34,572 bases of DNA, taken from a virus. Positions within the stretch are counted from its first letter, which is position 1. Every line of letters starts with the position of its first letter. The notes below the pieces were generated by a model. The model was not told where the DNA came from. It did no database searches and worked only from the letters and a program-made list of their open reading frames with translations. The stretch lies in the IMG/VR virus record IMGVR_UViG_3300043446_000409, positions 1-34,572 of that record; one strand, 5' to 3'. Positions 1 to 34,572 of this stretch are shown piece after piece. The translations under genes and the position numbers were made by a program.

Positions 1-9
1 AAATAAACT

Positions 10-84
10 TGGCGGTCTGTACGGGAATCGAACCCGTGCTGCAAGCGTGACAGGCTCGCGTACTTACCACTATACGAACAGACC
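10..84 (-). tRNA. tRNA-Asp (GTC)
   Basis: Cloverleaf with a 7-bp acceptor stem (GGTCTGT with ACAGACC), a D-arm containing AGTGGTAAG, the anticodon loop CTGTCAC (anticodon GTC) on the stem CGAGC/GCTTG, and a T-arm with GGTTCGATTCC. The 3' CCA is encoded. It is the last gene of the six-tRNA cluster, 4 bases after tRNA-Glu, so a shared precursor is likely. Confidence 0.95.
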
Positions 85-88
85 AAAT

Positions 89-163
89 TGGTACTCCCAA
101 GGAGAATCGAACTCCTCTCTGCTGCGTGAAAGGCGGCTGTCCTAACCGATAGACGATGGGAGC
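89..163 (-). tRNA. tRNA-Glu (TTC)
   Basis: Acceptor stem GCTCCCA/TGGGAGT, anticodon loop CTTTCAC (anticodon TTC), T-arm GAGTTCGATTCTC and encoded CCA. The fold and loop are those of an ordinary glutamate tRNA. It is followed after 4 bases by tRNA-Asp and preceded by a tRNA-sized stem-closed element. Confidence 0.95.
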
Positions 164-173
164 AAAAAACAAA

Positions 174-240
174 TATGTCGGTGGGTAGGTCATTTCCACT
201 GTCACCAATCCGAAGGCATCAAAGCCAACTGCTCGACATA
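174..240 (-). ncRNA. tRNA-sized structured element between tRNA genes
   Basis: A 67-nt segment closed by a perfect 7-bp stem (TATGTCG with CGACATA), the length of a tRNA acceptor stem, and placed between tRNA-Lys(CTT) and tRNA-Glu. On the minus strand it contains smaller stems (GGC/GCC at the D-arm position, GTGG/CCAC at the T-arm position) but no TTCGA T-loop, no clear anticodon arm and no CCA. It may be a decayed tRNA, a tRNA-like RNA or a processing spacer. No protein is seen here. Confidence 0.4.
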
Positions 241-244
241 AACT

Positions 245-322
245 TGGTGGGTCTAGCAGGACTCGAACCTGCATCAAACTGGTTAAGAGCCAGATATAAT
301 AAGCCATTATACGATAGACCCA
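245..322 (-). tRNA. tRNA-Lys (CTT)
   Basis: Acceptor TGGGTCT/AGACCCA, anticodon loop CTCTTAA (anticodon CTT, reading AAG), T-arm CAGGTTCGAGTCCTG and encoded CCA. The anticodon stem has four good pairs and a T-T at its base. A second lysine tRNA with anticodon TTT lies next to it, so the phage carries both lysine isoacceptors. Confidence 0.9.
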
Positions 323-327
323 AACAT

Positions 328-401
328 TGGTAGGAGTAGAGGGAATCGAACCCTCGTCGAAGGATTAAAAGTCCTATGCTAGACCTTCCAGCTATACTCC
401 C
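328..401 (-). tRNA. tRNA-Lys (TTT)
   Basis: Acceptor GGGAGTA/TACTCCT, anticodon loop CTTTTAA on stem AGGA/TCCT (anticodon TTT), T-arm GAGGGTTCGATTCCCTC and encoded CCA. It reads AAA and by wobble AAG. Confidence 0.93.
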
Positions 402-416
402 AAACATAACAAAAAT

Positions 417-492
417 TGGTGCCCTCTGAGAGAATCGAACTCCCTGTCTCCTGGTTACAAATCAGGCGCATCGCCAGCAATGCTTAGAGGGC
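417..492 (-). tRNA. tRNA-Thr (TGT)
   Basis: Acceptor GCCCTCT/AGAGGGC, anticodon loop TTTGTAA (anticodon TGT, reading ACA), T-arm GGAGTTCGATTCTC and encoded CCA. The anticodon stem has one A-C mismatch next to the loop, which is unusual but does not break the fold. Confidence 0.92.
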
Positions 493-496
493 GAAT

Positions 497-580
497 TGGT
501 GCGAGAAGAGAGATTCGAACTCTCAAGCCTTTCGGCACTAGTTCCTAAGACTAGCGTGTATACCGTTCCACCATTCTCGC
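497..580 (-). tRNA. tRNA-Leu (TAG)
   Basis: A type II tRNA of 84 nt: acceptor GCGAGAA/TTCTCGC, anticodon stem CTAGT/ACTAG around the loop CTTAGGA (anticodon TAG, reading CTA), a long variable arm TGCCGAAAGGC, T-arm GAGAGTTCGAATCTCTC and encoded CCA. It is the first tRNA of the cluster in transcription order. Confidence 0.94.
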
Positions 581-675
581 GAATACTTGATAGCTGCCCC
601 ACTCTCGCAGATATCGTTGACTTCCAGCACACAGAATAGGTGCATCGAAGCCTTACCGAAAAATAGTTCTTATTA

Positions 676-768
676 TTAAAAAACTTCTTGTTGCTAGAAC
701 AAGATGTCCGCTTACCCTTTGCGGAACCGCGAACTCATCGCGGCGGCTCTATCGCTTTCTCACCTTAT
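676..768 (-). ncRNA. putative structured small RNA at head of tRNA cluster
   Basis: Just downstream of the promoter at 775-828, the minus strand can form three successive hairpins: CCGCG/CGCGG with a 7-nt loop (727-743), TCCGC/GCGGA with a 9-nt loop (707-725), and CTTGTT/AACAAG (687-703), the last followed closely by six T residues. This resembles a short RNA ending in a weak intrinsic terminator. The rest of the gene-free stretch 581-954 holds a second promoter, the 14-bp palindrome CCTCAAATTTGAGG at 927-940, and near 626-652 a block resembling part of the 174-240 element. I see no convincing protein gene in it. Confidence 0.4.
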
Positions 769-774
769 GCATAC

Positions 775-828
775 ATTATAGTACGACAAAGGCGAAAAGT
801 AAAGCGTGAAATTCTCTATACAAATCAA
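775..828 (-). promoter_or_regulatory. repeated-cassette promoter for tRNA cluster
   Basis: Minus-strand TATAAT (775-780), 17 bp, TTTACT (798-803), 19 bp, TTGATT (823-828). It belongs to the cassette also found before 4380, 4698, 4908 and the HNH gene. It points at the tRNA cluster. Confidence 0.75.
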
Positions 829-954
829 TAACTTATCAAAAGGTCGCTTTTTTCAGCGTCAGAACATCAACAGCGCCTCGGGTCATTGCACTGCTCAACT
901 AAGAAGCACTGCGATAGTATGACCTACCTCAAATTTGAGGGAGCAGCGAAACAC

Positions 955-1092
955 TCAATCATCTTTTCCAAAAAGAATCTTGTATCCCAGCCACGCAATT
1001 CCGCCGACTAGAAGCAGTACAGACACAACAATTGTCTTCACAATTATGAAGAATATTGCCAGACCCAAAGGAACTATAACGACGAAATGCAT
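955..1092 (-). CDS. small membrane protein (45 aa)
   Basis: A 45-residue protein starting MHFVVIVPLGLAIFFIIVK and ending YKILFGKDD. Nearly all of residues 3-38 is hydrophobic, giving one long or two short membrane helices with a charged C-terminus. It has its own promoter (TTGATT, 17 bp, TATACT) whose -10 box lies only 5 bases before the ATG, so the message would be nearly leaderless and no Shine-Dalgarno sequence is visible. It follows another tiny membrane-protein gene. Function unknown; a phage inner-membrane peptide is the most I can say. Confidence 0.6.
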   Translation of the reverse strand: MHFVVIVPLGLAIFFIIVKTIVVSVLLLVGGIAWLGYKILFGKDD

Positions 1093-1097
1093 GGTAT

Positions 1098-1126
1098 AGT
1101 ATATAGCACAATTACATAAAAATCAA
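1098..1126 (-). promoter_or_regulatory. sigma70-like promoter before the 45-aa membrane gene
   Basis: Minus-strand TTGATT (1121-1126), 17-bp spacer, TATACT (1098-1103). The -35 box overlaps the stop codon of the preceding gene. The predicted start site falls at or next to the ATG at 1092. Confidence 0.6.
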
Positions 1127-1296
1127 GCGCGAAAGAATGAATTTTTCAGTGCGTTGCCAACAAGAATTCCCCATGCAACAGCAGCAATCAACATGCACCA
1201 ACCGCTGAATGTTCCAGCATTAGTGTATGCAAACATGCTCATCAACACAAGCAACGTGATGTCAATAACAACAAGAAAGAATCCTAACATCATCAT
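1123..1296 (-). CDS. small two-helix membrane protein (57 aa)
   Basis: A 57-residue protein, MMMLGFFLVVIDITLLVLMS at the start, with two hydrophobic segments (about 2-22 and 30-48) separated by a short polar turn, and the C-terminus KNSFFRA. The ATG at 1296 overlaps the stop of the upstream gene as ATGA, which supports this start over the two following ATGs and indicates translational coupling. No family recognised. Confidence 0.6.
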   Translation of the reverse strand: MMMLGFFLVVIDITLLVLMSMFAYTNAGTFSGWCMLIAAVAWGILVGNALKNSFFRA

Positions 1297-1484
1297 GCGT
1301 ATTCTGCAATTTGATCAATGCGCTTGTTAGGAAACTGGCACTTGCCTTCGCGGCTCATCTGCTTCTGATAGCAGTCAGTGCAATCAAAGCAAACGTCCAG
1401 AGTCTTGCCATTCTTCACAACGGACACATCCTTGATGTAATAGTCCCATTGCGCTTGTGTAAAACAATTCAGCTTAGTAATCAC
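1293..1484 (-). CDS. hypothetical Cys-rich protein (63 aa)
   Basis: A 63-residue protein with a cysteine cluster CFDCTDCYQKQMSREGKC at about residues 32-49, which could bind zinc. The start overlaps the upstream gene by ATGA and the stop overlaps the next gene in the same way, so it sits inside a coupled run of small genes. No family recognised. Confidence 0.65.
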   Translation of the reverse strand: MITKLNCFTQAQWDYYIKDVSVVKNGKTLDVCFDCTDCYQKQMSREGKCQFPNKRIDQIAEYA

Positions 1485-1846
1485 TTCAAACCCTCAATGT
1501 ATCGAATCCAATCCAACGCTTCGTTATCTTGGTCCGAGAGATAATACTCTTGTTCATCTTGCTTTACATACATGTCGATGTAGTGTTGCGCAGAAAGAAT
1601 CGTGCCGAGATAACGCTTACCGAACTCAGCCAGACACTTTTCGTATTCTTCGTCTGTCATATCATAACTACGATAGAACTCTGCTTCAAACGCATCGCAA
1701 TACGAACACGAACCATACCAGTCCTGAATGTAACCAGTCTCGCCGTTGTAGCGAACCTTTGCCATCCACTGTCCCGAGTAAGAACCGAACTGCGCAAATG
1801 CGAGAACCTCAGCACCAGCAGCCTCTAATGCGCTTTCGTAACTCAT
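1481..1846 (-). CDS. hypothetical phage protein (121 aa)
   Basis: A 121-residue protein rich in aromatic residues, with GYIQDWYGSCSYCDAFEAEF around residues 38-57 (a CxxC pair within it). The first half, with AKVRYNGETGYIQDWYG, looks beta-rich and the second half helical and acidic. It starts with ATGA overlap after a member of the small paralogous family, whose last codons provide the GGAG ribosome binding site. The fold suggests a conserved phage early protein, but I do not recognise it. Confidence 0.7.
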   Translation of the reverse strand: MSYESALEAAGAEVLAFAQFGSYSGQWMAKVRYNGETGYIQDWYGSCSYCDAFEAEFYRSYDMTDEEYEKCLAEFGKRYLGTILSAQHYIDMYVKQDEQEYYLSDQDNEALDWIRYIEGLK

Positions 1847-2016
1847 AGTTCAACTCCAAAATGCTGCATGATATATTTCTGGCTATTCTCATCATCGCAT
1901 TGACAGATACATTCCCTGACAATCAACTCGGCGAACTTTTCATTATCGAAATGTAGTTGTCCTTCTGGGCGTTCATCCCAGCATTGTTCAGCAAGTTCTT
2001 TGATCCGTTTATTCAT
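1843..2016 (-). CDS. paralogous small early protein, copy 1 (57 aa)
   Basis: One of four related proteins in 1.3 kb. Shared pattern: MN-RIKELAEQ at the N-terminus, KFAELIVREC in the middle and QHFGVE at the C-terminus. This copy is the shortest at 57 residues, and its middle reads FDNEKFAELIVRECICQC. Its TTTGGAGTTGAA codons (FGVE) contain the GGAG ribosome binding site of the next gene, and its stop overlaps that start. The start overlaps the preceding stop as TAATG. Probably helical; function unknown. Confidence 0.7.
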   Translation of the reverse strand: MNKRIKELAEQCWDERPEGQLHFDNEKFAELIVRECICQCDDENSQKYIMQHFGVEL

Positions 2017-2171
2017 TAGCCTACTCCCACAAATTTACGATAAAAGAGCAACCAATAATTAAACATCTCCAACCACTCTGGAGTGCCTTTAGTGTATCCA
2101 TAGAATTCCAGAATCGATTCTATCTCGCGGATAGAGGGCATCTGTCGCTTCAGCAGTTCAGGCGCAGTCAT
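2016..2171 (-). CDS. hypothetical protein (51 aa)
   Basis: A 51-residue protein beginning MTAPELLKRQMPSIREIESI, with the C-terminal half rich in aromatic residues (EWLEMFNYWLLFYRKF). Both ends overlap the neighbouring genes (ATGA with the upstream stop, TAATG with the downstream start), which is the best evidence that it is translated. It interrupts the series of paralogous small genes. No family recognised. Confidence 0.55.
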   Translation of the reverse strand: MTAPELLKRQMPSIREIESILEFYGYTKGTPEWLEMFNYWLLFYRKFVGVG

Positions 2172-2467
2172 AGTTCTACATCTTTCCCAAAGTTCTTGAT
2201 AACAAAAAGAGCATCAACAACACCGCCGTTGTTACCCTTTAGATATTCTTTCTCTAACGGACTGCATTTGTCAATATCTTCATCTGATACTAGTTCTTCC
2301 TTGACTTGATCATAGATCGCTTGCTTAATCAACTCAGCGAACTTTTGTTCAAATTGTAGTTCATATTCATTATACTCTATGTAATGGCCATAATGCTTAC
2401 ACTCTGCTACATAATCACGGGCATACTTTTTAGCCTGTTCAGCCAGTTCTTTAATTCGTTCGTTCAT
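2168..2467 (-). CDS. paralogous small early protein, copy 2 (99 aa)
   Basis: The longest and most diverged member of the local paralogous family. It keeps MNERIKELAEQAKKYARDYV at the start and QKFAELIKQA in the middle, but its C-terminus (FGKDVEL) departs from the HFGVE ending of the others. Starts by ATGA overlap with copy 3, whose terminal codons supply a GGAG ribosome binding site. Function unknown. Confidence 0.7.
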   Translation of the reverse strand: MNERIKELAEQAKKYARDYVAECKHYGHYIEYNEYELQFEQKFAELIKQAIYDQVKEELVSDEDIDKCSPLEKEYLKGNNGGVVDALFVIKNFGKDVEL

Positions 2468-2697
2468 TCTTCAACTCCGAAATGTTTTAGAATAGTAGTA
2501 CGCACATCATAATCCTCATCGCTAGACAATCCAATCTTATGTCGGAAGTTAATGTCAGCGCATTCCCTAACAATCAACTCGGCGAACTTTTCAGCAAAGT
2601 AATCCATCCATTTGTTTGAATCTCTCTCAAAATAAGAGGTTTCTAAATTGGTAGTAATACCAGCCTGTTCAGCAAGTTCTCGTATTCGTTCATTCAT
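2464..2697 (-). CDS. paralogous small early protein, copy 3 (77 aa)
   Basis: 77 residues: MNERIRELAEQAGITTNLET at the start, AEKFAELIVRECADINF in the middle and HFGVEE at the end. It starts inside the stop region of the 2690-2935 gene, with the AAGGAGTTGAAGAATG junction giving a strong ribosome binding site, and its own FGVE codons repeat the same junction for the next gene. Tandem duplication within the phage is the simplest origin. Confidence 0.72.
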   Translation of the reverse strand: MNERIRELAEQAGITTNLETSYFERDSNKWMDYFAEKFAELIVRECADINFRHKIGLSSDEDYDVRTTILKHFGVEE

Positions 2698-2935
2698 TCT
2701 TCAACTCCTTTAGAGTTAACACCGCAGTTTCACTCAATGTGAACTCTACGATTTCCATAGTATCGTCTTTGACTAAATGACTCACTCTAGAATCAAATCC
2801 AAATCGTGTAACCATGGCTTTAGCTGCTGGTAAATTTGCAAATGCTTTACCCAACTTAGTGGTCGGATTAACAAGATACATGTTGCCTGTATAGAATAAA
2901 CCAGTACTGGGATCACGAACTTTATAAATTTTCAT
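2690..2935 (-). CDS. hypothetical phage protein (81 aa)
   Basis: An 81-residue protein, MKIYKVRDPSTGLFYTGN..., with the middle KLGKAFANLPAAKAMVTRFG. The N-terminal strand pattern and the following KLGKAF helix recall a small conserved phage family, but I cannot name it. Its last codons read through a GGAGTTGAAGAATGA junction identical to that formed by the paralogous genes, although here it is in a different reading frame (ELKNE). ATGA overlap with the upstream gene. Confidence 0.7.
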   Translation of the reverse strand: MKIYKVRDPSTGLFYTGNMYLVNPTTKLGKAFANLPAAKAMVTRFGFDSRVSHLVKDDTMEIVEFTLSETAVLTLKELKNE

Positions 2936-3171
2936 TTTTCAACTCCGAAATGTTCTTGGATCTCTTGATAACACAACAAAGCACCATCCTTGAACCCGCC
3001 CTTATAATCGCTCAATTCAACATCATTCTCCACTTTGATACATTGGAGCATACATTCTCGAACAATCAACTCGGCGAACTTTTCTCGGTCAAATACTTCT
3101 CTTGGAAATAATCCGTCTGGTTCTTCAATGTAAATAGCCTGTTCAGCAAGTGCTTTGATTCGCGCGTTCAT
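2932..3171 (-). CDS. paralogous small early protein, copy 4 (79 aa)
   Basis: 79 residues: MNARIKALAEQAIYIEEPDG at the start, REKFAELIVRECMLQC in the middle, EIQEHFGVEK at the end. It is the first member of the paralogous family in transcription order. Both ends overlap neighbouring genes by ATGA. The insert between the conserved N-terminal and central motifs differs in every copy, so only the ends and the FAELIVREC core seem constrained. Confidence 0.72.
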   Translation of the reverse strand: MNARIKALAEQAIYIEEPDGLFPREVFDREKFAELIVRECMLQCIKVENDVELSDYKGGFKDGALLCYQEIQEHFGVEK

Positions 3172-3377
3172 TCTAATTCTCCTGTAATGTCATTGACCCT
3201 GCCGTGGTAGACAGCACGCCTAGCCTCTCCCAAGTCAGACATTTTATCATTAAAATTCTGCATCCATTGGATAGCCACAGCCTTATCTACAAACTCTTGC
3301 TCTAACTTAACCTTAGACAGATTGGGTTCACCGTTTTCTACAGGGTGAACTTGGACAATGTGAAAATACTTAATCAT
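3168..3377 (-). CDS. hypothetical protein (69 aa)
   Basis: Start set at the ATG at 3377 (MIKYFHIVQVHPVENGEPN) because GGAG stands 8 bases upstream and the start follows the stop of the preceding gene by 2 bases; an in-frame extension to 3410 would overlap that gene and lacks a signal. The sequence alternates strands and a helix (LEQEFVDKAVAIQWMQNFND). No family recognised. Confidence 0.65.
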   Translation of the reverse strand: MIKYFHIVQVHPVENGEPNLSKVKLEQEFVDKAVAIQWMQNFNDKMSDLGEARRAVYHGRVNDITGELE

Positions 3378-3379
3378 TA

Positions 3380-3577
3380 CTAAACTCCGAAAATAGTAGG
3401 TAGAGGGCATCTTGAGTCAATAATATCTCTATTACCAATAATAGCCACCCATGGGTTTCCCTTATTCATCTCAATAAGTTTGAAGCAAGCTGGTTCATGA
3501 GGATTGTCATCAAAAAACGGACACTCTCTACATGCAGTAACAACCTTTTTTACTATTGCATGTCTTTTCATTACCAT
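3380..3577 (-). CDS. hypothetical Cys-containing protein (65 aa)
   Basis: 65 residues with CRECPFFDDNPHEPACF at about 16-32 and a later RCPLP, four cysteines in a pattern suited to metal binding. The start at 3577 has GGAAG 8 bases upstream; ATG at 3571 is an alternative. Its stop region (TTCGGAGTTTAGTAATG) provides the ribosome binding site of the next gene. The function is unknown. Confidence 0.65.
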   Translation of the reverse strand: MVMKRHAIVKKVVTACRECPFFDDNPHEPACFKLIEMNKGNPWVAIIGNRDIIDSRCPLPTIFGV

Positions 3578-3578
3578 T

Positions 3579-3971
3579 TTACTTCTTCCCTACTGCCGCG
3601 ATATGCTTACAGTCGCGGCGAAACTCAAAACCCTTACACGAACAAGTAAACTTGCCAGCAATTCGCTGAACCAGATAGACATTGTTCTTCGACTTGACTC
3701 GCCAAGCCTTCGTCTCAGTAGAGACCTGAGTGCTACTACCAGTCAGATATTCAATCTTGACAATGCTTTCGGACTTTGCATTGAATTCGGACACAGGATA
3801 AAACTCTGCACCAGTCCGCACGGCAAAGTAGAACGGATCATTGAAGATGGACTTCTCGACCACGCCCTCGAAAACTATCTCGCGCCAGTTTTTCGTGGCA
3901 TACACATAGTAATCTGGCGCATGAGTGATGACACGGACGCGAGAGCCAATGTTAGGTACTGCTACAGGCAT
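3579..3971 (-). CDS. SWIM zinc-finger protein (130 aa)
   Basis: The C-terminus carries a SWIM-type zinc finger, CxC...CxH: Cys110, Cys112, Cys121 and His123 in FTCSCKGFEFRRDCKHIAAV. SWIM domains bind DNA or proteins in several bacterial and eukaryotic families. The N-terminal 80 residues look like a small beta-barrel (GSRVRVITHAPDYYVYATKN) and may form a second module. The gene lies in the small early cluster downstream of the 69-aa GSPYDRGSAD protein. DNA binding is inferred from the domain alone. Confidence 0.75.
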   Translation of the reverse strand: MPVAVPNIGSRVRVITHAPDYYVYATKNWREIVFEGVVEKSIFNDPFYFAVRTGAEFYPVSEFNAKSESIVKIEYLTGSSTQVSTETKAWRVKSKNNVYLVQRIAGKFTCSCKGFEFRRDCKHIAAVGKK

Positions 3972-3980
3972 GACTTGTAA

Positions 3981-4190
3981 TCAACCCCATTCCTTGAAAT
4001 TACGATTCTCTTCATTATCGTTGAAACCTTTCTTGTATTCAGCGATTTCCGCAGCACTCATCTCAGATCCCACAACTTCCTTAGAAGAATAAGTGGCACC
4101 GACGAAATAGTGCGGACGGAACGGTCGGCGATAGTAACTATCAGCCGAGCCACGATCATAAGGACTACCATGTTCACGGTCAAGACGCAT
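3981..4190 (-). CDS. conserved hypothetical phage protein (69 aa)
   Basis: Start chosen at 4190 (MRLDREHGSPYDRGSADSYY) because GGAG precedes it by 8 bases and it begins one base after the upstream stop. The block HGSPYDRGSADSYYRRPFRP followed by PHYF and AEIAEYKKGFNDN looks like a conserved family seen across phages and proteobacteria, but no function is known to me. Confidence 0.7.
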   Translation of the reverse strand: MRLDREHGSPYDRGSADSYYRRPFRPHYFVGATYSSKEVVGSEMSAAEIAEYKKGFNDNEENRNFKEWG

Positions 4191-4191
4191 C

Positions 4192-4380
4192 TTACATACT
4201 CCAATAAAGTTCAGTTGACGGATCGCAGCAATACGGTGTATCCTCGGGGATCTCAATCGTCTTACCAGTCATCATAACGCGGACCTTCTTCATCTTCGGC
4301 TGCTGGAGTTTAGCCAGCCGAGCCTCCAACTTCGCAATTTCCGCTTTGATTTCTTCAACAGTTCGCTTTTTCATCTTCAT
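4192..4380 (-). CDS. hypothetical coiled-coil protein (62 aa)
   Basis: 62 residues. Residues 5-28 form a charged heptad-type helix (EEIKAEIAKLEARLAKLQQ), followed by a short strand region and a C-terminus with a CC pair. It is the first gene of the 4380-to-1123 run and lies directly downstream of a repeated-cassette promoter (4399-4451). No family recognised. Confidence 0.65.
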   Translation of the reverse strand: MKMKKRTVEEIKAEIAKLEARLAKLQQPKMKKVRVMMTGKTIEIPEDTPYCCDPSTELYWSM

Positions 4381-4398
4381 TCCTTACCTTATACAACC

Positions 4399-4451
4399 AT
4401 TATACCTGGATTCGGTAAAAAGTAAATAGGCAGAAATTCTAATAGAATCAA
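4399..4451 (-). promoter_or_regulatory. repeated-cassette promoter A
   Basis: TATAAT (4399-4404), 16 bp, TTTACT (4421-4426), 19 bp, TTGATT (4446-4451), all on the minus strand. The core lies inside a 42-bp sequence repeated exactly at 4749-4790. It drives the run of small genes from 4380 to 1123. Confidence 0.8.
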
Positions 4452-4458
4452 TAACTTA
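4417..4458 (-). repeat. 42-bp direct repeat, copy 1
   Basis: Identical to 4749-4790. It carries the -35-like TTTACT, the palindrome ATTCTATTAGAAT and the TAAGTTATTGATT block of the promoter cassette, and its distal end is the TAA stop of the gene ending at 4456. Confidence 0.9.
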
Positions 4459-4698
4459 GCGAACCCTCTCTGCGGCATATCGAACACGGAGATTCAGTTC
4501 CTTGAACATCTTTGCCATCTTGCAATTCTTTTTGTGTCCTAACTGATCCCGATTCTCAGGATCAAATTCAAAGCCACCACGAAAGGGACCAGCCGAGGGA
4601 CCAGGTTTTTCACCATAGCAGTGAGGACACTGACCCCAACCCAACGACCACTCCTGCTTGCGGAGGAATTTCTTAGATGCATTAGAGAGTTTAATCAT
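4456..4698 (-). CDS. small putative zinc-binding protein (80 aa)
   Basis: 80 residues with CPHCYGEKPGP at about residues 24-34 and GHKKNCKMAKMF near residue 55. The CxxC pair plus the later His and Cys suggest one zinc site. The rest is basic and helical, ending RVRYAAERVR. It has its own promoter (4731-4783) and no strong ribosome binding site beyond AGGAAGTAAAGAA. Nucleic-acid binding would be a guess from the charge. Confidence 0.65.
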   Translation of the reverse strand: MIKLSNASKKFLRKQEWSLGWGQCPHCYGEKPGPSAGPFRGGFEFDPENRDQLGHKKNCKMAKMFKELNLRVRYAAERVR

Positions 4699-4730
4699 TT
4701 TCTTTACTTCCTTATCAACTTTATAGATCC

Positions 4731-4783
4731 ATTATAGTGTATTCTGCCAAAAAGTAAATAGGCAGAAATTCTAATAGAATCAA
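4731..4783 (-). promoter_or_regulatory. repeated-cassette promoter B
   Basis: TATAAT (4731-4736), 16 bp, TTTACT (4753-4758), 19 bp, TTGATT (4778-4783). Drives the 80-residue gene at 4456-4698. Confidence 0.8.
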
Positions 4784-4790
4784 TAACTTA
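4749..4790 (-). repeat. 42-bp direct repeat, copy 2
   Basis: Identical to 4417-4458. Here the TGA in TTATTGATT is the stop codon of the 42-residue gene at 4780-4908, so the promoter element and the gene end are shared. Confidence 0.9.
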
Positions 4791-4908
4791 CGCGCACCGT
4801 GAATTTAGCCTTGCGGCTATACTTCGTGCGGTCACGAAAGGTCTTTGGCTTGTTGACTTGGTTCAGAACCCTAGCGACGGGATTCTTGCGACGTTGATTC
4901 GTTTTCAT
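4780..4908 (-). CDS. small basic protein (42 aa)
   Basis: A 42-residue, strongly basic protein: MKTNQRRKNPVARVLNQVNK followed by PKTFRDRTKYSRKAKFTVRVSY. It lies between two copies of the promoter cassette and ends inside the second one. The promoter at 4916-4968 is 8 bases from the ATG. The composition suggests nucleic-acid or ribosome binding, but there is no recognisable domain. Confidence 0.5.
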   Translation of the reverse strand: MKTNQRRKNPVARVLNQVNKPKTFRDRTKYSRKAKFTVRVSY

Positions 4909-4915
4909 ACCATAC

Positions 4916-4968
4916 ATTATAGCGCATGGTATGAAAAAGTAAAGGGGTTAGAACCCTATAAGAATCAA
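4916..4968 (-). promoter_or_regulatory. repeated-cassette promoter C
   Basis: TATAAT (4916-4921), 16 bp, TTTACT (4938-4943), 19 bp, TTGATT (4963-4968). Drives the 42-residue basic protein. Confidence 0.78.
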
Positions 4969-4980
4969 TAACTTACGAAA

Positions 4981-5157
4981 TCAGTAGGCTGTCTCATCAA
5001 ATTCATCATCCAGCAGGTCTTCATCTTCAGCGTTCAACGTATAGTCCTGCCCTGGATCAAACTTCCAGCGGCTCTCTTCTTTCAATCTACGTTGACGGAG
5101 ACCCTCACTCTTGCGATTGTAGAAATCACCAGACTCATAACTTCTCGACTTTGCCAT
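4981..5157 (-). CDS. hypothetical protein, acidic C-terminus (58 aa)
   Basis: Start placed at the ATG at 5157 (MAKSRSYESGDFYNRKSEG), one base after the upstream stop; an in-frame extension to 5271 would lie inside the upstream gene. The N-terminal half is basic and the C-terminus is very acidic (NAEDEDLLDDEFDETAY). No family recognised. Last gene before the promoter-cassette region. Confidence 0.6.
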   Translation of the reverse strand: MAKSRSYESGDFYNRKSEGLRQRRLKEESRWKFDPGQDYTLNAEDEDLLDDEFDETAY

Positions 5158-5158
5158 T

Positions 5159-5686
5159 TTATTTTCCAGACTTCCCTTCTCGAATCCAAAACATACGATA
5201 CAGTCCTTGTTCGCGACCATACGCCTCAATCTCAGACGGACTATCGTAGTATTCATCCGTCTCATCACCATCGGGAATGGGCTTATACTTTTGACCTAGA
5301 AACTTATAGCTTCCGTCAACGTAGTCGCGCATTTCACCGTTTAGATATTGCTTCACATGAACCAACTCGTGACCAAGATCTAGCAGAATGTTGCTCAGTC
5401 TCGTCTTAGTTTTCTTGGAGTTTTGCTTGATGCGACTTGCGTTTAGAACGACAGTGAACTTCTTGTAGACACCATCGTTGCCGTCATAGGTGCACCAGGC
5501 TTTGTACTTAGCAAGATCAGATGCGCCTTCACGATCACGAATCTCGCTCACTGTGAGGACTTTGATGTTGATCTTTGCCTTTCTCAAAATACCATTACGA
5601 ACAAACTTTCGAAGAACATAATTTGCGAACCTGCGGATCAGTCTACGATCACCAGGCTTGAAACTATTACTCGTCAGCGTCAACAT
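5159..5686 (-). CDS. HExxH zinc metallopeptidase-like protein (175 aa)
   Basis: The zincin motif HELVH is at residues 106-110 (LLDLGHELVHVKQYLNGEM), and the downstream SEIEAYGRE (151-159) can supply the third, glutamate zinc ligand. The upstream strand KKFTVVLNASRI (about 75-86) fits the edge strand of a minimal metallopeptidase domain. The length of 175 residues suits a compact SprT- or ImmA-like fold. Phage proteins of this kind have been found in various roles and the substrate cannot be read from sequence. It is followed by a 58-residue gene one base later. Confidence 0.7.
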   Translation of the reverse strand: MLTLTSNSFKPGDRRLIRRFANYVLRKFVRNGILRKAKINIKVLTVSEIRDREGASDLAKYKAWCTYDGNDGVYKKFTVVLNASRIKQNSKKTKTRLSNILLDLGHELVHVKQYLNGEMRDYVDGSYKFLGQKYKPIPDGDETDEYYDSPSEIEAYGREQGLYRMFWIREGKSGK

Positions 5687-5701
5687 GTATTGCTCCGTGT
5701 G

Positions 5702-6250
5702 TTAGAACTCTGTTTCTTTTCTTGAGAAGAATGAAATTGGATTTACAAACTGAATCGACTCAAAGGCAAAAGTTCTTTTGCCCTTCATTGCAGTGTGAAA
5801 CTCGCCTGCTCTGTTTGGATGAAACGTACCGACGCTTTGTGTCTTGCCCTTGCCTGGAAAGCCACCCTCTTTCGTGCCATGTAGTGCAGCATGTTCTTCA
5901 TCGTGCTTTTTGTGCAGCACAGAATCTTGCCCGTACTTTTCACCGTGCTTCTTGAGAAAGCCTAGGAGATGTCCGTTGTCATCACCCTTCTTGCCGACTA
6001 CCAGATAAGAATGCTCGTCTACATGACGCGCTTCTGGTGTACCGTGACCTTCGACATATCGGCCCTTGACTTTGATAAAGCCATATCCAGACTTACGAAT
6101 AGAACCTTCTAGTTCTTTGTTTCGTGCTGCGTTTTCTTCTGGTGTATTTTCACCACGATGCGCAGTAATCATGCCGATATTCCTATCTTGCGTATGTGAT
6201 AGAACACGCGACAGACTAGCTTCATTGATAAATGTCTTGAAATTTTGCAT
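5702..6250 (-). CDS. DUF3293-like protein (182 aa)
   Basis: The order of conserved features matches DUF3293: GMITAHRGENTPEENAARNK (about 26-45, N...L), IRKSGYGFIKVKGRYVEG (51-68), EHSYLVVG (79-86) and a late KYGQDSVLHK (105-114, the FGQ-type block). The N-terminus MQNFKTFINEA is the short leader seen on many T4-like phage proteins. The C-terminal 60 residues (KGKTQSVGTFHPNRAGEFHT and on) are extra. The biochemical role of the family is unknown to me. The start overlaps the upstream stop as TAATG. Confidence 0.6.
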   Translation of the reverse strand: MQNFKTFINEASLSRVLSHTQDRNIGMITAHRGENTPEENAARNKELEGSIRKSGYGFIKVKGRYVEGHGTPEARHVDEHSYLVVGKKGDDNGHLLGFLKKHGEKYGQDSVLHKKHDEEHAALHGTKEGGFPGKGKTQSVGTFHPNRAGEFHTAMKGKRTFAFESIQFVNPISFFSRKETEF

Positions 6251-7356
6251 TATTCGACTCGTAGGAGAATTGTGTCTTTGTTGATCCGACCTGTCAATTC
6301 AGAAGGTTTAGAATTGATGTCACCCATCACTTTGCGCAGAACGATTTTGCCACCCTCCAGGACTCTCTTCAGGACCTCTGCAGGCTTTCTGAGTGTCTTA
6401 GAGATAGACTCACTGTATTTATAGTTCTCGATTGTAGAACCCTTGACACTCAAACCAGCGCTATCGTTCGCGATATAGACGCCAAGTTTACGGGTTTTGA
6501 CGTTATAAACCCACAACTTCTCGGAACCCATAATCTTCACAGGATTGATCGATGTCAACTTATTGTCGGTATCGTCTTTCTTGTAGTTCAGCTTGGCAAC
6601 CTTCTTTTCGAGAGGAATTGCCTTCTTCTTTCGCGGCTTTCGAGCGGCGTTCTTATTCGCAGCTAGACGTTCAGCATCGCTCATAAACAATGCAAGAATA
6701 TTTGCACCGTGTAGATACTCTTTGTGAGAGCGCGGATTCGCCTCTTTCACATATTCATCAGTCTTGCGATCACCGATCATGATGACCCACTCACGCGCAC
6801 GATTGCGAAAATACTCTGCAATCTTTGTGGCATGCATGGGCTTCACGCCGTTCTCCATCATCCAGGTGTACGGATCAAAGTCTTCTTTTGATGCACGGTG
6901 CCAGAGATCATCAAACTTGCCTTCAAGTTCCATGATGAAATAGTCGACCTTGTTTTGTACGCGCTCTTGAATAGAGATGACATTAGACGGCTCATTAGAG
7001 CCTTTTGCAGGCGATGCAAGTTCGCGCTCGATGACGATCTGATCAAGGCGTCGAATAAATCCATTCACGCTAGTATTGAAAGAGTCGAAAGAGTTGGCAG
7101 GAATCTTTGCGCCACGCGAAAGACACCGCGCAACAAAACCGTCAGTCTGATTCCACATCAGATTCAGAATCTGCGCTGCTTGTTTTTGCTCTTTGGTCAG
7201 TCTTGATCCGAGATAAGATACAAGATATGCTCTTGCATCTTTCTCAGACTTGTTCTCAGCGTACCAACTCAATGCATCAATAAGAGATAACTTGTCGCAA
7301 GTTTTCTCTCTGTCCCAGATAGGTTCTGGAGTGACCCTTGGTGTATACTTAGCCAT
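6250..7356 (-). CDS. conserved phage protein of unknown function (368 aa)
   Basis: A 368-residue soluble protein. Residues 1-220 are mostly helical (DALSWYAENKSEKDARAYLV, FVARCLSRGAKIPANSFDSF); a basic linker at about 238-262 (AARKPRKKKAIPLEKKVAKL) leads to a beta-rich C-terminus with KLWVYNVKTRKLGVYIAND and KGSTIENYK. Such an arrangement suggests a nucleic-acid-binding linker, but no domain is recognised. It has its own promoter (TTGACT, 17 bp, TATAGT at 7364-7392), with the -10 box 7 bases from the ATG, so its transcript would be almost leaderless. Confidence 0.7.
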   Translation of the reverse strand: MAKYTPRVTPEPIWDREKTCDKLSLIDALSWYAENKSEKDARAYLVSYLGSRLTKEQKQAAQILNLMWNQTDGFVARCLSRGAKIPANSFDSFNTSVNGFIRRLDQIVIERELASPAKGSNEPSNVISIQERVQNKVDYFIMELEGKFDDLWHRASKEDFDPYTWMMENGVKPMHATKIAEYFRNRAREWVIMIGDRKTDEYVKEANPRSHKEYLHGANILALFMSDAERLAANKNAARKPRKKKAIPLEKKVAKLNYKKDDTDNKLTSINPVKIMGSEKLWVYNVKTRKLGVYIANDSAGLSVKGSTIENYKYSESISKTLRKPAEVLKRVLEGGKIVLRKVMGDINSKPSELTGRINKDTILLRVE

Positions 7357-7363
7357 GAGGTAT

Positions 7364-7392
7364 ACTATACTCTAAAAAATTGAAAAAGTCAA
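7364..7392 (-). promoter_or_regulatory. sigma70-like promoter before the 368-aa gene
   Basis: Minus-strand TTGACT (7387-7392), 17 bp, TATAGT (7364-7369). Close to the sigma70 consensus and different from the repeated cassette. The predicted start site is next to the ATG at 7356. Confidence 0.7.
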
Positions 7393-7404
7393 ATTAAAAT
7401 TTTA

Positions 7405-7794
7405 TTAGCTAAACTCGCGCGAACTGAACGAATAGCCCTCTGGATCGTCCCAGTCATACTCTGGATTGAACCAGCCTTCCTTGCGCCCTTCATCATTGTG
7501 GACAAGATTCTTGCGACCATTGGGAACATACTCGTTGCTCCAGACATAATCTGGTCTACCAAAAATTTCTACCAACTCAACAAACTCATCGAATGGAACA
7601 GTATCACCATACTCATCACGAATAGTCTTGTCAACAAGATACTCTTTCCACTTCTGCCAAGAAGTCAGACCATCATACTTGTAACCTTGAAATGAGAATG
7701 CCCAGCCATACGACTTCTTGCCTATATGATATTTTTCATCGAATCGGTTGCAGCATTCGCAAACATTCTCAACAACGTAGTAATTAGTGCCCAT
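7405..7794 (-). CDS. conserved phage protein (129 aa)
   Basis: Start set at the ATG at 7794 (MGTNYYVVENVCECCNRFDE), which overlaps the ligase stop as TGATG. The pattern MGTNYY, then CxxC, then HIGKKSYGWAFSF is a recurrent conserved phage protein. Cys12 and Cys14-15 with His23 could bind metal. The C-terminus ends with several acidic and aromatic residues (EYDWDDPEGYSFSS). Function unknown. Confidence 0.7.
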   Translation of the reverse strand: MGTNYYVVENVCECCNRFDEKYHIGKKSYGWAFSFQGYKYDGLTSWQKWKEYLVDKTIRDEYGDTVPFDEFVELVEIFGRPDYVWSNEYVPNGRKNLVHNDEGRKEGWFNPEYDWDDPEGYSFSSREFS

Positions 7795-9137
7795 CACTTA
7801 ATCCTCTTGCTACTATCCGCAGTTGTCTTATCTTCACGAACTTCGAGGAACACAGGCAGGAACAAACTATCCTCACCCTTGTTCTTGCTAGAAATTCGAG
7901 CATTGTACTTCACAGTTACAATCTTACCCTTTACCTTCGTGAAAGTCAACTCCGAGCGCATCTCATCAGTCAGACCAGTGCCAACCGAAACATTCACCTT
8001 GCCATCTGAAGACTGAAGAACCAGCGCACCAAGTTTGCCCTTGTTCTTGCCAGTGCCTTCTTCCCAGCCGACGCAAATCAGATCACACTCAAGTTCGCCC
8101 TTGAACTTGATCTGGTGTTTAGCCCTCTTGTCTTCCCAAATACCATCGCGAGTCTTGAGGATAATACCTTCCTGACCAGCAGCGTGATAAGTCTCGAACA
8201 ACTTTTGGGTCTCTTCTATCGAATTAGCGATAGTGGTGTCAACCACATTAACAAGATGAAGCAAATGATCGCTTAGATTATCAACTGCAACCACAACAGT
8301 TCCGAGACGAGTTTCGTAATCAACATCGCACTTGCCCTGCTGGAAATACTGGAGGGGAATCACATCCCAAATCGTCGCACGAACCTGTTCACGCTCTTCG
8401 TCAGAAATAGTCCCCTTCACAGCCTTGTTCAGAATGCCGTTGCCCGTCTTACGATCCAGTAACCTTTCCACGAGTTTGGCACTGGCTTCCGCCACAACCA
8501 ACTCGCCATCAAACACAACATTTGCCATGCCGATATTTTTGGCCATCTCTAGAAATGCTGCATCAAGAAGATCATTATTGACGGCGACTTCCTTGCCATT
8601 GCGTGAACGATACTCAACGCTCTTAGCATTCGCATCGACAATTGCGGCAAAGCGCATGCCGTCCATCTTTAGCTGGACAAAAGCAGGGAACTGCACCTTG
8701 GCGACCAACTTCTGTTCATAGCCAGAAGCAAGCATACAAGGAAACGTCGGGATCAAGTCCTTCCAAATCTTATTGGCAGTAGACTCTTGAACACCGCAGT
8801 CTAGGTCTTTCTGGATCACAGCCTCAAGAACCTTCGCATCATCAGCAACCAATGACCCTAACAACTTGGCAAGAAATGCAATCGCATCATTACCTGTGGT
8901 CTGGCGACTCGAAAGAACAGTCAGACTGTCAAGAACAGAATCAAGACTATCTGCCTGATTCTTCTTGGCTGGCTTGTACTCTGGAATCTTACGTTGATAG
9001 AACTGCGTATATGGATCAAGTGCGAGAAAGATCACGCGCTTGAGTACATCATTCTTAGCATTCTTCTTTAGGATTGCCTCTTTCTCGAGGCGAGAAGAAG
9101 TCGAACGCAACTCTTCTAAAATAGTATAGACACTCAT
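7794..9137 (-). CDS. ATP-dependent DNA ligase, T4 gp30-like (447 aa)
   Basis: The nucleotidyl-transferase motif I is KMDGMR, with the adenylated lysine at residue 157. Motif III follows as VFDGELVV, motif IV as EGIILK, and motif V as HQIKFKGELECD. The N-terminal helical domain and the C-terminal OB fold (KGKIVTVKYNARISSK) give the usual length for T4-type ligases. It seals nicks during phage replication and recombination. Start chosen as ATG at 9137 (MSVYTILEEL); the frame is open 12 bases further to a TTG that overlaps the HNH stop. The ribosome binding site is weak either way. Confidence 0.93.
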   Translation of the reverse strand: MSVYTILEELRSTSSRLEKEAILKKNAKNDVLKRVIFLALDPYTQFYQRKIPEYKPAKKNQADSLDSVLDSLTVLSSRQTTGNDAIAFLAKLLGSLVADDAKVLEAVIQKDLDCGVQESTANKIWKDLIPTFPCMLASGYEQKLVAKVQFPAFVQLKMDGMRFAAIVDANAKSVEYRSRNGKEVAVNNDLLDAAFLEMAKNIGMANVVFDGELVVAEASAKLVERLLDRKTGNGILNKAVKGTISDEEREQVRATIWDVIPLQYFQQGKCDVDYETRLGTVVVAVDNLSDHLLHLVNVVDTTIANSIEETQKLFETYHAAGQEGIILKTRDGIWEDKRAKHQIKFKGELECDLICVGWEEGTGKNKGKLGALVLQSSDGKVNVSVGTGLTDEMRSELTFTKVKGKIVTVKYNARISSKNKGEDSLFLPVFLEVREDKTTADSSKRIK

Positions 9138-9145
9138 CTTATATT

Positions 9146-9529
9146 TCAATCTTTGCTTTTGGTCCGTATGACCTTATGATAATGTTCAAGATTTTGAGTC
9201 GCAGTAGTCCATTCCAAATTTGAAGGATGATAATTCATTCTATCACCATTTATATGGTTCACCTGCATATTCTTCATCAATTCTTTTTTAACAGAATCTG
9301 GAGTCTTCTTCCAGTCTTTCACGGGAATTCCTGGATATGTTTCTGGTAGCGGATGAAAAGTTTCGCAAACAAGTCTATGTATGGCAACTGTGCGCGCTTT
9401 GCCTTCAATCCAAAGGCTGACTTTAGGATATCTACTTGCTCCACTTGTTCCAGATGTGGACGTTTTTATAACTTTTTGTGTTCGCGAATTGTATATATTT
9501 CCATCATCAAGCATCCAATATGTATGCAA
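9146..9529 (-). CDS. HNH homing endonuclease-like protein (127 aa)
   Basis: The C-terminal HNH fold is clear: VNHINGDRMNYHPSNLEWTT, preceded by IHRLVCETFHPLP at about residues 50-62. It resembles free-standing homing endonucleases of phages. The N-terminus is uncertain. The frame contains no ATG before M6; a TTG at 9529 is one possible start. A separate ATG at 9582 with AAGG upstream opens another frame that encodes MTDISGRTVY, and loss of one GT from GTGT at 9553-9558 would join it to LIHKGKKLHTYW. The gene may therefore be frameshifted. Confidence 0.75.
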   Translation of the reverse strand: MHTYWMLDDGNIYNSRTQKVIKTSTSGTSGASRYPKVSLWIEGKARTVAIHRLVCETFHPLPETYPGIPVKDWKKTPDSVKKELMKNMQVNHINGDRMNYHPSNLEWTTATQNLEHYHKVIRTKSKD

Positions 9530-9620
9530 CTTCTTACCCTTGTGAATGAGGTATACACAGTCCGACCAGAAATGTCTGTCATATCAATTACCTTATAGAA
9601 AACAACTCGCTTCTATAGGT

Positions 9621-9673
9621 ATAATAGCTTTCTGGAAGAAAAAGTAAAGCAGCAAAAACTCTAACAAAATCAA
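9621..9673 (-). promoter_or_regulatory. repeated-cassette promoter E
   Basis: TATTAT (9621-9626), 16 bp, TTTACT (9643-9648), 19 bp, TTGATT (9668-9673). Same spacing as the cassettes near 4400-4970 and 800. It drives the HNH gene, the ligase and 7405-7794, and starts just past the receptor's terminator. Confidence 0.75.
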
Positions 9674-9703
9674 TGACTTGCGTAACCCATTGATCTTAAA
9701 AGA

Positions 9704-9727
9704 AAAAGGGGACCGAAGTCCCCTTTT
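9704..9727 (-). terminator. rho-independent terminator after TonB receptor
   Basis: A perfect 10-bp stem AAAAGGGGAC/GTCCCCTTTT with the stable TTCG tetraloop, then TC and TTTT, two bases after the receptor stop codon. On the plus strand the same hairpin has a CGAA loop and TTTTCTT tail, so it may work in both directions. Confidence 0.92.
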
Positions 9728-9728
9728 C

Positions 9729-11951
9729 TTATAGCTTCGCGTTGAGCGCTATACCAAACATCCTTGGCGTATTGAAGTTTCCATAATACCCAAGTGTCGC
9801 AGCATTAGACGGATCGCGACGATAGACATGCGTTTCATCTAGCAAGTTTCTTGACCATGCTGATACGGTGAACGAATCATTTAGGTTATAAGATAGCTTG
9901 CCGTTTACGATGAACGATGCATCATTTGTCGCATCAAACTGATCAAAGGTCTGAGTTGCGTCCATATGATTTGCATCCAGATGAAGCGTTACCTTATGAA
10001 TCTTATAGTCAGCGCCGACGTTGTAGACATTCTTTGGAGTGAATACAATAAACACTGGCTGAATCTTGTTCGTGAACGGATTCATCGTCTCAGGAACATT
10101 TGTGCTAGTGTAAGTGTATGCAGCAGAAAGAACTAGATTATCGATTGGCGAATATAGCGCTTCAACTTCAACACCCTTGATCTTTGTGACGCCAGGAGCG
10201 TTGATCGTTTCAAGTGTGTTGCGTGTTGACTTCGTGACTGGATCAAACTGAACATTCGAGAAGTCGATCTGACTTCCTGTACGATCCATTGTATAAGCAG
10301 CCATGTTGACGCGCAGATTATCAAACTCAGTCTTCACACCAACTTCGTATGACTTGTTATCTTCTGGATCAAATGCACGATAGGTGATCGATCTTGAAGA
10401 TGCGCCACCAGAACGATATCCAGTTGCATACTTCGCGTAAGTATTCACATTCTGATTTAGCTTATACGAAAGAATGACAAGTGGATTGAAACGGCTTGTC
10501 TTCTGCGCATAGGTAAAGTTTGTTGAAATGTTTGATACCTTTGTTAGAGAGCCAGACTTATCATCCGTAGTGTATCTGCCACCAAGAGTGATTGCTAGCT
10601 TCTCTACTGGAGTATAAACAACCTGACCAAAAGCAGCATATGACTTGCTATCTGCTCTGCTCTGACGATCAAGACTACGATTGCCGATCAACGTATTGGT
10701 TAGATCGTTGATCGTATATGATGAAGTTGTTGCATCCCACTTGTTTGTAGAAGGAGTAGCAGCGTCATCAGCAGCAGTCTCAGTGAAGTAGTATAGACCG
10801 CTCACATAACGTAGGTTGTCAAAAATGTCACCAAGCAACTGAAACTCTTGTGACCACTGAGTCTGGTCAAGTGTTGCGAGTGAGTATCTTGAGAAGACAC
10901 CATTAGGAACTGCAACAGGAACGCGATGCGCGCCACCAGAGTTGTCCCACTGGCTTACATAAACAGAACGCTTCGACGAAATAGAACGAAACTCTTGCTC
11001 ATTGAACTTATATGATACAGAAAGAGTATGACCGTCTGTCTCATCAACGCTGTCCTGCTGAGGAACACCGATATCAGCAACTGTCATTCTGCTCGTGCCA
11101 TTTACAACAACAATAGAAGGCAGTGGCTTGATCTGACCAGTTGCTGTGCCTACTACAAGTCCTGTTGGATTGTAGTTGAGTAGCTGTGAGTAGAATGGCG
11201 TGTTCTTATCGTTGCCATAATCATACGAATATGAAACTGTCAACGAATCAGTTGGCTTATAGTCAGCAGCAAACTTTACACCGTTGCGATCATAGTAGTT
11301 CCAACCACGCTGACCAGCAAGAGGATTCTTTACTACTGCATCTTGATGCTGGTTCACGACATCGATCTTTGTCGAAATGTTTGCAAACTCGCCAAGATTG
11401 ATATGTGCATCAGCAGCGTAATTATTGTAATTGCCATAGCCTGTATTCAGATTGACACCGAATACGCCTGTAGGCTTCTTTGTTACAATGCTTACAGCAC
11501 CACCTTCAGTGTTACGACCAAAGAGTGTGCCCTGCGGTCCCTTTAGAACTTCGATGCGCTCTACATCAAATAGCGCAGCATTGAGTCCGTGCTGGCGACC
11601 AAGATAAACGCCATCAACATAAACGCCGACGCCTTGTTCACGCGCTGGCTGGTTTGCATCAAGTGGTACGATACCACGAATGCCGATAGTAAGTGCTGAT
11701 TGACGCGCTTCGAATGTAGCGACTGTTAGACCAGGAATTGATCCATCATTTAGATCTAGCAAACTCTTTACTTGGCGGTCAGAAAGACCCTTTGAATCGA
11801 GAACAGAGATTGCGATTGGAGTTTCTTGTAGATTCGTTTCTCTCTTAGTAGCTGTAACTACAATTTCTTCTAATACAGGTGTTAGTGGTTCAGCAGAATA
11901 AGCTGAAAGTGAAATGAGTGATACAGCCAGTGCGGCTAGAAATTTAGTCAT
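9729..11951 (-). CDS. TonB-dependent outer-membrane receptor (740 aa)
   Basis: An N-terminal signal peptide (residues 1-20, ending SAYSA) is followed by a TonB box, EEIVVTATKR (28-37), a plug domain including DVERIEVLKGPQGTLFGRN and GGAVSIVTKKP (about 128-158), and a long beta-barrel region ending GNFNTPRMFGIALNAKL. The length is normal for the family, and no frameshift is visible. TonB-dependent receptors import siderophores, vitamin B12 or sugars across the outer membrane using host TonB. The substrate is not readable. It is a full-length host-type gene with no endonuclease or transposase beside it, in a unit with its own upstream region and terminators on both sides. The TGAGG/CCTCA hairpin at the start covers the ribosome binding site. 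Confidence 0.92.
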   Translation of the reverse strand: MTKFLAALAVSLISLSAYSAEPLTPVLEEIVVTATKRETNLQETPIAISVLDSKGLSDRQVKSLLDLNDGSIPGLTVATFEARQSALTIGIRGIVPLDANQPAREQGVGVYVDGVYLGRQHGLNAALFDVERIEVLKGPQGTLFGRNTEGGAVSIVTKKPTGVFGVNLNTGYGNYNNYAADAHINLGEFANISTKIDVVNQHQDAVVKNPLAGQRGWNYYDRNGVKFAADYKPTDSLTVSYSYDYGNDKNTPFYSQLLNYNPTGLVVGTATGQIKPLPSIVVVNGTSRMTVADIGVPQQDSVDETDGHTLSVSYKFNEQEFRSISSKRSVYVSQWDNSGGAHRVPVAVPNGVFSRYSLATLDQTQWSQEFQLLGDIFDNLRYVSGLYYFTETAADDAATPSTNKWDATTSSYTINDLTNTLIGNRSLDRQSRADSKSYAAFGQVVYTPVEKLAITLGGRYTTDDKSGSLTKVSNISTNFTYAQKTSRFNPLVILSYKLNQNVNTYAKYATGYRSGGASSRSITYRAFDPEDNKSYEVGVKTEFDNLRVNMAAYTMDRTGSQIDFSNVQFDPVTKSTRNTLETINAPGVTKIKGVEVEALYSPIDNLVLSAAYTYTSTNVPETMNPFTNKIQPVFIVFTPKNVYNVGADYKIHKVTLHLDANHMDATQTFDQFDATNDASFIVNGKLSYNLNDSFTVSAWSRNLLDETHVYRRDPSNAATLGYYGNFNTPRMFGIALNAKL

Positions 11952-11980
11952 GAGGTTCCCTCAGTGAAATCTAGAGTCTT

Positions 11981-11986
11981 TATATA
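11981..11986 (-). promoter_or_regulatory. candidate -10 box of receptor gene
   Basis: TATATA on the minus strand, about 30 bases before the receptor ATG. The best -35 match 16 bp upstream is poor (CTCAAT), so the call rests on the box position. The leader includes the TGAGGGAAC ribosome binding site inside the hairpin at 11951-11963. Confidence 0.35.
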
Positions 11987-12055
11987 GATCCAGAATGTTA
12001 CAATTGAGTTACAAAAGAGGGTGTTTGTAAAGAAAATTCGGTTTGTCTATCGCCA

Positions 12056-12071
12056 CACAATGCGCATTGTG
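12056..12071. promoter_or_regulatory. 16-bp perfect palindrome, candidate operator
   Basis: CACAATGCGCATTGTG, an uninterrupted 16-bp palindrome, about 105 bp upstream of the receptor start and downstream of the 12083-12108 terminator. Its length and symmetry fit the binding site of a dimeric regulator. It does not match the Fur box. Confidence 0.45.
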
Positions 12072-12082
12072 CCCTAGACCCC

Positions 12083-12108
12083 TAATAAAAGCCAGCGTCA
12101 TACGCTAG
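12083..12108 (-). terminator. intrinsic terminator upstream of receptor unit
   Basis: Stem CTAGCGT/ACGCTGG (seven pairs, one G-T) with a 3-nt ATG loop, followed by CTTTTATT on the minus strand. It ends the operon that begins at the primase. A second hairpin, CCACTAACC...GGTGTAAGTGG, lies just upstream (12109-12135). Confidence 0.7.
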
Positions 12109-12160
12109 ACCACTTACACCGAAAGGTTAGTGGCGGCTGAACAGTATTTAGTCGATTTTA

Positions 12161-12421
12161 CTAGCCAATTGAGATATTTTTTACAGAATTTACGCGAAAA
12201 GAGCGCCAGCCGTTCGCTTCAGTGTCCCAAACAGCAATATTATTATCGCGAACACTGTTTTCCTGCAAGAGGACTTTACCACTGTTCATTGGGGCAGCAG
12301 GAACATACTCTGGCAGCAAAGTGCAGCGCATCACGCGCTCAGTACCGTCAACTTTTGTAAAAGTAATAGAAACGACATTGTTCTGTAACACTTCAAGCAT
12401 ATTTTCTTTTGTAAAGAGCAT
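12161..12421 (-). CDS. DUF2693 / WYL_2 Sm-like protein (86 aa)
   Basis: The pattern LQNNVVSITFTKVDGTERVM (12-31), then CTLLPEYVPA (33-42), and the final NNIAVWDTEANGWRSFRVNS matches the small Sm-like SH3-barrel phage family (DUF2693, WYL_2), known from T4-like phages and without a firm biochemical role. GAGGTGAAT precedes the ATG at 12421. It is the last gene before the terminator. Confidence 0.72.
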   Translation of the reverse strand: MLFTKENMLEVLQNNVVSITFTKVDGTERVMRCTLLPEYVPAAPMNSGKVLLQENSVRDNNIAVWDTEANGWRSFRVNSVKNISIG

Positions 12422-12430
12422 ACATTCACC

Positions 12431-12805
12431 TCAAACTTGTTTGACTACATCATTGATGGCTTTAGAAGAAAATTCCCAATTACCTAAAATTTGTCGAAAC
12501 ATCTGCTTGATGTCTTTTTTAGGAATCGCTTTATCTTTCACCATAAGTCCATTATAACCCGCTTTTGCCTGATTGTCAATAAAATATTTGACATCACCAA
12601 TATAAGCTGCCATGACTTCAGCAACACTCTTGTCCTGCTTGAAGGTCAGGACATGATACTTGTACCCAAGTTCATCAGGCTTGAATGATCGATCTTGATA
12701 CTTGTAAACAGTAGTATCTAATTCAGTTACTACCTGATTCTTTTCTTCTTTTTTACTAACTGCCCATAGTGCGCCGTCACAATCTTCGAACTCGTTCTTT
12801 TTCAT
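12431..12805 (-). CDS. hypothetical protein (124 aa)
   Basis: A charged 124-residue protein, with AVSKKEEKNQVVTELDTTVY near the N-terminus and ELGYKYHVLTFKQDKSVAEV in the middle. The predicted fold is alpha/beta and shows no recognised motif. A strong ribosome binding site, GGAGG, stands before the start, indicating good expression. It lies between the RuvC-like resolvase and the DUF2693 gene. Confidence 0.65.
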   Translation of the reverse strand: MKKNEFEDCDGALWAVSKKEEKNQVVTELDTTVYKYQDRSFKPDELGYKYHVLTFKQDKSVAEVMAAYIGDVKYFIDNQAKAGYNGLMVKDKAIPKKDIKQMFRQILGNWEFSSKAINDVVKQV

Positions 12806-12819
12806 GATTGCCTCCAGTG

Positions 12820-13389
12820 CTATGCTTCGTTGTCTATCATCCCCTCAAGTTTTTCAATCATATACCTTGCGATATACCAAGCATCAACAATATCAGTAGT
12901 TGGTGATCCTAGCTTCGTTGTAGGACTAATGATATCGTGCAAGTTTATATTTGTCTCTGCTACAAATGCCTCATACATCTTTTCTTTTGTCGCGTTGCCT
13001 TTGCCTGTTGCGAATTTCTTTACGACAGTCGGTGGGACAGTAAAAAATTTGTAGTTGTGTTTGTATAAGAAGTGCTTGAGCAGCCCACAATTTTCTGCTA
13101 TGTTGAAAACTTTACCCTTTGAACCAAAAGAGTAGTCTTCTATCATAACATAGGTTGTCTCTTTGTCAAAGTTCTGAAGTAACTCAAGCACCCAGTTTGA
13201 AAGATTCTCATAACGCTCTTGATCAGTCAAGTAGTCATCATGATAGTTGCCGAGAATATTTTGATATTTCCCAACAACTGATTTGCGATCATTCAAAAAG
13301 TAGAACGAACTGTTCGCAAATGTATTATCTTTACTGACACAAATAGCAGGACTTGTCAGAGAATAGTCGATACCGATGACGGTGTACAT
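12820..13389 (-). CDS. RuvC-like Holliday junction resolvase (189 aa)
   Basis: The RNase H-like acidic residues are in their expected order: Asp8 in GIDYSLTSPAI, Glu84 in VMIEDYSFGS, and Asp166/Asp169 in TTDIVDAWYIARY, with a lysine-rich GKGNATKEKM block (139-148 region) that matches the RuvC DNA-contact segment. It would cut Holliday junctions or branched concatemers before packaging. The ATG at 13389 follows the upstream stop directly; a TTG-started extension to 13449 overlaps that gene and is less likely. Confidence 0.82.
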   Translation of the reverse strand: MYTVIGIDYSLTSPAICVSKDNTFANSSFYFLNDRKSVVGKYQNILGNYHDDYLTDQERYENLSNWVLELLQNFDKETTYVMIEDYSFGSKGKVFNIAENCGLLKHFLYKHNYKFFTVPPTVVKKFATGKGNATKEKMYEAFVAETNINLHDIISPTTKLGSPTTDIVDAWYIARYMIEKLEGMIDNEA

Positions 13390-13390
13390 A

Positions 13391-13615
13391 TCAGTTGTAC
13401 TTGTCTTCGGTGTCGTCTCCTTCAATTTCTGAGTCGCCGCTTTCGCCAAAGTAATCTATATCGTCTTCATCGTTGAAGTTTAGTTCATCGCTAGCATTAT
13501 CAAAGAAGTCGCCACAAAATGGGCAATGACTTGGCGTGTAACTTACTTCATCGTCTTCAAAAGAAAGCGCGAATGCTGAACCGCAATTATCGCAAACTAG
13601 TTTTAGATCTGGCAT
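13391..13615 (-). CDS. zinc-ribbon protein with acidic tail (74 aa)
   Basis: CDNCGSAF (8-15) and CPFCGDFF (31-38) form a CxxC...CxxC zinc ribbon; the rest is almost entirely acidic (DELNFNDEDDIDYFGESGDS). Its ribosome binding site, AGGATT, lies in the 3' arm of a perfect 10-bp hairpin (13619-13648), so translation may be controlled. Zinc-ribbon plus acidic tail suggests a DNA mimic or a protein that meets a replication or transcription enzyme, but this is inference. Confidence 0.7.
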   Translation of the reverse strand: MPDLKLVCDNCGSAFALSFEDDEVSYTPSHCPFCGDFFDNASDELNFNDEDDIDYFGESGDSEIEGDDTEDKYN

Positions 13616-13618
13616 AAA

Positions 13619-13648
13619 ATAATCCTATTTGTAAGAACATAGGATTAT
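13619..13648 (-). promoter_or_regulatory. 10-bp inverted repeat covering a ribosome binding site
   Basis: ATAATCCTAT and ATAGGATTAT separated by 10 bases. The hairpin contains the stop codon of the upstream gene and the AGGA site of the zinc-ribbon gene. It could hold back translation of 13391-13615 or act as a weak terminator; TTTATG follows it. Confidence 0.5.
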
Positions 13649-14295
13649 ATAGTATTTTTCTTTATTTCATATTCGTAGCTGTCATCGTCTGAAAGAACCC
13701 ACTTAGAGGTGTTTTCGACAGACCACATGCTTGTGCCGAGTTTTCTATCGATCACATTCTGCCCAGGCTTTGTTACAAACGATGGTTCAAATGCGCGAAT
13801 GCGATTATTAGGCTGAATCGCAAAATTGCCATTATCAAGTTTGATCACATGCCCACACTTATGCTGACCAGGCACTTCGCTGAATCCAACGTCTGCGATA
13901 TTTCTTTCTTCTTGAGACCAGTCTAGTGTGAACAGATATGTGCCTTCGTTCCACTTCTTTTCGCGATCAATATACTTCATTCTCTTATTACAGAGAAAAT
14001 CAAACTGCGTCACACCGATATACGAACTAAAAGAGTCCCACAGCACTAGATTATACAGTTCTTGCTGCACAGTTGGTGTTTTATGACAGAATGCGTGGAT
14101 CGGCATTCTGAACCAGAGACCTTCGTCTTCCATGATAAAGTGAAACAGAGGCGCACGATGAGGCACTGAAGCAACGCCGAATATAAGCACAGGCAAATAT
14201 TTGTCTCTTGCCTCGTCAAACTCTGTTCTATTCTGAAGAAAGTTGGATCTGACAAAGCACTCAATCGGTGGTATATTTGCATTTAGATATGCCAT
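13645..14295 (-). CDS. conserved phage protein of unknown function (216 aa)
   Basis: A 216-residue soluble protein. FGVASVPHRAPLFHFIMEDE (39-58) and IHAFCHKTP suggest a beta-rich fold, and CGHVIKLDNGNFAIQPNNRIRAFEPSF (about 145-171) looks like a compact beta-hairpin. No known motif. The start ATG follows AAGAGAGCGAT, a fair ribosome binding site. It comes directly after the large glycosyltransferase genes and may work with them, which is only suggested by position. Confidence 0.65.
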   Translation of the reverse strand: MAYLNANIPPIECFVRSNFLQNRTEFDEARDKYLPVLIFGVASVPHRAPLFHFIMEDEGLWFRMPIHAFCHKTPTVQQELYNLVLWDSFSSYIGVTQFDFLCNKRMKYIDREKKWNEGTYLFTLDWSQEERNIADVGFSEVPGQHKCGHVIKLDNGNFAIQPNNRIRAFEPSFVTKPGQNVIDRKLGTSMWSVENTSKWVLSDDDSYEYEIKKNTI

Positions 14296-14304
14296 ATCGC
14301 TCTC

Positions 14305-16029
14305 TTAGTCGAAAAAGAATAGTTGAAACAGTCTAGAATTTTGAATGTTCGTGCCGAAGTATTCATTCGCAGCATGAATGCTCTTAGCATCAAACAGAAC
14401 TAGTCTATTGAACACGTTGCCAGCTGTGTCAACCAGTTCAAACTTAGACTTGTCATAATAGCCACCATCAAACGCTTTTTCTGCGCCCTCGTGCGACTCG
14501 TGCCGCGCTCTAGTTGCTTTATGTGCAAACAGAGATGTGCCGCTTTGATACGGTGCATCAGGCGTCAGATATATCATGCCAGCCCATGACTGACTATCCC
14601 AATGATAGACTAGCGCATCTTCAGGTGTGCAGTATTGAAACTTACCGTTCATGCCGTGTTCGTCCCACACTGTAATTTTTCTGCCAAGAATCTCTTCAAA
14701 TTTCTGGCGCAGTTGTGGTGTTCTGAAATTCCCGACTGACCTCATGCCCTTATAGTACCTGAGATCTTCGACATATTCTTGTGCGAGAGCATAGTCTCTA
14801 ATAAGATATGGATTCTCATAGAAGTCATCGACTATGATAAGTCTTGGATTAGACTTCTTGTTCATTGCGAAAATCTTGCCTATGCCCAGTGTTCTTTCGG
14901 ATGCAAACTGGTGCAATGATTTCACATAATTGCCGCCATCATGATACATGTTCGGGTTGATCAGAAAGTGATATTCTGGAAACGGAACTGTTCTTTCTGA
15001 CTGCATCATTTTAGCAGTGCATTCAAACATATCGGTATAGTTTATCAATTCGCAATAGACTTCAGCAAGATAGATCAGATGATCATTTCTGCGTGGTGCG
15101 AATTCTTCAGCCTTCTTATAGAAATCGATTGCTTTGTAATGCTCGTTCATAAACCTATAAGCATTACCAATAGCACACATTGCGTAATAAGCCATCTCAT
15201 CGACATGATCTGCTTTGCCAGTCACACTGTAGTTGTGAGTGTGATTTACAATTTCAGTAAAGTAGAAAATGCAGCGACGCGCATACTCTTTCTGGTGTAC
15301 GTCTTGAAGAGGAAAGAAATTGCCGCGATAGCAATCTTCATAGCTTTTGCCGATGTACCAGAAATGGTACAGGTCTTTGAGCATTGAGTTTTCGCGGATC
15401 AGTTTTTCTTCTAGCTTCAGCGCATCAGTGACATACTTCGTAGGGACTGAATAGCTTTCACCAAAAGATGTGCCACCGATCATGCGAAACTTTTTAGATA
15501 GATTGACTCGCTGAAAATTCTCGCCAATATTATTCGTTCGCAGAAAGATCGTCTCATGCGCTGGATCATGATTGAACTGCCAGTCTAGCTTAGCATTCCA
15601 TATCCATGCACGAAAGTAAATGACGCCAGGAACAACAGAAGGCACATGAAAACTTTGAATTGACTTATTATCAAATGCTGACCAATCAAAGTCTTCATCG
15701 ACTTCTAATACTTCATCACAATCCATTTTGATGATCCAGTCACAGCCATGATCCGTAGCTTGGCATTTCTGTAACAGATGATCACGATTCCATCCAAAGT
15801 TGACCCAGCCTTCTTCTACGTTATAAACAAAGCCAGGGATCTGTGTGCGCTCTTGCCACTCTTTGACAATCTCTGGAGTGCCGTCAGTTGAACCATTGTC
15901 TTGAAGAATCCAATAATCAATATACGGAGCAACAGAATCTAGCATCTTGCCAATATTTGCTGCCTCGTTCTTGAACATAGAGATCATGACGAACTTAGGC
16001 TTTTTATATCTTTGTAGAAGTTGTTTCAT
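14305..16029 (-). CDS. GT2 glycosyltransferase-TPR-2OG oxygenase-like fusion (574 aa)
   Basis: Residues 1-220 form a GT-A glycosyltransferase: ISMFKNEAANIGKMLDSVAP, the DNGSTDGTPEIVKEW block and DCDEVLEV, the metal and sugar-nucleotide site. Residues of about 265-365 read as TPR-like helices (AIDFYKKAEEFAPRRNDHLI). The C-terminal 180 residues (from about 395) contain VDDFYENPYLIRDYA, HWDSQSWAGMIYLT (HxD), a late SIHAANEYFG histidine and SRLFQLFFF, the order of a DUF6445-type Fe(II)/2OG oxygenase. One chain could thus add a sugar and oxidise a peptide or sugar. Role in virion or envelope modification is inferred. Confidence 0.82.
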   Translation of the reverse strand: MKQLLQRYKKPKFVMISMFKNEAANIGKMLDSVAPYIDYWILQDNGSTDGTPEIVKEWQERTQIPGFVYNVEEGWVNFGWNRDHLLQKCQATDHGCDWIIKMDCDEVLEVDEDFDWSAFDNKSIQSFHVPSVVPGVIYFRAWIWNAKLDWQFNHDPAHETIFLRTNNIGENFQRVNLSKKFRMIGGTSFGESYSVPTKYVTDALKLEEKLIRENSMLKDLYHFWYIGKSYEDCYRGNFFPLQDVHQKEYARRCIFYFTEIVNHTHNYSVTGKADHVDEMAYYAMCAIGNAYRFMNEHYKAIDFYKKAEEFAPRRNDHLIYLAEVYCELINYTDMFECTAKMMQSERTVPFPEYHFLINPNMYHDGGNYVKSLHQFASERTLGIGKIFAMNKKSNPRLIIVDDFYENPYLIRDYALAQEYVEDLRYYKGMRSVGNFRTPQLRQKFEEILGRKITVWDEHGMNGKFQYCTPEDALVYHWDSQSWAGMIYLTPDAPYQSGTSLFAHKATRARHESHEGAEKAFDGGYYDKSKFELVDTAGNVFNRLVLFDAKSIHAANEYFGTNIQNSRLFQLFFFD

Positions 16030-16030
16030 A

Positions 16031-17272
16031 TTAGATCATCAGTGAATGTGGACGACGCGCATTTGATTTCACAGCTACAAGCCATGCGTCAGTGATAGCA
16101 ATATTGTTTTCCCACCAGAAAGTATCTAGCTTGAACTCTTGGAACTTGATGTCTTTATTTCGAATAAAGTCAGCCATATTCTTGCGAGTGTAGTACCAGA
16201 AGCTGTTTTCATTCCAGAAACTGACATGCGTAGGATCTTGCCATGCACCACGACCATCAGTGCTAGGGACTTGAATGAACGCCCAGCCACCGTCAACTAG
16301 AACACGATGAATCTCGCTCATGATCTTTTGCTTGTCGTGAAGATGTTCGATGATATGAGATGCCCAGATTACACCGACAGAGTTATCTGGCAGTGGAATG
16401 CCATCGTTTAGATCCCACTTCATATTACCATCTTCCATATCGATGTTTATGTTGCATCCCGCTTTAGGATTGATGCCACCACCAAGTTCAACGATATGAA
16501 GATTATTATCTCTAGCATCTTTACAGGCTAGATCCCATGCATACTTGCGAAACAGTTCTACTGTCTTAGTCTGAATCGCAGCATTTCTTTCTAGCCAAGT
16601 ATTATCACCAGTGACTCTATAGATGTAAAGCACCTTAGGAATATGATGCATCTTTGTGTGATGCAAGTATGTGCGAATCATCAACTCATGATCATCACAG
16701 ATATCTAACTCTGGATTATGACCACCGATCTCATTATACACATCACTGCGCCATGCACGAACATGATCTGGTGCATACCAAATGAAACTCATGCTTCTGC
16801 TGCTAGGCTCAAAGCAATTGTGAGCAAGCAAGTTTTTGTCTTGCCAGTTGTAGCGATAGCTTGTCCAACCGTAAATCGGATTATAAGGAAGTGGTTCTTC
16901 CTTCATGTGATAGATTGCATCATCACTGAATACAAAGCCGATGTTTGAATCTGACTCAAATGCTTTTTGAAGTTCTTCAAGGCAATCTGGTGTTAGGATA
17001 TCATCGTGATCGACTTCAACAAGAACATCGCCAGAACCGCACTTGAACGCTCTGTTCTTGTTGTAGCCAACGCATTTGTTGTTACTATTATCAACAATCA
17101 ATCGAACTCGCTCGTCTGCACGAATCGAGTTCGGAACATCAACTGCTGTTGCACCACCATTCAAATAGATGATCCATTCCCAATCAGAATGAGTCTGTTT
17201 GACTAGACTATCATATAGATCAGTCAACCACGCATTTTTTAGATGCGTGGGAGTAATAATGCTAAATTTCAT
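16031..17272 (-). CDS. GT2 glycosyltransferase-methyltransferase fusion (413 aa)
   Basis: Residues 1-235 form a GT-A glycosyltransferase: FSIITPTHLKNAWLTDLYDS, then VEVDHDD (the DxD motif) and CDDHELMIRTYLHH. Residues 260-400 form a class I SAM methyltransferase: HIVELGGGINP (motif I), ASHIIEHLHD, and an IHRVLVDGGWAFIQVPSTDG block typical of LPS-type methyltransferases. This pair of activities is found in surface polysaccharide synthesis, so a glycan cap or LPS change is plausible. It sits 2 bases from the 574-residue glycosyltransferase gene, so the two are probably co-translated. Confidence 0.85.
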   Translation of the reverse strand: MKFSIITPTHLKNAWLTDLYDSLVKQTHSDWEWIIYLNGGATAVDVPNSIRADERVRLIVDNSNNKCVGYNKNRAFKCGSGDVLVEVDHDDILTPDCLEELQKAFESDSNIGFVFSDDAIYHMKEEPLPYNPIYGWTSYRYNWQDKNLLAHNCFEPSSRSMSFIWYAPDHVRAWRSDVYNEIGGHNPELDICDDHELMIRTYLHHTKMHHIPKVLYIYRVTGDNTWLERNAAIQTKTVELFRKYAWDLACKDARDNNLHIVELGGGINPKAGCNINIDMEDGNMKWDLNDGIPLPDNSVGVIWASHIIEHLHDKQKIMSEIHRVLVDGGWAFIQVPSTDGRGAWQDPTHVSFWNENSFWYYTRKNMADFIRNKDIKFQEFKLDTFWWENNIAITDAWLVAVKSNARRPHSLMI

Positions 17273-17275
17273 AGA

Positions 17276-17527
17276 TCACTCGTTTAGCCAAATCTCAAGT
17301 TCTGCCTTCTGCATTGCGCCAAACTTGCGCTTCACTTCGACATTCTCTTCAAACATAATCATCGCAGGAACACCACGAATGTTATATTGCTGAAGCATCC
17401 ACTCATTCTCTTTCTTATCGATATCAATATTCTCGATAGGAATATCTGTCTGAATACCTTCTAGTGTCTTCGACAGAGCCTTACAAGGAGTGCACCAATC
17501 AGCATAAAACTTTACTACTCTTCTCAT
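17276..17527 (-). CDS. thioredoxin (83 aa)
   Basis: A compact thioredoxin of 83 residues: WCTPC at residues 11-15 and the cis-proline loop GVPAMI near 53-58. A GAGGTGAAC ribosome binding site precedes the ATG. The gene directly follows the class II ribonucleotide reductase, whose C-terminal CxxxxC pair needs a thioredoxin-type reductant, so this is most likely its electron donor. Confidence 0.9.
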   Translation of the reverse strand: MRRVVKFYADWCTPCKALSKTLEGIQTDIPIENIDIDKKENEWMLQQYNIRGVPAMIMFEENVEVKRKFGAMQKAELEIWLNE

Positions 17528-17535
17528 AGTTCACC

Positions 17536-19419
17536 TCAAATTTCACATACACCTGCTGAACACGCCAATTCTTTCGTCGATGTTGTCGTGTCAGTTTCTT
17601 CCATGAACTCAGTCCAATCAATGTCTAGATTCTGATTTGACAGCAGTTCTTTATACTTATCTTCGTCAATCTCTTCGTATGGAGCCTGACGATATGAGCC
17701 AGTGTCACGAGGCAAGAATGAAACACCAGATAGAATCGAGATGTTCTTGTAAACCCATGCACCAACTTCCATCCACTCATCATCGCCGACATATACAGTG
17801 ATCGATGGCTTATGCTCACACCAGTGATCTTGATAGACCTTCCACAGTTCTAGCTGTTCAATAGCAGTCATATCATTACGAGTGACAGAATTCTTTGGTG
17901 CTTTCATCGGGAACGAGAACACCCAGTTCGACTTGCTATAGAAGTCTTCTTCTGCCTTGTATCCCTTGTCAATCATAAACTGTGCAAGAGGATCCTTCAT
18001 GTCAGCACGAACACGACGAATGTAGTATTGAGCATAGCGAGGATGAATGCCTGAAGCAGAATCGACCAGCTGTGAAACAGTGCCGCTAGGCTTGACGCAT
18101 GTGATTGCAGCAGACTGAGGAATGCCTAGAATCTCTGCGAACTCTTTGTTTGTCTCGACGCAAACAGTCTTGATTGCATCAAGTGCATAAGCTAGCTTCT
18201 GTGAAGGCTTGTTCAGCAGCTTATTATCGCAGATGCCTGTCAGCGAAACACCAAGCAGTCTTTCTTCATCGCAGTTATTCTTCCACTTCTTGTTGATATA
18301 GCGGAAGTTTGTCAGCGTTGACTGAAGTGTGCCGATGATTGTAGCAAGACGAGCCTTGCGCTTCAACGACTCAGTATCATCTTCTGCGCGAACAACAATC
18401 TCTGAAAGATTGCAGAACTCAAATGGGCGTAGAATGATCTCAGAGCAAGGATTCGTGCCGAACTCATGCTTTGGATCACGACGACCATTTCTTGCTGCTA
18501 CAGCTTGTGAAGCAGCGCGTGAGAAGATGCCACGCTCACCAGACTTCGACATGTATAGAGCATGCCACTCATTCATGAACGTGTCCATATCAACTTGCTT
18601 GTCATAGACAGCAGAGATATTGGCTAGTGCGCGTTGACCGTTGTGAGTCCACCAGTCACCAGACTTTGCATGACGTAGCTGATCATCATTTAGATCTGTG
18701 AGAGAAATCAGAGCAGAACGACGAACGCCACCGCAAACAACGATGTCAGCAATCTTACAGACGATATCATGGCACTCAACAGTCGATAGCTTACGACCAC
18801 GAGCCTTTGTGAAAAGGCTGAGCGTGAACTTCATGAGATCAACTAGTGGCTCTGGACCAGAAGCACGACCACCGAAAGTCTTTAGACGCTCACCTGCTGG
18901 GCGAATCTTTGAAACGTCCCACTTTGCAATCTTACCAGAATAAAGCAGCGAAACAAACTCGCGATAACCAGAAGCCCAACCAATCTTGCTATCAGCAAAG
19001 ATGATTGTCGTATCTGTATCGTGAAGTTCTTCTGGAACTTCTGGCAGCTTGTTTGTGTACTTTGACTCGACAGAGAAGCCTACGCCTGTACCGCACATCA
19101 AGATATACATGATTTCGTCAAAAGATTTGACGGTATCAATTGCGACATAAGAGCAATTATAACCAGCAACCTGATCTTTCTCAAGTGCTACACCAGCAGT
19201 CATCAAGCAGCGCATCGATGGCATCACTTCCAAATCTACAATCGCATTGCGCACTTCGTCCCAAGGAATTTTAGACTCATTATTTGTTTTTTGTTTGAAG
19301 AACTCGATATAACGATCTACCGTTTCGCCCCATGTTTCACGACGACCGATTGATTCGTTGAATCTTGCGTAACGTGAAATGTGGATGAAGTCCTGGTAGA
19401 TAGATGGAAGTGTAGACAT
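17536..19419 (-). CDS. class II adenosylcobalamin-dependent ribonucleotide reductase (627 aa)
   Basis: The active-site loop is GTNPCSEIIL with Asn323, Cys325 and Glu327; Cys89 (GYNCSYVAID) and Cys336 (EFCNLSE) are the redox pair, and Cys620/Cys625 (CSAGVC) the C-terminal shuttle. The spacing 325-336 equals the 408-419 spacing of the Lactobacillus leichmannii triphosphate reductase. No separate radical-generating subunit is present, so this is class II, needing B12 and working on NTPs with or without oxygen. AGGAGC precedes the ATG. It lies between thioredoxin and ThyX, forming a nucleotide-supply block. Confidence 0.92.
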   Translation of the reverse strand: MSTLPSIYQDFIHISRYARFNESIGRRETWGETVDRYIEFFKQKTNNESKIPWDEVRNAIVDLEVMPSMRCLMTAGVALEKDQVAGYNCSYVAIDTVKSFDEIMYILMCGTGVGFSVESKYTNKLPEVPEELHDTDTTIIFADSKIGWASGYREFVSLLYSGKIAKWDVSKIRPAGERLKTFGGRASGPEPLVDLMKFTLSLFTKARGRKLSTVECHDIVCKIADIVVCGGVRRSALISLTDLNDDQLRHAKSGDWWTHNGQRALANISAVYDKQVDMDTFMNEWHALYMSKSGERGIFSRAASQAVAARNGRRDPKHEFGTNPCSEIILRPFEFCNLSEIVVRAEDDTESLKRKARLATIIGTLQSTLTNFRYINKKWKNNCDEERLLGVSLTGICDNKLLNKPSQKLAYALDAIKTVCVETNKEFAEILGIPQSAAITCVKPSGTVSQLVDSASGIHPRYAQYYIRRVRADMKDPLAQFMIDKGYKAEEDFYSKSNWVFSFPMKAPKNSVTRNDMTAIEQLELWKVYQDHWCEHKPSITVYVGDDEWMEVGAWVYKNISILSGVSFLPRDTGSYRQAPYEEIDEDKYKELLSNQNLDIDWTEFMEETDTTTSTKELACSAGVCEI

Positions 19420-19434
19420 GTGCGATGCTCCTAA

Positions 19435-20094
19435 TTATTCTTGTGCAATGAACTGAGTTGAAAGGGGAAATACCTCTGCGATAACTTTTGCGCACTCTTT
19501 AGCTATTACCATATGCTCTTTTTGAGTGCCATTACCGCTACGGAGTTGTATATAGTGGATCCAGGATCTCAGTGTGCCGTTCATATACATGCGCGACACG
19601 GTCAATCCTTCGGGTAAAACTGCTCGGGCTTGCTCTTTGGCAATACCCTTTGAAATAGCCCATGCATAGTGACGCTGGGCTAAATCTGTTAGCTGAAGTT
19701 GACGACCTCTCCATTCTTCTTGGAGTTCTTCATCATCAATTTCAACGCTGTTCTGTCGATTCTTAGAGTCTTGGAGTCTCGCTTCGCGAGTCACAAACTG
19801 AAGATCTTTTGTTGGGTCAGCGTAACGCTGGCTGAATTCTTGAAAACTGAATGATCGATGGCGCAGAATCTGCCTTGCAATGTCGCGTGTCGTTTCGATT
19901 TCTAAGCACATGTTCACCATCTCAAGAGGTGACCAGTGCTTGTGTGCGATCAGATACTTGATCAGCTTTTCTGCACTATCATTGTGCATTTGATTGGATG
20001 GATTCGAAACTCTTGCGCAGAAAGCAACAAGATCAGTTGGAGTATCTAGCCCCTCAAGAACGGGCTTGCTATACGAAATCAACTTCACTTTCAT
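19435..20094 (-). CDS. thyX: ThyX, FAD-dependent thymidylate synthase (219 aa)
   Basis: The ThyX signature RHRSFSFQEFSQRY (RHRxxSxxxxSxRY) lies at residues 78-91. Downstream, ARAVLPEGLTVSRMYMNGTL and RSWIHYIQLR fit the substrate-binding half. The length is normal. It converts dUMP to dTMP with NADPH, FAD and methylene-THF. It is upstream of the ribonucleotide reductase gene, with a consistent operon layout. Confidence 0.95.
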   Translation of the reverse strand: MKVKLISYSKPVLEGLDTPTDLVAFCARVSNPSNQMHNDSAEKLIKYLIAHKHWSPLEMVNMCLEIETTRDIARQILRHRSFSFQEFSQRYADPTKDLQFVTREARLQDSKNRQNSVEIDDEELQEEWRGRQLQLTDLAQRHYAWAISKGIAKEQARAVLPEGLTVSRMYMNGTLRSWIHYIQLRSGNGTQKEHMVIAKECAKVIAEVFPLSTQFIAQE

Positions 20095-20096
20095 AA

Positions 20097-20348
20097 TTAT
20101 TTCTCTACGTCAAAGAATTCAGTTTTATGCTTCATCGTTTCGATGCCGCCGACTGCGGCTAGCATCTGCGCTCTTGCTGCTGCATCAATATAGTGCGAAT
20201 AAACGCTATCATCAAACCACCACCAACGATCTAGGAAATACTTTGGCTTGCGACGATATTCAACATACCACTTACCGCCGTGAAATTGCAATCGCACTTT
20301 CTTGATTGGCTCAAGAACAATCTCAAGTCCTAGATCTGATATATCCAT
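20097..20348 (-). CDS. hypothetical protein (83 aa)
   Basis: An 83-residue protein with a basic and aromatic middle, FHGGKWYVEYRRKPKYFLDR, then WWWFDDSVYSHYIDAAARAQ, a helix. Beta-strand-rich at the N-terminus. It lies between primase and ThyX with spacings of one or two bases, so it belongs to the same operon. No family recognised. Confidence 0.65.
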   Translation of the reverse strand: MDISDLGLEIVLEPIKKVRLQFHGGKWYVEYRRKPKYFLDRWWWFDDSVYSHYIDAAARAQMLAAVGGIETMKHKTEFFDVEK

Positions 20349-20349
20349 T

Positions 20350-21429
20350 TCAGCACCTTTTCCAAGCAGTAAACTTCAGTTTGGCTGTTAGACCACTGAC
20401 AGTATTAGTATCTATAATACTCTTTATCTCTTCGGAAGTCAATCCATTCTGTATCATTTCGTTCACATCTTTTCCATTCACTGAATCAGGAAAAAGACAG
20501 ACTGTATAACCTTTGCTGATCGATGATTCGATCTGCTTTACGATATCTTTATTTCTCGGCTCGTTGTCATAAACTAGCACTGTATTCAGTTCAGGGTAAG
20601 CTGCTGCCACACCACCCAGATTACTATCGCCACTGGCAACACTGTTCGGAATAAAAAAAGAATCAAATTGGCCTTCGAGGACATAAACCCGATTCTCTTT
20701 TTGCAATCTGTGCAGTCCAAATAATTTCTTTTCATCTTTTATCTTGATCGTTATATAGCGAATTTTTGTGTCGGATAATGCTCTGCCAGCGATATTTGTT
20801 ACTTCGCCTTTCTCATTAGTATAACACAAAACAATGCGGTCATCGTTAGGTACATCTTCTTTACCGTGGTCAGGAAATTCAGTGTCAAGAAAATCTTTGA
20901 ACGCTGGAGCAAAGTAGATCTCGTTCCAGCGATTCTGAGGAATCTTTCTGTTTTCTATATATTTTCGAGCGTAATGCGCTTCGGGAAGATTGTTTATACT
21001 ATCAAGTGCAATCTTGTCCCAAGTTTTCGCCAACTCTCCAGCTGCGCTTGAATCTCCTGTGGACTCGTCGAGAGTAGACTGGCTGAACTTTCGGAACGCA
21101 TTTCCTTTGAGTTCTTCAAAGTCTGGTTTCTTGTAGTTGTGTTTTCCAGTTTCTCCAGCACTGTATCTCTCCAGCGTATAAGATCGATGTTGCGCTGGAT
21201 CAAGTTCTTGTAAGAATTTACTGAAGGTGGTAGACTTTGAACAGTTGTGACAGGTGTAGAAGTAGTCATTGTTCTTTCGGTAAACAAATCCTCTTGCCTT
21301 GAGTCTGTTCTTCTTTGAGTCGCCACAATAAGGACACCTGAAATTATATAAGTCTTGCCCCTTCTGCTTGAATTGCTCAAGTCTTGAGGACACCATGCCT
21401 AGAAATTTTCGATCAATAAAAACACTCAT
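20350..21429 (-). CDS. DnaG-type DNA primase (359 aa)
   Basis: An N-terminal zinc ribbon, CPYCGDSKKNRLKARGF and TCHNC (Cys32, 35, 60, 63), is followed by a TOPRIM domain with VLEGQFDSFF, then VYDNEPRNKD and GYTVCLFPDS. It corresponds to the T4 gp61-type primase, which makes RNA primers on the lagging strand with a phage helicase. The ATG at 21429 (MSVFIDRKFLGMV) is chosen; a GTG at 21459 would add ten residues but lacks a ribosome binding site. A promoter stands at 21461-21489. Confidence 0.9.
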   Translation of the reverse strand: MSVFIDRKFLGMVSSRLEQFKQKGQDLYNFRCPYCGDSKKNRLKARGFVYRKNNDYFYTCHNCSKSTTFSKFLQELDPAQHRSYTLERYSAGETGKHNYKKPDFEELKGNAFRKFSQSTLDESTGDSSAAGELAKTWDKIALDSINNLPEAHYARKYIENRKIPQNRWNEIYFAPAFKDFLDTEFPDHGKEDVPNDDRIVLCYTNEKGEVTNIAGRALSDTKIRYITIKIKDEKKLFGLHRLQKENRVYVLEGQFDSFFIPNSVASGDSNLGGVAAAYPELNTVLVYDNEPRNKDIVKQIESSISKGYTVCLFPDSVNGKDVNEMIQNGLTSEEIKSIIDTNTVSGLTAKLKFTAWKRC

Positions 21430-21460
21430 AATCATCACATAATTTACCGCAGGACTCACT

Positions 21461-21489
21461 AGTATATATCAGTAGAACCCAAAAGTAAA
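21461..21489 (-). promoter_or_regulatory. promoter before the primase operon
   Basis: TATACT (21461-21466), 17 bp, TTTACT (21484-21489). The same -35 box and A-rich flank as the cassettes, but TTGATT is missing. The -35 region is one arm of an inverted repeat, AAAAGTAAAG (21481-21490) and CTTTACTTTT (21512-21521). Confidence 0.6.
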
Positions 21490-21567
21490 GCTGTAAAATT
21501 TTGAGAAAAAACTTTACTTTTGACTTGCCCTACAGTAAACTCAGTATGTCCGCTATGATGTGATGGA

Positions 21568-21897
21568 CTATTTGAAGAATCTAGAGATAAGCCAGGCAAC
21601 TACTGCTGTACCACCAACGACAACCCAGCGCCATTTGTTGAGGTCTTCGATCTTTTTATTCTCAATTTCATGCTGTCTTGCCATGTCTAGACGCAGCGCT
21701 TTGATCTCGTTCATAATATTTTCTTGTAGATCAGCCATCATCTCATTGATTTCTTTGCGGTCTTCAATCGTGCGCTGATCAAGTTTGTCAAGAGTTCTGT
21801 CGAACTTCTCATAGATCACTGAGAAGAAAGAAACCTTCTCGCGCATCGCAGCGACTTCAGCTTCAATTTTACTGATTCTTGATTCAAAGTCAATCAT
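21568..21897 (-). CDS. XhlA-like membrane protein (109 aa)
   Basis: A long coiled coil (about 5-85, for example RISKIEAEVAAMREKVSFFS and LDKLDQRTIEDRKEINEM) ends in one C-terminal membrane helix, WRWVVVGGTAVVAWLISRFF. This is the layout of XhlA-type proteins that work with holins. It is the last gene of the lysis-type block and directly overlaps the preceding gene by ATGA. A holin-assisting role is inferred. Confidence 0.65.
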   Translation of the reverse strand: MIDFESRISKIEAEVAAMREKVSFFSVIYEKFDRTLDKLDQRTIEDRKEINEMMADLQENIMNEIKALRLDMARQHEIENKKIEDLNKWRWVVVGGTAVVAWLISRFFK

Positions 21898-22076
21898 TTG
21901 CTTTTGTCAGCGTAAGCAGCATTAATCTTTGCAATATTGTCGCGTAGTTCTGTTCCAATTTTATGAAATGGATTGCGGGCGCGGCGTTCTGCCTCTTTCT
22001 TTAGCTTCTTTGTGGTAGATGCAGGAATAGTTCCTACTGATCTGCCCTCGGCGAAATACTCTTTGAATGATCTCAT
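21894..22076 (-). CDS. hypothetical protein (60 aa)
   Basis: 60 residues starting MRSFKEYFAEG, the short leader common in T4-like phage proteins, followed by a basic helix (STTKKLKKEAERRARN) and a C-terminal helix. ATGA overlap with the i-spanin gene supports this start. No family recognised; its position between spanin and XhlA-like genes suggests a lysis-associated role. Confidence 0.6.
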   Translation of the reverse strand: MRSFKEYFAEGRSVGTIPASTTKKLKKEAERRARNPFHKIGTELRDNIAKINAAYADKSK

Positions 22077-22603
22077 TTCTTGCTCCACGGTAGAATTCCA
22101 CGAGATTCATTCTGTTTGGTTACGGACTTTTCTGTTTCGAGAACCCAGTTCTGTAGCCCAATTAGTTGCTGGGCGTTTTGGAGACAGACGGAGTAGTTGG
22201 TGAGGACTGTGAGGAGGGCTTGATTGTCTTTAGTGTCTGAGGGGGTTGCATCAGCTGTTGCGGCGGGGTCGGGAACTCCATTTTGGGTACCAGTCGCGTG
22301 ATCGTGGATGTACACCCAGCCATTAGACAAATTGTACTGGCTAGGAACATTGTTCGTAGCGACTTGCTGTAGCACATACTCTTTCTCCTTTACGATTTTC
22401 ACCTTATCAACATACTCAGTGACAACTTTTTCTTTGATGTTGTTCTGCTCTTTTTCAAGTTCAATTTTGAGCGTTTCAGTCTCATTGGCAAACTTGTTGA
22501 TTTCAATCTCTGCTCTTTCATTGCCTTTCTTGAAACCATAGCCAAACGATCCGCCAACGACGAAGACTAAGGCAAGAATTTTATAAGGTAGAGGAATTAG
22601 CAT
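22073..22603 (-). CDS. i-spanin, Rz-like (176 aa)
   Basis: An N-terminal membrane anchor, YKILALVFVVGGSFGYGF (about 7-24), then a long periplasmic coiled coil (about 30-75), an interrupted Pro/Ala-rich stretch, and the conserved C-terminal block LLTVLTNYSVCLQNAQQLIG typical of Rz proteins. With the lipoprotein nested in its gene it forms a spanin pair that fuses inner and outer membranes at lysis. The start overlaps the preceding gene by 23 bases. Confidence 0.85.
   Translation of the reverse strand: MLIPLPYKILALVFVVGGSFGYGFKKGNERAEIEINKFANETETLKIELEKEQNNIKEKVVTEYVDKVKIVKEKEYVLQQVATNNVPSQYNLSNGWVYIHDHATGTQNGVPDPAATADATPSDTKDNQALLTVLTNYSVCLQNAQQLIGLQNWVLETEKSVTKQNESRGILPWSKK
22162..22377 (-). 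CDS. o-spanin lipoprotein, Rz1-like (71 aa), nested in Rz
   Basis: Encoded entirely inside the i-spanin gene in another frame. The lipobox LMAGC (residues 18-22) ends a short signal peptide (LRTMFLASTICLMAGC), and the mature protein is proline-rich (MEFPTPPQQLMQPPQ), as in lambda Rz1. Such nesting is the classical Rz/Rz1 arrangement and makes this call firm despite the small size. The start is ATG at 22377; Met10 is a weaker alternative. Confidence 0.85.
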   Translation of the reverse strand: MCYSKSLRTMFLASTICLMAGCTSTITRLVPKMEFPTPPQQLMQPPQTLKTIKPSSQSSPTTPSVSKTPSN

Positions 22604-22793
22604 GATTTTTGTCCGAATAGTATTTTGTAATTTGCTTTTGCACGACGTTCAAATTTCTTTGATCGTGGCATAATCCAATAACCAAAGACTCAAAAAACCC
22701 GAGGGCGAATGCCAATTTCTCGGCATTGCTGCCCTCTCTGTCAGCTATTAGTTGATCACGAAACTCATGAAATGAGAGACGTAATCCTGACAT
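22581..22793 (-). CDS. hypothetical protein (70 aa)
   Basis: A 70-residue helical protein, MSGLRLSFHEFRDQLIADRE at the start, then EKLAFALGFFESLVIGLCHD. No strong membrane helix. It starts by TAATG overlap with the EF-hand-type membrane gene and overlaps the i-spanin start by 23 bases. Its place suggests a role in lysis, with no direct support. Confidence 0.6.
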   Translation of the reverse strand: MSGLRLSFHEFRDQLIADREGSNAEKLAFALGFFESLVIGLCHDQRNLNVVQKQITKYYSDKNHANSSTL

Positions 22794-23008
22794 TACTCGG
22801 CTTTTGCTTTCTTAGGCTTGCGAACCTTCTTGACCTTCTCTACAACTTCAACAGCTTCTGCCTTTGCTTCGACAGCAACTTCCTTGACAGCTTCAACTAC
22901 ATCCTTCGCATCAACCTTGCCGTCGCCGTTTACATCTGGTGTTCTAAGCATCTTGAACACAACAGCAACAAGAACAACAAGCGCTAAAAGTACAACAACT
23001 GTAAACAT
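22793..23008 (-). CDS. membrane protein with EF-hand/dockerin-like loop (71 aa)
   Basis: One N-terminal membrane helix (FTVVVLLALVVLVAVVF), then DVNGDGKVDAKDVVEAV at residues 25-41, a DxNxDGxVDxxD calcium-binding loop as in EF-hands and dockerin repeats, and finally a long Ala/Glu/Lys helix ending in KKVRKPKKAKAE. Such a small membrane-tethered calcium-binding protein is unusual. It precedes the spanin gene. Confidence 0.7.
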   Translation of the reverse strand: MFTVVVLLALVVLVAVVFKMLRTPDVNGDGKVDAKDVVEAVKEVAVEAKAEAVEVVEKVKKVRKPKKAKAE

Positions 23009-23017
23009 GATTATCTC

Positions 23018-23248
23018 CTATTTCATTTTAGGTGCAAATTTTTCTAATCCTGTAAATCCTAACCCTGCGATTACGACGTACATCATAGAATTATATATGA
23101 ACTCGTCTATCTTATAACCCCAAAACAGATTGGCGACAAAGCCAACCGCACACAACACAAAAGCGAGAAACGTCACAACTCTTTTAGAAGAAACAGAACC
23201 ATCTACGCCATCAGCTAGCATTGATCGAATAGTCCCTTGAATGTCCAT
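23018..23248 (-). CDS. putative holin, two membrane helices (76 aa)
   Basis: Start at 23248 (MDIQGTIRSMLADGVDGSVS), where AGGA precedes the ATG; an open frame to 23287 overlaps the cyclase. Two hydrophobic helices follow (VVTFLAFVLCAVGFVANLFWG and YNSMMYVVIAGLGFTG), and the tail is basic, ending FAPKMK. The SSKRVVTFLAF pattern looks like small phage membrane proteins placed in lysis modules. A holin role fits the spanin neighbourhood but is inferred. Confidence 0.6.
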   Translation of the reverse strand: MDIQGTIRSMLADGVDGSVSSKRVVTFLAFVLCAVGFVANLFWGYKIDEFIYNSMMYVVIAGLGFTGLEKFAPKMK

Positions 23249-23255
23249 GTGAATC

Positions 23256-25286
23256 CTATTTAGAAGTTGCTCTAAACACTCCGTCAAAATTCACAGGCGG
23301 TTTGCCCTCCATTCTCTCTAGCATCATGTCGTAGTATTTAGTCATTTCGCCATTCCACGAAGCCTGAAGTCCTGGCACCAACTTCTTTGCCATTGCCCAG
23401 TTTCCTGCTCTATATTGAGTTATGAAGTTCTTATGGACAAACTCAGCATTCTCATTCGTGCGTGGAACTATCGTATAGATCTGGACAGGCTCAGTTTTAC
23501 CCTTTACAGCTAGTAAATCAAGTTCCAGAACTGAATATTCGTCTTTGACGTACTCAGCAGTCTTTGGTCCAATGACAATCTTTACGCCGTATGGTTTTGA
23601 TTGTCCTTCGAGACGACTTGCCAGATTGACGCCATCACCCAGACAGGTATAATCAAAGCGTTGACTGCTACCCATGTTACCAACAACAACGGTGTCAGTA
23701 TTAATACCGAGACCCATACCAAATGCTGGCACGCCTTCTTTAGCAATTTCTTCATTGAATTTCTCCAAATCCTTGAGCATAGCCAATCCAGTAGCAACAG
23801 CATTCTTAGCATGTTGTGCATCGTCAAGCGGTGCATTCCAGAAAGCCATCTGCGCATCACCAATATACTTATCTAGTGTTCCTTGATTCTCGATGATTCG
23901 TGCAGTCATCGCCGTCATATAGCGGTTCATGATCTGAGTTAGACCCTGGACGTTCTTGCCATAGTGTTCAGAGATCGTAGTAAATCCACGAACGTCTGTG
24001 AACATGATCGATAGTTCACGAGATTCACCGCCGAGTTTGAGCAGTTCTGGATTCTTCTGTAGCTTCTCGACCATTGCTGGCGATAGGTAAGTGCCGAATT
24101 GCTTCTTGATCTGTTGCTTCTGTAAGAACTCAGAAACAAACTTGACGCCATAAGCATGAAGCGCTACTAGAACTATACCGCCAACAAACAATGTGATATC
24201 AACAAGGTATAGCTTGTCAGCATAGAGATACTTGCTGGCAAATACGCTGCCAATTCCTAGCATAAGCGTTGAAGCAAGACCAACATAAGTCCATCTTGTC
24301 AGGAATAGCAATAGAAGCCCTGCAACTGCCAGCGCAATGATCTCTGCACCATCTGACCACCATGGGCGCTGGATGTTGACTTGATTTGCCATTGTGCCGA
24401 TGACAGCAGCTTGAAGGTCTTGTGGCCAAACAGCACCCTTAGCAGTAGCAACTGGATTGCCAATACCTGCTGCTGATACGCCGACGATGACTACAGCACC
24501 GCCGAAGTCTTTAGGAAGATCAGCCGCAGAAACTGATTTGCTTGTCTGCGACCAGTCAATCCAGACGCGACCTAAACTATCAGTTGGAATAGGACCAAAC
24601 TGCGGAATGCGCATCTTCTCGACGCCAGACTCGTTCAGCTTGATTTGAAAGTTTGGATCACCAGCCATGACTCTGAGTGTTTCTAGGCTCAGATTAGGAA
24701 ACAGTTTGCCATCAACAGAAGCAACTAGCGGCACTCTGCGATTCACACCATCAATTTCAGGCAGTGTATTTGTAGTGCCAACACCAGCAGCTGCATTCTC
24801 TAGGGCAGGAATATTCGCAATCATTGCTGGATAGACTAGAATAGTTTCTTCAAACTCAGAGCCAATGATAGCAGCGCCAGGATTCTTCGGCTCATTCTTT
24901 TTTACATTTGACGGCATATTAGGAAGAATGACAGGTGCCTTGCTCATTACATCAGCAAGCGCTTTGTCACCACCCATGCGATCAACTTCAGGCATCAGAA
25001 CATTGAATACAACTAGACCAGCATTGTGATTATAGAGATCAGCAATCAACTGTGCATAGACATCGCGCTTGAACGGAAACTGCCCGTACTTGTCAATCGT
25101 AGCTTCGTCGATGTTGACTGTGTAGATATTATTTTCAGTCGGTGCTTTTGACGTAATCAGTGTGTCAAAGTATCGGAGTCTGACTGACTCAACGAATGAC
25201 GGATCTGAAACTCGCAACGCAACAACAAGCGCAAGAGTGATCAGCGCAGTCCAAGGACTCAATAGAATTTTACTAAACTTTTTCAT
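23256..25286 (-). CDS. CHASE2-domain class III adenylate cyclase (676 aa)
   Basis: An N-terminal anchor (10-25), a periplasmic CHASE2 sensor domain (about 35-300; VRLRYFDTLITSKAP and a PTDSLGRVWIDW segment), three membrane helices (about 313-380), and a C-terminal class III cyclase domain. In the latter, FTDVRGFT gives Asp431, LDKYIGDA gives Lys473 and Asp477, and YTCLGDGVNLASRLEG gives Asp551, Asn554 and Arg558. The Lys/Asp pair is that of adenylate rather than guanylate cyclases, and all catalytic residues are present, so it should make cAMP. This is a bacterial-type receptor cyclase in a phage. Its ATG overlaps the phosphoesterase end by 14 bases; the holin candidate follows. Confidence 0.93.
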   Translation of the reverse strand: MKKFSKILLSPWTALITLALVVALRVSDPSFVESVRLRYFDTLITSKAPTENNIYTVNIDEATIDKYGQFPFKRDVYAQLIADLYNHNAGLVVFNVLMPEVDRMGGDKALADVMSKAPVILPNMPSNVKKNEPKNPGAAIIGSEFEETILVYPAMIANIPALENAAAGVGTTNTLPEIDGVNRRVPLVASVDGKLFPNLSLETLRVMAGDPNFQIKLNESGVEKMRIPQFGPIPTDSLGRVWIDWSQTSKSVSAADLPKDFGGAVVIVGVSAAGIGNPVATAKGAVWPQDLQAAVIGTMANQVNIQRPWWSDGAEIIALAVAGLLLLFLTRWTYVGLASTLMLGIGSVFASKYLYADKLYLVDITLFVGGIVLVALHAYGVKFVSEFLQKQQIKKQFGTYLSPAMVEKLQKNPELLKLGGESRELSIMFTDVRGFTTISEHYGKNVQGLTQIMNRYMTAMTARIIENQGTLDKYIGDAQMAFWNAPLDDAQHAKNAVATGLAMLKDLEKFNEEIAKEGVPAFGMGLGINTDTVVVGNMGSSQRFDYTCLGDGVNLASRLEGQSKPYGVKIVIGPKTAEYVKDEYSVLELDLLAVKGKTEPVQIYTIVPRTNENAEFVHKNFITQYRAGNWAMAKKLVPGLQASWNGEMTKYYDMMLERMEGKPPVNFDGVFRATSK

Positions 25287-26031
25287 TGTGCACCGATATA
25301 ATTTCCCATGTCCCGTCTAAATGTTCTACAAGAGCAGTACAACTCTCGCACCAATCGCCGTCGTTCATATAAACCACATCTTGATAATGAACTATCTCAG
25401 CATGATGAATATGACCACATATAACGCCATCATAGCCTTTTCGTTTACAGTAATTTGCCATCTCTAAAGAAAACTTACTGATAAAACTTGTAGCCGCCTT
25501 TGCTCGTTTCTTCAAGTATTTCGCAAGACTCCATGGTCTCATTCTAAGCATTCTTCTAGAAAAATTCACCAGTCTATTGATGTAGATTAGAGAATCGTAT
25601 GCAATGTCTCCAACATGCATCAACATTCTACCAGCTTTGGTTCTCATGAGATTGTCGAACATATCTCCGTGAGTGACCAAATACTTTTTACCGTCTATCC
25701 CGTAATATGTATATCTGTTTTCGACAGCAACCTTACCTATCTGAACATTTGGGAAAGTTCTAAAGAACTCATCGTGGTTGCCTGTAATATACACAACATT
25801 AGACTTCTCAGATATCTTGAGTAGCTTTCTGATTATTTTGTTGTGCTTCTTTGGCCAGTACCACTTCTTAGACAATCTCCAGCCGTCAATAATATCACCC
25901 ACTAGAAACAGATTTTCAGTGTTCAAATCTTCTAGAAAATCAAGAAGTGCATCTGAGTTGCAATGCTTTGAACCCAGATGCAGATCAGAGATGAAAACAG
26001 ACTTGTATCTAACCCCAGTATTTCTTTTCAT
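25273..26031 (-). CDS. calcineurin-like phosphoesterase, LpxH-related (252 aa)
   Basis: All metallophosphoesterase motifs are present: SDLHLG (15-20), GDIIDGW (45-51), GNHDE (84-88), THGD (120-123) and GHIHHAE (206-212). The closest known style is the UDP-2,3-diacylglucosamine diphosphatase (LpxH) family, including the C-terminal DGDWCESCTALVEH block found in proteobacterial homologues. A substrate in lipid A or another nucleotide-diphospho-sugar is likely; CpdA-type cAMP phosphodiesterases share this fold, so cAMP hydrolysis is a less likely alternative. It overlaps the GT2 gene by 23 bases and the cyclase by 14, indicating coupled translation. Confidence 0.85.
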   Translation of the reverse strand: MKRNTGVRYKSVFISDLHLGSKHCNSDALLDFLEDLNTENLFLVGDIIDGWRLSKKWYWPKKHNKIIRKLLKISEKSNVVYITGNHDEFFRTFPNVQIGKVAVENRYTYYGIDGKKYLVTHGDMFDNLMRTKAGRMLMHVGDIAYDSLIYINRLVNFSRRMLRMRPWSLAKYLKKRAKAATSFISKFSLEMANYCKRKGYDGVICGHIHHAEIVHYQDVVYMNDGDWCESCTALVEHLDGTWEIISVHNEKV

Positions 26032-26719
26032 CTATATTTTCCCAGTGCTTCTGATTATTTCTATTGAAGAAGTTTTGAATTAGATACCAACACATACCGA
26101 AGTAGCCCATCTTTTTGAATCTTCTGCTGTCTTGACCGAAGTAATGATTCGCGATTCTGAACTTCTTCGGCGAGTATTGCTTAGATAGAAAGAAGTCTTC
26201 GCTGGTTGCATACTTCTCAGGAAAGCCTTTCAGTTCTCTGAACCTATCAGTTCTGGTCAGCATATATGCGCCGATAGCAAACGGCATCCAATACTTTAGA
26301 ATGTTGTTTACTATATTGAATAGACTGAATGCAATCTGCGCTTTTATGTTACCGTCATAGCACCTGACATTTAGACCGATCAGATCAAGATTCTGATTCT
26401 CCATCATAGTCATAGTGTCTTTTATGACTGTGTTGGAGAAGAATCTTACATCAGAATCAATGAAGAGAATATATGGTGTCTCAACTAATCTTGCGCCATT
26501 GTTTTTAGCAACTGACACTGGACCACCTTGAATGACAGTGACGTTTAGATTGCCTTTATTCTCAGCGATTCTTTCACGAGTTTTATCAGTTGATGCGTCG
26601 GCAATATAGATTTTTACACCATCTATATCTTTTTGTTCTTTGAGAGCGTTTAATAGATTATGAATATAGTTTTCTTCGTTCTTACAAGGAACAACTATAG
26701 TCAGTTTATTGTTCAGCAT
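26009..26719 (-). CDS. GT2 family glycosyltransferase (236 aa)
   Basis: LTIVVPCKNEENYIHNLLNA at the start, then YIADASTDKT, then a clear DSDVRFFSN metal/sugar site (residues about 90-100), then GAYMLTRTDRFRELKGFPEK and the SEDFFLSKQY acceptor motif. It is a GT-A fold family 2 glycosyltransferase. Start taken as ATG at 26719; GTG is just before it. It overlaps both the small lipoprotein and the phosphoesterase gene, so it belongs to the envelope-modifying block. Target unknown; LPS or a glycoprotein is likely. Confidence 0.85.
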   Translation of the reverse strand: MLNNKLTIVVPCKNEENYIHNLLNALKEQKDIDGVKIYIADASTDKTRERIAENKGNLNVTVIQGGPVSVAKNNGARLVETPYILFIDSDVRFFSNTVIKDTMTMMENQNLDLIGLNVRCYDGNIKAQIAFSLFNIVNNILKYWMPFAIGAYMLTRTDRFRELKGFPEKYATSEDFFLSKQYSPKKFRIANHYFGQDSRRFKKMGYFGMCWYLIQNFFNRNNQKHWENIDEKKYWG

Positions 26720-26855
26720 CACGAAAACCTCTCACTGTGCCGCCCATGTCACCAGCGTCTAACTTTCTGCAATTATGGCTCTGATCTTTCTTGCATACTG
26801 GCAATGTAGCACAACCACTCAGTATCAACAGCAGTAATAGCAATATGTATTTCAT
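26706..26855 (-). CDS. small lipoprotein (49 aa)
   Basis: A 49-residue protein starting MKYILLLLLLILSGCATLPV. A lipobox LSGC at 12-15 makes Cys15 the lipidation site. The mature protein has two further cysteines (C21, C29) and a Gly-rich tail. The ATG overlaps the FecR gene's stop as TGATG, and the 3' end overlaps the GT2 start by 14 bases. Short lipoproteins of this kind usually attach to the outer membrane. The function is unknown, but it lies inside the curli/cyclase block. Confidence 0.6.
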   Translation of the reverse strand: MKYILLLLLLILSGCATLPVCKKDQSHNCRKLDAGDMGGTVRGFRDAEQ

Positions 26856-27949
26856 CAGTCACTCTGTTTGATATTAATTTTGGTAGCACCAGCTGGGTCG
26901 TTAATCTCAATTAGATACGATTTACCATTACTATCTATGTATAACGTCTTTCCTTCAGACTTCTGGAACCTGACATCAACAACGGTATTCAGAGTTCGAA
27001 CCAGACGTAGCTGGTCGCCAGAAAGAATTGTTGTTATCTGTGTTGTGGAATCCAAGCCAAAAGATGTGCCGCAGACCTTTGTTTCTTCGCGTGTTTGACA
27101 TATATTACCATTTCCAAAAGTATCACTCAGATAGTCCTCACCGAGAAAATTAGCATCAACTGCATTAATATCTAAATCAGAATTAGCAAGTTTATCTTCT
27201 TTCAGGTCATCTTTAGCCAAGAAGTCTACATTTAATTCCGACAGATCAAGTATGTTTCTTTTCGAAGCCTCGACATCCTCAGTGGTTTTTACTTCCTCTG
27301 GTGGGGATACTATAAGCATATTATCAATCTGGTCCAATGTCAAGTTTAATATGACTGGTTTGGTTGGTCTCGAATCATAAGTTGAAACAATAGTTGCCTG
27401 AAATGCTCTGGTCAGAATCACCATTCCAGCAGCATTCGAAACTGTTATCTCACCAACGCTACCATCTGACTCTGGTAACAATACGATAAGACTCTTCCCG
27501 AAATCGTCAACAGTTGTAGCAAAGTCAGTACCTCTGACAGCAATGGTTGCCGTTGGAGTCTGTAAATTGATATTCGCTTTGTTGATTTTTCCTGTTTGTC
27601 CAGTGGCAAAACGAACTGTTCCCGACGCAAATTTTAGCGCCATTTTAGAAGTAGCAGGACTTCCACTATAGACAAAATCGTCAATGACTAATTTTGAATG
27701 CTCAGTGATTTTGACATTCGAATCATCAACAAATTTAATCTCAAGGCGACCGTTACCAGTCTGGACATTATCCATTTGCTCAATCGGGAGAGCGAGTTTG
27801 CCGTCGAGTTTACCATTCTTACGAACAACCTCGCTACTCCCTTTGAGTTCAGATATTTGCCCTATACTAGCATGGACCACCTGCATTACACTGATTGACA
27901 GTAATAGTGTTGCTATTACCAGTGTGCGTGATATTAACCGCGTCAACAT
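26855..27949 (-). CDS. FecR-domain secreted protein (364 aa)
   Basis: A signal peptide (1-27, ending QVVHA) is followed by a FecR domain, with QMDNVQTGNGRLEIKFVDDS (about 58-77), KFASGTVRFATG and TPTATIAVRGTDFATTVDDF (about 131-150). The rest is beta-rich, with a CQTREETKVCG segment (two cysteines) near residue 290. FecR-domain proteins often sit next to CHASE2 cyclases in bacteria. It could be the outer partner of the cyclase or bind curlin. The ATG at 27949 lies inside the curlin gene (83-base overlap), but only this start yields a proper signal peptide. Confidence 0.82.
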   Translation of the reverse strand: MLTRLISRTLVIATLLLSISVMQVVHASIGQISELKGSSEVVRKNGKLDGKLALPIEQMDNVQTGNGRLEIKFVDDSNVKITEHSKLVIDDFVYSGSPATSKMALKFASGTVRFATGQTGKINKANINLQTPTATIAVRGTDFATTVDDFGKSLIVLLPESDGSVGEITVSNAAGMVILTRAFQATIVSTYDSRPTKPVILNLTLDQIDNMLIVSPPEEVKTTEDVEASKRNILDLSELNVDFLAKDDLKEDKLANSDLDINAVDANFLGEDYLSDTFGNGNICQTREETKVCGTSFGLDSTTQITTILSGDQLRLVRTLNTVVDVRFQKSEGKTLYIDSNGKSYLIEINDPAGATKINIKQSD

Positions 27950-28565
27950 TTAATGTACTCTTCTGGTTAATTGTCAATGTATTGCTGCTGCCAGTAACAG
28001 TTACGTCAGCAGTTTTACCTGCATGTCCCTGTTGTGTCATAGTCATTGTATTACTGTCACCAGAGATGGCTACTGTGTTTACAACATCGTCTGCGTTGAT
28101 ATTCGATGTGTAAGTGTTAGTATCACCAGTGATGGTAATGTTTTGTGTTGCACCAGTAGCAGATGACGTAGTACCCTGATTGAAGTTCAGAGTATTGGAA
28201 TCACCAGTTACTGCTACAGTTTTACTAGAACCAGAAACAGAACCACTGTCACCCATATCATAATTCACTGTATTCCCATCACCAGTCAGTGTTAGGTCTT
28301 CAGTTACATTATCAGCTTGCTCAATTTTACCAGTGATGTTATTGTTATTGCCATTTTGGTCAATGTCAACATTCATAGAACTTCCCTGAATAGAAACTCT
28401 AGCTTGTTCTGAACCGATGCGGTTATTTTGACCCTTTTGACGAATATCAATAGTGCTGTTTCCCCCAACTTGATCAATGTAGATCGAGTTTGTAGTTGCC
28501 TGTCCATACGCTAACGAAGATGCCATCAGAGACATAACAAATAATGCCTTGATTGCATTTTTCAT
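27867..28565 (-). CDS. curlin-repeat amyloid-like protein (232 aa)
   Basis: A signal peptide (1-21, ending LAYGQA) precedes about eight imperfect repeats of roughly 22-28 residues. Each has the strand-turn-strand pattern T-V-x-G-D-S-N-T-x-T-x-x-Q, e.g. VAVTGDSNTLNFNQ, VAISGDSNTMTMTQ and VTVTGSSNTLTINQ; the first unit, SIYIDQVGGNSTIDIRQKGQ, matches CsgA-type repeats best. The C-terminus adds NQCNAGGPC with two cysteines. This is a CsgA/CsgB-like subunit that should form a secreted beta-helix or amyloid. Gene order and ATGA overlap with csgG support co-expression with the exporter. Confidence 0.82.
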   Translation of the reverse strand: MKNAIKALFVMSLMASSLAYGQATTNSIYIDQVGGNSTIDIRQKGQNNRIGSEQARVSIQGSSMNVDIDQNGNNNNITGKIEQADNVTEDLTLTGDGNTVNYDMGDSGSVSGSSKTVAVTGDSNTLNFNQGTTSSATGATQNITITGDTNTYTSNINADDVVNTVAISGDSNTMTMTQQGHAGKTADVTVTGSSNTLTINQKSTLNVDAVNITHTGNSNTITVNQCNAGGPC

Positions 28566-29350
28566 TTACTTTGCTCCTGTGTCTTCCAGAACCCTTTCTG
28601 AGTTCCTTGATTTATAAGTTCGACGACTGCTGCTTCGATTGCGGTTTTAACTGCCACTGTATTGGCTTCGTTCTCCGTCATTCCCGACTCAGCTTCGACT
28701 AACTTCGTACCCACATCAACAAAACGAAACAGTGTCAAATCTCTAGAAACAGATAAAATTGTTTTAGAAATTTGCACATTTAACAAAATTTCGCCTGTGT
28801 TTGTAGACACCGCTCTGAGTGCAACAACTACCTGATCTTTACGATATTGAGTTGTTCCACCAATGCCCAAGTATCTAGCACCTGCGCCACCAGTCATTAT
28901 GTTTGTATCATAGCCGATAATACCACCTTGCAACATAATGCCTGCAAATAACATAGGTTCGAGTTTGTTCGCATCTTTACCCAAATATTCTTCGCGCGTC
29001 TGACGTACAATTTGACGTTCTTTAGCCAAATCATCAATACGATTTCTCTCGACTACTTTAAACCACGTTCCACCTCCAGCATTTTTTAATGCATCAATAA
29101 GAAGTGCAGTTCCACCTTGCGTAACTGCACTTGATAAACTTGCCGTTCCACCAACATCTTTTCTCTGACCAGTCAGATCAGGGAAATCATAAACAGCTAT
29201 CACAGCCTGACGTTCAGGTGGTGGTAACTTCTTTAGTGTTGTCAATTCTGACGTATTCACTCTGGGTGTATCTTTCATCTGCAGAACACCACCACCAGTG
29301 CTCATACATCCTGATAACAGCAAGCAGATTAGTACGAATACCGCTCTCAT
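28562..29350 (-). CDS. csgG: CsgG, curli secretion pore lipoprotein (262 aa)
   Basis: Lipobox LLLSGC (12-17) ends a short signal peptide. The mature protein follows E. coli CsgG closely: VYDFPDLTGQRKD, then TALLIDALKNAGGGTWFKVVERNR, then GGIIGYDTNIMTGGAGARYLGIG, then LRAVSTNTGEILLNVQISKTILS and RFVDVGTKLVEAESG, in the same order. CsgG assembles a nonameric channel in the outer membrane that exports curlin. Both trans-membrane hairpins are conserved. The eyelet loop differs: the Tyr51 and Phe56 positions of E. coli are not aromatic here. It follows csgF directly and precedes the curlin gene. Confidence 0.95.
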   Translation of the reverse strand: MRAVFVLICLLLSGCMSTGGGVLQMKDTPRVNTSELTTLKKLPPPERQAVIAVYDFPDLTGQRKDVGGTASLSSAVTQGGTALLIDALKNAGGGTWFKVVERNRIDDLAKERQIVRQTREEYLGKDANKLEPMLFAGIMLQGGIIGYDTNIMTGGAGARYLGIGGTTQYRKDQVVVALRAVSTNTGEILLNVQISKTILSVSRDLTLFRFVDVGTKLVEAESGMTENEANTVAVKTAIEAAVVELINQGTQKGFWKTQEQSK

Positions 29351-29791
29351 TTAGAACTTGAACCCGCTTAATGGGATAATAATCTCTGTCGTGTTACCAG
29401 CATCATCAGTGATCGTCAGCTTTATTTCTGTATCAGTTTTGTCATACTTAATTGTGTTTCCATCTAGCGCAAATGTGCCAGAAGATGCGCCTTGTGCGCC
29501 GAATAGGTTGTTTGTCAACTGTTGCGCCAGCTGAGAATAGATTCTTGACTGTAGATTATTCATGAATCTGTTTAGAATACTGTTCTTTTCTTCCAACGCA
29601 GCTGCCTTCAACTCAGCTTCTAGCTTGTCATTGATTGCTTTTCTGCGCGTGAATTCTTGGTTCTCAATCGTCAACCATTGAGCGCCTGCGTTCACTCCAC
29701 TGAACGATGGATTCTTAAACTGATGTGTGAGTTCTGTTGCTTGTGCGCTACTTACTAGGAGCAGCAGCAGGAGGTGCTTCTTTCTTAACAT
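29351..29791 (-). CDS. csgF: CsgF, curli assembly factor (146 aa)
   Basis: Start at 29791 (MLRKKHLLLLLLVSSAQATE), giving a signal peptide cut near AQA-TE; an upstream TTG at 29836 would lie in the previous gene. The mature N-terminus ELTHQFKNPSFSGVNAGAQW matches the pore-binding segment of E. coli CsgF (F-x-NPxFGG). The C-terminal beta region (GNTIKYDKTDTEIKLTITDD) fits. CsgF closes the CsgG pore and anchors the first curlin subunit. Followed directly by csgG. No csgE or csgB was found in this window. Confidence 0.9.
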   Translation of the reverse strand: MLRKKHLLLLLLVSSAQATELTHQFKNPSFSGVNAGAQWLTIENQEFTRRKAINDKLEAELKAAALEEKNSILNRFMNNLQSRIYSQLAQQLTNNLFGAQGASSGTFALDGNTIKYDKTDTEIKLTITDDAGNTTEIIIPLSGFKF

Positions 29792-29832
29792 CTTCTTTCT
29801 CTTTGTCCTTCTTTCTAGTTGAAAGTTCGAAT

Positions 29833-30126
29833 TCAAGGGTTAGAATTTTTGCTATTTCCAATTTTATTTTGCATTCCATTTTGTTTATGATCCTCATGCA
29901 ACTGCAGAACCACACTCACTTTTTGTTGTAAACGAATCATGTCGTTATCAAGCATGCGAATGCGATCGATTAATGCAACCAAGATAACATTAGTTTCACC
30001 AATCAGTGGCATTAGTTTAGTTGTTACAAACTTGTAGATAAAGTAAACAAAGTAGCCCATACCGACTGACGATACAATCGGAAAACCATATTGTTTTACC
30101 AACTCAGTTATATGATGCGGGTCCAT
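29833..30126 (-). CDS. small membrane protein, paralogue of 30459-30746 (97 aa)
   Basis: One N-terminal membrane segment (YGFPIVSSVGMGYFVYFIY, about 13-31) followed by a helical region with LIDRIRMLDNDMIRLQQKVS. The same plan and the FPI..FVYF motif occur in the 30459-30746 gene, so they look like duplicates. Start ATG at 30126 overlaps the previous stop. Function unknown; its position directly upstream of csgF ties it to that operon. Confidence 0.65.
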   Translation of the reverse strand: MDPHHITELVKQYGFPIVSSVGMGYFVYFIYKFVTTKLMPLIGETNVILVALIDRIRMLDNDMIRLQQKVSVVLQLHEDHKQNGMQNKIGNSKNSNP

Positions 30127-30329
30127 TATTCTCTCACTAGAATAACTTGCCCATACTCATTAACATGAACCACGAATTTATCGCCTTCGGCAACACCTAA
30201 CTGCTGCGGTAACAACTCCTGACAAAACTCTATGTTCTTACCATTCACGGTAAACTCATAGTCCATAAATGTCATCTTATAGAATGGTTTCCATTTAGTG
30301 TTTGGAGTGAAATTTGTTTCCTTACTCAT
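30126..30329 (-). CDS. hypothetical protein (67 aa)
   Basis: A soluble 67-residue protein: WKPFYKMTFMDYEFTVNGKN and GDKFVVHVNEYGQVILVRE suggest a small beta-barrel. TAATG overlap at its start. No family recognised. Confidence 0.65.
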   Translation of the reverse strand: MSKETNFTPNTKWKPFYKMTFMDYEFTVNGKNIEFCQELLPQQLGVAEGDKFVVHVNEYGQVILVRE

Positions 30330-30478
30330 TATAGCACCAACGCAAGTTTAGATAATCTGTCAGCTATGTCACGAAGATCGATAACTAATTTACCGCCATC
30401 ATAACCCATTTGTTCTAGCTGTCTAGCAATATCATGCAGTTCTATAATAAGATCTTGTTCAGTCTTTTCTTGCATCAT
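30329..30478 (-). CDS. hypothetical protein (49 aa)
   Basis: Start placed at the ATG at 30478 (MMQEKTEQDLIIELHDIARQ); the frame is open upstream to 30535. It overlaps the preceding gene by 20 bases. A short helical protein with HDIARQLEQMGYDGGKLVID. No family recognised; the start is uncertain. Confidence 0.5.
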   Translation of the reverse strand: MMQEKTEQDLIIELHDIARQLEQMGYDGGKLVIDLRDIADRLSKLALVL

Positions 30479-30746
30479 TTTTACCATCCGCTCTTGCAAT
30501 ACGATCCAAGTCAGGTCTAAGACCCAACGCCGCACTTACAACTGAGTCTACGCGAATGATATCATGGTTCATTGTTTTCACACGATTATCCAAACCCTGG
30601 ATAATGATCTGCATTCCCTTGATGGCTTTAACAACCGATTCAAGGATATAGTTAATTACGAAGTAAACGAACACACCAGCCACCATTGCGGCAGCAATCG
30701 GAAACCCGACTTCGGCTATGATTTTAAAGATCGTTCCAGTATCCAT
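30459..30746 (-). CDS. small membrane protein, paralogue of 29833-30126 (95 aa)
   Basis: A membrane segment (VGFPIAAAMVAGVFVYFVIN, 13-32) then a helical tail (IIIQGLDNRVKTMNHDIIRV), with the same order as the 29833-30126 protein. No ribosome binding site is seen; TATAAATA stands 5 bases before the ATG. This gene starts the run that continues into csgF. Function unknown. Confidence 0.65.
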   Translation of the reverse strand: MDTGTIFKIIAEVGFPIAAAMVAGVFVYFVINYILESVVKAIKGMQIIIQGLDNRVKTMNHDIIRVDSVVSAALGLRPDLDRIARADGKNDARKD

Positions 30747-30751
30747 CTAGC

Positions 30752-30759
30752 TATTTATA
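30752..30759 (-). promoter_or_regulatory. T4-type late promoter box (TATAAATA)
   Basis: An exact TATAAATA on the minus strand, overlapping the stop of the oxygenase gene. It is the T4 late consensus and, if used, would transcribe the small membrane genes, csgF, csgG, curlin and the lysis block late in infection. A single copy cannot prove a class. Confidence 0.4.
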
Positions 30760-31354
30760 TTAAATGCAATGCAGTCAAGTTCTCTTCAGTTCCTACTAAG
30801 CCTCTAGCGAAAGTATTGAAAGACATGCTTACTCTCGTATGGTCAGTCAGAACTGGATCAACATGATGGCGGAGCGACGACGGAAAAATAATTAACCTTC
30901 CCAAATTAGCCTCTACCCACCAAGTTTTTGAGTTATATAAATTCCAGTTTTCTGTGGGAAACGTGATCTGCTCGTAAGTATTCTTTTCAAAAAAAATCTT
31001 ATCAGTTTCATCAGTTTGAATATAAAAAACGCCTGATAAAATTGAATTAGGATGCTCATGAGCGTGGTGCCATTGACCTTTTTCGCTATAGTTTATCCAA
31101 GACTGAGTTACATATAAACTGACGTCTTTTGAGGGAGCGATAATATTATTAAAATAATTTGTTATAGAGCCTTGGACAAAGTCATGTAGACTTTTTAGTT
31201 CTGGTCTTTGAAGAACATAACGATATTTACTTGTGCAATTTCCCATATTTGGATATTTTTCTTCGCTCATTATTACTGATAGTTCTTCTTCAGTAAATGC
31301 GCGACCCAAATCAAATAGTCCAACGGCTGTTGGAAACAAACTAATAATATTCAT
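30755..31354 (-). CDS. 2OG-Fe(II) oxygenase (199 aa)
   Basis: The iron-binding pair is HHAHEHPNSILSGVFYIQ (HxH, about residues 99-103), with the distal His in RHHVDP and the 2OG-binding Arg in HTRVSMSFNTF. It fits the putative 2OG-Fe(II) oxygenase family often encoded by marine and freshwater phages. The start at 31354 has GGAG; an upstream TTG is unlikely. Its substrate is unknown. It sits next to the tail-fibre-type genes. Confidence 0.8.
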   Translation of the reverse strand: MNIISLFPTAVGLFDLGRAFTEEELSVIMSEEKYPNMGNCTSKYRYVLQRPELKSLHDFVQGSITNYFNNIIAPSKDVSLYVTQSWINYSEKGQWHHAHEHPNSILSGVFYIQTDETDKIFFEKNTYEQITFPTENWNLYNSKTWWVEANLGRLIIFPSSLRHHVDPVLTDHTRVSMSFNTFARGLVGTEENLTALHLI

Positions 31355-31369
31355 AATAAACTCCAAAGA

Positions 31370-31732
31370 TTATGGCGTGTTTTCAACCCAATTTAGTACA
31401 TCTTCATTCCAGCTGTATATCTTTTCATCAGTCGGCATAGGAGTTGGTGGCTCCCAATTAACTGTGGTGTCGTTTAAAATCCAAGAAGGGAATGGCTTTG
31501 GAGGAATAAACGCATCTAGTGCTTCATTGTAAGTATATCCAACACCAGCATAATTCTTGCGAATGTTGTTATTATAGGAAGTCTTTTTCCAAGTTCCACC
31601 GAATAAGCGTTCGCAGAATGCAGCACCAATGTATTCTTTTTCCACACCAGTCGCGTCTGATGTGTCTTTTGTGTCGATTACAATAACTCGTAATACAACA
31701 TTATTCGCATCTAGTTCAGCAAAGTGCGCCAT
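31370..31732 (-). CDS. tail-fibre-type structural protein (120 aa)
   Basis: Starts at 31732 (MAHFAELDANNVVLRVIVID), with TAATG overlap. The order CERLFGGTWKKTSYNNNIRK, then NYAGVGYTYNEALDAFIPPK, then PSWILNDTTVNWEPPTP and YSWNEDVLNW is a common phage domain found near tail fibres. Probably a virion or fibre-associated protein; the exact role is unknown. Confidence 0.72.
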   Translation of the reverse strand: MAHFAELDANNVVLRVIVIDTKDTSDATGVEKEYIGAAFCERLFGGTWKKTSYNNNIRKNYAGVGYTYNEALDAFIPPKPFPSWILNDTTVNWEPPTPMPTDEKIYSWNEDVLNWVENTP

Positions 31733-31974
31733 TAGAAACTCCCAAATATTTTTTCTATATTTTTTTGTTGTTCTTCGGTCCACATAGTGTTTATTGAATC
31801 CTCAAACGACTTAATTTTTTCCATTGTTTCAAGTATCTCACTCCAACTTGGACATGGGCGAGGGTCTTCCCATATAGTAAAACACTGCCCAGTAGATTCC
31901 CATCGAGCCGCTTCAGGACGAAGAAGTTCAACTGCTGTGTTAATTCCGTATAATCTATAAATCTTATTCTCCAT
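31732..31974 (-). CDS. phage tail-associated small protein (80 aa)
   Basis: 80 residues: AVELLRPEAARWESTGQCFTIWEDPRPCPSW is a recurrent phage motif seen beside fibre genes. The C-terminal half is a charged helix (FEDSINTMWTEEQQKNIEK). It is coupled by TAATG to the next gene. Function unknown; a fibre chaperone or capsid-associated role is possible. Confidence 0.65.
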   Translation of the reverse strand: MENKIYRLYGINTAVELLRPEAARWESTGQCFTIWEDPRPCPSWSEILETMEKIKSFEDSINTMWTEEQQKNIEKIFGSF

Positions 31975-31983
31975 TATAAACCC

Positions 31984-33606
31984 TCAATTAAACTTAATAA
32001 TTACAACACCAGAGCCGCCAGCGCCGCCATTTGAGAATGAGCCATCATAACAACCGCTGCCGCCGCCACCACCAGTATTTGTGGTACCTGTATTACCAGT
32101 TTGAGCTGACGTAGAGCTACCGTTTCCGCCTCCACCACTGCCGCCTAATCCAAAAGTTGAAAGCGATGTAGCTCGGCTGTCTTTTCCTGCTCCGCCGCCG
32201 CCAGCATAATAAACACTAGATCCTGTTATAGTACTTGCAGCACCGATTCCGCCGTTTGCGGTTGTTCCTCCAGTTGATATATTAAGTGTTCCACCTACAG
32301 CACCAGCGCCGCCACCGCCACCAGATGAAAATTTGGTTGATCCATTTCCTACTGAATCTCCGCCATTATTTCCTTGCGATGGAGATGTAGATGGATAATT
32401 TCCAGTACCGCCAGATCCACCGCCATTAAAAGTGCCTAAACCACCACCGCCACCAGATCCACCATTTAATCCACTTCCACCATTATAACCTCCGCCACCT
32501 CCGCCAGCGGCAGTAATAGAACTAAAAATAGATGAAGTTCCATTGCTTCCTATTCCAGAAGTACCACCAGCGCCACCAGCACCAACAGTTACTGTATAAG
32601 TCGCTCCAGAAGTTACTGGGAATCCAGTTCCTGTTCTAAATCCACCAGCTCCACCGCCGCCTCCAGAACTACTATATCCACCACCACCACCACCGCCAAC
32701 AACAAGGTAGTCGACGGTAGTTGTGCCAGTCGGAATAATAACACTTGCACTTGATACAAAAGTTTGTGTTGACCCTGATGATATTAAATATCTAATAATT
32801 ACAATACCAGAACCGCCAGTACCAGCGCCTACACTATAAGAACCGCCTCCACCGCCTCCACCAGTATTTGTAGCGCCAGGAGCACCATTAATGGAGAATG
32901 TGCCTCCATTCCCTCCTCCACCTAAACCGCCTGGAAGTGAGCCTGCGCCACTACCGCCTGCACCTCCGCCAGCATAATAAGTTGAAACACCAGTAAAAGG
33001 AGAGGCTACTCCATTTCCGCCAGCCGACGCCGTTCCTACTGCGCTTGCGCCACCGCCACCGCCAGTACCACCAGAATTAACGCCAGTGCCACCAGCATAT
33101 CCTTCTACTGGACTATACCCACCTAAATTACCGCTGCCTCCAGGGAAGCTACCACTTCCGCTGCCACCGCCAGAACCACCAGAATTTCCGCCTATACCCC
33201 TGTCACCCCCATTACCCCCTCTAGTAGCAGATATTGATGAGAATGAGCTATTAGATCCCGCACCACCGACAGTAACAGTATAAGTTGTTCCTGGCGTCAC
33301 AGAAAGTCCAGAACCTGTTCTTAGACCACCAGCGCCACCGCCGCCACCACCTGCGCCACCTGACGACCAGGATCCGCCGCTGCCTCCACCAGCAACGACA
33401 AGATAGTCGATAGATGTGACACCAGCTGGGCAAAGCCAGGAAGAACTGCTATTAAATACGAGAACAGCATATCTAGGGTAAGCAGTTACCCATTGGTTAT
33501 TTTTTGTTAACAGCTGCAAATCATCTAAAGAATATATTCTATTATAATTTGCCGCTTGTTGGGTTTGTAATAATCCCAAAATCCCGAAATTTGCTCTAGT
33601 TCTCAT
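31984..33606 (-). CDS. glycine-rich tail-fibre protein, internally duplicated (540 aa)
   Basis: Two long homologous units, each starting with VDYLVV[AG]GGG and GAGGLRTG or GAGGFRTG, then a TYTVTVG strand block and IFSSITAAGGGGGG-type stretches, and ending GGSGIVIIRY or GGSGVVIIKF. Very high glycine content with serine and threonine. Glycine-rich domains of this kind occur at the tips of phage tail fibres. The N-terminal 50 residues (AANYNRIYSLDDLQLLTKNN) are different and likely attach to the virion. Receptor-binding role is inferred. Confidence 0.75.
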   Translation of the reverse strand: MRTRANFGILGLLQTQQAANYNRIYSLDDLQLLTKNNQWVTAYPRYAVLVFNSSSSWLCPAGVTSIDYLVVAGGGSGGSWSSGGAGGGGGGAGGLRTGSGLSVTPGTTYTVTVGGAGSNSSFSSISATRGGNGGDRGIGGNSGGSGGGSGSGSFPGGSGNLGGYSPVEGYAGGTGVNSGGTGGGGGASAVGTASAGGNGVASPFTGVSTYYAGGGAGGSGAGSLPGGLGGGGNGGTFSINGAPGATNTGGGGGGGSYSVGAGTGGSGIVIIRYLISSGSTQTFVSSASVIIPTGTTTVDYLVVGGGGGGGYSSSGGGGGAGGFRTGTGFPVTSGATYTVTVGAGGAGGTSGIGSNGTSSIFSSITAAGGGGGGYNGGSGLNGGSGGGGGLGTFNGGGSGGTGNYPSTSPSQGNNGGDSVGNGSTKFSSGGGGGAGAVGGTLNISTGGTTANGGIGAASTITGSSVYYAGGGGAGKDSRATSLSTFGLGGSGGGGNGSSTSAQTGNTGTTNTGGGGGSGCYDGSFSNGGAGGSGVVIIKFN

Positions 33607-33607
33607 G

Positions 33608-33964
33608 TTAGCTTATTATTTCATAAGATGCTGTTAACGAAATTGATGAGTTGGCTGTAACGTTAGCCTGTAAAACGTCGCCTTCTTCTAAGTATATAGT
33701 AGTGTCTTTACCTAACAATACTAGTGCAGATGATGCTGGAATACTGACGCTACCACCAAGATAAAAAGTATTCGCACTTCTATTAATAGCGACATTAGCT
33801 CCAATAGTGTTTGATGAATAGTTAGTCAATATTACATTATTGAGCTTAACGATTGTACTACTTCCTGAACTATTAGTAATAACATTAGATGTGACAGTTG
33901 TCACGTTAGCGAAAGCTGTTTTCCCATTAATTGTGGTAACAGCTACTATGTTTGGGTTTGCCAT
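33608..33964 (-). CDS. tail-fibre-associated structural protein (118 aa)
   Basis: A Ser/Thr/Asn-rich, beta-strand protein: AVTTINGKTAFANVTTVTSN, VIVLNNVILT-type strands, and the final SISLTASYEIIS. A very strong ribosome binding site (GGAGGATAAG) precedes the ATG at 33964, in line with high expression. A virion protein by composition and place; no clear family. Confidence 0.65.
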   Translation of the reverse strand: MANPNIVAVTTINGKTAFANVTTVTSNVITNSSGSSTIVKLNNVILTNYSSNTIGANVAINRSANTFYLGGSVSIPASSALVLLGKDTTIYLEEGDVLQANVTANSSISLTASYEIIS

Positions 33965-33965
33965 C

Positions 33966-34572
33966 TTATCCTCCGAATATTATAGCCATGGCTATAGATA
34001 ACCCTGTGCCACCGCCACCACCTGAACCTGCGAGACCTTGAGCTCCCTGCACACCTTGCGCGCCTTGGGTTCCTGATCCAGTAGCGCCTTGAACGCCCTG
34101 TGCACCAGTCGCACCTTGAACGCCTTGAGAACCAGTGGCGCCAGTTGCACCTTGAACACCTTGAGCGCCTGTAGCGCCCTGCACACCCTGTGAACCTGTT
34201 GCACCAGTCGCACCTTGGACGCCTTGCGCACCAGTAGAACCAGTTGCGCCAGCAGTGCCCTGTGCGCCTTGAGCGCCAGCAGCACCTTGTACACCCTGCG
34301 CACCTTGAGCGCCAGATCCTGTAGCACCTTGAACGCCTTGAGCACCCTGGATGCCTTGTGCGCCCTGAGCACCAGTTCCTGTCGCACCTTGAACACCCTG
34401 CGCACCAGTTGATCCAGCAGAACCTTGGACGCCTTGATAGCCCTGATATCCTTGCGTTCCTTGCGCGCCAGTATCACCCTTGTCACCAGTGCGTACAAAC
34501 GTAATTACCGTCAGAAGATTATTCGCAAGTGATGTTACACCATTGAGCCATGCAACTGGCACATGGAAGTGA
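33966..34572 (-). CDS. collagen-like repeat fibre protein, 5' end outside window
   Basis: An open frame reaches the window edge (the residues before [15 protein letters not shown] are HFH), so the start is probably outside; a GTG at 34562 is only one possibility. From about residue 27 of the visible part runs a long Gly-X-Y array ([19 protein letters not shown], then [10 protein letters not shown] repeats), broken by short GTG and GSG interruptions and ending in GGGGG and a hydrophobic [11 protein letters not shown]. Collagen-like triple helices are used as fibre shafts in phages. The repeats have no proline. Confidence 0.8.

Follow-up and report, generated by a model that had tools for sequence, protein, structure and literature searches.

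The stretch of DNA analysed here, which we call the window, is IMG/VR record IMGVR_UViG_3300043446_000409, a linear virus fragment complete at 34,572 nt (34.6 kb), with a GC content of 43% and most of its main genes on the minus strand. Three of these genes, which abut or overlap, encode homologues of the curli proteins CsgF, CsgG and curlin. As the original prediction had proposed, the genes for CsgF, a full-length CsgG lipoprotein and a secreted curlin-repeat protein are adjacent, and all three are intact and lie where they had been placed, on the minus strand. The same prediction described a setting of tail and lysis genes. A tail collagen protein is indeed present, but a lysis cassette was not found beside the trio, the sole lysis-like match near it being a weak Rz-like one about 5 kb away. 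The operon exceeds the trio and runs from about 30759 to 23256 on the minus strand (Table 1), in the conserved order TM1-TM2-csgF-csgG-curlin-fecR-(curlin2)-CHASE2/adenylate cyclase.

Table 1. Positions of the curli operon features and of other genes in the window
Feature	Position	Strand	Remarks
T4-type late promoter motif TATAAATA	30752..30759	-	Starts 13 nt upstream of the TM1 ATG
TM1, first gene of the operon	30459..30746	-	95-aa single-TM protein; phrog_18771
TM2, paralogue of TM1	29833..30126	-	97 aa, single TM; phrog_18771
CsgF homologue	29351..29791	-	Pfam CsgF E 1.7e-24; signal peptide; mature N-terminus TELTHQFKNPSFSG
CsgG outer-membrane pore lipoprotein	28562..29350	-	262 aa; Pfam CsgG E 3.2e-52; lipobox LLLSGC
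Secreted curlin-repeat protein	27867..28565	-	232 aa; signal peptide; Pfam Curlin_rpt E 5.6e-7
Periplasmic FecR-domain protein	26855..27949	-	Signal peptide; without the cytoplasmic anti-sigma part
Predicted lipoprotein, no family	26706..26855	-	49 aa
GT2 glycosyltransferase	26009..26722	-	Part of an insertion unique to the window phage at that site
LpxH-like calcineurin phosphoesterase	25273..26031	-	Same insertion as GT2; UDP-2,3-diacylglucosamine diphosphatase E 1.2e-10, below cut-off
CHASE2 sensor and class III adenylate/guanylate cyclase	23256..25286	-	Catalytic motifs judged intact on visual inspection
Two large proteins, GT2+TPR+DUF6445 and GT2+methyltransferase	14305-17272	-	Possible glycan modification cluster
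TonB-dependent receptor (plug and barrel)	9729..11951	-	740 aa, full-length; apart from the csg operon
S-adenosylmethionine lyase-like protein	5702-6250	-	PF23780 E 4e-12; possible anti-restriction gene

In solved CsgG-CsgF structures, the FxNPxFxG N-terminus of CsgF is the part that enters the pore. The window CsgF matches Pfam CsgF over its whole length and its FxNPxFxG N-terminus aligns to CsgF in 6L7A. Note that the csgF ORF extends to 29836 from an upstream TTG, the coordinates in Table 1 being counted from the ATG. CsgG is an end-to-end match to the solved E. coli protein (PDB profile E 2e-71) with the lipobox Cys conserved, and the constriction residues Y51, N55 and F56 of E. coli CsgG are V, S and L in the window protein. 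CsgE (PF10627) was not found in the window, in 12 related viral records or in 2 bacterial genomes, while the E. coli control was positive. Since CsgE is missing and the constriction residues differ, gating of the pore may differ from that in E. coli; a pore without CsgE may have no gate, or may work in another way than the E. coli one. It has been reported that CsgE is missing from alphaproteobacterial and phage loci; it is the gate of gammaproteobacterial systems and does not define the alphaproteobacterial ones (PMC9599517).

The curlin-repeat protein fell below the cut-off of NCBIfam CsgA (E 2.6e-5). Its AF2 model is all beta, with 17 short strands at medium confidence (mean pLDDT 75.6). 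Comparison of the model with the PDB by Foldseek returned weak matches only (best E 0.06), VIA-align gave generic beta-solenoid-type folds (SufB/SufD, pectinases; Z 12-18) with CsgA not listed, and a profile search of the PDB found weak curlin matches only (8c50, E 0.045; 8enq, E 0.18). Where measurable, dN/dS of the trio against the viral locus L002 was about 0.06-0.11, pointing to purifying selection. By sequence, the window encodes a full curli export set of the type VIII secretion system (T8SS) together with its amyloid-type subunit: a CsgG pore, a CsgF with the pore-inserting N-terminus and an exported curlin-repeat protein.

The gene content of the window is T4-like (primase, ThyX, RNR, thioredoxin, RuvC-like resolvase, DNA ligase, the tail collagen protein and six tRNAs), and its primase is about 40% identical to the nearest matches, from S-CAM1 and Melnitz. 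The nearest relative of the window is a 74.9-kb contig, G001, with which it has in common ThyX, primase, RNR and the csg module, and which encodes a T4-type (gp43-type) DNA polymerase and UvsX. Judged by T4-type replication genes, with polymerase and UvsX seen in this relative, and by the late promoter motif, the window is a fragment of a T4-like phage, of the Kyanoviridae or near them.

Curli modules in phages are not new. The original prediction took this one for a new kind of accessory system; it is not, because curli (T8SS) genes have been published in pelagimyophages (Zaragoza-Solas 2020, PMC7029224), in phage Melnitz (Buchholz 2022, PMC9004378) and, with CsgA/B, FecR and adenylate cyclase, in pelagipodo- and pelagimyophages (Wittmers 2022, PMC9599517). 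Moreover, CsgF, CsgG and curlin are annotated in the existing GenBank records of HTVC008M and Melnitz. The present analysis adds details, namely a predicted late promoter, the pair of small membrane genes and a sister operon that is rare in bacteria.

The trio recurs in related contigs. An initial scan found 17 viral loci. A profile scan then found at least 583 stretches that encode it, and with the 80 of these that we retained the two scans cover about 94 distinct contigs; the module is very common in viral contigs. Curlin directly follows csgG in 79 of the 80 profile-scan loci, the remaining contig ending there, and fecR and the cyclase follow in every one of these loci where the contig is long enough. 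In many viral loci fecR and the cyclase are separated by a second curlin gene, but in none of the window's clade. TM1/TM2 lead the operon in most viral loci; the pair is placed after the cyclase in L017 and downstream on the opposite strand in L042, L044, L045 and L049-L051. For every module gene dN/dS was mostly 0.02-0.3, and low in most pairs. These genomic data indicate that the phage curli operon is a real and widespread phage system. In two of the loci, a 418-aa protein whose start resembles tryptophan halogenase lies just before csgF (L049, 2499-3755; L050, 7180-8436).

According to Wittmers et al., csgF is invariably preceded by one 'histidine kinase' or, in some cases, by two (PMC9599517). 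In the window the genes before csgF encode single-TM proteins without a kinase domain; the published proteins are known to us by description only. A Pfam search as permissive as E 10 detected no kinase domain in TM1 or TM2. Neither Pfam nor PHROG gave them a functional match, or one to a holin family (best YvrJ, E 0.13), and searches of the PDB returned coiled-coil noise only. In most phage loci, those of HTVC008M and Melnitz included, the genes before csgF are TM1/TM2, so that models of the phage curli system should probably show the TM pair where they now have the 'histidine kinase'. Among 50,697 phage records, TM1 was found only in HTVC008M and Melnitz-type phages, plus one marginal match (E 0.4). 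The records with TM1 are the set with CsgG, barring a 1.5-kb Salmonella record (OR851715.1, phage S.Kent 1-2-1, 1499 bp), which we rejected as a CsgG phage as its CsgG-like sequence is probably host DNA.

The T4 late promoter is TATAAATA, with the form NATAAATA in cyanophage S-PM2 (PMC2984593). A single TATAAATA upstream of TM1 could be chance, with 1.2 occurrences expected per window. However, the exact motif lies within 50 nt before TM1 in 35 of 68 distinct upstream regions, which, since these loci are related, are not independent events, and in which the distance and context of the motif vary. In 300 dinucleotide shuffles of the same regions the count averaged 0.96 and never exceeded 4, and among control ORF starts it was 20/636. 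Before the internal genes the motif is rare: TM2 0/69, CsgG 0/78, FecR 1/68 and cyclase 2/58. Even a relaxed motif is missing in 18 of the 68 TM1 loci. Since the motif is enriched before TM1 and rare before the internal genes, the operon is probably transcribed late in infection, starting at TM1. We found no mention of a late promoter for the phage curli operon in Buchholz 2022 (PMC9004378) or Wittmers 2022 (PMC9599517); such a promoter lets the timing be tested in the cultured phages HTVC008M and Melnitz. Note that in the window and many other loci the motif often starts as little as 12-15 nt ahead of the TM1 ATG, so that the late mRNA would have almost no leader.

In its predicted structure the FecR-domain protein is similar to the signalling domains of PupR and FecR type; a fecI-like gene did not turn up among the neighbours scanned. 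We also considered its C-terminus, a G-x-I-x-I-x-Q-like final strand, as a curlin mimic, and discarded the idea since profile comparison gave nothing.

The TonB-dependent receptor belongs to a phage family on which our literature search found no paper. A search of the viral contigs with the single sequence gave no matches, and one with a two-sequence alignment gave 19 viral loci (L185-L203), including contigs of 159, 267 and 333 kb with a T4-type gp23 capsid gene. Two receptor contigs share the window's gene order around the receptor. In L049 the receptor comes directly after the csg module; in L188, L189 and L203 its neighbours are the GT2 and LpxH-like genes known from the insertion in the window operon (25273-26722), and in G001 an LpxH-like gene (L021:17908-18651) occupies the window's receptor position. 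The phage receptor could be a decoy or a replacement receptor.

The original prediction also held that curli export genes belong to bacteria. This does not hold for the present type of operon, which is found commonly in phages but only very rarely in the bacteria that were searched. When about 85,000 species genomes were scanned and the best 80 loci taken, the result was csgF-csgG-curlin-fecR-CHASE2 cyclase without TM1/TM2 in three loci (L105, L106, L107), from two Caulobacteraceae MAGs and Hyphomonas TMED17, with ordinary bacterial neighbours in L105 and L107. Of 398 Caulobacterales genomes, one had a full-length match to the window FecR, and this genome was also the only one with such a match among 385 Alphaproteobacteria. 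In the CsgG tree the three Caulobacterales-type sequences nest in the window's viral clade (support 100/99), the other bacterial CsgGs forming a separate clade, and constraining the viral CsgGs together fits worse (AU p 0.035, a modest value with thin sampling). The nesting, the AU test and the rarity in bacteria speak for a phage-to-bacterium transfer rather than for many independent captures, with the same reservation about p-value and sampling. Nine further loci of the bacterial scan have TM1/TM2 (L108-L113, L126, L131, L183); these look like contigs of curli phages that apparently ended up in MAGs of Bacteroidota, Rhodobacteraceae and Synechococcus, and phage genes binned in this way may be mistaken for host traits.

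Our analysis establishes, at the level of sequence, the parts of the operon, their order, export signals, conservation and purifying selection. For this phage type VIII (curli) operon the best model, in our judgement a reasonably probable one, is late amyloid secretion coupled to cAMP signalling. In this model, CsgG and CsgF would form an outer-membrane channel late in infection, through which curlin would be secreted and then polymerise at the surface of the cell as it dies. FecR would act as a periplasmic adaptor, relaying an outer-membrane or periplasmic signal (secretion state, curlin) to CHASE2 and so setting cAMP, and the place of TM1/TM2 would be the inner membrane, where they would gate the system or couple it. 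There is a precedent in S. meliloti, where CHASE2 cyclases respond via the outer-membrane protein NsrA (PMC13001267). The model is supported by the homologies of CsgG, CsgF and curlin, the constant gene order, the low dN/dS, the motif before TM1, the FecR model and the TM pair, which is retained also in loci where it has changed side or strand. Against it stand the missing CsgE, the different constriction residues, the medium confidence and weak structural matches of the curlin model, the TM1 loci that lack the motif, and the observation of Buchholz et al. that Melnitz-infected cells did not clump (PMC9004378). The likeliest payoff would be an altered cell surface around lysis, leading to exclusion of rival or sibling virions or to aggregation. 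The roles in adhesion, aggregation or superinfection put forward in the original prediction are conjectural. Phage-made amyloid on infected cells could alter aggregation, superinfection and gene exchange in aquatic bacteria.

Of the other explanations, the one that fares best, if still an unlikely one, is a CsgG(-CsgF) pore that serves as a lysis-timing device, as proposed for Melnitz (PMC9004378), with holin-like TM1/TM2 depolarising or permeabilising the envelope and curlin secondary. The late promoter motif fits this explanation, and so do TM1/TM2, which are small, paired and single-TM and travel with the module. However, TM1/TM2 gave no match to a holin family in Pfam or PHROG, curlin, with its signal peptide and repeats, is as constant in the module as the pore, and FecR and the cyclase are left unexplained. 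Moreover, csgA/B were reported missing from Melnitz (PMC9004378), and the lysis hypothesis leaned partly on this absence, yet the Melnitz record MZ577097 annotates two curlin-repeat genes (6842-7561 and 8620-9636).

It has also been suggested that the pore takes up iron or cofactors while infection proceeds (PMC9599517, PMC7029224); FecR would then be a regulator of the iron type and the TonB-dependent receptor the partner of the pore. The FecR domain in the operon and the receptor on the same contig, adjoining the module in L049, speak for it. Nevertheless, we consider it improbable: it does not explain the exported curlin and CsgF, FecR lacks the anti-sigma part and a fecI-like partner among the scanned neighbours, and the receptor is present in only 3 of 24 curli contigs searched. 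Still less credible is a decaying or passenger module without function in the window phage, as the inserted GT2 and LpxH-like accessory genes might hint, because all ORFs are intact, dN/dS is well below 1 in many pairs and gene order is kept over deep divergence. Assembly of a bacterial curli operon onto phage sequence, by chimera or contamination, can practically be dismissed even with such operons occurring on Caulobacterales chromosomes, since the window is syntenic with independent relatives from other samples that have the same adjoining T4-like replication genes (ThyX, primase and RNR in the independent 75-kb G001), the module is present in the cultured HTVC008M and Melnitz and in the viral contigs counted above, and the bacterial operons were found to lack two features of the phage ones, TM1/TM2 and the late promoter.

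Returning to late, cAMP-coupled curli secretion, a wider scenario can be put forward only tentatively, and we hold it to be rather doubtful as a whole: the operon would have evolved in phages and been passed back to a few Caulobacterales, and would serve late remodelling of the outer membrane by a TM1/TM2-led curli system wired through FecR and CHASE2 to cAMP, together with TonB-dependent receptors and lipid-A-type enzymes (LpxH, GT2). If so, some bacterial curli loci would be of viral descent.

Compared with the known systems, the window shares with the E. coli curli system (csgBAC-csgDEFG) the CsgG and CsgF homologues and the curlin repeats; it differs in that CsgE was not found, CsgC and CsgD were not seen and the constriction residues are other ones, and it adds FecR, the cyclase and the TM pair. 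With the T8SS module that Wittmers et al. described in HTVC023P-type podophages and pelagimyophages it has in common the order csgF-csgG-curlin-fecR-cyclase, one or more small genes just before csgF and the lack of CsgE, CsgC and CsgD; the window differs from it by single-TM proteins in place of histidine kinases before csgF, the missing second curlin, the inserted GT2 and LpxH-like genes and the GC of 43%. Melnitz and HTVC008M are, as the window appears to be, Kyanoviridae T4-like phages with TM1, TM2, csgF, csgG, curlin, fecR and cyclase, but their CsgG is only 45-48% identical to that of the window and a further curlin-like gene lies between their fecR and cyclase genes. The Caulobacterales operons are chromosomal and extremely rare, and TM1/TM2 were not found within their 8-kb flanks. 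They nevertheless have the identical genes in the identical order, with CsgGs 60-67% identical to that of the window and thus closer to it than the CsgG of HTVC008M, and they correct the statement that bacterial curli operons exclude FecR and cyclase.
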